Below, piece after piece: positions 1-64,000 of a DNA stretch of 64,000 bases; position 1 is the first letter of the stretch; every line of letters begins with the position of its first letter. This DNA is from Oxalobacteraceae bacterium CAVE-383 (lineage in GTDB: Bacteria > Pseudomonadota > Gammaproteobacteria > Burkholderiales > Burkholderiaceae_D): assembly GCA_004134995.1 (NCBI GenBank), contig REGP01000005.1, positions 62,001 to 126,000 on the forward strand, read 5' to 3'. The notes under the pieces are model-generated. The model saw only the letters and a list, made by a program, of their open reading frames with translations. It ran no database searches and was not told where the DNA came from. The translations under genes were made by a program, and so were the position numbers.

Positions 1-473
1 TCAAAACCTTCGCGCTCGCCCTTGAATGCGCCGTCCGGCGCGGTGCGCACGCCGCGCGGCGTGCCGAAATAAATATCGCCGGTCAGTTCGCGCACGATCA
101 GGATATCCAGCCCGGAAACCACTTCCGGCTTCAGCGTCGAAGCGCCGGCCAGTTCCGGATACAGGATCGCCGGACGCAGATTGCCGAACAGGCCCAGATG
201 CTTGCGCAAACCCAGGATCGCCTGCTCGGGGCGCAGCGGACGGTCCAGCGTATCGTATTTCCAGTCGCCGACGGCGCCGAACAGAATCGCATCGGCGGCC
301 TTGGCCAGCGCCAGCGTGGCGTCCGGCAGCGGATGGCCCGCGGCTTCATAGCCCGCGCCGCCGACCGGGGCGGTTTCCATTTCGAACGATTCGCCCAGCG
401 CATTCAGGACGCGCACGGCCTGATCGACGATTTCCGGACCGATGCCATCACCTGGCAGGATTGCAATTTTCAT
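1..473 (-). CDS. leuB: 3-isopropylmalate dehydrogenase, N-terminal part (runs off the left edge)
   Basis: Oxidative decarboxylation of 3-isopropylmalate in leucine biosynthesis, in the cytosol. About 157 residues are visible, from the ATG at 471-473 to the window edge. The N-terminus reads [15 protein letters not shown], the classic start of isopropylmalate/isocitrate dehydrogenases, followed by a nucleotide-binding region with [13 protein letters not shown] and then [22 protein letters not shown]. The C-terminal two thirds lie outside the window. It follows leuD by 88 bases on the same strand and closes the leu cluster visible here. Confidence 0.95.
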
Positions 474-561
474 ATTTATCAGTAATCAAGGTAAAACAGC
501 CGGGCCGGCGCCGCCTGGGCAGTGCACCTTCGGCACAAGACTCAAGGGCGCAAAACGAGAC

Positions 562-1209
562 TTAGATGGTATTGGCCAGCCAGGGCTGCTGTTGCAGATG
601 CCGTTCTTCGAACTCATGAATCTTGTCGGCCTGGCGCAAGGTGAGGCCGATATCATCGAGGCCGTTGAGCAGGCAGAATTTGCGGAACTGGCCGATTTCA
701 AACGGGAACGAGACGCTGCCGTCGACAGCGCCGACGATCTGTTTTTCCAGATCGATGGCCAGCCGGAAGCCGGGAAAAGCCTTCACTTCGTCGAACAGGC
801 GATCGATCGTCTGTTCCGGCAATACGATAGGCAGCAGGCCGTTCTTGTAGCAGTTGTTGAAGAAAATATCGGCGAAGCTCGGCGCGATCACGGCGCGGAA
901 GCCGAACTGATCGAGCGCCCACGGCGCATGCTCGCGCGAGGAGCCGCAGCCGAAATTCTTGCGCGCCAGCAGAATGGAAGCGCCCTGGTATCGCGGCTGG
1001 TTGAGCACGAAATCCGGATTTTTCGGACGCGCGTCGTTATCCATGCCGGGTTCGCCATGGTCGAGATAACGCCATTCGTCGAACAGGTTGGGACCGAAGC
1101 CGGAACGCTTGATCGATTTCAGGAATTGCTTGGGAATGATGGCGTCGGTATCGACGTTGGCCCGATCGAGCGGGGCAACCAGGCCTTCATGCACTGTAAA
1201 TTTGTTCAT
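562..1209 (-). CDS. leuD: 3-isopropylmalate dehydratase small subunit
   Basis: Small subunit of isopropylmalate isomerase, which with LeuC converts 2- to 3-isopropylmalate in leucine biosynthesis. The 215 residues match the usual bacterial LeuD length. Recognisable segments are the N-terminal [18 protein letters not shown], the swivelling-domain motif [15 protein letters not shown], and [16 protein letters not shown]. It lies between the entericidin-like gene and leuB on the minus strand, so one leuC-lipoprotein-leuD-leuB transcript is likely. Confidence 0.96.
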
Positions 1210-1306
1210 ATCCGATGTTCTTTATGCTGCTGTCGCAGCGGATACGGACTGCAATATCCGGATCCGCCGCTGCATTGGGACCGACAATCAACGATTGAAT
1301 CAATGA

Positions 1307-1447
1307 TTATTCAGCCGCTTTTTTGCTGCTTTCCTGCATCTTGTCGCCGACTTTCGCGACATCCTGGCCGAAGCCGTGAACCGTGTTGCAGCCGGCCAGA
1401 ACCATAACGAAAGCGGCCAGCAGAGTCAGGGCGATACTTTTTTTCAT
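1307..1447 (-). CDS. Entericidin-type small lipoprotein
   Basis: A 46-residue lipoprotein. The start at 1447 is chosen because GGAGGA lies just upstream of this ATG and the signal peptide MKKSIALTLLAAFVMVLAGC begins there; a longer reading from 1495 would add a run with no ribosome-binding site. The lipobox LAGC is followed by a short amphipathic tail rich in Lys, Asp and Gln. Family knowledge: entericidin A/B-like proteins are commonly inserted between leuC and leuD in Burkholderiales. Its biological role is not known, and the entericidin name reflects similarity of form only. Confidence 0.85.
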   Translation of the reverse strand: MKKSIALTLLAAFVMVLAGCNTVHGFGQDVAKVGDKMQESSKKAAE

Positions 1448-1460
1448 GCGATCCTCCATT

Positions 1461-2861
1461 TTATAAAGAACGTATATCAACAAAATGCCCTGCAATGCCG
1501 GCTGCCGCCGCCATCGCCGGGCTCACCAGATGCGTACGGCCGCCGGCGCCCTGGCGGCCTTCGAAATTGCGGTTCGAGGTCGAGGCGCAGCGCTCGCCCG
1601 GCTCCAGCCGGTCGGCGTTCATGGCCAGGCACATCGAGCAGCCCGGCTCGCGCCACTCGAAACCGGCATCGCGGAAAATCCGGTCCAGGCCTTCGCGCTC
1701 GGCTTGTTCCTTGACCAGTCCGGAACCCGGCACCACCATCGCCAGCTTGACGTTCGAGGCGCGGAACTTGCCGCGCACCACCGCCGCGGCCGCGCGCAAA
1801 TCCTCGATGCGGGAATTGGTGCAGGAACCGATGAACACTTTATCGATGCGGATATCCGACATCGCGGTATTCGGCTTCAGGCCCATGTAGACCAATGCTT
1901 TTTCCATGCCGTCGCGCTTGGTGGGGTCTTTTTCCAGATCGGGATCCGGCACGCGGCTGTCGACCGAAGTCACCATTTCCGGCGAGGTGCCCCAGGTCAC
2001 CTGCGGCGCGACATCGGCGGCATTCATCGTCACCACCAGGTCGAACTTGGCGCCCGGATCGGAATGCAGGGTGCGCCAGTACGTCACGGCGCGATCCCAA
2101 TGCGGACCCGACGGCGAATAAGGACGGCCCTTGAGGTAATTGATGGTGGTGTCGTCGACCGCGATCATGCCCGACAGCGCGCCGGCTTCGATCGCCATGT
2201 TGCACACCGTCATCCGGCCTTCCATCGACAGCGAACGGATGGTGGAACCGGCAAATTCGATGGCGTAGCCGGTGCCGCCGGCAGTGCCGATGCGGCCGAT
2301 CACGGCCAGCACGATGTCCTTGGCGGTCACGCCTTCAGGCAGCTGGCCATCCACCTGCACCAGCATGGACTTGGATTTTCTTGTCAGCAGTGTCTGGGTC
2401 GCCAGCACGTGTTCGACTTCGGAAGTGCCGATGCCGTGCGCCAGCGCGCCGAACGCGCCGTGGGTGGAGGTGTGCGAATCGCCGCAGACCACGGTCATGC
2501 CCGGCAAGGTCGCGCCCTGCTCCGGCCCGATCACATGCACGATGCCCTGGCGCAGATCGTTCATGCTGAAGTAAGTCAGGCCGTATTCCTTGGCGTTGGC
2601 GTCCAGCGTCTCGACCTGCAGGCGCGAGATCGGATCGGCGATGCCGTGGGCGCGGTCGGTGGTCGGGACGTTATGATCGGCCACCATCAGATTGGCGGCA
2701 TTGCGCCATGGCTGGCGGCCTGCCAGCTTCAGGCCTTCGAACGCTTGGGGGCTCGTGACCTCATGCAGCAGATGACGGTCGATATACAAAATCGCGGTGC
2801 CGTCTTCCTCGGCATGCACCACGTGCGATTCCCAAAGTTTGTCGTAAAGCGTTTTAAGCAT
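1461..2861 (-). CDS. leuC: 3-isopropylmalate dehydratase large subunit
   Basis: Catalytic [4Fe-4S] subunit of isopropylmalate isomerase in leucine biosynthesis. The 466 residues are the standard length. Aconitase-family motifs are present: [20 protein letters not shown] near residue 130, the first cluster cysteine in [15 protein letters not shown], and the paired cysteines in [13 protein letters not shown]. The C-terminus has the family [20 protein letters not shown] block. It is the first gene of the leu cluster and ends 13 bases before the small lipoprotein start. Confidence 0.97.
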
Positions 2862-3026
2862 GATTCTGTCGATCTGAATAGGGCCAAAATGGTCTTAGAT
2901 TATGCCATAGAAGCCAGCAATAGACGTACAACACCGACAGGGCGCGCCATAGCGCGCGGCGCGGCGCCCGATTTGGCGCGTTGCTAAAAAACAACTTCTA
3001 TGGAAGGGCTAAAGCAGGAATCCGGT

Positions 3027-4124
3027 TCAGATATGCGCGGCGATGACCGGGGTATCGACCTTGACGTCGCCGCATTGTGCGCGATGGCGCAAGGCATGCT
3101 CCATCAGCACCAGCGCCAGCATTGCCTCGGCGATCGGCGTGGCGCGGATGCCGACGCAGGGGTCGTGGCGGCCGTGCGTTTCGACCATCACCGGATTGCC
3201 GGCCTTGTCGATCGAACGGCGCGGCGTGCGGATGCTGGAGGTCGGCTTGATGGCGATCGACACCGTGATGTCCTGCCCGGTCGAAATGCCGCCCAGCACG
3301 CCTCCAGCGTTATTGGTGACGAAACCCTGGGGCGTCAGTTCGTCGCCGTGCTCGGTGCCGAGCTGCGACACGGCCTTGAAGCCGGCGCCGATCTCGACAC
3401 CCTTGACCGCGTTGATGCCCATCATCGCATAGGCAATATCGGCATCCAGCTTGTCGTACAGCGGCTCGCCCAGGCCGACCGGCACGTTGCGCGCCACCAC
3501 CTCGATGCGCGCGCCGCAGGAGTCGCCGTCCTTGCGCAACTGGTCCATGTAGGCTTCCATCTCTTCAATCTTGCTGGCGTTGGCGGCGAAGAATGGATTC
3601 TGGCGCACGTAATCCCAGGATTCGAACGGCACCGGCATCGTGCCGAGCTGGCTCATGCAGCCGGCGAAGGTGGTGCCATATTGTTCCAGCAGCCATTTCT
3701 TGGCGATCGCCGCCGCGCCCACCGCCGGCGCGGTCATGCGCGCCGAGGAACGGCCGCCGCCGCGCGGATCGCGCACGCCGTATTTGTGCCAATAGGTATA
3801 GTCGGCATGGCCGGGACGGAAGGTCTCGACGATATTGCTGTAGTCCTTGCTGCGCTGGTCCTGGTTGCGGATCAGCAGCGTGATCGGGGTGCCGGTGGTC
3901 AGGCCCTGATAGACGCCGGACAGGATTTCCACCGTATCCGGTTCCTGGCGCTGCGTGACATGGCGCGACGTGCCCGGCTTGCGGCGGTCGAGTTCGGGCT
4001 GGATGTCGGCCTCGGACAGCGCCAGGCCGGGCGGGCAGCCGTCGATCACGCAGCCGATGGCCGGACCGTGGGATTCGCCGAAATTGGTTACCGCGAACAT
4101 CGAACCGAAAGTATTGCCGGACAT
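3027..4124 (-). CDS. aroC: Chorismate synthase
   Basis: Last step of the shikimate pathway: 5-enolpyruvylshikimate-3-phosphate to chorismate, with reduced FMN. With the start at 4124 the protein is 365 residues, the normal size; the longer reading to 4148 adds eight residues absent from the family. Signatures are [19 protein letters not shown] at the N-terminus, [20 protein letters not shown] and [20 protein letters not shown] in the middle, and the late [11 protein letters not shown] segment. It lies 165 bases upstream of leuC on the same strand, probably as a separate unit. Confidence 0.97.
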
Positions 4125-4167
4125 AATTCTTGATTTCTGAAATGACAAAGATTGGATTTTACCAGCG

Positions 4168-5565
4168 TTACCGCCTCAGCAGCCATGCCTGGAAGCGCAC
4201 CAGGAATTCGGGCATCAGCAAGAAGATAGACGCGGCAACCAGGGCGTTGAGAATCGCCGTGGCCAGGAAAATCTGCGGGATATCCAGGCCGGCGCGCAGC
4301 AGCAGCATGGCCAGCAATGCCGCGGCCACCATGAACAGCGCATTCAGGATGTTCATGCCGGCAATCGTGCGCGACAGATGCTGCCGGTCGCAGCGCACCT
4401 GGATCAGCGCAAACAGCGGCACCACGTAAAAGCCGCCGAACACGCCGATCATCACGCAATCGAACAGAATGCGCAGGCTGCCATGCTGGGCGAGGAAACC
4501 GCTCATGCCGACCGTCATGCCGCCCGCAACGGCATTGGCATTGGCGTAGCCGTTGCTGGCGAAGAACAGATCGACGGCGAATACCGACAGGCCGATCGCG
4601 CCGAACGGCACCAGCCCGATTTCGATGCGATGCCCGGAGAGCCGCTCGCACAGCAGCGATCCGGCGCCGATGCCGAGCGAAAACACGGTCAGCAGCAGGA
4701 CGAAAACATTGTGATCGCCATGCAGGTAATCGCGCGCGAACAAGGGAAACTGCGCCAGCACGATCGCGCCGTAGAACCAGAACCAGGAGTTGCCCAGCAT
4801 GGCCAGGAACACCGGCCGGTTCTGCCTTGAAAAGCGCAGGTTGCGCACGGTTTCGCTCAGCGGATTCCAATTGATCTTCAGGTCCGGCGCGGGCGCCGGC
4901 GTCAGCGGAATGCCCAGGCTGGCGACCCAGCCCAGCACGGCAACGCCGATCGTGGCCGCCGCCACCAGCATCAATCCCCAAGGCCGCTGCACCACCAGCA
5001 CCGCGCCCACCACCTCGCCCAGCAGGATGCCGACGAAGGTGCCCATTTCGATCACGCCATTGCCGCCGATCAACTCGGACGACTTCAATTGCTGCGGCAG
5101 ATAGGCGTACTTGACCGGACCGAACAGCGTCGAGTGCAGCCCCATGCCGGCGATGGCCGCGACCAGCACCCACAAGCTGTGCGTCATCCAGCCATAGCCG
5201 GCCAACGCCATGATGCCGATTTCCAACAGTTTTACGTAACGCGCCAGCCGCGATTTTTCGATTTTTTCGGCGAACTGCCCGGCACTGGCCGAAAACAGCA
5301 CGAACGGCAGGATGAACAGGCCTGGAATGAGGTTATTGAGCAGGCCGACGTCAAGCGAAGTCCAGTTCAGCGCATCGTAGGTCAGGATCGTCAGCAGCGC
5401 GGTCTTGAAGACGTTGTCGTTGAAAGCGCCGAGAAATTGAGTCCAGAAGAATGGCGCGAAACGGCGCTGGCGCAGCAGCGCGAACTGGCTGGAAGGCGGC
5501 TGCGGAGTGCGGGATTCGCCGGGAGATTCGCCGGAAGATGCATCGGAAGACTGGGAGGAAGCCAT
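4168..5565 (-). CDS. MFS transporter of the LplT (lysophospholipid) type
   Basis: A 465-residue inner-membrane protein with about twelve hydrophobic helices after a roughly 30-residue polar, Ser/Pro-rich N-terminus. The segment [20 protein letters not shown] is typical of LplT-like MFS proteins, which move lysophospholipids across the inner membrane for re-acylation. LplT is often fused to or beside an acyltransferase; none is seen here, so the substrate is open. It ends 43 bases before aroC on the same strand, and its 163-base upstream region holds the terminator of the CBS gene. Confidence 0.8.
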
Positions 5566-5624
5566 TGATATCCACTGAATATGTTGACGCTGCCGATGTT
5601 GCCGATGTTGCGGTGGCGCGGCGC

Positions 5625-5657
5625 ATAAAAAAACCGTTCATCGCCGGATGAACGGTT
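5625..5657 (-). terminator. Intrinsic terminator downstream of the CBS-domain gene
   Basis: A perfect 10-bp inverted repeat (AACCGTTCAT at 5632-5641 and its complement at 5648-5657) around a six-base loop. On the minus strand it is followed by a run of seven T. This fits termination of the CBS-domain gene before the MFS transporter. Confidence 0.85.
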
Positions 5658-5728
5658 CGCGATTTTAACGCGGCTGGCGTGGTTTGACGCAGCTTTAGGC
5701 GGCTTGACGCAGCTTGACGCCGCGTAAA

Positions 5729-6181
5729 TTACTCGCGGCTTTCTTCTTCCGCCGGCCAGTCGCGGATATAGGCCTTGAGCATCTTGTTTTCGAAGCCCTG
5801 CGCATCCAGCACCGCCTTGGCCACGTCGTAGAACGACATGATGCCCAGGATGGTCTTGGCGTCCATTACCGGCACATAGCGCGCGTGCTGCTCCAGCATC
5901 AGCCGGCGCACTTCGTTGAGGTCGGTATCGGGCGTCACCGTCAGCGGATGGTCGTCCATATGCGGCCGCACGGTGCTGTCGCCGATCTGGCCGCCGTTCT
6001 TGTGCACCGTATTGATGACTTCGCGGAAGGTCAGCATGCCGGCCAATTCGCCGAATTCCATCACGACCAGCGAGCCGATGTCTTTTTCCGCCATCGCATT
6101 GACCGCTTCCAGCAGTGGCGTATCCGGGGTCACCGTATAGAGAATGCTGCCTTTGACTTTGAGGATTTCAGAGACTTTCAT
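5729..6181 (-). CDS. CBS-domain pair protein
   Basis: A 150-residue soluble protein made almost entirely of two CBS domains: residues about 8-60 (TPLLEAVNAMAEKDIGSLVV then LAGMLTFREVI) and about 75-130 (TDLNEVRRLMLEQHARYVPV then ILGIMSFYDVAKAVLD). Such stand-alone pairs bind adenine nucleotides and act as energy or redox sensors; no partner enzyme is fused or adjacent. Single gene with its own terminator. The precise target is unknown. Confidence 0.85.
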   Translation of the reverse strand: MKVSEILKVKGSILYTVTPDTPLLEAVNAMAEKDIGSLVVMEFGELAGMLTFREVINTVHKNGGQIGDSTVRPHMDDHPLTVTPDTDLNEVRRLMLEQHARYVPVMDAKTILGIMSFYDVAKAVLDAQGFENKMLKAYIRDWPAEEESRE

Positions 6182-6249
6182 TGCAATCTGCCTGTCATTG
6201 GAGGTTGAACTACGATACGACGATGTTTATGGAACGCGTTTCATACATA

Positions 6250-7581
6250 CTACGAGGCTGTCCGTGGTTCAGCAACCATTAGTTGCTTTTGCAATGCAGC
6301 ATCGGCAGCCGGCGCCGATATCGACACATCGTCGAAGTAGGCGGCCAGCGAGCGGTTCAGCGCGGCGTCGATGGCCGCACTAATTTGTTGCACAACCAAC
6401 AACTCCCGATCGCGCGGCGTTTCCGCATCGAAAACGAAGCGGCGATACACGTCGGCCAGCGTCAGCAGCGACGGGTTGGCCAGCAGCGCCCAGCGGTCGT
6501 GCGCATCGTCATGGCGGCCCCAGCGGAAACGTTTCGGCGCCTCGGCCGCTTTGACCACGCCCAGCCAGCCGGCGTTCTGCATCCGTTCCATCAATAATTG
6601 GGATTCTTCGTAGCCGATATGCGTGCGCCGCCGCACCTGGTCGACGTCGACCGTCAGCCGCTCGCTGCCGCGCGCGCGGTACAGCACGCGCAATATCGCC
6701 AGCGCGTCGACAAAGGTGCCGCACGGCGTCGGCTTGTGGCGCCAGCGTTCGTAGCGCATCACCGGCAGCACCGCGGTCAGCAGCGCGCCGACCAGCGTGA
6801 TCATCCACAGCATGTAGACCCACAGCAGGAAAATCGGCAGCGCGGCGACGGCGCCGTAGATCATTGTATAAGTCGGAAATTTGATCACGTAGGCCGTGAA
6901 CAGCCGCTTGGCGATCTCGAACGCAATGCCTGCCAGCAGCCCGCCCCAGATGGCGTCCTGCCAGTCGACCACCTGATTCGGCACCGTGATGTAGAGCAGC
7001 GTGAAGGCGCTGGTGGTGAGCAGGATCGAGCACACGGTATAGAAACCCGAACCCAGTATCGGCGCACTCCCCAGCACGCCGGAAGTCGTGGCGCCGACGT
7101 ACGAGGTGGCCGAAATCGAGACGCCGATCAGCAACGGCCCCAGCGTGATGATGGCCCAATAGACCAGGATGCGCTGCAGCAGCGGGCGCGAAGTCTGCAC
7201 GCGCCAGATGCGGTTGAAGGTGTGATCGATGGTGGCCATCGTCATGCCGGAAGTGAAGATCAGCGCCACCCCGCCCACCGCCGACAGCCGCGCCGATTTG
7301 GACGCGAACTGGTTGATGTAGCCGAGAATGGTATTGGCCATATTGGCCGGCATCAGGTTCTGGATGAAATACGCTTCCAGCGATGCGCGGAAGGTGCTGA
7401 ACAGCGGAAATGCGGTGAACAGGGCGAACGCGATGGTCGCCATCGGGACCAGCGCCAGGATGGAGGTAAAGGTCAGCGCGCCGGCGACTTGCGGCAAGCG
7501 TTCTTCCTCGAGCCGGCGGGCGGCGAAACGGAACAGTTCGCGAAGATCGTGCAAGGACAGCGTACGCAGTTTGGAAACCAT
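6250..7581 (-). CDS. YihY/BrkB-family inner-membrane protein
   Basis: A 443-residue protein with six or so transmembrane helices in the first 290 residues and a cytosolic tail of about 150. The family core is visible as LPQVAGALTFTSILALVPM near residue 30, SAVGGVALIFTSGMTMATI, and IYGAVAALPIFLLWVYMLWM. Formerly called ribonuclease BN, the family has no proven enzymatic role. The C-terminal tail contains a winged-helix-like stretch (VDQVRRRTHIGYEESQLLMERM). Divergent from wrbA across a 94-base region. Confidence 0.85.
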   Translation of the reverse strand: MVSKLRTLSLHDLRELFRFAARRLEEERLPQVAGALTFTSILALVPMATIAFALFTAFPLFSTFRASLEAYFIQNLMPANMANTILGYINQFASKSARLSAVGGVALIFTSGMTMATIDHTFNRIWRVQTSRPLLQRILVYWAIITLGPLLIGVSISATSYVGATTSGVLGSAPILGSGFYTVCSILLTTSAFTLLYITVPNQVVDWQDAIWGGLLAGIAFEIAKRLFTAYVIKFPTYTMIYGAVAALPIFLLWVYMLWMITLVGALLTAVLPVMRYERWRHKPTPCGTFVDALAILRVLYRARGSERLTVDVDQVRRRTHIGYEESQLLMERMQNAGWLGVVKAAEAPKRFRWGRHDDAHDRWALLANPSLLTLADVYRRFVFDAETPRDRELLVVQQISAAIDAALNRSLAAYFDDVSISAPAADAALQKQLMVAEPRTAS

Positions 7582-7622
7582 AAGATCAGTTGGTGCCGGT
7601 GGAGATTTCGCCTAAATCGTTC

Positions 7623-7664
7623 ATGAACGCATTTCATCAATATCCGTATGAGGAATGCGTTCAT
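7623..7664. promoter_or_regulatory. Inverted repeat in the yihY-wrbA divergent promoter region
   Basis: A perfect 11-bp inverted repeat, ATGAACGCATT at 7623-7633 and its complement at 7654-7664, with a 20-bp spacer, fills the gap between two divergent genes. Its place and symmetry suggest a repressor or activator site acting on one or both genes. No regulator gene is adjacent. Confidence 0.4.
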
Positions 7665-7666
7665 AA

Positions 7667-8744
<1,078 letters not shown>

Positions 8745-8748
<4 letters not shown>

Positions 8749-10145
8749 CATCCCTGCTGGATGCCTGCCGCGGCCTGATCGGCGCGGCGCATGTATTGAC
8801 CGGCGCCGATACCGATGCATTCCTGACCGACCAGCGGCGCCGCTTTACCGGCGCGGCGCTGGCGGTGCTGCGCCCCGCCGAGAGCGCACAGGTGGCGGCG
8901 CTGGTGCGTTTGTGCGCGCAGCACCGGACCGCGATCGTGCCGCAAGGGGGCAATACCGGCCTGGTGCTGGGTAGCGTGCCGGACGCCGGCGGCCGGGCGG
9001 TGCTGATGTCGCTGGGCCGGCTCAACCGCATCCGCGCGGTCGACACCGTCAACAATACGATGACCGTCGAAGCCGGCTGCATCTTGCAAGCCGTGCAACA
9101 GCGCGCGGCCGAACACGGGCGGCTGTTTCCGCTGTCGCTGGCCTCGGAAGGCAGTTGCACCATCGGCGGCAATCTGTCGACTAATGCCGGCGGCACCGGC
9201 GTGCTGCGCTACGGCAACACGCGCGATTTGTGCCTGGGGCTGGAAGTGGTGACCGCGCAAGGCGATCTGCTGAGCAGCCTGCGCGGCCTGCGCAAGGACA
9301 ATACCGGCTACGATCTGCGCGGCCTGTTCATCGGCGCAGAAGGAACACTGGGCATCATTACCGCCGCCGTCCTGAAACTGTTTCCGCAGCCGAAAGCCCG
9401 CATGACCGCGCTGGCCGGGCTGCGCACGCCGCAGCAGGCGCTGGCGCTGCTCAACCTCGCGCAGGAACGCTGCGGATCGGCGCTGACCGCGTTCGAATTG
9501 ATGTCGCATGCCTGCCTGGATCTGGTGCAGCGGCATTTCGGCGCGGCGCCGCCATTCGCGGCCGCGCATGCGCAATATGTGCTTCTGGAATTATCGGATA
9601 GCGAATCGGAAGCCCACGCCGAAGCGCTGCTGCAGCAGGTCCTGGACGATGCGCTGCGCGCAGGCCTGATCGAGGATGCGGCGGTGGCTTCTTCACTGGC
9701 GCAGTCGGCGGCATTGTGGTCCTTGCGCGAACGGATTTCGGATGCGCAGGCGCGCGAAGGCAGCAATATCAAGCACGACGTTTCGCTGCCGATTTCGCGC
9801 ATCGGCGATTTCATCGACGCCACCGATGCGTTGCTGCAGCAGCGCTTTCCCGGCTGCCGCATGGTGACCTTCGGCCATCTGGGCGACGGCAATCTGCATT
9901 ACAACGTGGCGCCGCCGGCCGGCGTCGATGAAGGCGCATTCCTGGCATCGCAGCCGGCCGTCAATCTTGCGGTGCACGACAGCGTCGACCGCCACGGCGG
10001 CTCGATCTCCGCCGAGCATGGCGTCGGCGTATTGAAACGGGAAGAATTGCAGCGCTATAAATCGCCGGTGGAATTGCAGATGATGCACAATATCAAGCAG
10101 GCGCTGGATCCGCTGAACCTGATGAATCCGGGCAAGGTCATTTAG
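8745..10145 (+). CDS. FAD-linked oxidase (D-2-hydroxyacid dehydrogenase / GlcD-like)
   Basis: A 466-residue flavoprotein of the VAO/PCMH family. The N-terminal FAD domain shows IVPQGGNTGLVLGSVPD and GSCTIGGNLSTNAGGTGVLR, then KDNTGYDLRGLFIGAEGTLG. The C-terminal domain carries FGHLGDGNLHYNV and SAEHGVGVLKREEL, with histidines that in this family bind a metal and the hydroxyacid. Likely substrates are D-2-hydroxyglutarate, D-lactate or glycolate; sequence reading cannot separate these. Third gene of the wrbA operon, with ATGA overlap. Hairpin element copy A begins six bases after its stop. Confidence 0.9.
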
Positions 10146-10150
10146 AGGCT

Positions 10151-10267
10151 GCTGCAAAATGCGGCGAGGCAGGGTGTTGTGCGAAGTGAGGTAAAGGGGG
10201 AATGCGGCCGCAGGCCGCAGGAGGACACGAACGCAGTACAACACCCTGCCTCGCCGCATTTTGCAGC
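10151..10267. repeat. Hairpin element, copy A (conserved core, locus-specific stem)
   Basis: A perfect 30-bp inverted repeat (10151-10180 and 10238-10267) encloses a 57-base loop. The loop contains GTGAGGTAAAGGGGGA, an inner GC-rich palindrome, and GGAGGACACGAACGCAGT. The loop and the innermost GGGTGTTGT/ACAACACCC are shared with copies at 14261 and 22404; the outer 21 bp of the stem are not. It sits exactly between two convergent genes, so it may act as a two-way terminator. Confidence 0.85.
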
Positions 10268-10281
10268 GGCTTCCCAAGTTC

Positions 10282-12438
10282 TTAAGACAGCGCGGATCTG
10301 GCGCCTTTCATCAGCGCGATTGCTTCGGCTGCCCTGGCCGTTACGGTTTCATCGATGGCGTCGATAAACTGCGCCGCCGGCATCGGGCGGCCCAGCAGAT
10401 AACCTTGCAGGGCATCGCAACCGGCCTCGTCCAGGAACAATTGCTGCGCCTCGGTTTCCACGCCCTCCGCCACAATCCGCAAATTCAATGCGCGTCCCAG
10501 CGCCACCACGGCGGCCACGATCGCCTCATCGTCGGAGCCCAGCGACAGATTGCGCACGAAACCGCGGTCGATTTTCAATTCGTTGGCCGGCAGGCGTTTC
10601 AGGTACAGCAGGCTGGAATAGCCGGTGCCGAAATCGTCGATCGAGATATCCACGCCCAGCGCCGCGATCTTCTCCAGCGTGATCATGCTGGCGTCGACGT
10701 CGTCCATCGCGGTGGTTTCCGTCACTTCCAGCGTCAGGCAATGCGGCGGCAGATTGTGCCGCGCCAGCGCGCCCTGGACCACTTCCAGCAGCCCCTCGTG
10801 CGCGAACTGGACCGCCGACAGGTTCACCGCCATTTTCCAGTCGCCATGACCCAGATCGATCCACTCGCGCATTTGCGCGCAGGCCTGGTCCAGCACCCAT
10901 GCGCCGAGCGGCACGATCATGCCGGATTTTTCGGCCAGCGGAATGAATTCGTCCGGCGGCATCAGGCCGCGCACCGGATGCTGCCAGCGCACCAGCGCTT
11001 CGGCGCCGAGCACGCGATGATCGACCGTGGCGAATTTCGGCTGGTAATACACGACGAATTCGCGATGCTCGATCGCATGCCGCATCTCATTGAGCAATTG
11101 CAGTTTGTTGTGCGCGTTGGCGTTCATCGACGGCGCGAAGAAATGATAGCCGTTGCGGCCGCTGCGCTTGGTGTGGTACATCGCCGCATCGGCGTTGACC
11201 AGCATTTCGTGGCGGCTGCCGCCATCCTCCGGATAAATCGCGATGCCGATGCTGGCCGACACTTGCAGTTCATGCGATTCGATCATGAACGGCTGTCCGA
11301 TCAGTCCGACCAGCCGTTCGGCGATCTGCGCCGCATCTTCCGGCTGCGCAACCTCGGCCAGCACGACGAATTCATCGCCGCCCAGGCGCGCCACGGTATC
11401 GCCGCCGACCATCAGGCTCTGGATCGCGCGCGCCACCTCGATCAGCAGCAAATCGCCGATATGATGGCCGAGCCCGTCGTTGATCGCCTTGAAACCGTCC
11501 AGGTCGATGAACATCAGCGCGAAGTGGCGCCGCTCGCGCGCGGCGTTCTGCAATTCCTGGTCCAGGCGATCTTCAAACAGCATCCGGTTCGGCAGTTGCG
11601 TCAGGCCGTCGTGCAGCGCCTGCTGGGTCAATTCCTGATTGGCCCGCGCCAGCGAATGCGCGAGTTTTGCGGTGCGCGTTTCCAGCCGCGCGTCGAGTAC
11701 CGAGGTCAGCAGCGCGATGGTCAGCACCGACAACGTGCCGAGCACCACCACCACCGCCAGCCAGCCGGCCGAAAAGTTGTGGGTGCCGCCCATGCAGACG
11801 CTGCCGAGCGGAAAATGCGCGGCGGTCATGCCGGTATAGTGCATGCCCGAGATCGCCAATCCCATCACCACGGCGGCGCAAGCGCGCGCCGGCACGCCGT
11901 GCCGGCCGGTTTGCTGGCGCAGGTGGAACGCGATCCATAAAGCCGCGCCGGCGGCACCGACGGCAATCAGCAGCGACAGCGCGAACCAGCGCGCATCGTA
12001 AATAATGCCGGGCGACATGTGCATCGACGCCATGCCGAGGTAATGCATGGCCGCGATGCCGGCGCCCATCGCCAGCGCGCCGCCCAGCAGCCGGCGATAC
12101 GGCAATTGCGGCAGGCTGACCTGCCACAGCGCAAAGGCCGAGACCGCTATCGCCACCACTAGCGACAGCAGCGTCAGCCAGATGTTGTAACTGAGAGGAA
12201 TCGGCAGGCGAAACGCCAGCATGCCGATGAAATGCATGGACCAGATGCCGATGCCCATCGCCAGCGAACCGCCGGCCAGCCACCAGCGCGCGGCCGTATT
12301 GCGATTGAGCGCAATGCGGTTGGCCATGTCGAGCGCGGTATATGACGCGAGCATCGCGACCAGAATCGAAACCGCCACGATCCCGGGGTCGTAACTGGCG
12401 GCCAGCATGGCTTCGGAACTTGCAAATAAGGCAAACAT
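10282..12438 (-). CDS. MHYT-GGDEF-EAL membrane protein (cyclic di-GMP turnover)
   Basis: A 718-residue protein. Residues about 1-245 form seven helices of an MHYT sensor with MHFIGM, MHYLGM and MHYTGM repeats, thought to bind copper and sense gases such as O2 or NO. A GGDEF domain follows (about 270-440) with the intact motif ARLGGDEFVVLAE, then an EAL domain (about 450-700) with GAEALVRWQHP, TETTAMDD and IDDFGTGYSSL. Both catalytic signatures look intact, so it could make or degrade cyclic di-GMP; which dominates cannot be told. Convergent with the FAD oxidase gene across hairpin element copy A. Confidence 0.92.
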   Translation of the reverse strand: MFALFASSEAMLAASYDPGIVAVSILVAMLASYTALDMANRIALNRNTAARWWLAGGSLAMGIGIWSMHFIGMLAFRLPIPLSYNIWLTLLSLVVAIAVSAFALWQVSLPQLPYRRLLGGALAMGAGIAAMHYLGMASMHMSPGIIYDARWFALSLLIAVGAAGAALWIAFHLRQQTGRHGVPARACAAVVMGLAISGMHYTGMTAAHFPLGSVCMGGTHNFSAGWLAVVVVLGTLSVLTIALLTSVLDARLETRTAKLAHSLARANQELTQQALHDGLTQLPNRMLFEDRLDQELQNAARERRHFALMFIDLDGFKAINDGLGHHIGDLLLIEVARAIQSLMVGGDTVARLGGDEFVVLAEVAQPEDAAQIAERLVGLIGQPFMIESHELQVSASIGIAIYPEDGGSRHEMLVNADAAMYHTKRSGRNGYHFFAPSMNANAHNKLQLLNEMRHAIEHREFVVYYQPKFATVDHRVLGAEALVRWQHPVRGLMPPDEFIPLAEKSGMIVPLGAWVLDQACAQMREWIDLGHGDWKMAVNLSAVQFAHEGLLEVVQGALARHNLPPHCLTLEVTETTAMDDVDASMITLEKIAALGVDISIDDFGTGYSSLLYLKRLPANELKIDRGFVRNLSLGSDDEAIVAAVVALGRALNLRIVAEGVETEAQQLFLDEAGCDALQGYLLGRPMPAAQFIDAIDETVTARAAEAIALMKGARSALS

Positions 12439-12918
12439 TCGTTATCTGTACAGTCATGAAAACAGCAGTGAAACGGCTAATACAGCTAATAAAACATCAA
12501 TGAGCAGTTATAGGCATCGGTTAATTTTTGCGTCCGGATCCATCGCGGCAAAGGTCTGCCTGGTACGACATTAAACCAGACAAGAACAGGCATCGCGATC
12601 AGGAATAACCTGACAATATCTTGCACGGCGCACTGGCCCAAAATTGTTGTCAATGTATCATCATATGCGAATTGCAAGGACGATAAATGCGCACTGCATT
12701 TTCCTGTCCGTCCGGCAATTACGGCTAGGCAATAAAACAGCCGGCCGCGATTGCGCCGACATCCTTTAGACTATGCCCTAAAAGGAAAGACAGTCGGCTG
12801 CAACCTTTTGGCGTACTTGCTTGTCCTACTGCGCGCCATACAAAAATATGACCGCCGGAAACGCTTTTTTCGGACTTTCGCTCTTCCATCAATCATTCAG
12901 ATTCCCGCCAAAGCTTTT
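12439..12918. other. 480-base intergenic region, no clear gene
   Basis: Between the divergent MHYT gene and phospholipase A. A 63-codon reading on the minus strand (12486-12677) has no ribosome-binding site and no recognisable sequence. The plus-strand reading from 12751 runs into pldA, but its first 56 codons look non-coding. The region must hold the two divergent promoters; I could not pick them out with confidence. Confidence 0.5.
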
Positions 12919-14259
12919 ATGACCAAACGTTCGACTGTAGCGTCCACGCATCATGGCAACCGGCTTACGCCTGCCTCTACGCCCACACTATGCCGCTCTT
13001 CCCCACTTTCGCGCCTGGCCCGCGGTTCGCGCGTAGTGCTGCTGCGCGGCCTGTTCGGCGCCATGGCCGCCCTGATCGGGCAACAGGCATGCGCTGGAGT
13101 CTCCATGCTGCAGCCGACCAAGCGCTACGACGCCAGCAAGCCGCTGGTCCTGACGCTGCTGTTCGGTGACGACGATATCGGCGGCAGCTATGACATTCCC
13201 GATACCTTGAAAGTCTCCGCCTCGGCCGACATGACCGCGCCGGTCCAATTGATCCTGCGCCGCGACGGCGCCAAGGACCGGGCCTCCCATCTCGATCTCG
13301 CCAAGGGCGAATATCGCAAGATCAGCTATTCGGGCATGCTGCCGGCCTCGCTGCGCGGGATGGTGCGCATCGAACCGGTCGACTACGATGCCTCCGCCGT
13401 GATCGTAACGATGGTGCGCCCGGATGCGGCCATCGGCGCATTGCCCGAGGCGCCGGCGGCGCCGGGCGACAGCCTCATGGCCGGCGCCGACGCCAATGCG
13501 CCTGCCGTCGCCGCCCCTCCCGCCGCGGTGGATCTGCTGAACGCTTCGCGCATTTCGTTCAAGGATCCGACCTATTTCATCATCGGCAACAGCGGCCGCG
13601 ATTTCAGCGCCAAATTCCAGCTCAGCTTCAAGTACCGCATTTTCCAGCCGGACGATCCGCGTTCGCGCGGCCCGATCGACAATCTGTACCTGGGCTATAC
13701 GCAATTTTCGATCTGGGATCTGCAGGCGCCATCGTCGCCGTTCCGCGATACCAATTACCGGCCCAGCCTGTATTATTTCCTGCCCGACCTCGGCATCGCC
13801 AACAACGCGGTCAGCCGCATGTCGGTGGCGGCCGGACTGGAGCACGAATCGAACGGCCAGGACGGCGTCAAGTCGCGCAGCCTGAACATCGCCTTTATCG
13901 AGCCGGGCATTTCATTCGGCAAACTCGACGATTACCATTTCACCGTCGCACCCAAGATATATGCCTATCTCGGACCGCTGAGCGACAACCCCGACATCGC
14001 CGATTACCGCGGCAATGTCGATCTGAAACTGAGCTTCGGCAAGCCGGACGGCGCCGCATTCTCGACGCTGCTGCGCAAGGGCCGCAATGGCAATGCGGGC
14101 AGCGCCGACAGCCAGTTCAGCTATCCGCTGTCGCGGCTGGTTCCGGGCACCGCCGGCTATCTGTTCGCCAATTATTTTTACGGCTACGGCGAAAGCCTGC
14201 TGACTTACAACCAGAAAATTACACCGCAGTTTCGCGTGGGCTTTTCGTTGTCGCGGTGA
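12919..14259 (+). CDS. pldA: Outer-membrane phospholipase A
   Basis: Calcium-dependent hydrolysis of phospholipids in the outer membrane. With the ATG at 12919 the protein has 446 residues: a signal region ending near LIGQQACAG, a linker of about 150 residues rich in Pro/Ala, and the OMPLA barrel. The catalytic region reads LEHESNGQDGVKSRSLN: His, Ser two residues on, and Asn twelve after Ser, the same spacing as His142/Ser144/Asn156 of E. coli PldA. The long N-terminal extension is larger than in E. coli but known in betaproteobacterial homologues. Followed at once by hairpin element copy B. Confidence 0.9.
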   Translation: MTKRSTVASTHHGNRLTPASTPTLCRSSPLSRLARGSRVVLLRGLFGAMAALIGQQACAGVSMLQPTKRYDASKPLVLTLLFGDDDIGGSYDIPDTLKVSASADMTAPVQLILRRDGAKDRASHLDLAKGEYRKISYSGMLPASLRGMVRIEPVDYDASAVIVTMVRPDAAIGALPEAPAAPGDSLMAGADANAPAVAAPPAAVDLLNASRISFKDPTYFIIGNSGRDFSAKFQLSFKYRIFQPDDPRSRGPIDNLYLGYTQFSIWDLQAPSSPFRDTNYRPSLYYFLPDLGIANNAVSRMSVAAGLEHESNGQDGVKSRSLNIAFIEPGISFGKLDDYHFTVAPKIYAYLGPLSDNPDIADYRGNVDLKLSFGKPDGAAFSTLLRKGRNGNAGSADSQFSYPLSRLVPGTAGYLFANYFYGYGESLLTYNQKITPQFRVGFSLSR

Positions 14260-14260
14260 T

Positions 14261-14398
14261 GATAAAGAAGTTGCGCCAGGCAGGCTGAAGCGGGGCGTTG
14301 TACTCCGTTCATGTCCTCCGGCGGCCTGCGGCCGCCTCCCCCTTTACTTCACTGCGCACAACACCCCGCTTCAGCCTGCCTGGCGCAACTTCTTTATC
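14261..14398. repeat. Hairpin element, copy B (conserved core, locus-specific stem)
   Basis: A 41-bp inverted repeat (14261-14301 and 14358-14398) with one mismatch encloses a 56-base loop. The loop is the reverse complement of the copy A loop with few changes, and the inner palindrome has changed on both sides together. The outer 32 bp of the stem are unrelated to copies A and C. It begins two bases after the pldA stop, between convergent genes. Confidence 0.85.
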
Positions 14399-14425
14399 GC
14401 GGCAATCCGATCGCTGCAGGTCAAA

Positions 14426-14517
14426 AAAAGGCGCGCCGATTTGGGTGGGGCGCGCCTCCGACGAACGTTTGAAGCCGAGAGGCGGAGGCGCGCGCCACCC
14501 GAATCGGCGCGGCTTTT
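14426..14517. terminator. Long imperfect hairpin between pldA and gor
   Basis: Two 35-base arms (14426-14460 and 14483-14517) pair with three mismatches around a 22-base loop. Runs of A on the left and T on the right mean either strand could use it as an intrinsic terminator. It lies just downstream of gor (minus strand) and after hairpin element copy B. Its loop is unrelated to that of the A/B/C family. Confidence 0.6.
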
Positions 14518-14538
14518 TCACCGCCACCGCAGCACGCT

Positions 14539-15888
14539 TTAAACCGGCGTCCTCATGGTCACGAATTCTTCCGCAATGGTCGGATGAATCCCGATCGTCG
14601 CATCGATCTGCGCCTTGGTCGCGCCGCAGTTCAAGGCCACCGCAAACCCCTGCATGATTTCGCCGGCGTCGGCGCCGACCATATGCGCGCCAAGCACCCT
14701 GTCGCTGGTTGCGTCGACCACCAGCTTCATCATGGCGCGTTCGGTCGACCCGCTCAACGTGTGCTTGAGCGCCTTGAATTCGCTCTTGAAAATCTTGACA
14801 TCGCCGAACCGTTCGCGCGCTTGCGCTTCGGTCAGGCCGACCGTGCCGACGTTCGGATGGCTGAAGACGGCGGTCGGAATATTGTCGTACGAGATCTTGC
14901 GCCCGCCATCCTGGAACAGTGCCGACGCCACCACCATGCCTTCGGCCAGCGCGACCGGCGTCAGGGCCACGCGGTCGATGACGTCGCCGACGGCGTAGAT
15001 CGACGGCACATTGGTGCGGAATTCCTTGTCGACCGCGATGGCGCCGTTCGGTTTCGTTTCGACGCCGGCGCTTTCCAGCCCCAGCTTCTCGGTATTGGCA
15101 TGGCGGCCGGTGGCGAACAGTACGCATTCGGCATCGACCTCGACGCCATCCTTCAGATGCAATTGTTTGACGCCGCCGTCGGCCGTCAAGGTTTCGATGA
15201 CTTCATTGCAACGCACATCGATGCCCTTTTTCACCATCTCGGCCGCCAGGAAATGTCCCAGGTCGGCATCCATCGTGCGCAGCAGGCGCGGGCCGCGATG
15301 CAGCAGCGTCACCTTGCTGCCCAGGCCGCTCAGGATCGCCGCCAGTTCCACCGCGATATAGCCGCCGCCGACCACTACCGCGCGCGGCGGCAACGCCGGC
15401 AGATGGAAGAAATCGTCGGATGTCATGCCATGCTGCTTGCCCGGCAATTCCGGCAGCGTCGGATGGCCGCCGGTGGCGACCAGGATATAGCGGGCCGTCA
15501 CGCGGCGGCCGTTGATCAGCACGGTATGCGCATCCTCGATCGTGGCGTGGCCGTCGAATATCTCGACGCCGGAGGCATTCAGCAGATTGCGATAGATGCC
15601 GTTCAGGCGGGCGATTTCGACATCCTTGTTGGCGATCAGGGTCGGCCAGTCGTGACGGCTTTCGCCGATCTCCCAGCCGAAGCCCCTGGCATCGGCCAGA
15701 TCGTCATGGAAATGCGCCGCGTACGACATCAGTTTTTTGGGAATGCAGCCGACGTTGACGCAGGTGCCGCCCAGATATTGCTTTTCCGCCAGCGCCACGC
15801 GGGCGCCGTATTGGGCCGCGAAACGGCTGGCGCGCGTGCCGCCGGAGCCGCCGCCGATGGTAAATAAATCGTAGTCGAATTCGTTCAT
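14539..15888 (-). CDS. gor: Glutathione reductase
   Basis: NADPH-dependent reduction of glutathione disulfide, cytosolic, FAD enzyme. The 449 residues start at 15888, where AAGGA lies six bases upstream; the longer reading to 15909 has no such site. Visible are the FAD motif FTIGGGSGGTRASRFAAQYG, the redox-active disulfide GGTCVNVGCIPKKLM, the NADPH-binding VVVGGGYIAVELAAILSGLG, a second FAD contact YAVGDVIDRVALTPVA, and the C-terminal active-site GIHPTIAEEFVTM with the catalytic His and Glu. The methyltransferase gene ends 26 bases upstream on the same strand. Confidence 0.95.
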   Translation of the reverse strand: MNEFDYDLFTIGGGSGGTRASRFAAQYGARVALAEKQYLGGTCVNVGCIPKKLMSYAAHFHDDLADARGFGWEIGESRHDWPTLIANKDVEIARLNGIYRNLLNASGVEIFDGHATIEDAHTVLINGRRVTARYILVATGGHPTLPELPGKQHGMTSDDFFHLPALPPRAVVVGGGYIAVELAAILSGLGSKVTLLHRGPRLLRTMDADLGHFLAAEMVKKGIDVRCNEVIETLTADGGVKQLHLKDGVEVDAECVLFATGRHANTEKLGLESAGVETKPNGAIAVDKEFRTNVPSIYAVGDVIDRVALTPVALAEGMVVASALFQDGGRKISYDNIPTAVFSHPNVGTVGLTEAQARERFGDVKIFKSEFKALKHTLSGSTERAMMKLVVDATSDRVLGAHMVGADAGEIMQGFAVALNCGATKAQIDATIGIHPTIAEEFVTMRTPV

Positions 15889-15913
15889 ACGGTCCTTCCG
15901 GGTCATCAATTAT

Positions 15914-17107
15914 TTATTGTTTCGGCGCAACGGCCAGACGCCACAACGACGTCACTTCGGCCGCCCTCGCCTTGTGCAATACATCTTCCGCATCGGCCGC
16001 GCGCGGATGGCGCGGGCGGATGTCGTGCCGTTCGATCACGCGCAGGCCGGCTTCGGCGAACATCGCCAGCAGCGCTTCGCGCGAACGCAATTCCAAGTGT
16101 TCGGCCAAGTCGGAAAGAATCAGCCAGCCTTCGCCGCGCGGCGCCAGATGCGCCGGCAATCCCTGCAAAAATCCGCGCAGCATGCGGCTGTCCGGATCGT
16201 ATACGGCATGCTCGATGGGCGAACTCGGGCGCGCCGGCAGCCAGGGCGGATTGCAGATGATCAGGGAAGCGCGCGCCTGTGCGGAAGATTCCGGGCCGGA
16301 CGGAAACAGATCCGCCTGCACCACCTCGACTTGCGCCAGATCGAGCCGCGCCAGGTTTTCGCGGGCGCATGCCAGCGCGCGCGGGTCCTGGTCGGTGGCG
16401 ATGACGCGCCTGAAACCGCGCCGCGCCAGCAAAGCCGCCAGCACGCCGGTGCCGGTGCCGATATCGAAGGCCAGCGCCTTATCGGCCGGCAACGGCGCGG
16501 CGGCCACCAGATCGACGTATTCGGCGCGCACCGGCGCAAACACGCCGTAGTGAGGATGAATGCGGGCGTCCAGCGCGGCCACCTCGATGCCGTTCTTGCG
16601 CCATTCGAAAGCCCCGATCAGGCCCAGCAATTCGCGCATCGACGCCACATACGGTTCCGCCGCCGGGCCATAAGCGTCGGCGCATGCCTGGCGCACATCC
16701 GGCGCGCGCCGCAACGGCACGCCGTGGTCGCTGTCGTGCGGCAGCAGCAGCATGCCGAGTATCCGCGCGCGCTGCGACTGGGCCTGCCGATGCAGATGGA
16801 ATGCCTGGCCGGCAATGGGTTCAGCGGCGGCGGCTGTTGCCGCATTTTTTTTCAGGCGCGCTCGTTTTACGGGAGCGGGCCGGTCGATGCGGCGCGCCAG
16901 CGCCTGCAGCAATTGACGCGCATTCTGGAAATCGCCGCGCCACAGCAGGCCGACGCCTTCGCACGCCAGCCGGTAGGCGCTGTCGGCATCGGTGCGGTCG
17001 TCGGCGATCTGCACCCGCTTCGGCGCCGGCGCGCCGCTTTCCGCGCGCCAGCGGGCAGTACGCGGCTGGCCGTCTTCAACCCAATGGATTTCAGGCGTGG
17101 CCGTCAT
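15914..17107 (-). CDS. Class I SAM-dependent methyltransferase (N5-Gln / small-rRNA type)
   Basis: A 397-residue protein. The C-terminal half is a Rossmann methyltransferase: the SAM motif AFDIGTGTGVLAALLARRG near residue 215, the acidic residue of ATDQDPRALACARENL, and a catalytic-type NPPW in LIICNPPWLPARPSSP. NPPW/NPPY proteins methylate an amide or an exocyclic base amine (PrmC, RsmC types). The N-terminal half (SAYRLACEGVGLLWRGDFQNARQ) looks like an added recognition domain. Its start overlaps the stop of the 81-residue gene by ATGA. The substrate cannot be fixed from sequence. Confidence 0.8.
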   Translation of the reverse strand: MTATPEIHWVEDGQPRTARWRAESGAPAPKRVQIADDRTDADSAYRLACEGVGLLWRGDFQNARQLLQALARRIDRPAPVKRARLKKNAATAAAAEPIAGQAFHLHRQAQSQRARILGMLLLPHDSDHGVPLRRAPDVRQACADAYGPAAEPYVASMRELLGLIGAFEWRKNGIEVAALDARIHPHYGVFAPVRAEYVDLVAAAPLPADKALAFDIGTGTGVLAALLARRGFRRVIATDQDPRALACARENLARLDLAQVEVVQADLFPSGPESSAQARASLIICNPPWLPARPSSPIEHAVYDPDSRMLRGFLQGLPAHLAPRGEGWLILSDLAEHLELRSREALLAMFAEAGLRVIERHDIRPRHPRAADAEDVLHKARAAEVTSLWRLAVAPKQ

Positions 17108-17349
17108 TTGCCGCGCTTCTGAAACCGCTTCTGGAACATTTCAGGACGTGATTTATTCTTCTGGGCAAAAATGGTCCGGGCGTCCTGCTCGGCGCGCTCC
17201 TGCGTGCGCATGGCCGGATCGTCGTCGTGCAGCGTGAAGAAATCGTCCGCCTGCGCGCGCATGACATGCTTGATCGCGGCGGCGTCGCTCATTTTGAACA
17301 GTTCGGTCAACAAGGTCGTCACCTCGTCCAGATATTCTTCATATGTCAT
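17104..17349 (-). CDS. Conserved hypothetical protein, 81 residues
   Basis: A small acidic, helical, soluble protein (MTYEEYLDEVTTLLTELFK at the start, a basic tail ending KRFQKRGK). The start at 17349 is preferred because GGGA lies six bases upstream; a start at 17355 adds two residues. It overlaps the methyltransferase start by ATGA and so is translationally coupled to it, which suggests a shared function. I do not recognise the family. Confidence 0.75.
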   Translation of the reverse strand: MTYEEYLDEVTTLLTELFKMSDAAAIKHVMRAQADDFFTLHDDDPAMRTQERAEQDARTIFAQKNKSRPEMFQKRFQKRGK

Positions 17350-17602
17350 TTTCATTCCCATCCGCCCTATGGCCAATAACGCCCGATGGCGAGCCGCAGA
17401 GCTTACCCGAACTGACCCGATTTTGCCCGATTTCATGAAAATGGAACGATTCCTGCCAATTTCCCCGATTTTATCGGCCCTAACCCTACAGTCAAATTAG
17501 CTGTTTTCCTACATTACCCGCCCGGGATTTGATGGAACATAAGTCCCACTGCGTCACCTAACGGACGTAAGCGAGACATTCTTACCGACAAAAGGAGGAT
17601 CT

Positions 17603-17914
17603 ATGTTGATTCGTAAAACCATGTTTGCCACAGCGATCGTGCTGGCCGCCCTGGCCGGCTGTAAAAAAAATGACCAGGCGCCCGCACCGGCGACTTCCAG
17701 CGATTCCGCCCCAATGAGTACGCCGGCCCCGGCCTCGCCATCGACCTCGACTTCGCCGTCGTCGTCGAGCACAGCGCCTGGCGCTTCGAGCACAGCGCCT
17801 ATGACCCCAGGGTCTTCGGATTCGACCAGCGGCAGCTCCAGCACCGGCACCAGCGGCACTACCGGCAGCACCGGCACTACCGGCAGCAGCGATAGCAGCA
17901 GCACCAGCAAATAG
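17603..17914 (+). CDS. Small Ser/Thr/Gly-rich lipoprotein
   Basis: A 103-residue protein with a signal peptide and lipobox (VLAALAGCKKNDQ), then about 80 residues of low-complexity Ser/Thr/Pro/Gly repeats with SSTGTSGTTGSTGTTGSS near the end. A strong ribosome-binding site AAAGGAGG precedes the ATG, and an intrinsic terminator follows. The tail looks disordered. Function unknown; I do not recognise a family beyond the lipoprotein signal. Confidence 0.8.
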   Translation: MLIRKTMFATAIVLAALAGCKKNDQAPAPATSSDSAPMSTPAPASPSTSTSPSSSSTAPGASSTAPMTPGSSDSTSGSSSTGTSGTTGSTGTTGSSDSSSTSK

Positions 17915-17950
17915 CTAATGCCGGCAGGATCGCATAGGATGCGCATATAA

Positions 17951-17977
17951 AAATAGCCCGAAGATTTCGGGCTATTT
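17951..17977. terminator. Two-way intrinsic terminator
   Basis: A perfect 12-bp stem (AAATAGCCCGAA at 17951-17962 and its complement at 17966-17977) with a three-base loop, flanked by A-rich sequence on the left and TTTTATT on the right. It can end both the lipoprotein transcript (plus) and the 18004-18634 unit (minus). Confidence 0.85.
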
Positions 17978-18003
17978 TATTGTCCATCTTGCAATGCCTG
18001 CCG

Positions 18004-18402
18004 TCATTTCCGGGCCGGCCTCTTGCCTTCCCGCCACTGCGGCGTTGCCGCATCCGCGTCGAAGTCGTCGATTCCTGTGCCGATGTCCCTTTCCAATTGA
18101 CGATTGACTCTGGTCTCTTCAGCCTCGTCGTCGATAAAATTATCGTCGCGCGTATCGGATTCGCGCCCCGTAAAATCGCCGCCGGCGCTCTGGTCGCGCA
18201 CGCTGCTGCTGTTGAATTCGATCGGCTTGCCGGCCGGATCGTAATGGGTTTCCTTCGGCCGTTGCACCGATCCGGTAACAATGCCGCCGCCATGGGTCGG
18301 CGCAACCGGGGTGGAGCCGCCGCCGTGAGGCCGGTCCGGCGCATTGCCGGGCTGGTCCCTGTCGTCGCCTTCGACGCGCGCTGGATGGGAACGATGGATC
18401 AT
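18004..18402 (-). CDS. Hypothetical hydrophilic protein, 132 residues
   Basis: A highly polar protein without a signal peptide or membrane segment, rich in Asp, Gly and Arg and probably disordered (THGGGIVTGSVQRPKETHYD in the middle, QWREGKRPARK at the end). AGGAG sits eight bases before the ATG. It follows the dodecin gene by 13 bases on the same strand and ends at a shared terminator, so the two are probably co-transcribed. I do not recognise it. Confidence 0.65.
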   Translation of the reverse strand: MIHRSHPARVEGDDRDQPGNAPDRPHGGGSTPVAPTHGGGIVTGSVQRPKETHYDPAGKPIEFNSSSVRDQSAGGDFTGRESDTRDDNFIDDEAEETRVNRQLERDIGTGIDDFDADAATPQWREGKRPARK

Positions 18403-18415
18403 CGCGTGCTCCTGC

Positions 18416-18634
18416 TTAACGATTCAGGCGAAAACCGACCTTCAGGGTGGCCTGGAAGTGGTCGACCTTGCCGTCGGCGATATGCCCTGAATGCCGGACC
18501 ATTTCAAACCAGTCGATATGCTGGACCGTCTTGGCGGCTTCCGTAATGGCGTTGCGGATGGCGTCGTCAGTGCCGGTGTCCGAGGTGCCGACGATTTCGA
18601 TGACTTTATAGATGTGGTTATTGGCATTGGACAT
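18416..18634 (-). CDS. Dodecin (flavin-storage protein)
   Basis: A 72-residue protein matching dodecin: YKVIEIVGTSDTGTDDAIRN, the AAKTVQHIDWFEMV helix-strand with the flavin-stacking tryptophan, and GKVDHFQATLKVGFRL at the C-terminus. Dodecins form hollow 12-mers that bind FMN or riboflavin and buffer free flavins. The start at 18634 gives the usual length; the upstream extension to 19054 is not coding. First gene of a two-gene unit with the 132-residue protein. Confidence 0.92.
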   Translation of the reverse strand: MSNANNHIYKVIEIVGTSDTGTDDAIRNAITEAAKTVQHIDWFEMVRHSGHIADGKVDHFQATLKVGFRLNR

Positions 18635-18795
18635 GACGATCGCTCGATGGATGAATGAATCAACAATGGGAATGAACCCACGACTGAATCCACTATAGGC
18701 AGCGCTGACGCACTGCTCCATCGGACAATCTCGTATTACCGGGTAGGACTTGACGAAAGGCCAGGACGGCCTTTCGATGCTGCTATTTACCGAGG

Positions 18796-18930
18796 CTATT
18801 GGCCCTTGGTATTGATTATGCGACGCGCGGCCGCGTCTTTTTCGGCTTGTTTCTCGTAATCGGCTTTTTCGCCGCAGGCGGTCAGGGCCATAAAGGCCAG
18901 CAAGACGAAAACGGTAGTGGCAATACGCAT
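18796..18930 (-). CDS. Very small lipoprotein, 44 residues
   Basis: Reading the minus strand from the ATG at 18928-18930 gives MRIATTVFVLLAFMALTACG, then a short charged tail ending INTKGQ and a TAG at 18796-18798. The LTAC lipobox follows a clear signal peptide, so the mature part is only about 26 residues, mostly Lys, Glu and Ala. This resembles entericidin-type or other tiny lipoproteins. Single gene between dodecin and the outer-membrane protein gene. Function unknown. Confidence 0.7.
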   Translation of the reverse strand: MRIATTVFVLLAFMALTACGEKADYEKQAEKDAAARRIINTKGQ

Positions 18931-19090
18931 GACGGGCTCCCCTGAACCGGTGAATGAGATGAATGCAAACGTGGCCGATTATTGAAGCGCCGCCGATATT
19001 GCAGCCTTGCTTCACAGCACTTTTGCGGAATTCTACACGTATTCCAACGCGCATTCCGGAGGTTTTTTCATCCCATCCCGCTGCCTTGCG

Positions 19091-20155
19091 TCACGAGCCG
19101 AAACGCCGCATGACACCGAAGGTCACGAGGTCGGCGTCGTTTTTATTGGTGAAGGTGACGACCCGTGCGAAGTTGGTGAATACCTTCCAGTCCTTGCCCA
19201 GGCTGCGATCGAGCGTGACCGAAAACAGGCCGCTCAGCGTGGTGCGGTCGGTGCCGAGTTTATTCCTCGATACGTACGGCCCGGCGCCGGCGCTGATCGA
19301 CCAGTTCTCGCTGAACGGCTGCACATACCAGGCCTGGGCCGCGATGCCGCGCCGGTTGACGCGCGCGCCGTCATTGCCCTCATCCACGCCCGACAGCGAC
19401 ACCGCGAACTGGCCGTAATACTGCTTCGCCTCCAGCGAATAGCTGGGGTGGTAACCGGGGCCCGATTGATTGGTCTGCGCAAATCCGTATGAGGCGCCGA
19501 GCCAGACCGGATGGCCGTCCGATACGCCGCCCGGCGTGCCGGAACGCGTGGCGCCGATTTCCTTGCCGAGGCCGATCACGATCGCATCCGAATGCGGCGC
19601 ATTGGTAATGGCGACATGGTTATAGCCGATGCGCCACTGCAGGCCCTGCGAATACGCATCCAGACGCCCGATCAGCGCCAGGGACATCAGCGCGCCGACA
19701 CGGGCGTCGTCCGATTCCACGCCGTTCACGGTCGTGCGGTTCATGCTGAAATAAGGGCCGACGCCGAGCTCGACGCCAAAGGTGGGATTCAGGTTTTTGC
19801 GGAATACCATCTGTGCGGCGTAGCCGTCGCGATGGTTGTTGTCGGGATGGCCTTCGTTGTAATAGACGATATCCAGGCGCGGCGCTTCGGCCGCATTGAC
19901 ATAGCCGTTGCCGACCAGACCGAACGGATCGAAGGTATGGCCGATGCGGATTTCGCCGGCGCGCCAGCGCATCGTCCTGTGGCCGGTGGCGCCCTCTCCG
20001 CGGATAACGCCGTCGCCCATGGAAGCGGCCGCATAACCCGTATAAGGCGCCGGACCGGCCGTTTCCGGAATACTGCCGTCGTCGACCGGAGCCGCCAAAA
20101 CCGATGCCGCCAACGAGGACAGCGAAAGCACTGCGCATGCCGTGAATGTTTTCAT
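19091..20155 (-). CDS. Predicted outer-membrane beta-barrel protein
   Basis: A 354-residue exported protein. The signal peptide MKTFTACAVLSLSSLAASVLA ends at an AxA site; the start at 20155 is chosen for that reason over 20200. The rest is alternating hydrophobic and aromatic strands typical of a barrel (MRWRAGEIRIGHTFDPFGLVG, FGVELGVGPYFSMNRTT, WYVQPFSENWSISAGAGPYV), ending in the aromatic-terminated strand VTFGVMRRFGS. It is not an obvious general porin. No family could be named. Confidence 0.7.
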   Translation of the reverse strand: MKTFTACAVLSLSSLAASVLAAPVDDGSIPETAGPAPYTGYAAASMGDGVIRGEGATGHRTMRWRAGEIRIGHTFDPFGLVGNGYVNAAEAPRLDIVYYNEGHPDNNHRDGYAAQMVFRKNLNPTFGVELGVGPYFSMNRTTVNGVESDDARVGALMSLALIGRLDAYSQGLQWRIGYNHVAITNAPHSDAIVIGLGKEIGATRSGTPGGVSDGHPVWLGASYGFAQTNQSGPGYHPSYSLEAKQYYGQFAVSLSGVDEGNDGARVNRRGIAAQAWYVQPFSENWSISAGAGPYVSRNKLGTDRTTLSGLFSVTLDRSLGKDWKVFTNFARVVTFTNKNDADLVTFGVMRRFGS

Positions 20156-20254
20156 GGAATCTTTCTTGTTATTGGAATTGACCGATAGACACTCGGCCAT
20201 GCGCTTCGGTTCAATCGCACGCGGACAAGCTTATTGCGCCGCACCAAACAAAAA

Positions 20255-20277
20255 GCCCCGGTCACATGAACCGGGGC
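20255..20277 (-). terminator. Intrinsic terminator after the small secreted protein gene
   Basis: An 8-bp GC-rich stem (GCCCCGGT at 20255-20262 and its complement at 20270-20277) followed on the minus strand by TTTTTGTTTG. It ends the transcript of the gene at 20310-20624. Confidence 0.8.
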
Positions 20278-20309
20278 GTCCGTGCCGCACTGGCGCTGTA
20301 CATGCGTAC

Positions 20310-20624
20310 TTACGGATTGGTCGTGCCGTTTTCAGGATTGTTGCCGGCCGAAGGATTGCTGTTGGCGCCGCCGTTCGACGATTTCATCGAGCTGTCGCTC
20401 TTCTTGGCCTTTTTCATTTTTTTGGCCTTGGTCGATTTCATTTTCGTATTGGTGGCCGAATTGGTCGCGGCCGTGCCGGTGGGGGAATCGGTGGCGCGGG
20501 CATTATCGTCGCCGGTATTGCTCATGCTGGTGCCGGCCGAACTGCCGGCCGATTGCGCCATGGCGCCACCGGCCGCAAAAAGAAGCGCCATCAAGAGTGC
20601 AGAAATTTTGGTGGTTCGAATCAT
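20310..20624 (-). CDS. Small secreted low-complexity protein
   Basis: A 104-residue protein with a signal peptide (ISALLMALLFAAGGAMAQ, AxA cleavage site) and a disordered mature part: Ser/Thr/Asn-rich, a Lys-rich stretch KMKSTKAKKMKKAKKS, then an Asn/Pro-rich tail. CAGGAGATTG precedes the ATG. Similar low-complexity secreted proteins are common in Burkholderiales, with no assigned role. Monocistronic, with its own terminator. Confidence 0.7.
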   Translation of the reverse strand: MIRTTKISALLMALLFAAGGAMAQSAGSSAGTSMSNTGDDNARATDSPTGTAATNSATNTKMKSTKAKKMKKAKKSDSSMKSSNGGANSNPSAGNNPENGTTNP

Positions 20625-20755
20625 ATCAATCTCCTGGGGGTTAAATTTAAGGCAAGCTTGAACAGTGACTTTGCCCGTTCTCCCCGGATTTGACAGTCGG
20701 CGCGTTTCGCAAGCTCGCGTAAGTGTTCATGAAACCCTTTGTGAGGCAAACGACC

Positions 20756-22366
20756 TCATCCGCCCACGGTGGTGCGGGTCTTGAAAGGCCGGTATTGATA
20801 GAGCCAGGTTTCCGACAGCGTCTGATCCTTGCTGCGCAAATACAGGCGCATATCGACCGGCGCGTCGCCATCCACCGTCAGATCGAACTGGGCGCGCCAG
20901 TGACCCGGCACGTCGTTCGGCACCGCTTCGGTGAATACATAGGAAAACGTGCCGCGCGAGGCGCTCAGCACCGCTTCCGGCTTTTCGCCGAAGGCCAGTT
21001 TTTCCAGCGGCGCGCCCTTGAATTCGACCATGAACTTGCGCACGTTCGCCGGCCGCGGCTGGCCCGGCACGCCGCCGTTGCCGAGCCGGGTCGCCATGCA
21101 GCGTGCCAGCGGACTCGGAAACGGCTCGTCCTTCTGCCAGTGCAGCCGGTAGCGCAGCCGGTAGCTGCTGCCGGCGACGGCTTTTGCGCGCGGCACCCAC
21201 ATGGCGACGATATTGTCGTGGATCTCATCGTCGGTCGGAATCTCGACCAGTTGCACCGCGCCCTCGCCCCAGCCGTCCAGCGGTTCGACCCACAGGCTCG
21301 GCCGCCGCTCGTAGTGCACGCCGTCCTGATAATTATTGAAATCGCGATCGCGCTGCAGCAGGCCGAAGCCGCGCGGATTATTGTCGCCAAAGGCCGACGC
21401 CGTGGCCTGCATCGGATCGTTCAGCGGCCGCCAGATATGTTCGCCGGCGCCGTTCCAGATCGCCAGGCCGTCGGAGTCGTGCACCTCGGGCCGCCAGTCG
21501 GCGCCGGTGCCCTTGACCGATTCGGAAAACCAGTACATCGAGGTCAGCGGCGCAATGCCGAAGCGGTCGACGTCGCGGCGCAGGAACAGGGCGGTATCGA
21601 TATCCATGATCACGGCGGCGCTGCGGCGCATGGTGAATTTGTAGGCGCCGCAGATGCTCGGCCCGTCCAGCATGGCGTAGATGACGACGACGTCGCTGTT
21701 GTCTTCCGGGACGGTGAAATAAAAATGCGTGAAATTGGGGAATTCCTCGGCCTTGCCGGCCTGCGCCACGTCCAGCGCGATGCCGCGCGCCGACATGCCG
21801 TACTGATACAGATCGCCGATGGCGCGGAAATAGGATGCGCCGAGAAAGGCCACCCAGTCGTTCTTGCGCCAATCGAGCTTGGCCTGGTCGCCGCGGCGGC
21901 TTTCCTGGAAACGGAATCCGGCAAAGCCGCTGCCGCGCGGCAGCTTGCGGGCCGGGCTGTCGGCCGGCATGTCGAAGTATTTTTCGTCATAGACGATTTC
22001 GCGCGCGCTGGCGCCTTCGACCAGCATCATGCGCACCGGCGCCTGGAAAAAACGGCCGAGATGGAAGAAGGTGACGGGGAATTGCCCGGGCCCGTCGGCA
22101 AACAGGGCGTAATCGGTATTGAATTTGATCTGGCCATGCGCCGCGTAATCGATCTTGTCCAGGATATCGCGGGGCGGCGTCGGCTGCGGCCGGTACGGCG
22201 CCTGCGCCTGCGAACGGGCCTGCGCGATCAGGGCCTCGAATGAAAAAGCCGATGCAGGTCCCAGCTTGACGCGATTGGCGGCGATGGCTTCCGGCGCAAT
22301 GCCCAAAGCGGCAAGCGTGGCGGCAGCGGCGGCGGAATGCAGGAACGTACGGCGATTGGTCGTCAT
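20756..22366 (-). CDS. opgD: Glucan biosynthesis protein D, periplasmic
   Basis: Periplasmic protein shaping osmoregulated glucans. The 536 residues start at 22366 with a twin-arginine signal: MTTNRRTFLHSAAAAATLAALG. Typical OpgG/OpgD segments follow: FSFEALIAQARSQAQAPY, PVTFFHLGRFFQAPVRMML, SSYFRAIGDLYQYGMSARG-like SYFRAIGDLYQYGMSARGIA, the domain with PLTSMYWFSE, and the C-terminal Ig-like domain. The Tat signal supports OpgD over OpgG, which uses Sec. No opgH is adjacent. Hairpin element copy C begins 38 bases upstream. Confidence 0.9.
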   Translation of the reverse strand: MTTNRRTFLHSAAAAATLAALGIAPEAIAANRVKLGPASAFSFEALIAQARSQAQAPYRPQPTPPRDILDKIDYAAHGQIKFNTDYALFADGPGQFPVTFFHLGRFFQAPVRMMLVEGASAREIVYDEKYFDMPADSPARKLPRGSGFAGFRFQESRRGDQAKLDWRKNDWVAFLGASYFRAIGDLYQYGMSARGIALDVAQAGKAEEFPNFTHFYFTVPEDNSDVVVIYAMLDGPSICGAYKFTMRRSAAVIMDIDTALFLRRDVDRFGIAPLTSMYWFSESVKGTGADWRPEVHDSDGLAIWNGAGEHIWRPLNDPMQATASAFGDNNPRGFGLLQRDRDFNNYQDGVHYERRPSLWVEPLDGWGEGAVQLVEIPTDDEIHDNIVAMWVPRAKAVAGSSYRLRYRLHWQKDEPFPSPLARCMATRLGNGGVPGQPRPANVRKFMVEFKGAPLEKLAFGEKPEAVLSASRGTFSYVFTEAVPNDVPGHWRAQFDLTVDGDAPVDMRLYLRSKDQTLSETWLYQYRPFKTRTTVGG

Positions 22367-22403
22367 TGGGAATGGGTCTCTCAATAATAAATGAATGTAA
22401 AAA

Positions 22404-22523
22404 GCTATTGCAGCATCGGCAAGGCCGGGTGTTGTGCGAAGTGAGGTAAAGGGGGAGACGGCCGAAGGCCGGCGGAGGACACGAACGCAGTACAACGCCC
22501 GGCCTTGCCGATGCTGCAATAGC
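22404..22523. repeat. Hairpin element, copy C (conserved core, locus-specific stem)
   Basis: A 32-bp inverted repeat (22404-22435 and 22492-22523) with one mismatch encloses a 56-base loop nearly identical to copy A outside the inner palindrome. In that palindrome both halves differ from copies A and B yet still pair. The outer 23 bp of the stem are unique to this locus. Unlike A and B it lies upstream of a gene (opgD), in a divergent region. Confidence 0.85.
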
Positions 22524-22881
22524 CGCCAAGGATAGCAAAGCCCGGATTGGAACGCCGGCAAGACGCACTGTTCATATTCCATAAAAAGTGAGTTAGCTTA
22601 TTCGGCATGGTTATTTCCTTGATGCGGCCACAGTGCGTAAAATCTGTCCAATTCATACCTATTAAATTGCCTATCTATTAGAAATTATTTTATAAATACG
22701 AAAAACAAGCGGGATTTTTAAGCGAATTTCGGCATAATCCTGGCTTATAGTTCGCTTAAAATGCATAAAATATGCTTTTTCCTATTTATGAACACCCATC
22801 TAACTTAATCATGTAAAGCAAGTCGGTAATAGGCAATCAATATCTGCTGTTCGATTTTTAACATTTATTCACGGAATCATC
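22524..22881 (+). promoter_or_regulatory. AT-rich promoter region of the ABC importer, with an inverted repeat
   Basis: No gene is seen here. The region is much more AT-rich than its surroundings. It holds a perfect 10-bp inverted repeat, TTTAAGCGAA at 22717-22726 and its complement at 22751-22760, and a small palindrome GCATA-AAA-TATGC at 22763-22775. These lie 105-165 bases before the importer start and are candidate operator sites. Confidence 0.45.
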
Positions 22882-23853
22882 ATGTCAATCAAACGATTGT
22901 TACAATCGGCCGCAGCACTCGCGCTGCTGGGCGCCACGTTGTTGGCCGCGCCTGCTTTCGCGCAAACCAAGATCCGCATCGGCCTGATCGGCACCAATGA
23001 GTCGCAATTGCCGATTCTGATCGCGATCGACAAGGGATTTTTCAAGGCCGAGAACCTCGACGTGGAAACCGTGCCCTTCCGCGGCGGCGGCATCGCGGTG
23101 CAGGCCTTCATCGGCGGCTCGATCGATCTGGCCGCATTTGCGACCGATCACGTGCTGCGCCTGAATAACCGCGGCATCGACGCCCGCTTCCTGATCGGCA
23201 TCGACCGCTTCATCACTTATACGATCATCGTCCCCGCCGGCAAGAACTACAAGGATCTGAACGATCTGAAAGGCAAGAAGATTGGCGTCAGCGCGCCGGG
23301 CAGCTATTCGGACAACATCCTGCGCTGGTCGCTCAAGACGCTGGGCATGAATCCCGATCGCGATGTGACCATCGTCGGCATCGGCGACGGCAACACCGCC
23401 AAGGCCGGCCTGATCTCGGGCCAGGTCGACGCCATCATGGCGACCACCGCCGACGTGCTGGATTATCAGCTGGCCGAAGCCGGCAAATTCGTCATCCTGA
23501 AGGACTGGCGCACCATCCCGCATTCGGGACAAGCCGTGATCGGCCGCCAGCGCTGGGTCGACGCCAATCCCGCCGCCGCCAAAGGCGTGGCGCGCGCCGT
23601 GCTGAAAGCCGAACAACTGATCCAGACCGATCCGGCCGAAGTCCGCAAGATCATCAAGGAACTGTTCCCGGCCCGCAGCGACGCTTACGTCAAGGCCTAT
23701 GCGGACGAAGTGCCGAAGCTGCTGTCCGCCGACGGCAGGATTTCGCCGCAGGGCTATATCCGCATGAATGAAATCCTGCGCACGCTGGAACCGGACCTGA
23801 AAGCGATCGATCAATCCAAGGTCGACCTCACCAACACACTGCTGGGCCGTTGA
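22882..23853 (+). CDS. ABC transporter substrate-binding protein (NMT1/SsuA type)
   Basis: Periplasmic binding protein of 323 residues with a Sec signal ending AAPAFAQ. The fold is of the NMT1/TauA/SsuA class: KIRIGLIGTNESQLPILIAI, KGFFKAENLDVETVPFRGGG, GSIDLAAFATDH, LKGKKIGVSAPGSYSDNI. Family members bind sulfonates, nitrate, thiamine precursors or aromatic acids; the ligand here is unknown. First gene of a binding protein-permease-ATPase operon. Confidence 0.85.
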   Translation: MSIKRLLQSAAALALLGATLLAAPAFAQTKIRIGLIGTNESQLPILIAIDKGFFKAENLDVETVPFRGGGIAVQAFIGGSIDLAAFATDHVLRLNNRGIDARFLIGIDRFITYTIIVPAGKNYKDLNDLKGKKIGVSAPGSYSDNILRWSLKTLGMNPDRDVTIVGIGDGNTAKAGLISGQVDAIMATTADVLDYQLAEAGKFVILKDWRTIPHSGQAVIGRQRWVDANPAAAKGVARAVLKAEQLIQTDPAEVRKIIKELFPARSDAYVKAYADEVPKLLSADGRISPQGYIRMNEILRTLEPDLKAIDQSKVDLTNTLLGR

Positions 23854-23864
23854 GCGGAGAGCGC

Positions 23865-24689
23865 ATGGAAATTCCTACCACTTCCGTCACCGATGTCGGC
23901 GACAGCGGCGCGGCGCTGGTTTCGCCGCCGGCCGCGGCCGATGACGCCGGCAAGATTTTCCTGGGCCGCGTCGGGTTCGCGGTGTTCATCATCGGGCTCT
24001 GGGAAGCCGCGGCGCGCTGGGTGCTCGATCCGTTCTGGATCGGCCAGCCGTCCACCGTGGTGGTGCGCATCTGGAGCCTGATCACCAGCGGCGATCTCTG
24101 GTGGCACACCGTGCCGACCGTGGGCCAGGCCGCCGCCGGCCTGATCCTGAGCCTGATCGTCGGCATTCCGATCGGCCTGCTGTTCGCCTACAACCGCTAT
24201 ATCGAAAAAGTGCTGGAGCCGTTTTTCCTGGGCCTCTACAGCATCCCGCGCATCGCGCTGGCGCCGCTGTTCATCCTGTGGTTCGGCATCGGGCCGATGT
24301 CCAAGATCGTGATGGCGTTTTCGCTGGTGGTGTTCATGGTGATCCTGAATACCTATGAAGGCATGCGCGGCGTCGATCGCGAGCTGGTCGACATGATGCG
24401 CGCGATGCGCGCCAAGCGCGGCTACATTCTGCGCAAGGTCTTGCTGCCGGCGATCGTGCCATGGATCTTCGCGTCGATCCGCGTCGGCGTCGGGCTGGCG
24501 CTGATCGGCTCCGTGGTCGGTGAATTGCTGGGATCGAATCGGGGCCTGGGCTGGTACGTCGAACGCTCCGCCGGACAGATCGACATCGTCGGCGTCTTCA
24601 CTGGCCTGGTGGTGCTGATGATCGTCGGCATGCTGCTCAATGAAATCGTCAAACTGGTCGAGCGGCGCTTCCTGCGCAACCGCTATTGA
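23865..24689 (+). CDS. ABC transporter permease (NitT/TauT family)
   Basis: Inner-membrane permease of 274 residues with about six helices. GGAGAG just upstream supports the ATG at 23865 over a TTG at 23850. The coupling loop is visible in RAMRAKRGYILRKVLLPAIVP, with the family's GVGLALIGSVVGELLGSNRGLGW. It follows the binding-protein gene by 11 bases and almost touches the ATPase gene. Confidence 0.88.
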   Translation: MEIPTTSVTDVGDSGAALVSPPAAADDAGKIFLGRVGFAVFIIGLWEAAARWVLDPFWIGQPSTVVVRIWSLITSGDLWWHTVPTVGQAAAGLILSLIVGIPIGLLFAYNRYIEKVLEPFFLGLYSIPRIALAPLFILWFGIGPMSKIVMAFSLVVFMVILNTYEGMRGVDRELVDMMRAMRAKRGYILRKVLLPAIVPWIFASIRVGVGLALIGSVVGELLGSNRGLGWYVERSAGQIDIVGVFTGLVVLMIVGMLLNEIVKLVERRFLRNRY

Positions 24690-24694
24690 ACTCC

Positions 24695-25543
24695 ATGCCC
24701 ACCAACGAAAAAACCGACATGCATGCCCTGTTAAATGAATTCGACCGCCCTGCCGGCGGCGAAAAAGCGGTTCCGGCAGTCCGGATCAGCCGTGTCGCGA
24801 TGAATTACGGCGGCGCCGAACTGGCGCTGGCCGACATCAGCCTGGACGTCAGGGAAGGCGAATTCCTGTCCATCGTCGGCCCCAGCGGCTGCGGCAAGTC
24901 GACGCTGCTGAAACTGATTTCCGGCCTGGAGCGGCCATCGGCCGGCGAAGTCACCGTGCGCGGCGAACGCGTCAACGGCACGCCGGCAGGCATCGGCTTC
25001 ATGTTCCAGCGCGACGCCCTGCTGCCCTGGGCGACCGTGCGCGAAAACATCGAGGTCGGCCTCGAATGCGGCAATTATCCGAAGGAGCAGCGCCCCGCCC
25101 GCATCGACGAGCTGCTGAAATTCACCGGCCTGGAACGCTTCGCGCAATACTATCCGCGCGCGCTGTCCGGCGGCATGCGCCAGCGCGTTGCGCTGGGCCG
25201 CATCCTGGCCTACGCGCCCGATATCTACCTGATGGACGAACCGTTCGGCGCGCTCGATGCGCAGACCAAGGTCATGATGGGCCAGGAACTGCTGAACATC
25301 TGGAGCAGCTTCCAGAAAACCCTGGTGTTCGTCACGCACGACATCGAGGAAGCGGTCAGCCTGTCGGACCGCGTCATCGTGATGAGCGGCCGGCCGGGCC
25401 ACATCAAGTCCGAATACAGCATCGACCTGGAACGTCCGCGCAACGCCCGCGAAGCGCGCAAACTGCCGCGCTTCCACCACTTCGTGGATGCGATCTGGAA
25501 TGACATCATGTCGGAGAAGCTGGCCGACGTTGGCGTGAAGTAA
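24695..25543 (+). CDS. ABC transporter ATPase (NitT/TauT family)
   Basis: Cytosolic ATPase of 282 residues. Walker A is VGPSGCGKSTLLK, the Q-loop FMFQRDALLPW, the signature ALSGGMRQRVALGRILA, Walker B IYLMDEPFGALDA, and the switch His is in VFVTHDIEEA. The ATG at 24695 lies five bases after the permease stop; a TTG at 24686 would overlap it. It completes a one-permease importer and converges with the PhnN-phosphorylase gene 22 bases on. Confidence 0.9.
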   Translation: MPTNEKTDMHALLNEFDRPAGGEKAVPAVRISRVAMNYGGAELALADISLDVREGEFLSIVGPSGCGKSTLLKLISGLERPSAGEVTVRGERVNGTPAGIGFMFQRDALLPWATVRENIEVGLECGNYPKEQRPARIDELLKFTGLERFAQYYPRALSGGMRQRVALGRILAYAPDIYLMDEPFGALDAQTKVMMGQELLNIWSSFQKTLVFVTHDIEEAVSLSDRVIVMSGRPGHIKSEYSIDLERPRNAREARKLPRFHHFVDAIWNDIMSEKLADVGVK

Positions 25544-25565
25544 CGCATGGATTGACCGGCGGCAA

Positions 25566-27605
25566 TCAGCTTTCCATTACATACCCGGCATCGAGTTCGG
25601 CCAGCAGCGCAGCCGATTCGAGATCGTTGGCGTTATCGGAATGAATGACGAACAAAGGCTGGCCCACCGCCACCGATTGCCCCACGCCGCACAGCAGGTC
25701 GATGCCCGCGCCCTTGTCCTGCGGCGCACCCGCGCGGCGAGCGATGCCGGCGATGACGAAGCCGTTGATTTCGGTAACCATTCCCGCCCGCGTCGCAAGG
25801 ATCTTTTGCGTCAGCCTTCCCGGCGGAACAGGCGTACGGCGCCCCTGCGCATCGATGATCTTTTCAAAAGCAGCGCGCGCGGCGCCCGAGGCCAGCAATT
25901 TCTCCGCCACTTCCCGGCCTTTGATTTCATCTCCGACCGATGGATCCCAGGCCAATATGCGACTGGCGAAAAACAGTGCTTTTTCGCGCAGGTCGGCCGG
26001 CGCTTCGGGATGCCCGTCGAGCACCCATTCCACGTCGCGCACTTCCAGCGCCGGACCGATGCCGCGCCCGATCGGACGGCTGCCGTCGGTGGTGAAGGCT
26101 TTGACCTGCAGGCCCATGCCGCCGCCGGTCTTTTCAAACAAGTCGGCCAATGCCCTGGCCTCTTCATAGGTCTTGAGCTTGGTCTGCTTGCCGAACGGCA
26201 GATCGACGATCACATGGGTCGAGCCAGCGGTCAATTTCTTCGACAGAATCGACGCCACCGACCAGCGGTTCGAATTGATTCCCAAAGGACGCGTAATCGC
26301 ATTCATGACATCGTCCACCACGGAATGGTTCAGGCGGCCGTTCCAGGCGATGCACGCGCGCGCCTGGGCCACGCAGCGCCGTACATCATTGACGTCCAGA
26401 TCGACTTTGGCGACCGCTTCCATTGCATCGGCGGTACCGGCAGCGGAAGTAATCGCGCGCGAGGAAGTCTTGGGCATCGCCAGCCCGAACGCAGCCACGA
26501 TCGGCACCACGATCAACGTGATGCGGCTGCCGGGAATGCCTCCCATCGAATGCTTGTCCACCACGATCGGTTCGTCCCAGTGCATCGGCGTCGAAAAGCC
26601 GGCGCGCACCTTGGCCAGCGCCAATACCTCCGCGTCGCTCAGGTGCTTGGTCGCCGTGACCAGGAAGGCGGCGATTTCACTGTCCGCATAACGGCCTTCG
26701 ATGATGTCGCGCAGCAGGATGCGGTATTGCGCTTCGTCCAACTCGCCGCCGTTGACCTTGTCCATCAGTGCCTGGCGGCTGGCCGGCGAGGGCGTGCGCC
26801 GGATCGATACCGCAGCGCCCTCCGGCAATCCCAGCGCCTGAAAGCTCTCCGCCGACAGGCCGATTTCATCGGCCTCCAGTAAAGCCGGCGCATTCATTTT
26901 ATGCATCCTGACGCTGACCGCGGCGCCGCCGCCCAGCACTTCGATCTTGGCGTCGCCGATGTAATCGTCGGCGGACAGCATCTCGCTGCCCATCGGCAGA
27001 TAGCCCACCATTTCCCGTCCGGTATGAATCGGCACGCTGCGCAGGCGCATCCGCTGCGCCGCCTTTTCCAGCGTGAAGATAAAACGCTGGATGCCCTGCT
27101 CCAGGCTGCCGTCGTTCATCACCCGCAATGTTTCGATGTCTTCCGGCAAGGCGTCGACCTGGCGCTGCAGGCGTTTCTTGATTTCGTCTCCCGTTTCCCG
27201 GCCACGGCCCTTGATGCGCGCGGCCAGCACCTCCGGCGGCGCGGTTACTTCAATGACCACCAGCCGCGGCACACAGCCGGACAAGGCCTTGACCATGGCG
27301 CGCGAACCGTTGGCGATGACGTGCCGGCCGGCCTGAAGCGCGTTCAGCAGCGCGACCGGCAGGCCATAGCGCAACCCATGCGCCTCCCAGGTAATCAGGA
27401 AGGAACCGGCAGCGTCGGCGGCGGCGAACTGCGCGGCATCCATCGCCAGATGATCTTCCCCCGGCGCGCCGGCCGGGCGGGTAATGACGCGTTGAGCGAA
27501 AGCAAACCGCTGCGACGCTTCCAGGGAAGCGCGCGCGCCGTCGATCAGCGAATCCTTGCCAGCGCCGCTGGGTCCGACGACGAAGAAAAATGTACCTCCG
27601 CTCAT
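25566..27605 (-). CDS. Fusion: PhnN ribose 1,5-bisphosphokinase + AMP-phosphorylase-type NMP phosphorylase
   Basis: A 679-residue two-domain enzyme. Residues 1 to about 185 are PhnN: a P-loop GPSGAGKDS at 11-19 and a guanylate-kinase-like fold; PhnN phosphorylates ribose 1,5-bisphosphate to PRPP. Residues about 190-679 are a pyrimidine-nucleoside-phosphorylase fold. They include the extra N-terminal domain of archaeal AMP phosphorylases and their motifs [12 protein letters not shown] (350-361) and [20 protein letters not shown] (378-397) in place of the E. coli DeoA forms. AMP phosphorylases release base plus ribose 1,5-bisphosphate, exactly the substrate of the fused PhnN. So the fusion should turn a nucleoside monophosphate plus phosphate plus ATP into free base plus PRPP. 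It starts seven bases after nadC in the same operon. Which nucleotide it uses is inference; NaMN is the best guess from context. Confidence 0.85.
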
Positions 27606-27612
27606 GGTCCGC

Positions 27613-28449
27613 TTACTCCGCTTCGTCCAGGCCGATATCGACGCAGACCGCGGCCTGGTTGAGCTTGCTGGTGGAAATGTAATCGACGCCGGTCTTCGAA
27701 ATGGCGCCGATGGTGCTCAGGTTGATGCCGCCCGATGCCTCCACCTTGCAGCGCCCGCCAACCAGTTTGACGCTTTCGATCATGGCCTCGAGCGGCATAT
27801 TGTCGAGCATGATGACGTCGACGCCCGCTTCCAGCGCTTCCTTGACTTGTTCGATGCGATCGCATTCCACTTCCAGCTTGGTCAGCACCGGCAGTTGGCG
27901 GCGTGCGCGTTCCACCGCCTTGGCGATGCTGCCGCAGACGGCAATATGGTTGTCCTTGATCATGACGCCGTTATCCAGGCCGAGACGATGGTTCAGGCCG
28001 CCGCCGCATGCCACTGCGTGCTTTTCCAGCATGCGCAGGCCCGGCGTGGTCTTGCGGGTATCGATCAGGCGCGCCGAGCTGCCTGCAACGGCGGCGACGT
28101 ATTTTGCCGTTTCGTTGGCGATGCCGGACATGCGCTGCACGATATTGAGCGCGGTGCGTTCCGCGGTCAGCACGCTGCGGGCATTGCCGCTGACGTCGAG
28201 CAGCACATGGCCGGCGTCGACCTTCTGGCCGTCCTTGACGCGCACGATCACCTCCAGTGTCGGATCGTAGCGCTTGAACACGCGCGCGGCGATCTCGATG
28301 CCGGAGACGATCAGCGTCTCGCGGGCGTTCATGTAAAAGGCGCCGGTTTCGTTCGCTTCGATCATCACCTGTGCCGTCAGGTCGCAATAACCGATATCTT
28401 CGGACAGCCACAGATCGATCAGGCGGTCGGTTTGGAATACGTCATACAT
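27613..28449 (-). CDS. nadC: Quinolinate phosphoribosyltransferase, decarboxylating (NadC family)
   Basis: Family reaction: quinolinate + PRPP gives nicotinate mononucleotide + CO2 + PPi. The 278 residues are of normal length and keep the substrate-binding residues: [18 protein letters not shown] (95-112), [17 protein letters not shown] (130-146), [20 protein letters not shown] (149-168), LEVECD and VIMLDNM, then EASGGI. All the Arg, Lys and His contacts known in NadC appear present, so it looks active. It is not beside nadA or nadB but in an importer operon next to the nicotinate-catabolic genes, just before the PhnN-phosphorylase fusion. A second, biosynthetic nadC probably exists elsewhere. 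A ModD-like function is a less likely alternative. Confidence 0.88.
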
Positions 28450-28501
28450 AGTATTTACCTTTCAGAGTTTGACTACAGAAATTACGGAATCATTGACAGA
28501 A

Positions 28502-29245
28502 TCACTTGTGATGCACGCGCCGGTCGAACTGCATGAACAGCGCATTGCAGAACACCGCGAAAACGGTCAGCAGCAAGGCCACGGCCATGATGGTTGCGAT
28601 ATCGCCCAGCCCCATCGCATTCGTGATGAGATAGCCGAGGCCGCGTTGCGAAGCGAACATCTCCCCGATCAGCACACCGAGCAGCGTCAGCGAAAAGCCC
28701 AGGCGCAGGCCGGAAATCACTTCCGGCAGGATCGCCGGCAACAACACGTGCAGCACGGTCTGGCGCAGCGGCACATGCATGGTCTTGGCCGCGCGCAGGT
28801 ACACCGGCCGCATCTGGCGGATGCCGTTCATCGTGAAAATCAGGATCGGTATCAGGCCATGCATTACCCCGAACGCCACCTTGGCCGACAGGCCGAGTCC
28901 AAACACCAGCAGAATCAGCGGATACAAGGTGACCTTGGGAATCGAATACAGATTGAGCAGGATCGGTTCGGCGACATTGCCGGACAGGCGATGCAATCCC
29001 AACAGGATGCCCAGCGCAATGCCGCCGGCCAGCGCCAGAACCAGCGCATACAGCAAGGCCTTGCCGGTCTCGAACATATGCGGGTTGAGTTCGCCCGAGG
29101 CGAGCATGCTGCACAACTTGACCAAGGTGACCCAAGGCGACGTCAAGGCGCCGGCGCCGACGATCGCATGCATCAGTTGCCAAAGCAGGACCAAAGCGAT
29201 CAGCACCAGCGCCGTGCCGCGCGATTTCTTGATGGAATTAATCAT
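28502..29245 (-). CDS. ABC transporter permease (NitT/TauT family), second of a pair
   Basis: Inner-membrane permease of 247 residues from the ATG at 29245; an upstream ATG at 29290 would add 15 residues but lacks a ribosome-binding site. The helices include GTALVLIALVLLWQLMHAIV and the coupling loop LRAAKTMHVPLRQTVLHVLLP, with GVLIGEMFASQRGLGYLI. It follows the other permease by 58 bases and precedes nadC by 52. Two different permeases in one operon imply a heterodimeric channel. Confidence 0.88.
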   Translation of the reverse strand: MINSIKKSRGTALVLIALVLLWQLMHAIVGAGALTSPWVTLVKLCSMLASGELNPHMFETGKALLYALVLALAGGIALGILLGLHRLSGNVAEPILLNLYSIPKVTLYPLILLVFGLGLSAKVAFGVMHGLIPILIFTMNGIRQMRPVYLRAAKTMHVPLRQTVLHVLLPAILPEVISGLRLGFSLTLLGVLIGEMFASQRGLGYLITNAMGLGDIATIMAVALLLTVFAVFCNALFMQFDRRVHHK

Positions 29246-29303
29246 GTGCCGTATCCCTTTGAGCGTGTGATTGGAATGTAATCCGGACATATGCGCATGG
29301 CGA

Positions 29304-30095
29304 TCACCGCCGTCTGCGCGCCTGGAAGCGGCGATCGACCAGATTCAGAACCATATTGATCAGCGTCACCAGCAACAGGACGAACAGCATCAGCGCGTAC
29401 ATGTCGCGGCTTTCGAAATTGTTGTAGGTAAAGGCGATGGCGTAACCGATGCCTGTGCCCGACAGGATGAATTCCGAGGCGATCACGCCGATGAAGGCGT
29501 AGGCGACCGACAGTTTCACGCCGGTAAACAGATACGGCAGCGCGGCGGGCAACTCAATGAACAAAGCGGTGCGCCAGCGCGGCAGCCGAAATACCTTAGC
29601 GCTTTTGCGCATGGCGTTGGGGATGCGGTCGAGTCCGCTCAGCGTGGAAGTAATCATGGTGGCGATCGCCAGCAGCACGCCGATGACAATGATCGGCAGC
29701 GAGCCGACGCCGAACATGACAATGAAGACCGGATAGAAAATAAAAGTCGGCACCGCGTAATAACTGGCCAGCAGAGGCTCGACCGCGCTCCTGAGCGGCG
29801 GCCAGGAATGAATCGCCAGCCCCATCAGGAATCCCAGCAGGATCGCGATCACCGATGCGGCGAGAATGTTCAGCAGGCTGACACGGATGTCCTGGCCGAA
29901 TTTCCCCGAGGCCAATATCTCGCACATATGCACGAACATCTGCGACGGCGCGACCATCACGTCTACCGGAATCGTTCCGGAGCGGCACAATACTTCCACT
30001 ATCAGGATCAATCCGGCGATCACCGCCAGACGCAGCCAGCTTTCGATTTTCACGTCATTGCCTTTCACTTGTGCGGTTGGAACGCACGCATGCAT
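29304..30095 (-). CDS. ABC transporter permease (NitT/TauT family), first of a pair
   Basis: Inner-membrane permease of 263 residues. The ATG at 30095 overlaps the ATPase stop (TGATG), and an internal GTG 33 bases later is a possible alternative start. Helices begin LRLAVIAGLILIVEVL; the coupling loop is MRKSAKVFRLPRWRTALFIE, and GVIASEFILSGTGIGYAIAF follows the family pattern. It pairs with the permease at 28502. Confidence 0.87.
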   Translation of the reverse strand: MHACVPTAQVKGNDVKIESWLRLAVIAGLILIVEVLCRSGTIPVDVMVAPSQMFVHMCEILASGKFGQDIRVSLLNILAASVIAILLGFLMGLAIHSWPPLRSAVEPLLASYYAVPTFIFYPVFIVMFGVGSLPIIVIGVLLAIATMITSTLSGLDRIPNAMRKSAKVFRLPRWRTALFIELPAALPYLFTGVKLSVAYAFIGVIASEFILSGTGIGYAIAFTYNNFESRDMYALMLFVLLLVTLINMVLNLVDRRFQARRRR

Positions 30096-30961
30096 CAATG
30101 CGCATGCGCGGCGCCCATCAGCTTCATCGATTCGACCCGCAGTTTTTCCCACAGCCTTGCATTGATTTCGCCGAAGCGCGGCGTCGAGACCACACGGCTG
30201 TCGCGATCGCGCTCCCAGCCGGTTTCGACAAAATCGATGAACAGGCCCGGCCGGGCCGACATCACGCCGACACGATCCGACAACATGGCGGCCTCATCCA
30301 GCGCATGCGTGATCAGCAACACCGTGGCCGAGGTCTCGCGCCACAGGCGCAGCAATTCGTCGCCCATCAGCAAACGGGTCTGCTGATCGAGTGCGCCGAA
30401 GGGCTCATCGAGCAGGATCATGCGCGGCTGCGTGACCAGAGTGCGGGCGATGCAGACCCGCTGGCGCATGCCGCCCGACAGCTGCGACGGATAGGCCTTG
30501 GCGAAATCCTTCAGGCCCATGAATCCGATCGCGTAGTCGACCCTGCGCTGTACTTCAGGGCCATCGAAGCCGGACCAGCGCAGGCCGAACGCAATGTTGT
30601 CACGCACTGTCAGCCAGGGAAATGACGCATCCTCCTGGAACACCACGCCGACGCCGTCCGGCACGCCCTTCACGGGACGGCCTTCGAATACGGCCGAGCC
30701 GGAAGTCGGTTCGGCCAGCCCCGCCAGCACGTCGAGCAAGGTCGATTTTCCGCAACCGGACGGACCGACCACGGAGAAAAATTCGCCTTTGTTCAATGTC
30801 AGGTCGATGGGGCCGAGGGCATGAAACTTTTCCTTGCCGCCGGCCTTGTTGAAATACTGCGTGACTTCCTTCAGGCAGGCGTGCACGTTGCCCAGCGCGG
30901 GCACTTCCGCCTTTGCCGCCGTGCCGAAGCCGTAAGCCGCCTTCTTGAAAACCATATTCAT
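30095..30961 (-). CDS. ABC transporter ATPase of the nic/nadC-linked importer
   Basis: Cytosolic ATPase of 288 residues. Walker A VGPSGCGKSTLLDV, Q-loop VVFQEDASFPW, signature QLSGGMRQRVCIARTL, Walker B MILLDEPFGALDQ, and LLITHALDEA are all intact. The ATG at 30961 shares one base with the binding-protein stop (TAATG) and has GAAAGGAAA just upstream. It joins the importer that leads the operon ending in nadC and the PhnN-phosphorylase fusion. Confidence 0.92.
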   Translation of the reverse strand: MNMVFKKAAYGFGTAAKAEVPALGNVHACLKEVTQYFNKAGGKEKFHALGPIDLTLNKGEFFSVVGPSGCGKSTLLDVLAGLAEPTSGSAVFEGRPVKGVPDGVGVVFQEDASFPWLTVRDNIAFGLRWSGFDGPEVQRRVDYAIGFMGLKDFAKAYPSQLSGGMRQRVCIARTLVTQPRMILLDEPFGALDQQTRLLMGDELLRLWRETSATVLLITHALDEAAMLSDRVGVMSARPGLFIDFVETGWERDRDSRVVSTPRFGEINARLWEKLRVESMKLMGAAHAH

Positions 30962-31950
30962 TATTTTCCTTTCAGATCGGCAGGCAGATAACTGGCGTCG
31001 ATCAGGCTGCTCCAATCCACCGGCCCGGTCACCTCGCCGATCAACCGCAGCCCGTCGATCATGCGATCCAGTTCGGCCTGATTGAATTCGCCCCTGCTCC
31101 ACATCTTTGGACCGATCATGTTGTCGACCGCCTGCTTGGCGTCGCCCGGGGTGAGTTTGAAATCGCGCTCCAGGATCTTGGCGGCGCCGGCCGGATCGGC
31201 GTACAGCGCATCGACACCGGCGCGGCGGCCGTTAATGATGGCGCGCAACTTGTCCGGCGACTCCTTGGCGAATTTGCGGGTGGTGATGCCGACCGAAGTC
31301 GTCATCGGCTTGAGCACGTCGCCGGCGCGGTAAACCGTGGCGTATTTATCCTTGCGGATGATCGACAGCGGTTCGATCAGCACGGCCGCCGATACCGCAC
31401 CCTGCTCCAGCATGGTGAGGCCATTGACGTAACCGCCCGAAGCGATGCGGGTCACCTTGGCCGGATCGATGCCCTTTTCCTGCAACACCATCATCAGCAG
31501 CATTTCGGACACGCCCTTGGGCGAGGTGATTGCGACCTTTTTACCGACCAGGTCCGCCACCGTCCTGATGCCCGAATTCGGCATGGCCACCATCGAGGCT
31601 TCAGCCACGCTGCGCGTGCCGACGTTGACGATCACCACATCCAGACCCTGGCGCTGCGCCGCCAATGCCGCGGAAACCGCCACTTCGCCATACGGCGTCG
31701 GGCTGGCGAGAATATTGCGCACGGTGGTGCCGCCGCCGCCCGAACTCAAGATGCCTGTGATATCGATGCCGGCCTTCTTGAACAGTCCCTTGTCCATCGC
31801 CACGGCATACGGCAAGCCATACAGGCTCTGCCCCCATTGGGTTACCGAGATTTCCTCTGCCTGCGCGACGCCTGGCACCGCTGCGGCAATGACGGGGAAT
31901 AATATGAGGCAGTTGATGAAAGACCGTATTTTCCGCAAGCGTGATTTCAT
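30961..31950 (-). CDS. ABC transporter substrate-binding protein of the nic/nadC-linked importer
   Basis: Periplasmic binding protein of 329 residues, NMT1/TauA type. The ATG at 31950 opens a signal peptide MKSRLRKIRSFINCLILF ending GVAQA. The mature part begins EEISVTQWGQSLYGLPYAVA and includes GILSSGGGGTTVRNILA and LVGKKVAITSPKGVSEMLL. It leads the operon importer - nadC - fusion, 81 bases downstream of a candidate NicR site. From context the ligand may be a pyridine carboxylate such as quinolinate or nicotinate; this is inference. Confidence 0.87.
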   Translation of the reverse strand: MKSRLRKIRSFINCLILFPVIAAAVPGVAQAEEISVTQWGQSLYGLPYAVAMDKGLFKKAGIDITGILSSGGGGTTVRNILASPTPYGEVAVSAALAAQRQGLDVVIVNVGTRSVAEASMVAMPNSGIRTVADLVGKKVAITSPKGVSEMLLMMVLQEKGIDPAKVTRIASGGYVNGLTMLEQGAVSAAVLIEPLSIIRKDKYATVYRAGDVLKPMTTSVGITTRKFAKESPDKLRAIINGRRAGVDALYADPAGAAKILERDFKLTPGDAKQAVDNMIGPKMWSRGEFNQAELDRMIDGLRLIGEVTGPVDWSSLIDASYLPADLKGK

Positions 31951-32676
31951 GATGAAACTCTCCAGGTTAGGGGCAGCAAAAAAGCAATAAAGACGCATAT
32001 CGTTCGGAAGTCCTGATTCCGGCCAATTAAAATGATGTACACATCATTCATTTATTGAATTAGCAAAATATGGGCCACCTGCTTTTGTTTCTGCATAAAA
32101 ATTCTTTTTATATCTAACTTATTGATTTCTATGTCTTAAATAAAATTTAAAGCAAAATAAAAACCTTTTTGAAAATAATAACTTCAAGCACAAATTAATA
32201 GCGTACACGCTCCATAAAAAGGCGAAACATGTCATTCGCACTGTGAGAGTGCATTACCCGCAGAGCACAAGCGCCTGAAAAGCGCGGTGCAATCACGGGC
32301 AACACAAGCAAATATTCAATGTACACATTTTATTTAAAAGCCATCTCGAAAACATGGCGAATGAACGTAAAATAAAATAATATTATTTAATCACCAAATA
32401 AATACTTCTTTTACTTAGAAATTGGCAGTAAATGTCTCACGGCAAATTTAATTTTTATCTTTGCGATTTTTATGAATATATAACGTATGCACTTAATTAA
32501 CAAGTGTGTACGTTATATTTTTAAAATAAACCACGCGTCGGAAAAGCTGCCGAAGGAAGATAAAGGCGGTCGGATTGAAGGGGTTTATGAAAAACGGGTC
32601 TTTAAGGTATGATGACCCGGCAAATCGGCCGATCCCTCAATCATTTCCCAGCATCCGAAGTCAGGAAGACCTATCC
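31951..32676. promoter_or_regulatory. AT-rich divergent control region between the importer operon and nicR
   Basis: A 726-base stretch much richer in A+T than the genes around it, with no convincing ORF. It carries three TGTACACA/TGTGTACG-type sites: AATGATGT-AC-ACATCATT at 32031-32048 (perfect 8-2-8 palindrome), AATGT-AC-ACATT at 32318-32329, and the right half of a 14-bp inverted repeat at 32481-32494 and 32502-32515 (12 of 14 paired). Related motifs lie before nicE and nicC. These are candidate NicR operators. Confidence 0.55.
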
Positions 32677-33114
32677 GTGTCCGATCATCAAACTTCATCC
32701 AAATATGTTTTTTCCGAGCAGGTCGGCCATTTGTTGCGGAGGGTTTATCAACGGCACGTCGCCATCTTCCAGCAGAACATCCCCGACTCTCAACTGACCG
32801 CGGCGCAGTTCGTGACGATGTGCGCGATCCAGGAATACGCGCCTTGCTCCCTGAGCGAGATTGTCAAGGCAACCGCGATCGACCAGGCGACGGTACGCGG
32901 AATTGTCGAACGATTAAAGGCGCGCAAATTGATCACGGTGACCCATGATGCCGAAGACAAGCGCAAGCTCATGGTGGCGCTGACGCCTGCCGGCACGCAG
33001 TTGGTGAACGAGACCGTTCCTTTCGCGCATCAGATTACCGAAAGCACTTTCGGCAACCTGAATCCGGCGGAACGCCTGGCCCTGATGCATTTATTGCGCA
33101 AGATGGCCGAGTAG
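32677..33114 (+). CDS. nicR: MarR-family regulator, probable repressor of the nic genes
   Basis: A winged-helix MarR protein. The GTG at 32677 has AGGAAG eight bases upstream and gives 145 residues, the usual MarR size; starts at 32587 (ATG) or 32575 (TTG) would extend it. The DNA-binding core is LTAAQFVTMCAIQEYAPCSL, SEIVKATAIDQATVRGIVER then the wing ITVTHDAEDKRKLMVALTPAG. In Pseudomonas putida NicR is a MarR repressor of nicotinate genes, released by 6-hydroxynicotinate. Position at the end of the nic cluster and beside the importer operon supports the name; function is inferred. Confidence 0.8.
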   Translation: MSDHQTSSKYVFSEQVGHLLRRVYQRHVAIFQQNIPDSQLTAAQFVTMCAIQEYAPCSLSEIVKATAIDQATVRGIVERLKARKLITVTHDAEDKRKLMVALTPAGTQLVNETVPFAHQITESTFGNLNPAERLALMHLLRKMAE

Positions 33115-33137
33115 GCCGAGCAGGTTTTCGGAATATT

Positions 33138-35402
33138 TCAGGTATTCAGCGCAGCCAGGATCCTGGCTGCCGTAAACGGCGGCTCGCGCAGGCGCTTTCC
33201 CATGGCATCGAACAAGGCATTGGCGAGCGCGGCCGCGCTCGGCACCGAAGCCGATTCTCCCGCGCCCAGCGGCGGCTGGTCCTGGCGCGGCATCAATACC
33301 ACCTCGATCGGCGGCACGTCGCTGAAGCGCGCAATCGGATAGGCGCCCCACTCCAGGCTCGTCGCGGCGCTGCTGCTGAAGCGCGCTTCTTCCTTGAGCA
33401 CACGGCTCAATGACTGAATCACATTGCCGTGCAATTGATGCCTCACCCCATCCGGATTGACCATCATGCCGGTGTCCTGCCCGACCACCAGCCGCTCGAC
33501 GCGGACGGCGCCATTGACGGGGTCGACGCTCACATCGATGATCCATGCCGACCAGGCGGCGCCGAAACCGGGAAACTTGCTGTGGATATAGCGCGCATAG
33601 GCCACGCCGCGGCCGCGCAACAGCCCGTCGGCCCCCGCAGCCCCACGCGAACCTCTCGCCCCGTTTTCCCAACCGGCGCGGCTTGCGACCGCTTCGATCA
33701 GTTCGATCGCACGGGCATCGTCCAGATGGCGGATGCGAAACGCAACCCGGTCGGCGCCGGACTGTACCGCCATTTCATCCAGGAAGGCATCGTGCGCGAA
33801 TGAATTCGGCAGCGCGGATACGCCGCGCAACCAGGCCGCGCGCACAATGGCCGGCAGATCGTTGCAGACGATGCGCTTGTGCCGGTACCGGTATGGCGGC
33901 GCCGCGGTGCGGTCGCCCATTTCCAGCACCCGGGGCTGTGCCGATACCGTGCCGGTCAACAGCAGCGCCAGGGTCGGCGCATCGTTGGATGGATAACGCA
34001 CCGAAAAATCATAGGCCAGCAGATTGCCGTCGGCGTCCGCCGCGCCGCTTACGTCGACCAGCTGCGCCGCGCCTTTCGGCTCCCATGCGTGTTCCTGCTC
34101 GCGCGAAAGCTGGACCCGCACCGGCCGGCCTGTCGCCCGCGTCAACAGCGCCGCATCGGCGCAGACATCGTCGGCGCAATTGCGGCCGTAGCAGCCGGCG
34201 GCTTCCATGCGGATGATTTCGATGTTCGATTCATCCATCTTCAGCAGCCGCGCCAGATCGATGCGCATCACATGCGGATTCTGCGTTCCGGACCAGACGC
34301 TGAGCTGGCCGCTTTCCGGATCCAGCGAAGCCAGCGCGCAGGACGGGCCGATCGAGGCATGCAATTGATACGGCCAGACGTAGGTTGCATGCAGCACAGT
34401 ATGCGCATCCGCCATGGCGCGATCCACTGCGTTGTCGTCGATCAGCATGCGGCGGGTGGCGGCCCGGCCGCGCATGGTCGATTCCAATTGCCGCATATCC
34501 GGCAGCGGCGGGTGCGGTTTCCACGTCACTTTCAACTGCCGTGCCGCCTTGACGGCCTGCTCCTCGCGCTCGGCCACGACACCGATGAAGTCGCCGATCA
34601 CCACCACCTCGACGATGCCGGGCAGATGCGCGATGGAGCCGCGATCGACACCGATCAGGCTATGGCCGACAAAGTCGCCGCTGTCGAGCCCGGCATACGG
34701 CGGACGCACCACCCGGCCATGCAGCATGCCGGGCAGGCGCAGGTCGTGCACATAGGTCAATTCGCCGAAGGCCTTGGCCGGAATATCCACCCGCGGCATG
34801 CTGCGGCCTACCAGACGATAATCGGCGGAAGGCTTCAGGACCACCTCGTCGGCCAGCGGCAGTTCGATATGCCGGCCGGAGACCAGACTGCCGTAGCCGA
34901 TGGCGCGATCCGACAGCCGATGGCAGACCACGCCGTCGATCACATGCAGTTCTTCGGCCGGCAACGCCAGCATCGAGGCGGCAAGCTGCAGCAAATGCAG
35001 CCTGGCCTGCGCGGCGGCGCGGCGCAGCGGAACGGCGGATATCTGGATGGTGGCGCTGGCGATGGTCGGCCCCTGGTTCGGCGCGGCTTCGGTATGGCCC
35101 AGCACCATCGTCACATGCGACAAGGGAACGTCCATTTCCTCGGCCACGATCTGCGCCAGCGAGGTGCGGATGCCGGTACCCAGATCGACGTGGCCGTTGA
35201 ACGCCATGATGCGTCCGCTGTCCTGCACGGCGATGAAAACATCCGGTTGCGAAGGCAGATAGGACGACGCGGCGCCCGGCTGGCCGGGCGCGGGCTGGGC
35301 CGCCGGCTGCGGCGCGCGGGTAATCAACAGCACGCCCGCGCCGTCGAGCAAGGCGCGGCGGCCGGCTTTCGGTGTCACATGCGTTGTTGCAGGCAGGCTC
35401 AT
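33138..35402 (-). CDS. Nicotinate dehydrogenase molybdopterin subunit (separate large subunit)
   Basis: A 754-residue aldehyde-oxidase/xanthine-dehydrogenase-type molybdopterin subunit, similar to the N-terminal part of P. putida NicB. An RR-containing start (KAGRRALLDGAGVLL) recalls the Tat-like N-terminus of IorB-type subunits. FNGHVDLGTGIRTSLAQIVA and GPTIASATIQISAVPLRRAA bind cofactor, GCYGRNCADDVCADAALL lies near the active site, and GAGESASVPSAA holds the catalytic Glu at about residue 716. It has no haem motif. Last gene of nicE-nicD-nicX-nicF-Mo, while nicA and the haem-bearing nicB are divergent 5 kb away. Start at 35402; a longer reading to 35435 is less likely. Confidence 0.82.
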   Translation of the reverse strand: MSLPATTHVTPKAGRRALLDGAGVLLITRAPQPAAQPAPGQPGAASSYLPSQPDVFIAVQDSGRIMAFNGHVDLGTGIRTSLAQIVAEEMDVPLSHVTMVLGHTEAAPNQGPTIASATIQISAVPLRRAAAQARLHLLQLAASMLALPAEELHVIDGVVCHRLSDRAIGYGSLVSGRHIELPLADEVVLKPSADYRLVGRSMPRVDIPAKAFGELTYVHDLRLPGMLHGRVVRPPYAGLDSGDFVGHSLIGVDRGSIAHLPGIVEVVVIGDFIGVVAEREEQAVKAARQLKVTWKPHPPLPDMRQLESTMRGRAATRRMLIDDNAVDRAMADAHTVLHATYVWPYQLHASIGPSCALASLDPESGQLSVWSGTQNPHVMRIDLARLLKMDESNIEIIRMEAAGCYGRNCADDVCADAALLTRATGRPVRVQLSREQEHAWEPKGAAQLVDVSGAADADGNLLAYDFSVRYPSNDAPTLALLLTGTVSAQPRVLEMGDRTAAPPYRYRHKRIVCNDLPAIVRAAWLRGVSALPNSFAHDAFLDEMAVQSGADRVAFRIRHLDDARAIELIEAVASRAGWENGARGSRGAAGADGLLRGRGVAYARYIHSKFPGFGAAWSAWIIDVSVDPVNGAVRVERLVVGQDTGMMVNPDGVRHQLHGNVIQSLSRVLKEEARFSSSAATSLEWGAYPIARFSDVPPIEVVLMPRQDQPPLGAGESASVPSAAALANALFDAMGKRLREPPFTAARILAALNT

Positions 35403-35496
35403 GACTATTCCCGTCGAATCGGTAAAACCATACAAGCAAGAACCTTGCCGATGAATACGCCGTTTGCGGCTTATCTGTACGGTTTATCTATACGGT

Positions 35497-36123
35497 TTAT
35501 GCCGCGGCGATCGCGGCCAGCGCATCTTGCATCGGCATGACCGAAGCATATTTCTGCCCCATATCGAACAGATTCGCGTCGTGCGGCCCGATGGCGCGGT
35601 CGCCCACGCAGTCGGACAGCACCAGCGGCCGGAAGCCCCACGACATGGCATCGACCACACTGGCCCGCACGCAGCCGCTGGTGACCGCGCCGGCCACCAG
35701 CAGCGTCTGCACGCCATGCCGGGTCAGCCATGGCGCCAGCGAGGTGCCGAAGAACGCGGACGGCACCGTCTTGCGCACCACCAGTTCTCCCGGCGCCGGG
35801 GTGAGCTCCGGCACGATCGCGCTGTTCGGATGGTGTTCCTTCAGCGTCACCATGCCGGGCACTTTCAGGCCAAAAATGTTGTTGTCGGCTGCGTCGTCGG
35901 CGAACACGATGCGGCTATGCGCCACCGGCCAGCCCTGCTTGCGCGCATGGGCCAACAGCAGCACCGTATTGGCAATCGCCGGTGCGATATTGCCGCCGCC
36001 GAACACCTGCGGATCGGCGAAGCCGTTGACGAAGTCGACGATCAGCAGTCCGTACGGCGGCTTGATTTCGAGCGCATTGCCAAAACCCTGCTTCTGATAA
36101 GTACCCAGTTCCGCATGCATCAT
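35497..36123 (-). CDS. nicF: Maleamate amidohydrolase
   Basis: Hydrolyses maleamate to maleate and ammonia in nicotinate catabolism. About 208 residues with the isochorismatase/cysteine-hydrolase triad: Asp in YGLLIVDFVNGFADP, Lys in LVVRKTVPSAFFGT, and the nucleophilic Cys in AGAVTSGCVRASVVDAM. The first ATG at 36123 overlaps the nicX stop (ATGA); a second ATG three bases on is equally possible. Order nicX-nicF matches its use after NicD. Confidence 0.93.
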   Translation of the reverse strand: MMHAELGTYQKQGFGNALEIKPPYGLLIVDFVNGFADPQVFGGGNIAPAIANTVLLLAHARKQGWPVAHSRIVFADDAADNNIFGLKVPGMVTLKEHHPNSAIVPELTPAPGELVVRKTVPSAFFGTSLAPWLTRHGVQTLLVAGAVTSGCVRASVVDAMSWGFRPLVLSDCVGDRAIGPHDANLFDMGQKYASVMPMQDALAAIAAA

Positions 36124-37202
36124 TTTTCTCCGGAGTATTTTGAATTGCTGGCTGGTTGGCGCTGCGCCTCGGCATCGCATACCTTGCCGTTGTCGACCAT
36201 GATTTCGCCGTCCAGCGATACGGTGCAATTGCGCAGCGGAATATCGATATGGCAGGCCGGCGCGCGCTGGCCGCCGGCTTCATTGTTGGGCCCGAAAGAG
36301 AACAGGAAATTGCCTTCGTAGGCGCGCGCGTCCATGCCGATGGTCGCCTCGCGGTTGTACATGGCCAGCGCCGACCAGTGCGCGCGCGGCTGCAAACCCC
36401 AGCCGACATGCGACATCGCATAGGCGTCCGGATCATTGAAGGAAGCCATGTAGCCGGCCAGCAGTTGCGCATCGAAACTGCCCTTGATGCCGGTGACGAA
36501 GCCGTTCTCGACGGTCACATGGATGGGGTCCTGCACATAGGCCTTGATAGGCAGGATGATGTCGCCGCGATCGATCACCAGGGTGCCGTTGGTGCCGCCC
36601 TCATTGGGCCAGGTCAATGCAAACCCGGACGGCCAGTGATCCCAGCGGCCCGGCTCATCCACCAGGCCGTATTCGGCGATCGCCGGAAATTCGCCGAGCC
36701 CGCAGCGCAAATCGGTGCCGGCGGCGGAGACGATATGCATCTCCTTGGCCACAGCCATCCGATCGGCCGCGCGTTTGACGCGGATGCGATCGGCCGCGTT
36801 CGGCACCATGCGCACCAGCACTTCCGGCGGCTCCACCGCCAGCAATATCTTGGTGCCGGCCTTCAGGATTTCATGCTGTTCCGGCGAAAACAGCAAGGTC
36901 ATCAGATCCAGCACAAGATCGCTTTCCTTGAGCGCGGCGATGGCGGCGCGATTATTGGTAAGCGGCGTCGTGCCGAGATAAGCCAGCGAATCGCGGCTGA
37001 TGGCCTTTTCGCCATTGACCGGCTGCAGGTCGAGGCGGTTGGCGGTGGCGCCCAGCATCTGCACCGCCGTGATCGCGGTCGACATGGTCTGGGCATGCGT
37101 GGAAGCGCCGGTCAGGACGGTAACGATCTGTCCGGGCGCCAGTCGGGAAAGGCTCAATACCTGTTTCCAGGCCTCGATCATGTCGTGGTCGCTGACTGCC
37201 AT
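36120..37202 (-). CDS. nicX: 2,5-dihydroxypyridine 5,6-dioxygenase
   Basis: Iron(II)-dependent ring cleavage of 2,5-dihydroxypyridine to N-formylmaleamate. The 360 residues carry the metal ligands at the positions known in P. putida NicX: His265 in AMSHVGWG, His318 and Asp320 in PACHIDIPLRN. The fold is related to M29 aminopeptidases. It lies 21 bases after nicD and overlaps nicF. Confidence 0.95.
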   Translation of the reverse strand: MAVSDHDMIEAWKQVLSLSRLAPGQIVTVLTGASTHAQTMSTAITAVQMLGATANRLDLQPVNGEKAISRDSLAYLGTTPLTNNRAAIAALKESDLVLDLMTLLFSPEQHEILKAGTKILLAVEPPEVLVRMVPNAADRIRVKRAADRMAVAKEMHIVSAAGTDLRCGLGEFPAIAEYGLVDEPGRWDHWPSGFALTWPNEGGTNGTLVIDRGDIILPIKAYVQDPIHVTVENGFVTGIKGSFDAQLLAGYMASFNDPDAYAMSHVGWGLQPRAHWSALAMYNREATIGMDARAYEGNFLFSFGPNNEAGGQRAPACHIDIPLRNCTVSLDGEIMVDNGKVCDAEAQRQPASNSKYSGEK

Positions 37203-37223
37203 AATTACAACTCCTTTGCGTTA

Positions 37224-38045
37224 TCAGACCGGATGGCCGAGAAAATCCCCGAAGGCCGCGTAAAAGCCGGCTTCGTTGTCCCAAGGGATCATATGCCCCG
37301 CATCGTCCACCTTCGCCACGGTGGCCTGCGGCAGCAACTGCCCGATCTCGTCGATGTCGGGCGGCAGCAGCACGTCGCCGCGGCTGGCGACAATCAGGTG
37401 CGACGGGATTTTGACGTGCGGCAGGTCGGCGTGGATATCGTCGGTATGAAAGGCGTTGAAACTGGCGACGATCGCGCCCTCGTTGCAGGTATGCAGCCAT
37501 TCGGCGCGCAGGCGCAATTGTTCCTCGCTCCATGTCGGGCAGAACGCGCGCATGTCTTCCGCGCTGCAGCCGCGGCGCGCCAGTGCCATCGAGTCGACAT
37601 ACCAGGGTAGCCTGGACGGATACGCGCGGCGGCCGGGACCGGAAACCGGCGGATCGATCATCACCAGGCGCGTCAGGCCCGGCGGCTGCAGGCGGGCCGC
37701 GCGGATGCCGATGCGCCCGCCCATCGAATGGCCGACCAGCGCGTATTCGCCCAGTCCGAGCGCGGCGGAAAAAGCGATCGCGTCGGCCGCCTGGGCGTCG
37801 ATGCCGTAATCGAGCGCATCGCCCGCATCCGATAAGCCGCGGCCGCGCACATCCAGGATATAGGTATCAAAATGCAGGCCGAAACGTTCGCCGACAAAGC
37901 CCCAGGTAATCGCCGGGCTGGTGATGCCGGGAATGATGACGACCGCGGTGCGCGCCCCCCGTCCGCCCTGGTCGCCGCCGTAGCGCAAATAATGCTGGCG
38001 GATGCCGTTGGCCTGGACATTGGCGCCGTAAAGAAATGTACTCAT
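37224..38045 (-). CDS. nicD: N-formylmaleamate deformylase
   Basis: Hydrolyses N-formylmaleamate to maleamate and formate. A 273-residue alpha/beta hydrolase with Ser107 in LVGHSMGGRIG, Asp131 in VMIDPPVSG and His251 in DDAGHMIPWD, the same spacing as the Ser101/Asp125/His245 triad of P. putida NicD. The ATG at 38045 gives the family N-terminus; the longer reading to 38231 runs back over nicE. Follows nicE by 23 bases. Confidence 0.93.
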   Translation of the reverse strand: MSTFLYGANVQANGIRQHYLRYGGDQGGRGARTAVVIIPGITSPAITWGFVGERFGLHFDTYILDVRGRGLSDAGDALDYGIDAQAADAIAFSAALGLGEYALVGHSMGGRIGIRAARLQPPGLTRLVMIDPPVSGPGRRAYPSRLPWYVDSMALARRGCSAEDMRAFCPTWSEEQLRLRAEWLHTCNEGAIVASFNAFHTDDIHADLPHVKIPSHLIVASRGDVLLPPDIDEIGQLLPQATVAKVDDAGHMIPWDNEAGFYAAFGDFLGHPV

Positions 38046-38068
38046 GCTGCTCCCCGCAAAAGACGGCT

Positions 38069-38821
38069 TTAATACGCGCCGGACAACAGGGCGCCCGCGC
38101 CCGGAACAATGGTTTCCAGCTTCAGCGCGCGCAGCATCGCGTAGGTGGTGGCGACCGCGGCGGTAATCACCGGCTTGCCGGTCATGGCTTCGACCTTGGC
38201 AATCACCGGCAGCGACGGCATCTGCACGCAAGCCGACAACACGATTGCGTCGACATTGCTTGTATCCATTTGCGCCACGATCGCCGGCAGATTGGCCGGG
38301 TCGTGCAGACCCACCTCCAGATTGTCCGCAATTTCCAGGGCGCGATAGTCGGCCACCTCGAAGCCTTCATGGCGAATGTAATCGACCACCAGTTCGGTCA
38401 GCGGCTTCATGTAAGGCGCGACCACCACGATGCGCCTGGCGCCGATGACCTTCAACGCATCGATCAGGGCGCCGGCGCTGGTGATGACCGGCGCGTCGGC
38501 GCCGTTGGCCGCGGTATGGTCGGTCAGGCGTTTTTCGGAAGCGCGATGATAACCATGTCCCATCGCCATGATAGCCACCAGGCAGGCATACCCCAGCACA
38601 TCGACGCGGGCGTCGCTGAGCTCCAGCGCGCAGCGATCCGATTCGCCGTCCATGGCGGCCAGTTCTTCCTTGACCACTTTTTTCATGCGCATGCGGCTGG
38701 AATGGAAAGTGAAGCGCTCGGGGCGGATCGCCTGGCGCGCATTGAGCATGGCGGGAATCTCGGTCTCCATGGTGGTATTGGAGCTGGGGACGATCTGACC
38801 GATTCGATAGCTTTTCTTCAT
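38069..38821 (-). CDS. nicE: Maleate cis-trans isomerase
   Basis: Converts maleate to fumarate, the last step of the Nic pathway. A 250-residue member of the Asp/Glu racemase superfamily with two catalytic cysteines, Cys80 in DVLGYACLVAIM and Cys198 in DAIVLSACVQMPSL, matching Cys82 and Cys200 of P. putida NicE in spacing. The N-terminus RIGQIVPSSNTTMETEIPAM is typical. First gene of the minus-strand nicE-D-X-F-Mo operon, 36 bases downstream of a candidate NicR site. Confidence 0.95.
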   Translation of the reverse strand: MKKSYRIGQIVPSSNTTMETEIPAMLNARQAIRPERFTFHSSRMRMKKVVKEELAAMDGESDRCALELSDARVDVLGYACLVAIMAMGHGYHRASEKRLTDHTAANGADAPVITSAGALIDALKVIGARRIVVVAPYMKPLTELVVDYIRHEGFEVADYRALEIADNLEVGLHDPANLPAIVAQMDTSNVDAIVLSACVQMPSLPVIAKVEAMTGKPVITAAVATTYAMLRALKLETIVPGAGALLSGAY

Positions 38822-40309
<1,488 letters not shown>

Positions 40310-40359
40310 TCGGCCAGGTCAGCCGGTTCCACACGAGGTGCGGTAAAAACGGGAGCGCC

Positions 40360-40848
40360 ATGTCCAGGCCAAACGAGTTCTGTCTCGATGTCAATAACGT
40401 ACGGCATGCGCTGAGCCTGCCGGCGGACGTGCCGCTGCTCTATGTGTTGCGCAACGACCTGGCCCTGAACGGACCGAAATTCGGCTGCGGCATCGGCGAA
40501 TGCGGCGCCTGCACCGTGCTCATCGACGGCGTCGCGGCAAGATCGTGCGCGATGCCGGTCGGCGTGGCGGTCGGCCGCAAGGTGCTCACGCTGGAAGGAC
40601 TGGGCGGCCGGGCCGATCCGGATCCGGTGCAGCAGGCCTTCATCACCGAACAGGCCGCGCAATGCGGCTATTGCCTCAACGGCATGATCATGAGCGTCAA
40701 GGCGCTGCTGCTGCGCAATCCCGACCCGACCGAAGCGCAAATCCGTTCCGAACTCGAATTCAATCTTTGCCGTTGCGGCACGCATGTGGAAATCATGCGC
40801 GCCGCCAAATTGGCGGCCGGATTGAGCAAGGCCGCTGCCCATGAATGA
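40360..40848 (+). CDS. nicA: Nicotinate dehydrogenase small [2Fe-2S] subunit
   Basis: Iron-sulfur subunit that passes electrons from the molybdenum centre during hydroxylation of nicotinate at C6. The 162 residues hold a plant-type cluster, GPKFGCGIGECGACTVLIDG plus the later SC, and the second cluster CGYCLNGMIM with CRCGTHVEIM. NicA passes electrons to the c-type haems of NicB. It overlaps nicB by eight bases, and lies 50 bases after nicC. Confidence 0.95.
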   Translation: MSRPNEFCLDVNNVRHALSLPADVPLLYVLRNDLALNGPKFGCGIGECGACTVLIDGVAARSCAMPVGVAVGRKVLTLEGLGGRADPDPVQQAFITEQAAQCGYCLNGMIMSVKALLLRNPDPTEAQIRSELEFNLCRCGTHVEIMRAAKLAAGLSKAAAHE

Positions 40849-43800
40849 GATCGGTCCGGGCAATGCCGGAGGTGGAGGCGGAAGCGGAGGCGAAGGTGCG
40901 ATAGCAGCGTCCGGCGAACAGATTCTTTACGCGCGCGTAGTGCGCCCGCCCTGGCTGGCTTGGGACGGCGCCGCGTATTGCGGCGCGCAGTTGCTGCACA
41001 TCGACGAAACCTCGCTGGCGGAGCTGGCCGCCATGACGGGCATCGTACGCGTCTTCACGCAGCGCAATTTCGTTGCCGTGGTCGCGTACAGCGATGCCCA
41101 AGCGGCGATCGGGGCGCGCCGTCTGCGGGTTCACTGGTCGCTGCCGAAATCGCCTCCCGCCCGGCAATCCGGCGACCGCACACCGGCGCCGAAAACATCC
41201 GCCATCCTGTTTGAGCGCGGCGACGTGGACGCCGCCTTCGAGAACGCGGATACGCCGATCGAACGCGCTTATGCATGGCCATCCGTGCCTGCGCCGTCTG
41301 CCCCAGTCTCGACCTGGGCGCTGGCCTGGCATGGCGGGCATGAATTGACCGTATGGATGCCGCGCCCCGCGGCATCGCATCCGCAGCATGCCTTGCGCAC
41401 CGAACTGGCGGCGCTGCTGAATATTCCTCCCGGCGCGATCACGCTGATCGGCGCAGACAATACCAACGACACCGCGGCCGATGCCGCCCTGCTTTCGCAT
41501 ATCATGCGCCAGCCGGTGCAGGTGACATCACCGGCGCCGGACCGCCAGGGCAACGTGGCCGGCGAAGATGCCGACCGCACCCTGTACCTGGTCAGCCGCA
41601 TCGATGGCGCATTCGACACGGACAAGAAATTGACCGGCTATCGCTATTCGTCCGGTCCATCGCCGCAGGCAGCGCCCGCGCTCGCGCTGCTGCTGACCGG
41701 CGTCGCCGTCGCCATCGACGACATCGCCGCACCGCCCGCAGGGCAAGGCGCGATGCCGCCCTATGCTTATCCGAATATACGCATCGCCGAGGATCGCCAT
41801 TGCGCGGCCGCGAATGCATCGCCCGCACCGCCGGCCTCTCTTGCCGCGATAGAAAAAGCACGTATCGATGCCGCCGTATTCGCTCATGAATCTTTCGCGA
41901 CCGAAGCAGCGTTGCAGGCCGGCATCGATCCGGTGGCATTTCGCCTGCGGCATCTGGCCGATGGCCGCGGCGCGCAGCTGATCGCAAGCGTTGCGCAGCA
42001 AGGCGATTGGCGACCACAGTCGTCCGCCGCCGCCGCAAAGGCCGCATCCGATGGACTGATGCGCGGACGCGGATTCGCTTATGCGCACGTGATCGAAAAC
42101 CAGGCCGGCAAGACGGTTCAGTCGTGGTCGGCGTGGATTGCCGACGTTGCCTACGACCGCGACAGCGGCGATATCAGCGTCAGCCGCGTGATAGTCGGAC
42201 AGGATGCGGCGCAATCGGACAGCGCAGGCGATGCCGGACGGGCTTCCGGATTGACGATTACCCGGCAACTCGAAGGCGAGGCCATCGATGCCGCACGCCT
42301 GCTGTTGCAGAATGCGCCGGCGTTCGATACCTGGGGCAGCGATATCGCCGAACCTGCACCGGCCCGCACACCAAGCATCGCACCGCAATTGACCGGCGCC
42401 GATTTACCGATCCGCCAACGAGCCGGCGCGGAACTCGGTCCCGGCGGTGCGCAACTGGCCGGCGGCGCGGCGTTCTCGCTACCGGCTGCCGCGGCGCTCG
42501 CCAATGCCATCTACGATGCCACCGGAGTACGCCTGCGCGAACCGCCCTTTTCCGGCGAACGCATTCGTCTGGGGCTTGCGGAAAACGCCGGCGCCACGGT
42601 AAAACCATACAAGAAGTGGCTGGCCGCCGGCGCCGCCGTGGCCACCGCCTTGATCGGCATCGTGACACTGGCGCTGCCCTGGCGCGCGCCGATCGCACCG
42701 GTAGCGCCGCCCGATCCGGCCCTCTATTCCGCCGCGGCCATTACGCGCGGCAAACTGGTCGCCGCCGCCGGCGACTGCGTGGTATGCCATACCGCGCCGG
42801 ACGGCATCAAAAATGCCGGCGGCCTGGCGCTGGACACGCCATTCGGAACCATCTACAGCACCAACATCACACCCGACGTGGAAACCGGCATCGGCAACTG
42901 GTCGTATGCCGCCTTCGAACGCGCCATGCGCGAAGGCATTCGCCGCGACGGCAAGCACTTGTATCCGGCCTTCCCCTATACCGCTTTCGCCAAGACCAGC
43001 GATGCCGATCTGCAGGCGCTGTACGCCTATCTCATGGCGCAGGAACCGGTCAAGGCCGATCCGCCGAAAACCAAACTGGCGTTTCCATTCAACGTGCGTC
43101 CGTTGATGGCCGGCTGGAATCTGCTGTTTCACAATCCCGATGCGTATCGGCCCGACCCGTCCCGATCCGCCGAATGGAACCGCGGCGCCTATCTGGCAGA
43201 AGGACTCGGGCATTGCGGCGCCTGCCACACGCCGCGCAATGCCATGGGCGCGGAAAAAGGCCTGCGCGCCTATCTGAGCGGCGGCATGGCGGAAGGCTGG
43301 GAAGCCCCTGCGCTGACATCGCTGTCGAAGGCGCCGATTCCGTGGACGGAAACGGATCTGTTCGACTATCTGCGCACCGGATTTTCGCCGTTGCATGGCG
43401 TAGCCGCCGGGCCGATGGGACCCGTGGTGGCGGAAATGGCGCAAATGCCGGAATCGGACGTAAAGGCGATCGCGCATTACATTGCATCCTTCGGCAAGCC
43501 GGCCGCTGAAGCCGTCCCCGCGGTGCAGGCAGCACAGGCGCTTCCGGCCACTCAAGACCTGCAGCCGGCCCAGGCCGCCCTTGCCGCGCGGATCGAACAG
43601 AACAATGCAGCCTCCGCCCGCACTTTGAGCGGCAACGGCAAAAATATTTATGAAGGCGCGTGCGCGGTTTGCCATCAGGCCGACTTGGGCCCGGCCTTAT
43701 TCGGCGTAAAACCTTCGCTGGCGCTGAACACCAATCTATACAGCGCCACGCCCGACAACCTGGTGCGCGTGATCCTCAATGGCATCAACACCCCGGCGCA

Positions 43801-43960
43801 TCAGGAATTGGGCTATATGCCCGGCTTCCGGGACAGTTTCGACGACAGCCAGGTCGACGATCTGGTGAGCTATCTGCGCGGCCGCTTTGCCGCGAACCAG
43901 CCGGCCTGGAAAAATATTTCCGAAACATCCGCAAAACTGCGCGCCGAACCAGCGCATTGA
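40841..43960 (+). CDS. nicB: Nicotinate dehydrogenase tri-haem subunit with a degenerate molybdopterin-like domain
   Basis: A 1039-residue protein. Residues about 25-585 resemble the second part of the 754-residue Mo subunit (ARVVRPPW against GRVVRPPY; late PAAAALANAIYDATGVRLRE). The cofactor-binding first part is missing, the GCYGRNC segment is lost, and the catalytic Glu is Ala (AGGAAFSLPAA). A single membrane helix follows near residue 595 (AAGAAVATALIGIVTLALP). Then come three cytochrome c haem motifs: CVVCH (646), CGACH (792), CAVCH (941). It therefore serves as membrane-bound electron acceptor for NicA and the separate Mo subunit; that reading is inference. P. putida NicB, as I recall about 1190 residues, unites both functions. 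Confidence 0.88.
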   Translation: MNEIGPGNAGGGGGSGGEGAIAASGEQILYARVVRPPWLAWDGAAYCGAQLLHIDETSLAELAAMTGIVRVFTQRNFVAVVAYSDAQAAIGARRLRVHWSLPKSPPARQSGDRTPAPKTSAILFERGDVDAAFENADTPIERAYAWPSVPAPSAPVSTWALAWHGGHELTVWMPRPAASHPQHALRTELAALLNIPPGAITLIGADNTNDTAADAALLSHIMRQPVQVTSPAPDRQGNVAGEDADRTLYLVSRIDGAFDTDKKLTGYRYSSGPSPQAAPALALLLTGVAVAIDDIAAPPAGQGAMPPYAYPNIRIAEDRHCAAANASPAPPASLAAIEKARIDAAVFAHESFATEAALQAGIDPVAFRLRHLADGRGAQLIASVAQQGDWRPQSSAAAAKAASDGLMRGRGFAYAHVIENQAGKTVQSWSAWIADVAYDRDSGDISVSRVIVGQDAAQSDSAGDAGRASGLTITRQLEGEAIDAARLLLQNAPAFDTWGSDIAEPAPARTPSIAPQLTGADLPIRQRAGAELGPGGAQLAGGAAFSLPAAAALANAIYDATGVRLREPPFSGERIRLGLAENAGATVKPYKKWLAAGAAVATALIGIVTLALPWRAPIAPVAPPDPALYSAAAITRGKLVAAAGDCVVCHTAPDGIKNAGGLALDTPFGTIYSTNITPDVETGIGNWSYAAFERAMREGIRRDGKHLYPAFPYTAFAKTSDADLQALYAYLMAQEPVKADPPKTKLAFPFNVRPLMAGWNLLFHNPDAYRPDPSRSAEWNRGAYLAEGLGHCGACHTPRNAMGAEKGLRAYLSGGMAEGWEAPALTSLSKAPIPWTETDLFDYLRTGFSPLHGVAAGPMGPVVAEMAQMPESDVKAIAHYIASFGKPAAEAVPAVQAAQALPATQDLQPAQAALAARIEQNNAASARTLSGNGKNIYEGACAVCHQADLGPALFGVKPSLALNTNLYSATPDNLVRVILNGINTPAHQELGYMPGFRDSFDDSQVDDLVSYLRGRFAANQPAWKNISETSAKLRAEPAH

Positions 43961-44174
43961 AAGCGTTTCCCACTAAAGGGGGAACCATGCAAATTGCATC
44001 GACATCCGGGATCGCTCTCCATATATAACTTTTTCTAATTTTGCGGCGCGGAGTCATTAAAAAAAGATCAGAAAACGGCTCTTGAAACGGCGAACGAAAT
44101 AGTTAATTAAAGGCCGTAAACCCGGTGCCAACCGGTCGCCATTTTGTTTGACAAACCTGAATGGAGATATTCAT
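43961..44174 (+). promoter_or_regulatory. Upstream region of the Hsp20 pair
   Basis: A 214-base gap after nicB. A CTTGAAA at 44081-44087 matches the -35 box of heat-shock (sigma-32) promoters, but I see no good CCCCAT -10 box after it. The assignment is weak. Confidence 0.25.
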
Positions 44175-44612
44175 ATGTATAGAGCCTTATTTCCACGCAA
44201 TGTATTTGCCGAGCTGGATTCCCTCCAGCGGGAATTACAGCAGGCCTTTGATTTTTCCCCCTCGATCCGCGGCTTGTCCCGCGGCGCGTTTCCGGCGATC
44301 AATGTCGGCCGCACCGACCAGACCCTTGAAATCTACAGCTTCGCGCCGGGCCTCGACCCTTCAACCGTCAACGTCGAAGTCGAACGCGACATCCTGACCA
44401 TCGCGGGCGAACGGAAATCGGACCTGCCTGAAAAAGACAAAGACACAAATGTGCATATCCAGGAACGTTTTTCCGGGCGTTTCCGGCGTGTAATCACGCT
44501 GCCGGAAGACGCCAATCCCGAATCGGTCGCCGCCAACTACCGGGACGGCGTGCTGCATGTCACGGTCCAACGCCGCGCCGCCGCACAGCCACGCCGCATC
44601 AATCTTCAGTAA
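44175..44612 (+). CDS. Small heat-shock protein (Hsp20)
   Basis: An ATP-independent chaperone of 145 residues that holds unfolding proteins. The alpha-crystallin domain runs from about residue 42 (FPAINVGRTDQTLEIYSFAP) through LDPSTVNVEVERDILTIAGE to GRFRRVITLPEDANPESVAA and NYRDGVLHVTVQRRA. GGAG lies upstream of the ATG at 44175. It precedes a second Hsp20 gene by 16 bases, and the two are probably co-transcribed. Confidence 0.92.
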   Translation: MYRALFPRNVFAELDSLQRELQQAFDFSPSIRGLSRGAFPAINVGRTDQTLEIYSFAPGLDPSTVNVEVERDILTIAGERKSDLPEKDKDTNVHIQERFSGRFRRVITLPEDANPESVAANYRDGVLHVTVQRRAAAQPRRINLQ

Positions 44613-44628
44613 TCGAGAGGAGAATGCC

Positions 44629-45027
44629 ATGAACACAGTCAGCACTCAGGAAAACAAAGCCCTCAGCAGCCAGCCACAACAGGCGGCATCCGACGATCTT
44701 GCGCTCACGCCGCCCGTGGACGTGCTGGAAGACGCCAACGGCATCACCCTGATCGCCGATCTTCCCGGCGTGCCCAAGGACAAACTGCAGCTCAACATCA
44801 ATGTCGACACCTTGACCATTGAAGCCGAGTTGGATCTTGCGCTTCCCGGGGAAATGCAATCCAGCCATGCCGAAGTCGGACTGAATCGTTATAAGCGTTC
44901 GTTCACATTGAGCAAGGAACTGGATACCGAGAAAGTCACCGCAGATCTCGCCAACGGCGTGTTGAAAATCCGTATTCCAAAGGCGGCGCATGCGCAGCCT
45001 CGGCGGATTGAGATTGGGGTGGGTTGA
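44629..45027 (+). CDS. Small heat-shock protein (Hsp20)
   Basis: Second chaperone of the pair, 132 residues. The alpha-crystallin domain spans LTPPVDVLEDANGITLIADL, LPGVPKDKLQLNINVDTLTI, then RYKRSFTLSKELDTEKVTAD and LANGVLKIRIPKAAHAQPRR. The ATG at 44629 follows GAGAGGAGAA. Such pairs of unequal Hsp20s often form mixed oligomers. Co-transcribed with the gene before it. Confidence 0.92.
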   Translation: MNTVSTQENKALSSQPQQAASDDLALTPPVDVLEDANGITLIADLPGVPKDKLQLNINVDTLTIEAELDLALPGEMQSSHAEVGLNRYKRSFTLSKELDTEKVTADLANGVLKIRIPKAAHAQPRRIEIGVG

Positions 45028-45030
45028 AGC

Positions 45031-45165
45031 GATTCGGCGCAATCGCTGGATGAGAATGAACAGCGCATTAAATTGCATGAAGAGACTGTTGCCAAGCAGG
45101 ACGAAGAATTGGGCAATATGCGGTTAGCGGCTATCCATAGGCGGATTAATTCGTATGTCAATTGA
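45031..45165 (+). pseudogene. Remnant of a coding sequence, C-terminal end only
   Basis: The plus strand in this frame reads DSAQSLDENEQRIKLHEETV and on to RRINSYVN and a TGA, a coiled-coil-like sequence rich in Glu, Lys and Leu, with no start codon and no ribosome-binding site. It looks like the tail of a lost gene, left between the Hsp20 pair and tauD. I do not recognise the parent gene; it could also be chance coding. Confidence 0.35.
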
Positions 45166-45214
45166 AGCAGCGTACCTAGAATGAGTTATCAATCTCATCC
45201 TGAAGGTACGGCTT

Positions 45215-46102
45215 ATGTTCGCTGCTATATCGAAATCAGAGGCTGCAATTCGGCCTTTTGAAATACGCCCGTTCGACGCCCCGCTCGGTGCGGAAATAAG
45301 CGGCCTCGACTTATCGCGGCCGCTGCACGACGCCGATTTCAAACGTATTCACCGGGCGCATCTCGACCACCACGTCGTCGTGTTCCGGAAGCAGCGCATC
45401 ACGCCGCAGCAGCAGATCGATTTCAGCCGCCGTTTCGGGCTCTTGCAAATCCATGTCCTGCACCAGTTCCAGTTACCGCAATATCCGGAAATCCTGGTCG
45501 TTTCAAATATCGTCGAGAACGGCAAGCCGCTCGGCCTCGGCGACGCCGGCCATTTCTGGCATTCCGACCTTTCCTATAAAGAACGGCCCAGCATGGGATC
45601 GCTGCTGCATGCCCAGGAGCTTCCCGATGAAGGCGGCGATACCTTGTTTGCGAACATGCATCTGGCCTGGGAAACGCTGCCGCAGGCCTTGAAAAATATC
45701 GTGCAAGGCAAACAGGCCGAGCACAGCTACCTCGCCAAATACGCCGAACTGCAAAAACTCAGCCCCTGGCGTCCCGATCTGACGCAGGCGCAGATCGATC
45801 AGGTCAAGCCGGTGTCGCAGCCGATCGTGCGCGCACACCCGGAAACCGGCCGCAAGGCCCTGTTTGTCAGCGAGCATTTCACCACGCGCATCGTCGGCAT
45901 GCCGGAAGACGAAAGCCGCGCCGTGCTGACGCAATTGTTTGTGCACAGCGTCCGCGCGGAACATATTTACCGCCATCGCTGGCAGCCGCATGACCTGGTG
46001 TTCTGGGACAACCGCTCCCTGATGCATCTGGCCGCGGGTACGCCTGCCGATCAACGACGCAAGATGTATCGCACCACTATCGAAGGCGACGCGCCGATTT
46101 GA
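45215..46102 (+). CDS. TauD/TfdA-family Fe(II)/2-oxoglutarate dioxygenase
   Basis: A 295-residue dioxygenase. The iron-binding His-X-Asp is in GHFWHSDLSYKERPSMGS, the distal His in DNRSLMHLAAG, and the 2-oxoglutarate-binding Arg is in RRKMYRTTIEGD. The N-terminus (IRPFDAPLGAEISGLDLSRP) is the family start. TauD releases sulfite from taurine; TfdA splits aryloxyacetates. An NMT1-type importer follows at once, so the substrate is probably imported by it: a sulfonate, or another organic acid. Confidence 0.88.
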   Translation: MFAAISKSEAAIRPFEIRPFDAPLGAEISGLDLSRPLHDADFKRIHRAHLDHHVVVFRKQRITPQQQIDFSRRFGLLQIHVLHQFQLPQYPEILVVSNIVENGKPLGLGDAGHFWHSDLSYKERPSMGSLLHAQELPDEGGDTLFANMHLAWETLPQALKNIVQGKQAEHSYLAKYAELQKLSPWRPDLTQAQIDQVKPVSQPIVRAHPETGRKALFVSEHFTTRIVGMPEDESRAVLTQLFVHSVRAEHIYRHRWQPHDLVFWDNRSLMHLAAGTPADQRRKMYRTTIEGDAPI

Positions 46103-46150
46103 TCGGCGATAAAAGCAGACAAGAACAAGCAACCATTGCCACGGATAACC

Positions 46151-47203
46151 ATGCGCGAATTGACATTATTTCCAGACGTAAAACACCGCCTTCAAACATT
46201 GGCCACAATCGTCGCCGCTCTTGCGATCTGCCTTGCAATCTGCCTTGCGACGATGCCGTCGGCCCATGCCGAGGGACGCATACGCGTGGCCGAACAATTC
46301 GGCGTGGTGTATTTGCTGCTGAATGTTGCGCAGGACCAGAAGCTGATCGAGAAACAGGGCAAGGCCCGCGGCGTGGACATCCGGGTTGAATGGACCAAGC
46401 TCTCCGGCGGCGCTTCGATCAATGATGCATTGCTGTCGGGCGATATCGATATCGCCGGCGCCGGCGTCGGTCCCCTGCTGACGATCTGGGACCGCACCCA
46501 CGGCCGTCAAAACGTCAAGGGCGTGGCTTCGCTCGGCAATTTCCCCTACTTCCTCATCAGCACTAACCCGAAGGTAAAAACCATCGCCGATCTTACGGAC
46601 AAGGACAGGATCGCATTGCCTGCCGTGACCGTTTCGGTGCAGGCGCGCCTGCTGCAGATGGCGGCGGCCAAGCAATGGGGCCAGGCCGATTTCAGCCGGC
46701 TCGACAAGATCACACAGACCCTGCCGCATCCCGACGCGGCCGCCGCCATCATCACGGGAAAAACCGAAATAAGCGGCCACTTCGGCTCGCCGCCATTCCA
46801 GGAACAGGAACTGGCCGGCAATTCGAATGCGCACATTGTGCTGAATTCCTATGACATTACCGGCGGCCCAAGCTCGGCTACCGTGCTGTATGCCACCGAG
46901 AAATACCGCAACGACAATCCGAAAACGTATGTGGCATTCGTGGCGGCCCTGGCCGAGGCGGCGCAGTTCATCAGCGCCAATCCGGAAGCCGCCGCCGACA
47001 TCTATTTGCGCGTCAACAAGAGCAATATCGACCGCAAACTGCTGCTGCAAGTGATCCGGAATCCGCAATCGGAATTCAAGATCGCGCCGCAGAATACTTT
47101 CGGGCTGTCCCAATTCCTGTATGAAGTCGGCGCCATCAAGAACAAGCCCGCCAGCTGGCGCGACTATTTCTTCGACGATGCCGCGATCGCGCAAGGCAGC
47201 TGA
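46151..47203 (+). CDS. ABC transporter substrate-binding protein (NMT1/TauA type)
   Basis: Periplasmic binding protein of 350 residues. The ATG at 46151 leads into a signal peptide with a long hydrophobic stretch (IVAALAICLAICLATMPSAHA). The mature protein (EGRIRVAEQFGVVYLLLNVA, WTKLSGGASINDALLSGDID) is of the NitT/TauT class. It lies 48 bases after tauD and one base before the ATPase gene. The ligand is probably the dioxygenase substrate. Confidence 0.85.
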   Translation: MRELTLFPDVKHRLQTLATIVAALAICLAICLATMPSAHAEGRIRVAEQFGVVYLLLNVAQDQKLIEKQGKARGVDIRVEWTKLSGGASINDALLSGDIDIAGAGVGPLLTIWDRTHGRQNVKGVASLGNFPYFLISTNPKVKTIADLTDKDRIALPAVTVSVQARLLQMAAAKQWGQADFSRLDKITQTLPHPDAAAAIITGKTEISGHFGSPPFQEQELAGNSNAHIVLNSYDITGGPSSATVLYATEKYRNDNPKTYVAFVAALAEAAQFISANPEAAADIYLRVNKSNIDRKLLLQVIRNPQSEFKIAPQNTFGLSQFLYEVGAIKNKPASWRDYFFDDAAIAQGS

Positions 47204-47204
47204 T

Positions 47205-48086
47205 ATGCACGCACTCGCCATTCCAGAAAGCAGCCTGCAGACGCCTTTCGACATCGCCAATGCGGGACCGGATCCGCGCATCCGAACACATGGCGGCATC
47301 GCGCCGCTATTGCGGGTCGCCGACGTCACGATCGAATACCGTACCGACGAACGCCGCGTATTGGCGACGCAGAATGTCAGCTTCGATGTGCATCGCGGCG
47401 ATCGTTTTGTGATGCTGGGGCCGTCCGGCTGCGGCAAGTCGACTTTGCTGAAAGCCATTGCCGGCTTTATCGCGCCGCGCGCCGGGAGCATTACCCTGGA
47501 CGGCGCGCTCGTCACGCAGCCGGGCCCCGACCGCGTTGTGGTATTTCAGGAGTTCGACCAGTTGCCGCCCTGGAAAACGGTACGGGAAAACGTCATGTTT
47601 CCGCTGCTGGCAAGCAAGCAGCTGAACCGCCGCGACGCCGGCCGGCGCGCCGATGAATGGCTGGAAAAGGTGGGACTGTCCGCATTTGCGAACGCGCATC
47701 CGCATACGCTGTCCGGCGGCATGAAGCAGCGCGTCGCGATTGCCAGGGCGCTGGCGATGCAGCCATCGATACTCTTGATGGATGAGCCGTTTGCCGCTCT
47801 GGACGCCCTGACGCGCCGCAAGATGCACGAGGAACTGGAAGCGCTGTGGCAGGAAATCCGCTTCACGCTGGTGTTTGTCACCCACTCGATCGATGAAGCG
47901 CTTCTTGTGGGCAATCGGATTTTGCTGTTGTCGCCGCACCCGGGCCGGGTGCGCGCCGAAATTAACAGCCATCAGTTCGATCTGCATAGCGCAGGCAGTG
48001 CCGCGTTCCAGGCCGCCAGCCGGAGGATTCACAATATGCTTTTTGCCGGCGGCCAGGAAAAGCCAGACAGCGAGGCCGGCCAATGA
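47205..48086 (+). CDS. ABC transporter ATPase (NitT/TauT family)
   Basis: Cytosolic ATPase of 293 residues with Walker A MLGPSGCGKSTLLKA, Q-loop VVFQEFDQLPPW, signature TLSGGMKQRVAIARAL, Walker B ILLMDEPFAALDAL and the His switch VFVTHSIDEA. The ATG at 47205 follows the binding-protein stop by one base; the stop overlaps the permease start by ATGA. Part of the tauD-linked importer. Confidence 0.92.
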   Translation: MHALAIPESSLQTPFDIANAGPDPRIRTHGGIAPLLRVADVTIEYRTDERRVLATQNVSFDVHRGDRFVMLGPSGCGKSTLLKAIAGFIAPRAGSITLDGALVTQPGPDRVVVFQEFDQLPPWKTVRENVMFPLLASKQLNRRDAGRRADEWLEKVGLSAFANAHPHTLSGGMKQRVAIARALAMQPSILLMDEPFAALDALTRRKMHEELEALWQEIRFTLVFVTHSIDEALLVGNRILLLSPHPGRVRAEINSHQFDLHSAGSAAFQAASRRIHNMLFAGGQEKPDSEAGQ

Positions 48087-48988
48087 CATCTGTTTCCACA
48101 CTATTGCCCACTGCGAAACATGCGCCGCCGATCCGACCGGAATACGAGTACGAAATCCCCGCGCTGACGGCAATCGGCGCGGAGCAGATTCTGCCGCTGC
48201 CGCCATGGCAACGGCTGTGGCAGGAAACCTGGCTGCGCAAAACGGCTATCCTCGTCCTGTTGGCGCTGCTGTGGGAAGGCGCGGCGCGCTGGAAGCAGAA
48301 CGATCTGCTGTTCCCGACGTTTCTGCAAACCGCGCATGCATTCGTCCAGGGCGTGGCGAGCGGGGAATTGATTGCCTATGCAGCGACCTCGCTGGTGGTG
48401 TTGCTGGAAGGCTATCTGATCGGCATTGCACTGGCGCTGCTGTTGAGCACACTCGCCATCTCAACGCGTTTCGGCCGCGATCTGCTGGCCACGCTGACCT
48501 CGATGTTCAATCCCTTGCCGGCAATTGCCTTGCTGCCCCTGGCGCTGCTGTGGTTCGGACTGGGCAAAGGCAGCCTGCTGTTCGTGCTGATCCACTCGGT
48601 GCTGTGGCCCTTGGCATTGAATACTTTTGCCGGTTTTCAGGGAGTTCCGGAGACCTTGCGCATGGCCGGCCGCAATTATGGACTGGGCAGCATCCGGATC
48701 GTGACGCAGATACTGATCCCCGCCGCCATGCCTTCCATCGTCTCGGGCCTGAAAATCGGCTGGGCCTTCGGATGGCGGACGCTGATTGCGGCGGAACTGG
48801 TGTTCGGCACTACCTCGGGCAAGGGTGGTCTCGGCTGGTATATCTTTCAGAATCGTAATGAGCTGTATACGGATAAGGTCTTTGCCGGGCTCGCCATGGT
48901 GATCATTATCGGGCTGCTGGTTGAGAATCTGGTTTTTACGACCATTGAAAAGGCAACTTTGCGGCGGTGGGGGATGCAGCGAGGCTGA
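48083..48988 (+). CDS. ABC transporter permease (NitT/TauT family)
   Basis: Inner-membrane permease of 301 residues with a 50-residue polar start and about six helices (TAILVLLALLWEGAARW onwards). The coupling loop is RMAGRNYGLGSIRIVTQILI, and GWRTLIAAELVFGTTSGKGG follows the family pattern. ATGA overlap with the ATPase gene. Last gene of the tauD operon, convergent with the secreted hydrolase. Confidence 0.9.
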   Translation: MTSVSTLLPTAKHAPPIRPEYEYEIPALTAIGAEQILPLPPWQRLWQETWLRKTAILVLLALLWEGAARWKQNDLLFPTFLQTAHAFVQGVASGELIAYAATSLVVLLEGYLIGIALALLLSTLAISTRFGRDLLATLTSMFNPLPAIALLPLALLWFGLGKGSLLFVLIHSVLWPLALNTFAGFQGVPETLRMAGRNYGLGSIRIVTQILIPAAMPSIVSGLKIGWAFGWRTLIAAELVFGTTSGKGGLGWYIFQNRNELYTDKVFAGLAMVIIIGLLVENLVFTTIEKATLRRWGMQRG

Positions 48989-49020
48989 AGTGGACGCGTA
49001 ACGAAGCAATTCCGATATGG

Positions 49021-49992
49021 TTATAACGCGGCGCACTGTCCAGCGACTCGATACGCAACATGCGCCAAACCATGCCCCTCCGGACCCAGTCCTTCCGCTT
49101 CAATAATTTGTAGTTGATGCCCTCCGGCCAATACTTTCTCGGCGAATTTTTTCTGCAAGCTGAATACGGTATTCCGGTCATTTGGATTGCCAATCACATA
49201 AAACATACGGTGCGGATCTTGAGCAATACCATCGACATGATCGATCACCTCATACTGATCGCAATAATCCGTCACATCACAACCGGCATGGGAACGAAGA
49301 TGGTCACGCGCCCTTTTGATTTCGGCCAGCTCAGCAACCGCATAGACCCCCGATGAGGCAGCAGCGCATTTGACATCGGTGCGTCCCAAGGTCAGAAGCG
49401 CCGCAACGGTGTAGGCGCCACCCGATTGGCCGGCCAGGACAACCTGCGTCAATCCGTAACGCGCCTTGATGGCATCGACAGCGGCATTCAGCGTCAGCGA
49501 TTCCTTCATCCTGCGCCGTTGCTTGTGCTCGCCAGATGAACCATAAACCCCCGGACGTCCGATTAAAATGAACGGCACTTTATATTTCTTGTAGTTGGCT
49601 TCCATCAGCCTGGTCAGACTTTGCGGACTGATCTTTGCATAATTGCCAATGGGATTATTACCGGCAAGATGGTCTCCATGAAAATACAGAACCGCGACCG
49701 TGGCATGTTCCGGCGATTCGGCCGCCTCCAGCCCAGTCGATGGATAGTAGCGAATGCATTCATTGCCCAAACGCGTTTCCATCCAAACGGCATTTTGCAG
49801 CGCCGCACATTCGTCTTTGGCTATACTTTTTCCGTACTGAAGGTCATGCTCGGAGAAATAATCATCGCGCGCGTTCGCACCGGCGACGGTCTGGCCTTCC
49901 GCTGCATTCGGGCCCATGAAAACAAGTATCGCCAAAAGAAAGCCGGCGATACTGCCAAAGATTTTTTGAAAAGTCGCGCCCCAATTCCTCAT
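49021..49992 (-). CDS. Exported alpha/beta-hydrolase
   Basis: A 323-residue protein. The signal peptide has the hydrophobic run GSIAGFLLAILVFMG; the ATG at 49992 has GGGGAA six bases upstream. The nucleophile elbow is VVLAGQSGGAYTV, the oxyanion region LYFHGDHLAGNNP, and the C-terminal His lies in GLGPEGHGLAHVAY. Esterase or peptidase activity is likely; the substrate is unknown. Single gene between the tauD operon and the type I secretion genes. Confidence 0.75.
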   Translation of the reverse strand: MRNWGATFQKIFGSIAGFLLAILVFMGPNAAEGQTVAGANARDDYFSEHDLQYGKSIAKDECAALQNAVWMETRLGNECIRYYPSTGLEAAESPEHATVAVLYFHGDHLAGNNPIGNYAKISPQSLTRLMEANYKKYKVPFILIGRPGVYGSSGEHKQRRRMKESLTLNAAVDAIKARYGLTQVVLAGQSGGAYTVAALLTLGRTDVKCAAASSGVYAVAELAEIKRARDHLRSHAGCDVTDYCDQYEVIDHVDGIAQDPHRMFYVIGNPNDRNTVFSLQKKFAEKVLAGGHQLQIIEAEGLGPEGHGLAHVAYRVAGQCAAL

Positions 49993-50055
49993 CGCGGGTT
50001 CCCCATGTGGCAATTTATATGACTAATTTTCTTTATAGGTGATGATAAGGAACAT

Positions 50056-51525
50056 CTACTTCCCCATAAAGTTATCCCCGGCGATATCCATCGCCCCCAA
50101 CACTCCCGCACTCGCCAAAAGTCGCAACCGCGCCGATCGCCATTCGGACAAGCAACGAATCCGCTCCTGCTGTGCATCCAGCAAGGCCGATTGCGTATTC
50201 AGGATTTCCAGAATATCCGCCGCGCCGCGGTCGAATTTTCGCTGCACCGTATTAACTGCCGCATGCGCCGCTTCCAGCAACTTCTGCGAAGCATCCAGGT
50301 TGGCGAGTGATGTCATTGCATCCGCATGCGCCTTCACGACATCCATCAATGTCTGCCGCTCCGCATCATGCAGATCGGCTTCCTTTTGCTCGACCTGCGC
50401 CTGCGCGCCGCGGACTTTATACGTGGAAGAAAATCCATCGAATATCGGAATATTCAGCGTCAGGTTAACCAGCGTTTCATGCGTCGATGTCGCCGACAGG
50501 CCCTGATTCGGCCGGCCATTCCGATAAAAGTTGGCGGTCAGGTCAACCGTAGGCAAACCTTCAGAACGCGTTGCGATCACCCGCTCGCGCGCCGACGTCA
50601 ATTGCGCTTGCGCCGCGATGATTGCCGGGTGATGGATCTGGGCCTGCGTCAGCCACGTATTCAGGTCGTCACGAATGCTATCCACCGGGTCGTCGACATC
50701 CTCAATTAAATCCGGTCTTGCATTCGCTGGCAGGCCGATGGTATAGATCAGGATCGATTCAGCCTTCCGATAATCACCCTCGGCGCGGCTTCTTCCCAAG
50801 CGTGCTTTCGCCAATGCCGTCACCGCTTGCAAGGTATCGCTTTGCGCACCCGCGCCGCGTTTCTCTCGACGCTGCGTTGCATCCACCGTTTGTTGGGACA
50901 GTTCTTCGCTCTTCTGCCTGGCCTGCAATGAAGCCAGCGCGGTCTGCACGTCGAAATAAGCCGAGATCACACTGCTCAAGGTCTTCTGCAGGATCGCATC
51001 ATGCCCGGCAAGCGCGGCATCCAATAATGCCGCGGCGGACCGGTTATTGGCATTGCGTCCGCCAAAGTCGAATAAACGCCAGGAAAAATTGCCGAAAGCC
51101 GTATTGCTCTTCAACGATGACGATTCGAAAGGGGAATTCGGAAAGCTGGTGTGATCGCTGACCTTGCTGAATCCGCCATTCAGCGTCGGAAGATAACCCG
51201 CCCTCGCCTCGCCCAAGGCGGCAGACTGCACCTTGATCGTGGCCCAGGCGCTGCTTACCTGCGGGTTGTTGCACAACGCCAGGTCGACGGCGATCGGCAA
51301 TGTCAGCGGCGTGGCCGGATCGTAGGCGACGGGGCATGGCCGGACGGTGTCGTCACCGGGCAGGATTTTTCCCGTATCGAGTTGCGGCGGGCGCGCCAGC
51401 AAGGGATCGACGAAGGGTGTCGTGATCATGTCGATGATTTCTCTTGCCTGTCCCGATAGCGGAAACGCGGCAACACCCAGGCCCATGATCGCCACGGCAA
51501 TCGCAAACATCCGCTTATCGCTCAT
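50056..51525 (-). CDS. TolC-family outer-membrane protein of a type I secretion system
   Basis: Outer-membrane export channel of 489 residues. A signal peptide ends PLSGQA; two outer-membrane-efflux repeats follow, the first with LTLPIAVDLALCNNPQVSSA and GYLPTLNGGFSKV, the second with HHPAIIAAQAQLTSARERV and LTLNIPIFDGFSS. Long amphipathic helices (SEELSQQTVDATQRREKRGA) form the periplasmic tunnel. It overlaps the HlyD gene by 11 bases, so all three exporter genes form one operon. Confidence 0.92.
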   Translation of the reverse strand: MSDKRMFAIAVAIMGLGVAAFPLSGQAREIIDMITTPFVDPLLARPPQLDTGKILPGDDTVRPCPVAYDPATPLTLPIAVDLALCNNPQVSSAWATIKVQSAALGEARAGYLPTLNGGFSKVSDHTSFPNSPFESSSLKSNTAFGNFSWRLFDFGGRNANNRSAAALLDAALAGHDAILQKTLSSVISAYFDVQTALASLQARQKSEELSQQTVDATQRREKRGAGAQSDTLQAVTALAKARLGRSRAEGDYRKAESILIYTIGLPANARPDLIEDVDDPVDSIRDDLNTWLTQAQIHHPAIIAAQAQLTSARERVIATRSEGLPTVDLTANFYRNGRPNQGLSATSTHETLVNLTLNIPIFDGFSSTYKVRGAQAQVEQKEADLHDAERQTLMDVVKAHADAMTSLANLDASQKLLEAAHAAVNTVQRKFDRGAADILEILNTQSALLDAQQERIRCLSEWRSARLRLLASAGVLGAMDIAGDNFMGK

Positions 51526-52858
51526 TCAATGCCTCATGCTGATGCTGCACCAATGGCGACAATACATATTCGATGATTCGTCGGGTGCCGGTCTTGATTT
51601 CCACATTGACCGACATGCCGGCCGACAATGGAATCATTTTTCCTTCGACATCGATCTGGGATTTGTCCAGCGTGACCTTGACGGAATAGATCAGGCCTTT
51701 CTTTTCATCCTGGATGGCGTCGCGCGATACGGTGGTGACGACGGCCGGAATCGTGCCGTATTTAGTGTATTCGAAGGTATCGATCTTTACCGCCGCGGCC
51801 TGCCCTTCCTGGACGAAGCCGACGTCCTTGTTTTCCAGGAAGGCTTCGACTTCAACTTTATCCGCACGGGGCACGATCTGCATCAGCGGCTGCGCGGCCG
51901 GCACGACGCCGCCGACGGTATGGACATTCAACTGCTGGACGGTGCCGTCGACCGGCGCCGTCAGTTGCAGCAGTTTGCTGTGTTCGCCGGCGCGGCGGGC
52001 GTCCTGGCCGCTGGAGGCGGCGAGCTTGGAACCTTCTGTCAGGGCGTCGTAGGCTTCTTTTCTGGTCTGCGAGATCAATGCGCCGCGTTGGTTGCGTGCG
52101 TCGGTTAGCTGGCCGACGAGATCGATGCGCGCCTGCTCTTTTTCTTCCCAGGCGTGTTCGGAGACGTCGTGGTCGACTTTCAGGATTTTGTAATCGTTGG
52201 CGCGCTGGGTTGCCAATGGGAGAGCCTGGGAATAGCGGGCGATTTCGCCGTCGATGCGGTCGAGCTTGGCTTTGAAGTCGGAATATTGGCCGCTTAATTG
52301 GGATTGGGCGGCTTCGCGTTCGGTTTCGGAGATGCCTTCTGTTTTTGGCAGCTTGGGTGGAGTCATGGAATTGAGCGCTGCGATCATGGCGCGGGAGCGT
52401 GCCATCTGAATGGTCGCAACTGTGGCGTCGCCAATGGCCTTGTCGTGTTCAGAGTCGGCGGCGCTGCTGTCGAGTTCGATCAATACATCGCCTGCCTTGA
52501 CTGGCTTTCCTTCAAAGACGTGCAAGGCGCTGACCGCGGCAACGTCGACTGAAGCGATCGTCTTGGTATGGCCGGATGGAATGATCTTGCCGGTAGCGTT
52601 GACGATGATATCGACCTTGCCCAGTATCGACCAGCCGATCAGGACCACCACCAGCGTCATCAATATGCGGGCCGTTAAACGAGCGGTCGGCGAAACCGGC
52701 TTCTCCTGCAAGGACAAGGCCGCCGGCAGGAAATCGGCTTCTTCTTCACTGAGCAACGGCCCACGCATCGAATGCCGGATATTCCAGAAATGCTTGAAGA
52801 CGGCTCCGTATCGGCGCAGCAGTTCGCGCACGGCGCCTAAACGATGGCCGATGCTCAT
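51515..52858 (-). CDS. HlyD-family membrane-fusion protein
   Basis: Periplasmic adaptor of 447 residues. One membrane helix near residue 65-85 (RILMTLVVVLIGWSILGKVD) is followed by a biotinyl-lipoyl half (GKIIPSGHTKTIASVDVAAV, FEGKPVKAGDVLIELDSSAA), a long coiled coil, and the second half (LLQLTAPVDGTVQQLNVHTV). The C-terminus ends in the HlyD beta-barrel (MIPLSAGMSVNVEIKTGTRR). It overlaps both exporter neighbours (4 bases and 11 bases). Confidence 0.93.
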   Translation of the reverse strand: MSIGHRLGAVRELLRRYGAVFKHFWNIRHSMRGPLLSEEEADFLPAALSLQEKPVSPTARLTARILMTLVVVLIGWSILGKVDIIVNATGKIIPSGHTKTIASVDVAAVSALHVFEGKPVKAGDVLIELDSSAADSEHDKAIGDATVATIQMARSRAMIAALNSMTPPKLPKTEGISETEREAAQSQLSGQYSDFKAKLDRIDGEIARYSQALPLATQRANDYKILKVDHDVSEHAWEEKEQARIDLVGQLTDARNQRGALISQTRKEAYDALTEGSKLAASSGQDARRAGEHSKLLQLTAPVDGTVQQLNVHTVGGVVPAAQPLMQIVPRADKVEVEAFLENKDVGFVQEGQAAAVKIDTFEYTKYGTIPAVVTTVSRDAIQDEKKGLIYSVKVTLDKSQIDVEGKMIPLSAGMSVNVEIKTGTRRIIEYVLSPLVQHQHEALNER

Positions 52859-55116
52859 GATACGGTCCTTAACCCGGTACCAAGCGCCGGCGAAACCGGA
52901 GGCGAGGTTGGCGGAGAAGCCTGATTACTACCCTGGTTTCCTTGCTGCAGCCGATACAGATGCGTATAGATCCCGTCCGGTAGTTTCAGCAGCTCATCGT
53001 GACTGCCGATTTCCGCAATCTGTCCGCGATCCATTACCACGATGCGATTTGCGTCGCGGACTGCCGATAGCCGGTGCGCAATGATCAACACGGTGCGGCC
53101 GGCGCTAATGCGGCGCATATTGTCCTGGATAATCTTTTCCGATTCATAATCCAATGCGCTGGTGGCTTCGTCGAAAATCAGGATACGCGGATTGCTGATC
53201 AATGCGCGGGCGATAGCCACGCGCTGCCGCTGCCCGCCGGACAATCCGGTGCCATGCTCACCGACGAACGTGTCGTAGCCTTCCGGCAGTTCGCAAATGA
53301 AATCATGTGCGCCGGCCAGCTTCGCCGCCTGAATGATGGCTTCAATCGGCAGGGCCGGATTGGACAAGGCGATGTTGTCGCGGATGGAGCGATTGAACAG
53401 GGTGTTTTCCTGCAGCACCACGCCGATCTGATGGCGTAGCGAGGTGGTATCGATAACGGCGATATCCTGTCCATCCACCAGCACCCTGCCGCGTTCCGGA
53501 ATATACAGGCGCTGCGCCAACCGGGTCAGCGTGCTTTTGCCAGATCCGGAACGGCCGACAATGCCGACGACTTCGCCCGGCGCGATTTTGAGCGATACAT
53601 TGCGCAGCACTTCCGGCGCATCCGGGCGATAGCGGAATGCGACCTGATCGAATTCGATGGCGCCGGATATCTTCGGGATGCGTGTCTTCTGTCCGGCGAT
53701 TTCGGTGCGGGCGTTCAGGATATCGCCAAGGCGGCTCATGGAAATACCGATCTGCTGGAAATCATTCCATAGCTGCGCCAAGCGCAGGATCGGCGATGCG
53801 ACCTGTCCGGCCAGCATATTGAAGGCAACGAGTTCGCCGACGGTCATTTTGTTGTCGATGACCAGCGTGGCGCCGAACCACATAATGGCTGCGGTCACCA
53901 GCTTGCTCACGAAACTGACACCACCGCTGGCCAGCATGGCGATGTTATTCGTCGCCAATCCTGCCGATACATACGCGGCGAGCTGTTTTTCCCATTTCTG
54001 CTGCCAGCGCGGCTCGACTGCCATGGCCTTGACGGTATCGATGCCGCTGATGGTTTCGACCAGGAAGGATTGGTTCTCTGCGCTTTTATTGAACTTCTCG
54101 TTGAGACGGGTGCGCAGGATCGGTGTGAAAACCATCGACAATGCCAGATAGATCGGAATGGAAACGACCACGATCAAAGTGAGCCAGGCGCTGTACCACA
54201 GCATCACACCTAGGAACACGAAAGAGAAAACAATATCCAGCACCAGCGTCATCGCATTGCCGGTCAGGAAGGAGCGGATGTTTTCCAGTTCGCGGATGCG
54301 GGCGATGGAATCGCCCACCCGCCTTGCCTGGAAATAGGCGATCGGCAAACTGAGCAGATGGCTGAACAGCCGCGCGCCGAGTTCGACGTCGATCTTGCTG
54401 CTGGTTTGCGAAAAGACGTAGGTGCGGATACCGGTCAGCAGCGCTTCGAAGATCATCGCACAAATCAGGCCGATGGCGATCACGTGCAGCGTTTTCATGG
54501 CGTGGTTGACGAGGACTTTGTCCATCACGACCTGGAAGAACATTGGCGTGACCAGGCCGATCAATTGCAGGATTAGCGAGATTAAAAGCACCTCGCCGAG
54601 CAGCCTGCGATATTTGACGATCGCCGGAATGAACCAGGTGAAATCGAACTTCGCCATGTCGCCGGCGAAGGTCGCTTTGCTAGTGAAGAAGATGAATTCG
54701 CCGGTCCAGATTTCCATGAAATCGGCCAGCGCCAATACTTCCGGCGGCTTGCCGGGATGCTGGATGAGAATTTTTTTCTTGGCGGGATCGCTCTGGTCGA
54801 TTCGGCCTGCGATGAAGAAATTGCCTTCGATGTCGATGGCGATGGCGGGGAGCGGCGCTGTGGCCAGCCGGTCTGGCGCTTGCTTGATCAGCTTGGCGGT
54901 CAAGCCGAGTTTTTTTGCCGCCAACAGAATGATTTGAGATGTAAATGTTTCCTGACCGTATGCGTGTTTCAGCTGCGCCGGATCGGCGGCAATGCCGTGC
55001 AGGCCGGCCATCATCATCAACGACAACAGACCGGAATCTGCAGGCGGAGAAGGTTCTGGAATTGCGGAGGGATTGGCTACGGAAGATGCTGGTTGTTGTT
55101 CTGGATTACTCATCAC
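52855..55116 (-). CDS. HlyB-type ABC exporter with degenerate C39 domain
   Basis: Inner-membrane exporter of 753 residues. Residues about 30-150 are a C39-like domain without the catalytic Cys (GLLSLMMMAGLHGIAADPAQ), as in HlyB, where it binds the unprocessed RTX substrate. A six-helix membrane domain follows (WFIPAIVKYRRLLGEVLLIS), then the ATPase with GIVGRSGSGKSTLTRL, GLSGGQRQRVAIARAL and ILIFDEATSALDYES. It lies 99 bases after the RTX gene on the same strand and so probably exports it. Confidence 0.94.
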   Translation of the reverse strand: MMSNPEQQPASSVANPSAIPEPSPPADSGLLSLMMMAGLHGIAADPAQLKHAYGQETFTSQIILLAAKKLGLTAKLIKQAPDRLATAPLPAIAIDIEGNFFIAGRIDQSDPAKKKILIQHPGKPPEVLALADFMEIWTGEFIFFTSKATFAGDMAKFDFTWFIPAIVKYRRLLGEVLLISLILQLIGLVTPMFFQVVMDKVLVNHAMKTLHVIAIGLICAMIFEALLTGIRTYVFSQTSSKIDVELGARLFSHLLSLPIAYFQARRVGDSIARIRELENIRSFLTGNAMTLVLDIVFSFVFLGVMLWYSAWLTLIVVVSIPIYLALSMVFTPILRTRLNEKFNKSAENQSFLVETISGIDTVKAMAVEPRWQQKWEKQLAAYVSAGLATNNIAMLASGGVSFVSKLVTAAIMWFGATLVIDNKMTVGELVAFNMLAGQVASPILRLAQLWNDFQQIGISMSRLGDILNARTEIAGQKTRIPKISGAIEFDQVAFRYRPDAPEVLRNVSLKIAPGEVVGIVGRSGSGKSTLTRLAQRLYIPERGRVLVDGQDIAVIDTTSLRHQIGVVLQENTLFNRSIRDNIALSNPALPIEAIIQAAKLAGAHDFICELPEGYDTFVGEHGTGLSGGQRQRVAIARALISNPRILIFDEATSALDYESEKIIQDNMRRISAGRTVLIIAHRLSAVRDANRIVVMDRGQIAEIGSHDELLKLPDGIYTHLYRLQQGNQGSNQASPPTSPPVSPALGTGLRTVS

Positions 55117-55132
55117 ATCATTTCAGGAAACG

Positions 55133-55178
55133 ATCACGCCGCCAGCTTTGGTTTTCTTTGCTGGGCTGGCGGCGTGAT
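55133..55178 (-). terminator. Stem-loop between the RTX gene and its exporter genes
   Basis: A perfect 14-bp inverted repeat (55133-55146 and 55165-55178) with an 18-base loop. No T-run follows on the minus strand, so it may be a partial terminator or an mRNA stabiliser that makes RTX mRNA more plentiful than that of the exporter. Confidence 0.5.
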
Positions 55179-55215
55179 TCTTGTTGCGCGCTTGAGTGCT
55201 GCTTGACGCGTCTGG

Positions 55216-57874
55216 TTAGTGAGATACGGCGACGAGGACTTGGCCGGTTGGACTTGGGGTTGTCGGCCAACTGGTTCCGGATGGCATTGTGGGACCGAAG
55301 GATGCCATGGCTTGGACTAGTTGTTCGACGTCGGTGTTATTCATAATTCTGTATCCATTTGTCGAGTCCCAAGCCCAAATCGCAGAAACTTGATTTTGAC
55401 TTCCCAGATACCAGTCCTTGACCGTCGTGGAATTTCCCGTTCCCATGATGTCAATTTCCAAATCGTTGCCGATGTGACGCATCCATAAATTATCTTCTCC
55501 TGCGTTAGAGAAAATAATTCTATCGGAATCGCTCACCGTATTGCCGGTTTGGTCAATGGTGACAATTGAAGCAGGTTCAAATTCCTCGTTTGCGTTAGTG
55601 ATCATATAAGTATCGTTACCGCTACCGCCAATCAATGTGTCAACACCAACACCACCAGCAAGCGTGTCATTTCCCGAACCGCCGTCTAATGTCTGATCGC
55701 CAAATGTTCCTGATAAATTATCATCCCCGCCCTCTCCATAGATAGATGCGTGGACCGAACTATCAGAGGCAAATATATAGTTATTTCCGCTGTTCCCAAA
55801 AGCCGTGGCTTCAGAAAATCCAGAAGCGTATAGATACAAATCTTCAGTGTTGTCAGCCATGGTGTAGTTAGCAACAAAGCTATATATCACGTCATGTCCG
55901 GAACCAGTTGTTGAGTCTTCAATGATGACATCATCTCCGTCAAAAACCTGGTAGAAGTCATCTCCAGCACCGCCAATGTAAGTAATATTTCCTCCTCGAG
56001 CAGAAAAGATATCGTTTCCTGCACCGCCATCCAATACATGAGGACCGTCTCCATTAGCGATGAGCGTATTGTTTGAATCATTACCTATACCGTAGACGGC
56101 ACTGCCGAATAATTGGAGATTCTCAACGTTATCGGACAATGTGTAATCCACACTGGAATTAACCTGGTCGGTACCTCCATTCAGCGCCTCCACGATAATG
56201 TCGTTGACATTATCAACCTGATACGTGTCGTCTCCGGCCCCGCCTATCATCGTATCAGCGCCCAATCCGCCATCTAATACGTTGTTTTGCGCATTCCCTG
56301 TCAACAGGTTATTCAAGCCATTTCCCGTGCCATTAATTGCATCGGCCCCGGTCAAGGTCAAGTTTTCGACGTTATCGCCCAAGGTATAAGAAATGCTTGA
56401 TTGAACCGTGTCGGTGCCTTCACCCAAATTTTCGACAACGACGTCGCCTGAGTTATCAACGATATATTGATCATTGCCAGTCAAACCGCTCATGACATCT
56501 GCATCAGTTGTGCCAACTAAAACATCGTCGCCACTAGTTCCAGAATAGTGAGATATGACTGCTAAGACTTGACCGGTCGGACTTGGCCCAGTTGGCCAAC
56601 TGGTTCCAGACGGCATTGTGGGGCCGAAGGATGCCATGGCTTGGACTAGTTGTTCGACGTCGGTGTTATACATTACTTTAAAACCGTCGGTAAAAGTCTC
56701 GATCTTATCAACCTGATACTGAGTTCCCAGATACCAATCTTTGATAGTAACTGTATTATTCGAACCCATCTGATCGATTTCCAAATCGTTACCGACATGT
56801 CTAAACCAAAGATTGTTTTGTGCGCTCCCTCCAAAAAAGACGGTATCGAAATCACTTTCTATCGCGTCATTCTGAATGATCGTATAGGTACTAGTTATAC
56901 CCGGATCCGTATTCACAAGATACGTATCATTGCCGGTTCCCCCGATTAGCGTATTAGTACCAGTACCGGCCTCTAGATAATCATTTCCTGCACCACCATC
57001 GAGAGTGTCATCTTCATACCAACCATGCAATGAGTCATCTCCATCCTCACCATACAAAGATGAATATTGTGGGCCGGAAGAAGACATATAGTTATTTAGG
57101 CTATTTCCAATTCCAATCGTCGGACTCATTGCATAGCTAGGTCCTTGACCAAAATTTTCGACATTGTCGGGCAATGTATAGGTGGAGAGACCACTAGTTG
57201 AAACGGAATCTATGTCAGAAGGATCTGTAGAAGTCTCGACAACCAAATCATCAGCACTATAAATTAAATAATTATCACTTCCTGCGCCACCGATGAGTAT
57301 ATTGCCTCCGCCGGTGGCAAAGAAAAAGTCGTTACCGCCACCTCCATTAAGCACATGATGACCGCCGTCATAAGCCATCAGAACATTGCTTAAATCATTA
57401 CCTGTTCCATAGACAGCACCACCCGTTAATTGCAGTCTCTCTACATTATCTTGCAATGTGTAGTCGATGCTAGAATTAACTTGGTCGGTGCCACCATTGA
57501 GCGCCTCTATGATGACATCATTAATATTGTCAACTTGATAGGTATCATCCCCAGCCCCACCAATCATGGTGTCAGCGCCGATGCCCCCATCCAGTATGTT
57601 GTTTTGCGCATTCCCTGTTAATACATTATCCAAATTATTTCCTGTACCATTGATGATACCGGTTCCGGTTAACGTCAAGTCCTCAACGTTATTGGTCAAT
57701 GTATAAGAAATAGTGGATTGAACGATGTCGATACCCTCACCTGGATTTTCGACAACGATATCACCAGCGTTATCTACGATATATTGATCGTTGCCGCCCA
57801 AGCCTTTCATGATATCCACACCAGTTGTTCCAACCAAAACATCATCGCCCGCAGTCCCAACATATGTCACGAAT
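55216..57874 (-). repeat. Two in-frame copies of a 443-codon C-terminal RTX module
   Basis: The module ending at the stop codon recurs upstream, offset by 1329 bases. A 57-base stretch at 55283-55339 and 56612-56668 differs at one base, encoding VEQLVQAMASFGPTMPSGTS. Each copy starts GT.GDDVLVGTT and ends TGQVL.A.SH. The outer limits are approximate. Confidence 0.8.
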
Positions 57875-60800
57875 TCCGCAACCTGCTCGGTAGCATTTGA
57901 CATCACTGATTCCGTCGCTCCGAAGCCATCGACATAACTAGCACTAACACTGATCGATTTACCGAGATATGTGGACGTCAGCTGGAAGCTCATCTGCGTC
58001 GCCCCGCCGATGGCACCCCCGTCGGCATACCATTGATAACTCATCGCACCCACGCCATCTGCGTCGATCAAGTTGTTCACCGCAGTCAATAGCTGACCTT
58101 GGGCCGCTGCTCCGGTAATAGACAACGTTCCTTCTGGCGCATCGTTGATGTTTGCAATAGCGGACGTGGTGTCGCTGCTAACGGTTTCATTGTTGCCAAG
58201 CCCATCGACATAGCTTGCTTTAACGCTGATGCTCTTGCCGACCTGTGCCTGCGTCAAAACGAAGTTGTCATTCGCAGCTCCGGCAATAGCGATTCCATCT
58301 GCGAACCATTGGTACGAGATTATTCCAAGGCCATCGACGTCTGCCAATGTATTGGTTGCAATGAGTGATTGCCCTTGTATCAACGAACCAGCGATATAGA
58401 TAGAACCCGTTGGAGGCGTGCCTCTACTCGCTTGAATGAAAGCCTCTACATCGGTGCTCAATAAGTTATTGCCATCTGTGGTCGAAATATTTTCAATCTG
58501 GTATTCGGAACCCAGATACCAATTCGATATTCTGATCTGATCGCTGGTACCTTTGATGTTAATTTGGAGATCATCATTTACACGGATCAGTTTCAGATCC
58601 TGTTGTGTAATTCCCTCGCCAAATACCAGATTGTCGGTATTACCAACGGTTGCATCGTGATCGGAAATAACGTCAACGCCATCACCCAGATTAAACACAT
58701 AGGTATCGTCGCCAACATCACCTACCAGCATGTCGTTTCCGGCACCGCCGATCAATGTGTCGTTACCGGCACCGCCCTGCAAAGTATTGACCGCGCTGTT
58801 ACCGGTTAACACGTTATCCAGGCCGTTACCTGTAGCATTACGGTTTGTCGTTCCAGTAAGCGTCACGTTTTCGAGATTGGCTCCCAAGGTGTAATCCAGG
58901 CCGGTCACCACGGTGTCGACGCCCTCGCCGGTATTTTCGGTAACGACATCGCCGACATTGTCGACTACGTAGGTATCGTTACCCAACCCGCCAGCCATCG
59001 TATCGATGCCTGCACCGCCGTCAAGCACGTTATCCCCCGCATTGCCGGTCAAGGTATTCTTCAGCGTATTCCCGGTAGCGTTGATTGCATCCGTGCCGGT
59101 CAGAACCAGGTTCTCGACATTGCTCGACAAGGCATAGCTGACACTGGATTGGACCGTATCGATTTCGGTCGCGGATGTCGAAGTCTCCACCACGACGTCG
59201 CCGATATCATCGACGATGTAGGTATCGTTGCCGGTACCGCCTACCATCCTGTCCGCACCCGCGCCGCCATCCAATACGTTTGCAACGGTATTGCCGGTGA
59301 GCGTATTGTTCAGTTCGTTACCGGTGCCGTTGGCCGTTGCCGTACCGGTCAAGGTCAGGTTTTCAACGTTGTCCGACAAGGCATAGCTCACACTGGATTG
59401 AACAGTATCGATTTCGGTTGCGAGAGTCGAAGTTTCGATAACGATGTCGCCGATATCATCGACAATGTATGTATCGTTGCCAAGACCGCCCGTCATCGTA
59501 TCCGCGCCCGCGCCGCCGTTAAGGATATTGGCGGCGGCATTGCCGGTCAGTGCATTGATCAATGCATTCCCGGTGCCGTTGATTGCCGACGCGCCCGATA
59601 GCGTCAGGTTTTCCAGATTCGCGCCCAACGTATAGGTAATCGAAGACTGGACGGTGTCGATTTCGGTGACGACCGTTGAAGTTTCCGTAACGATGTCGCC
59701 GGTGTTATCGACAATGTATGTGTCGTTGCCGGTGCCGCCGATCAATGTGTCCGCTCCTGCACCGCCATTGAGCATGTCATCGCCTGCGCCGCCGCTCAGG
59801 GTATTGGCGGCGCTGTTGCCGATCAGCGTATTGGCCGAGTTATTACCGGTGCCATTGATTGCCGCGGTGCCGGTCAGCGTCAGATTTTCGACATTGGTCG
59901 ACAAGGTGAATGTCACGCTGGACTGCACGCTGTCGATTTCGGTAACCAGCGTTGATGTCTCTGTGACCACATCGCCGATGTTGTCAACGATGTAGGTATC
60001 GTTACCCAGGCCGCCCTTCATGGTGTCGGTACCGGTGCCTCCATTCAATACATTGTCACTGGCGTTGCCGGTCAGGACATTGTTCAGCGTATTGCCTGTA
60101 CCGTTGATGACATCCGTTCCCGTCAAGGTCAGATTATCTAGATTGGTTCCCAGCGTATAAGTGATCGATGACTGGACCGTATCGATTTCAGCCACATCAA
60201 CCGTGGTTTCACTGACCACATCGCCGATATCGTCAACGACGTAAGTATCGTTGCCGAGGCCGCCAACCATACGGTCCGCACCCGCGCCACCGTTCAAGAC
60301 GTTGGCCGCGGCATTTCCCGTCAGCGTATTGTTCAGCGCATTGCCTGTACCGTTAATCGCTGCCGTGCCGGTCAAGGTCAGGTTTTCGACATTGGCGCCC
60401 AAGGTATAAGTCACGCTGGATTGGACGGTATCGATTTCGGTAGCCAGTGTCGATGTTTCGACAACCACGTCGCCTGTGTTATCGACGATGTAGGTGTCGT
60501 TGCCCAAACCGCCCGTCATCTTGTCGGCGCCGATGCCGCCATCAAGAATATTCGCGCCGTCATTGCCGGTCATCGTATTCTTCACATCATTGCCGGTGCC
60601 GTTGATGTTCGCTGTGCCGGTCAGGACCAGGTTTTCCAGATTGGCGCCAAGCGTATAAGCGATCGACGACTGGACGGTATCGATTTCAGTGGCGAGCGTT
60701 GATGTTTCCACGATCACATCAGCCGTGCTGTCCACGACGTAAGTATCGTTGCCCAGGCCGCCTGTCATCGTATCCGCACCCGCGCCGCCATCCAGAATGT

Positions 60801-63800
60801 TGGCCGCAGCATTGCCTACCAGCACATTCTTCGATGCGTTGCCGGTGGCATTGATCGCCGAAGTACCGGTCAGGGTCAGGTTTTCGACGTTGGTCGACAA
60901 GGTATAAGTGACGCTGGACTGGACGGAATCGACTTCGCTGGTGGATGTCGAGGTTTCAACAATTACATCGCCGACGTTATCGACCATGTATGTATCGTTG
61001 CCCGAACCGCCGGTCATGGTATCCGCGCCTGTACCGCCATCGAGCACGTTCGCGCCCGCATTGCCGGTCAGGCTGTTCTTGAGGCTATTGCCGGTGCCGT
61101 TGATCGCCGCGGATCCGGTGAGCACCAGGTTTTCCACATTGGCGCCCAATGTATAGGCAATAGAAGACTGGACGGTGTCGATTTCGGTAGACGATGTCGA
61201 TGTTTCGGTAACCACGTCGCCGATATTATCGACAATGTAGGTATCGTTGCCGGTGCCGCCGATCATTGTGTCCGCACCGGTTCCGCCATTCAATACGTTC
61301 GCGCCGCTGTTGCCTGTGAGCGTATTGGCCAGGGTATTGCCGGTGCCGTCGATGGCAGCCGTGCCCGTTAAGGTCAGATTTTCGATATTGCTCGAAAGAG
61401 CGAACGTCACGCTGGACTGCACGATGTCGATTTCGGTCGCCAGCGTCGAAGTTTCAGTCACCACATCGCCGACGTTATCGACGACGTAGGTATCGTTGCC
61501 CAAACCACCCTTCATGATGTCCGCGCCCGTGCCGCCGTTCAGCACGTTGTCGGCTGCGTTGCCGGTCAGGGTATTGTTCAGAGTATTGCCGGTGCCGTTG
61601 ATGACGGCCGTGCCGGTCAGTGTCAGGTTGTCGAGATTGGCGCCCAGCGTATAAGTGATCGACGATTGGACCGTATCGATTTCGGCAACATCCACCGTGG
61701 TTTCGCTGACGACATCGCCGACATCGTCCACCACATAGGTGTCGTTTCCAAGGCCCCCAACCATTCTGTCTGCGCCCACGCCACCGTTCAAAACGTTGGC
61801 CGCGGCATTTCCGGTCAGGGTATTGTTCAATGCGTTGCCTGTGCCGTTGATGATGGCAGTGCCGGTCAAGGTCAGGTTTTCGACATTGGCACCCAAGGTA
61901 TAAGTGACGGACGATTGAACGTTATCGATTTCCGTGGCAAGCGTCGAGGTTTCGACAACGACATCGCCGGTGTTGTCGACAATGTAGGTATCGTTGCCCA
62001 GGCCGCCGGTCATCTTGTCGGCGCCGAGACCGCCATCGAGAATATTGGCCCCATCAGTTCCGGTCATCGTGTTCTTCGAGTCGTTGCCCGTGCCGTTGAT
62101 GGCTGCAGTCCCGGTCAAAACCAGATTTTCGACATTGTCGCTCAAGGTATAAGTCACGCTGGACTGAACGGTATCGATTTCTGTCGCAAGCGTCGAGGTT
62201 TCGATCACGATGTCGCCGACGTTGTCGACCACATAAGTATCGTTGCCAAGGTCGCCGATCATCGTGTCGGCGCCGGTTCCGCCATTGAGCGTGTTGGCGG
62301 CGGTGTTGCCGGTCAACGTATTCTTGGCGGTATTGCCGGTGCCGTTGATTGCCGATGTGCCGGTCAGGGTCAGGTTTTCGAGATTGGTGCCCAGGGTGTA
62401 CGTAATGGAAGACTGGACGGTATCGATTTCCGTGGAGGAGGTGGAAGTTTCGGTTACGACATCGCCGGCATTGTCGACAACGTAGGTATCGTTGCCGGTG
62501 CCGCCGACCATGGTGTCCGCGCCGGCGCCGCCATTCAATACGTTCGCGCCGGTATTACCGGTGAGCGTATTGGCCAGTGCATTACCCGTAGCATCGATGG
62601 CTGCCGTGCCGGTCAGCGTCAATTTCTCGACGTTGGCGGACAGGGTGTAGCTGACGCTGGACTGGACGGTGTCGATTTCAGTGGCAAGCGTCGACGTCTC
62701 GATCACCACGTCATTGACGTCGTCGACCACATAGATATCGTTCCCCAAGCCGCCCGTCATCGTGTCCGCGCCTGCACCGCCGCTAAGCGTGTTCGCCGCC
62801 GCGTTGCCGGTCAGGACGTTATCCAGCGTATTGCCGGTGCCGTTGATTACGGCCGCGCCTGTCAGCACCAGGTTTTCCACATTGGCGCCCAATGTATAGG
62901 TAACGGAAGACTGGACCGTGTCGATCTCGGTTGGATCCGTGGAGGTTTCCGTGACGATATCGCCGGTGGCGTCGACGATATAGGTATCGTTGCCGGTGCC
63001 ACCGATCATCGTGTCGTTGCCGGCGCCGCCATTGAGGATGTCGTCGCCCGCCAGGCCGCTCAAGGTATTGGCGGCACTGTTGCCCGTCAACATATCGGCG
63101 TCGGGCGTGCCGGTCAATGTCTGGCCTGCGGCCTGGGTGACGAGAGTAAAGGTGTCGGAGACGAATTCACTTGCCGAATCGGTGGCAATGACCTGGACGC
63201 TGATGGTTCCCGCCGTGGAAGACGTGCCGCTGAAGGTGCGGGTCGTGGCGTTGAATGTCAGCCAGGACGGCAAGGCGCTGCCGTCGGCCAATTTGGCCTG
63301 ATAGGTCAGGGTATCGCCCGGGTCTTCATCCTGGAAGGCGTTCACAGGCACGACATAGCTGAATGCGCTGCCGACAACAATGACCTGATTGCTCAGAGGG
63401 ATCGCGACTACCGGCGCCACATCGCCGAAGGTTACTGCGGTCGTGGCAGCGCTGGTTACGCTTTCCGGATTCAAATACCCGTCGGTATAGCTGGCGACTA
63501 CACGAATCTGCGCGCCCATTTGGTCAGACGTCAGCGTCAGGCTGTTTGCCGTGGCGCCGTCGATCGGAGTCCAGCTGATGCCATCGGTGGAGGATTGCCA
63601 TTGATAACCCATGGCGCCCAATCCATCCGCATCGGTCAGCGTATTGGCAACAGTCAGCGTATGTCCTTGCGCTGCCAAACCGACGATCGCTATGGCGCCG
63701 GCAGGTGCATCATTGACGTTGTCGACAAGTGCTGTCGCCATCGAAGCGACGGATTCAATGCCGCCGAAGTTGTCGGTATAACCAGCTGCGACGCTGATCG

Positions 63801-64000
63801 ATTTTCCGACCTGCGCCTGGGTGAGAACGAGGCTGCCCGCGGTAGCACCGGAAATTGCGACGCCGTCTGCATACCATTGATATGCAATCGCGCCCAGGCC
63901 ATCGGCATCCGCCAGCGTGTTGGCGGCCACCAGTGTTTGACCTTGCGCAGTTGTTCCGGATATCGTGACCGCGCCGGTCGGTGCGTGGTTGATATTGTCC
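55216..64000 (-). CDS. Giant RTX protein, C-terminal part (starts beyond the right edge)
   Basis: At least 2928 codons; the reading frame is open past 64000, so the N-terminus is missing. From N to C in the window: repeats of the form DADGLGAIAYQWYADG (Ig-like, 63.43-64 kb), a cadherin-like domain (LPSWLTFNATTRTFSGT), about 17 RTX units of 83 residues with GGxGxDxY calcium-binding motifs, a haemolysin-related domain (IRISNWYLGSEYQIE), two more Ig-like repeats, and a 443-residue RTX module in two copies ending TGQVLAVISH and TGQVLVAVSH. RTX proteins leave by type I systems with an uncleaved C-terminal signal; the exporter genes lie just downstream. An adhesin or biofilm role is likely. The last 3.4 kb are more AT-rich than the repeats. 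Confidence 0.9.
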   Translation of the reverse strand, partial: DNINHAPTGAVTISGTTAQGQTLVAANTLADADGLGAIAYQWYADGVAISGATAGSLVLTQAQVGKSISVAAGYTDNFGGIESVASMATALVDNVNDAPAGAIAIVGLAAQGHTLTVANTLTDADGLGAMGYQWQSSTDGISWTPIDGATANSLTLTSDQMGAQIRVVASYTDGYLNPESVTSAATTAVTFGDVAPVVAIPLSNQVIVVGSAFSYVVPVNAFQDEDPGDTLTYQAKLADGSALPSWLTFNATTRTFSGTSSTAGTISVQVIATDSASEFVSDTFTLVTQAAGQTLTGTPDADMLTGNSAANTLSGLAGDDILNGGAGNDTMIGGTGNDTYIVDATGDIVTETSTDPTEIDTVQSSVTYTLGANVENLVLTGAAVINGTGNTLDNVLTGNAAANTLSGGAGADTMTGGLGNDIYVVDDVNDVVIETSTLATEIDTVQSSVSYTLSANVEKLTLTGTAAIDATGNALANTLTGNTGANVLNGGAGADTMVGGTGNDTYVVDNAGDVVTETSTSSTEIDTVQSSITYTLGTNLENLTLTGTSAINGTGNTAKNTLTGNTAANTLNGGTGADTMIGDLGNDTYVVDNVGDIVIETSTLATEIDTVQSSVTYTLSDNVENLVLTGTAAINGTGNDSKNTMTGTDGANILDGGLGADKMTGGLGNDTYIVDNTGDVVVETSTLATEIDNVQSSVTYTLGANVENLTLTGTAIINGTGNALNNTLTGNAAANVLNGGVGADRMVGGLGNDTYVVDDVGDVVSETTVDVAEIDTVQSSITYTLGANLDNLTLTGTAVINGTGNTLNNTLTGNAADNVLNGGTGADIMKGGLGNDTYVVDNVGDVVTETSTLATEIDIVQSSVTFALSSNIENLTLTGTAAIDGTGNTLANTLTGNSGANVLNGGTGADTMIGGTGNDTYIVDNIGDVVTETSTSSTEIDTVQSSIAYTLGANVENLVLTGSAAINGTGNSLKNSLTGNAGANVLDGGTGADTMTGGSGNDTYMVDNVGDVIVETSTSTSEVDSVQSSVTYTLSTNVENLTLTGTSAINATGNASKNVLVGNAAANILDGGAGADTMTGGLGNDTYVVDSTADVIVETSTLATEIDTVQSSIAYTLGANLENLVLTGTANINGTGNDVKNTMTGNDGANILDGGIGADKMTGGLGNDTYIVDNTGDVVVETSTLATEIDTVQSSVTYTLGANVENLTLTGTAAINGTGNALNNTLTGNAAANVLNGGAGADRMVGGLGNDTYVVDDIGDVVSETTVDVAEIDTVQSSITYTLGTNLDNLTLTGTDVINGTGNTLNNVLTGNASDNVLNGGTGTDTMKGGLGNDTYIVDNIGDVVTETSTLVTEIDSVQSSVTFTLSTNVENLTLTGTAAINGTGNNSANTLIGNSAANTLSGGAGDDMLNGGAGADTLIGGTGNDTYIVDNTGDIVTETSTVVTEIDTVQSSITYTLGANLENLTLSGASAINGTGNALINALTGNAAANILNGGAGADTMTGGLGNDTYIVDDIGDIVIETSTLATEIDTVQSSVSYALSDNVENLTLTGTATANGTGNELNNTLTGNTVANVLDGGAGADRMVGGTGNDTYIVDDIGDVVVETSTSATEIDTVQSSVSYALSSNVENLVLTGTDAINATGNTLKNTLTGNAGDNVLDGGAGIDTMAGGLGNDTYVVDNVGDVVTENTGEGVDTVVTGLDYTLGANLENVTLTGTTNRNATGNGLDNVLTGNSAVNTLQGGAGNDTLIGGAGNDMLVGDVGDDTYVFNLGDGVDVISDHDATVGNTDNLVFGEGITQQDLKLIRVNDDLQINIKGTSDQIRISNWYLGSEYQIENISTTDGNNLLSTDVEAFIQASRGTPPTGSIYIAGSLIQGQSLIATNTLADVDGLGIISYQWFADGIAIAGAANDNFVLTQAQVGKSISVKASYVDGLGNNETVSSDTTSAIANINDAPEGTLSITGAAAQGQLLTAVNNLIDADGVGAMSYQWYADGGAIGGATQMSFQLTSTYLGKSISVSASYVDGFGATESVMSNATEQVAEFVTYVGTAGDDVLVGTTGVDIMKGLGGNDQYIVDNAGDIVVENPGEGIDIVQSTISYTLTNNVEDLTLTGTGIINGTGNNLDNVLTGNAQNNILDGGIGADTMIGGAGDDTYQVDNINDVIIEALNGGTDQVNSSIDYTLQDNVERLQLTGGAVYGTGNDLSNVLMAYDGGHHVLNGGGGNDFFFATGGGNILIGGAGSDNYLIYSADDLVVETSTDPSDIDSVSTSGLSTYTLPDNVENFGQGPSYAMSPTIGIGNSLNNYMSSSGPQYSSLYGEDGDDSLHGWYEDDTLDGGAGNDYLEAGTGTNTLIGGTGNDTYLVNTDPGITSTYTIIQNDAIESDFDTVFFGGSAQNNLWFRHVGNDLEIDQMGSNNTVTIKDWYLGTQYQVDKIETFTDGFKVMYNTDVEQLVQAMASFGPTMPSGTSWPTGPSPTGQVLAVISHYSGTSGDDVLVGTTDADVMSGLTGNDQYIVDNSGDVVVENLGEGTDTVQSSISYTLGDNVENLTLTGADAINGTGNGLNNLLTGNAQNNVLDGGLGADTMIGGAGDDTYQVDNVNDIIVEALNGGTDQVNSSVDYTLSDNVENLQLFGSAVYGIGNDSNNTLIANGDGPHVLDGGAGNDIFSARGGNITYIGGAGDDFYQVFDGDDVIIEDSTTGSGHDVIYSFVANYTMADNTEDLYLYASGFSEATAFGNSGNNYIFASDSSVHASIYGEGGDDNLSGTFGDQTLDGGSGNDTLAGGVGVDTLIGGSGNDTYMITNANEEFEPASIVTIDQTGNTVSDSDRIIFSNAGEDNLWMRHIGNDLEIDIMGTGNSTTVKDWYLGSQNQVSAIWAWDSTNGYRIMNNTDVEQLVQAMASFGPTMPSGTSWPTTPSPTGQVLVAVSH
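58820..63010 (-). repeat. Tandem array of about seventeen 249-bp units inside the RTX gene
   Basis: Each unit encodes 83 residues of the pattern GGxGNDTYxVD...ETSTxxTEIDTVQSS...ENLTLTG...INGTGN. Units 5-7 and 11-13 match each other better than their neighbours, for example the unusual VSETTVDVAEID in units 6 and 12. This points to duplication of a block, offset by about 1.5 kb (six units). Confidence 0.85.

Follow-up and report, generated by a model that had tools for sequence, protein, structure and literature searches.

A conserved gene pair, encoding a quinolinate phosphoribosyltransferase (NadC) and a fusion of PhnN with an NMP-phosphorylase-type enzyme, is predicted to form a catabolic module for the conversion of imported quinolinate to nicotinate and CO2, in which PRPP would serve as a carrier and be regenerated. 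A high probability is assigned to this reading, which is based on sequence comparison of the window (the whole stretch of 64,000 nucleotides that was analysed) with related loci. In the first step, known for NadC, quinolinate and PRPP would give NaMN, CO2, and PPi. In the second, which would be a new activity, the phosphorylase domain would cleave NaMN with phosphate to nicotinate and ribose 1,5-bisphosphate. In the third, known for PhnN, the domain fused to the enzyme of the second step would convert ribose 1,5-bisphosphate and ATP to PRPP and ADP. The net reaction would be quinolinate + ATP + Pi to nicotinate + CO2 + ADP + PPi. Nicotinate would then enter the adjoining pathway, namely that of the nic genes in the window and the 6-hydroxynicotinate reductase route in other bacteria.

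It is also considered likely that the fusion contains a ribose 1,5-bisphosphate-forming NaMN phosphorylase and has a NadC from a distinct clade as its partner, that transient N-ribosylation serves to decarboxylate the pyridine ring while PRPP, a true catalytic carrier, is regenerated on the same polypeptide, and that this cassette was passed between Beta- and Alphaproteobacteria and put ahead of two unrelated nicotinate pathways. To our knowledge, nicotinate-mononucleotide phosphorylase activity is known nowhere; the domain could act on other NMPs instead. If true, the cycle represents a new way of removing a ring carboxylate and an enzyme activity not known before, and it puts a biosynthetic NAD enzyme to catabolic use. 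It would also correct the current annotation labels of such genes, which are NAD biosynthesis, phosphonate metabolism, or thymidine phosphorylase. A PRPP cycle had been proposed in the initial annotation, and its testable genomic predictions mostly held (pairing of the two genes, co-occurrence with nic genes, and a shared operator-like site); counting against it are the genomes in which the module's NadC is the sole copy and the loci with neither nicX nor reductase nearby, both quantified below.

Gene content of the importer-NadC-fusion operon

The NadC gene (27613..28449, minus strand, 278 aa) and the fusion gene (25566..27605, minus strand, 679 aa) are separated by 7 bases within window positions 25566-28449, and both the spacing and the gene types initially described are confirmed by gene coordinates and family models. 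NadC was assigned by TIGR00078, by alignment to solved QAPRTases, and by its position in a tree. It passes the equivalog model TIGR00078 with 317.1 bits (cut-off 198.4). Assignment as a ModD-type paralog was rejected, as the ModD model gives 125.5 bits, under its cut-off of 178.85. The substrate residues had been called intact, and the stretches presumed to form the substrate site are indeed kept in the alignment to 1x1o and 5hul.

An ABC importer ahead of the pair had likewise been noted, and its genes are found just upstream in the same direction, all on the minus strand. They comprise two permeases (28502..29290 and 29304..30152; PF00528), both kept in loci L046, L048, and L131, an ATPase (30095..31102; PF00005) whose real start probably lies near 30964, and a substrate-binding protein of the NMT1/SsuA type (30961..31998; PF09084, with TIGR01728 below cut-off).

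The fusion protein consists of PhnN (ribose 1,5-bisphosphokinase) at residues 4-181 and the phosphorylase-type enzyme at residues 185-678. The first part passes the PhnN equivalog TIGR02322 with 187.8 bits (cut-off 156), while a second PhnN model, NF007485, gives 117.7 bits, below its 153; the P-loop is invariant in 26 of 26 sequences. The second part scores 604.1 bits against NF003338 (cut-off 434; PRK04350/TIGR02645 phosphorylase family) and 443.6 bits against TIGR02645 (cut-off 434.6). The earlier label of an AMP-phosphorylase type holds as to the kind of enzyme, but the AMP-phosphorylase model TIGR03327 itself is missed, with 376.5 bits against a cut-off of 535. By fold and sequence, the domain is kin to the R15BP-forming NMP phosphorylases, and a corresponding activity is predicted. 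In fold searches with the fusion structure, the matches were all occupied by the phosphorylase domain, and consequently these searches are uninformative on the PhnN part. At 33 of the 43 fusion loci among the best 80 of 98 relatives, the match falls short by about 90-100 residues because most of the domain at residues 185-270 is missing.

Comparison of 53 fusion with 25 stand-alone phosphorylase sequences revealed residues found only in the fusions: N422 (100%), H427 (100%), N435 (98%), R447 (96%), and W448 (98%). The corresponding residues of the stand-alone enzymes are G (100%), L (100%), I (92%), G (88%), and Q (92%), respectively. A few further columns also separate the two groups. R447 and W448 lie five and four residues ahead of S452. 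This serine corresponds in the alignment to human Ser217, which binds the base according to the accessible part of PMC2719695; H352 aligns with human His116. We infer that the fusion-only residues line the base pocket. The archaeal NMP (AMP) phosphorylase of T. kodakarensis (4ga4/4ga5) differs in having G, L, I, G, and L at the same five positions, and the product of the fusion would go to PRPP through the fused PhnN rather than to ribulose bisphosphate.

Conservation of the pair and copies of NadC

Scanning genomes with the fusion alignment gave 98 relatives. The best 80 of these were kept and comprise 43 loci that carry the phosphorylase part and 37 with PhnN only. Together with three plasmid loci and loci from further genomes, 53 fused rows were read, and NadC lies upstream on the same strand in 52 of them; the exception, L075, starts at a contig end. 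Rows L072 and L140 are repeats of the L034 and L048 contigs, which leaves 50 distinct readable loci, all with NadC ahead of the fusion; five of them (L128-L132) were chosen from 23 Burkholderiaceae genomes with the fusion. No NadC was found in the 65 control loci, in which the phosphorylase or PhnN stands alone; 28 of these loci have flanks of just 1.5 kb. A chance neighbourhood is ruled out because of this conservation and the controls, and the co-occurrence of nadC and fusion is borne out at every distinct readable locus. In ten loci of the Cupriavidus group, about 1 kb and a divergent MarR gene stand between NadC and the fusion. Loci L088-L090 contain a related PhnN (56-57%) alone, with neither NadC nor phosphorylase, in surroundings that resemble some Alcaligenaceae modules.

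In a quick tree with 14 ordinary NadCs as the comparison set, the fusion-tied NadCs and one other form a single clade apart from the ordinary ones (SH-aLRT 99), with four NadCs at 57% identity as sisters. The NadCs of Bosea (Alphaproteobacteria) branch within betaproteobacterial sequences (SH-aLRT 86), which suggests transfer. Plasmids of Paracoccus and Paenibacillus carry a NadC with no annotated fusion adjoining (the Paenibacillus record is unannotated there) and are uninformative.

The window's own genome supplies the one clade member not tied to a fusion, a second NadC (C3:816529) that is 81% identical to the window copy and lies behind a related importer without a fusion. The possibility that the window's nadC is the only one in its genome and serves NAD synthesis alone, which would have spoken against the cycle, therefore does not apply. 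In a congener (G178), an ordinary nadC directly follows nadA. At the matching place, the window's genome has nadA and nadB (TIGR00550 and TIGR00551 over cut-off), and an ordinary nadC was found neither beside them nor elsewhere in its 11 contigs, which are 98.97% complete, so that a gene could be missed. Since nadA and nadB remain and the ordinary nadC is gone, NAD synthesis in this genome must use a NadC of the fusion clade; by inference, NadC of this clade would make NaMN from quinolinate.

These results bear on the idea that the same cycle acts on another substrate, in which NadC of this clade would decarboxylate a different pyridine-2-carboxylate after N-ribosylation to a product other than nicotinate itself. 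The window importer is uncharacterised and transporter families vary among relatives, which leaves room for such a substrate. However, the substrate stretches of NadC are intact, NAD must be made from quinolinate through this clade in the window's genome, where no ordinary nadC was found, and Bug27-like proteins adjoin the module in the three relatives tested. The idea is considered highly improbable.

A more serious alternative, although still an unlikely one, is quinolinate salvage for NAD. Imported quinolinate would be converted by NadC to NaMN for NAD, and the fusion would merely supply PRPP through ribose 1,5-bisphosphate from ordinary nucleotides. Sorci et al. (2024) come to a similar view: the accessible part of their paper mentions PhnN and takes the clustering of bug27 with nadC and phnN in Variovorax and in Jezberella as NAD metabolism (PMC11452294). 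Salvage is also favoured by the 17 of 38 fusion genomes in which the module's NadC is the sole NadC, and which may consequently use it also or only for NAD synthesis, and by the lack of a nadA match in 15 of the 38. Of the nine non-Bosea genomes among these 17, seven have neither nicX in the genome nor a reductase within 10 kb. Against salvage, the other 21 of the 38 genomes have a nadC besides that of the module, and a nadA match over cut-off is found in 20 of the 21. Moreover, the phosphorylase appears remodelled near the base site, which would be needless for a general NMP phosphorylase. The module also adjoins two different nicotinate-degradation systems, and the operator-like site ahead of it in the window recurs at nicE/nicC, as described below; both observations argue against salvage and for the catabolic cycle.

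Nicotinate degradation, import, and regulation

A nicotinate-degradation set adjoining the operon had been reported and is present, with most gene names based on family hits and that of nicX on position. On the minus strand lie genes for a NicB-like molybdopterin subunit (33138..35435, 765 aa; PF20256 and PF02738), a NicF-like amidohydrolase of the isochorismatase fold (35497..36228; PF00857), a NicX-like 2,5-dihydroxypyridine dioxygenase (36120..37202), a NicD-like alpha/beta hydrolase (37224..38231; PF00561), and a NicE-like protein of the maleate isomerase family (38069..38821; cut-offs missed for both the EutA and the arylmalonate decarboxylase model). The NicX-like protein matched no Pfam or NCBIfam model; its gene, which we take to be nicX by position, has orthologs among the nic genes of L066, L068, L070, and L128-L130. 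On the plus strand follow a NicC-like flavin monooxygenase (39155..40309; NF006021, 233.8 bits, below the cut-off of 459), a NicA-like 2Fe-2S subunit (40360..40848; PF01799 and PF00111), and a NicB-like subunit with cytochrome c domains (40841..43960; PF00034 and PF13442, with MoCoBD_1 just under cut-off). The genes at 38069..38821 and 39155..40309 are assumed to be nicE and nicC.

Across the relatives, the pair adjoins two unrelated nicotinate pathways: nic genes in the window, some Cupriavidus, and other Burkholderiaceae, and an annotated 6-hydroxynicotinate reductase in Bosea and Jezberella. The nic genes flank the pair in L066, L068, L070, L128, L129, and L130, the last three having been picked for a nearby nicX. 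The nicX gene occurs in 21 of the 38 fusion genomes, exactly those with more than one NadC. Of 300 genomes of the order, 20 gave a nicX match; identity reaches 60% or more in six, two of which are fusion carriers. A survey of 249 Burkholderiaceae genomes (fusion at E up to 1e-120, nicX at E up to 1e-100) gave 23 with the fusion, 66 with nicX, and 21 with both. Thus nicX is present in 21 of 23 fusion genomes, two carriers having none found, against 45 of 226 others (Fisher p=8.6e-12, kinship ignored), and it lies within 12 kb of the fusion in 10 of the 23.

The putative 6-hydroxynicotinate reductase matched no Pfam or NCBIfam model. It is 66-70% identical to plasmid proteins, some of which, among the matches listed, are annotated hnr and others hypothetical or unannotated; nicB is annotated near one of these plasmid relatives. 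Among the best 80 of 98 relatives, it lies within 10 kb at 11 of 43 fusion loci and at none of the 37 PhnN-only loci; also within 10 kb of the fusion are UPF0280 (10 of 43) and amino-acid-synthesis-family genes (11 of 43). Two Bosea loci additionally hold NicA and NicB, and one PhnN-only locus (L117) has a NicA-like 2Fe-2S match. Within Bosea (67 genomes), 31 have the fusion, which in G620 is divided between two contig ends; 40 have the reductase, and 30 have both. The reductase thus accompanies 30 of 31 fusion genomes against 10 of 36 others (Fisher p=1.9e-9, kinship ignored), at 15 kb or less in 15 of the 31. An explanation of the nicX link by mere taxonomy is weakened by this within-genus result for the reductase pathway; for nicX itself it may still hold. 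Overall, nicX or the reductase lies within 10 kb of 14 of 43 fusion loci against 0 of 37 PhnN-only loci (best 80 of 98 relatives). Co-occurrence with nic genes, which had been suggested as a check, is therefore upheld in part: nicX accompanies nearly all Burkholderiaceae carriers, often adjoining, but at 29 of the 43 loci (best 80 of 98 relatives) both nicX and the reductase are absent within 10 kb.

The importer type varies while the NadC-fusion pair stays constant. An NMT1-type ABC importer is found in the window, L046, L048, and L131, and a TAXI-TRAP importer in L047. TctC/Bug proteins occur at 13 and an MFS carrier at 9 of 43 fusion loci (best 80 of 98 relatives). Alcaligenaceae bins have a Liv-type ABC importer, which also stands beside the lone PhnN of L088-L090 and hence may not belong to the module. 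TctC proteins from three of the 13 TctC-bearing loci (Jezberella, Variovorax, and Cupriavidus) were compared with solved structures, and Bug27 (2qpq) was the best match for each (L086 2.2e-139, L055 4.8e-136, L062 5.7e-108). According to the accessible part of PMC11452294, Bug27 and Bug69 bind quinolinate with a Kd of about 0.1 uM and prefer it at least 40-fold over nicotinate and nicotinamide.

An operator-like site, AATGTACACATTTTATTTAA (32318..32337, plus strand), lies between the MarR gene and the importer-NadC-fusion operon and also occurs in L048; a second copy (38849..38868, minus strand) lies between the divergent nicE-like and nicC-like genes. Comparison of the two intergenic regions gave the 20-mer AATGTACACATNTTANTTAA, which has 2 matches in 64 kb even at 3 mismatches (0.00 expected), these being the same two sites from which the pattern was derived. 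A consensus was built from five such sequences, and a search of 52 loci (1.096 Mb) allowing at most 2 mismatches gave 21 sites, 7 of which bear the five sequences used to build it. Ten dinucleotide shuffles gave no more than one site each, and 47 control loci gave none. Each of the 21 sites is found either at most about 0.7 kb upstream of NadC or the binding-protein gene, or between nicE and nicC; four fall inside ORFs of a simple gene-caller. Both the module and the nic genes are preceded by sites in the window and L130, and also in L128, where the nic side has 3-4 mismatches. The three Cupriavidus loci with nic genes have the nicE-nicC site only. At up to 2 mismatches, no site precedes NadC in Cupriavidus, Bosea, or Alcaligenaceae loci, and those of Bosea and Alcaligenaceae are without any.

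The MarR-type regulator (32575..33114, plus strand) is divergent from the operon and close to BpsR (6pcp/6pco, E about 1e-61; 1.3e-61 for 6pcp). In the BpsR model, the protein sits on the nicC and nicE promoters and is released by 6-hydroxynicotinate, which is held by Tyr15, His23, Arg26, and His32 (PMC6837509, accessible part). The window protein keeps all four at the same alignment positions, while in the Bosea regulators F replaces His23. A BpsR-type repressor sensing 6-hydroxynicotinate probably controls both window operons.

This predicted control also bears on pyridine-nucleotide recycling, in which the fusion would split NaMN or NMN from NAD turnover into base and PRPP, and NadC would be clustered with it for NaMN supply rather than catabolism. 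NaMN is the common metabolite, and the fusion holds both enzyme types needed. However, recycling would leave the several importer kinds, the nic neighbours, and the BpsR-like control unexplained, and is regarded as very unlikely.

Relation to described systems

The NadC of de novo NAD synthesis (EC 2.4.2.19) and of quinolinate salvage in Bordetella and Streptococcus has the same reaction and fold as the window NadC. The module's NadC differs in belonging to a separate clade, in its operon with the fusion and often an importer, in being an extra copy in 21 of 38 genomes, and in its link to nicotinate breakdown. The nic maleamate and 6-hydroxynicotinate reductase pathways, the downstream sets beside the module, are known to start from nicotinate. 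The known degradation of quinolinate in Alcaligenes also uses it as a growth substrate, but begins with 6-hydroxylation and involves no PRPP. In the C-P lyase phosphonate pathway, the substrate is carried on ribose 5-phosphate, and the carrier is released as ribose 1,5-bisphosphate and returned to PRPP by PhnN. The proposed cycle would share this ribose-carried catabolism with PhnN recycling, but would add the carrier from PRPP by NadC, decarboxylate a ring, and be closed, with no net use of the carrier.

The initial annotation had regarded the pathway as not previously known. In the open-licence literature searched, mostly listings and abstract openings, no description of a catabolic quinolinate-to-nicotinate cycle was found; the nadC-phnN neighbourhood, however, is already in print as NAD metabolism. 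Sorci et al. (2024) describe this gene neighbourhood, with quinolinate-binding receptors, in Variovorax and Jezberella, and read PhnN as PRPP supply for NAD where a catabolic cycle is proposed here; nic genes and a phosphorylase domain go unnamed in the accessible part of that paper, which does not contain the string 'catabol' (PMC11452294).

If the cycle is correct, quinolinate-eating organisms could be predicted from sequence. Quinolinate is a neuroactive product of tryptophan and an environmental pyridine. The module is present in many soil and freshwater bacteria.

Additional NadC and PhnN copies

A second copy of the importer–NadC operon, without the fusion gene, is located elsewhere in the window's own genome (L033, G000:C3:807001-827000, at 6042-10359), and its genes are 62-85% identical to those of the window's operon. 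This copy is perhaps the one that makes NAD nowadays. In genome G311 (locus L059), two fusion-type NadC genes with equal scores are found on separate contigs, together with a third, lower-scoring NadC. Solitary PhnN genes, 56-57% identical to the PhnN part of the fusion, occur at L088, L089 and L090, preceded by a Liv-type ABC set and followed by a TPP enzyme. Neither NadC nor the phosphorylase is present at these three loci, from which both have perhaps been lost.

Neighbors and taxonomic labels of the pair

An FRG-domain gene recurs next to the NadC–fusion pair at L034 (13539-14303), L045, L046, L055, L069, L072, L079, L081, L083, L084, L129, L131 and L132. It lies near the pair in 7 of the 43 fusion loci among the best 80 of 98 relatives from the genome scan; the remaining cases come from other loci read. 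The bins of L078, L080 and L115 are labelled Bordetella parapertussis, Methylopumilus and Methylobacterium. Their NadC proteins are nearly identical to those of Alcaligenaceae or Bosea bins, and these labels are doubtful.

Other genes of the window

The NicB-like function seems to be split between two genes, 33138-35435 (-) and 40841-43960 (+), whereas Bosea L054 combines the molybdopterin and cytochrome c parts in a single 1174-aa frame. A second NMT1-type ABC operon (22882-25543, +) converges at its 3' end with the fusion gene. A very large RTX-repeat protein (2904 aa) is accompanied by a type I secretion set comprising C39 ABC, HlyD and OEP components (50056-63930).
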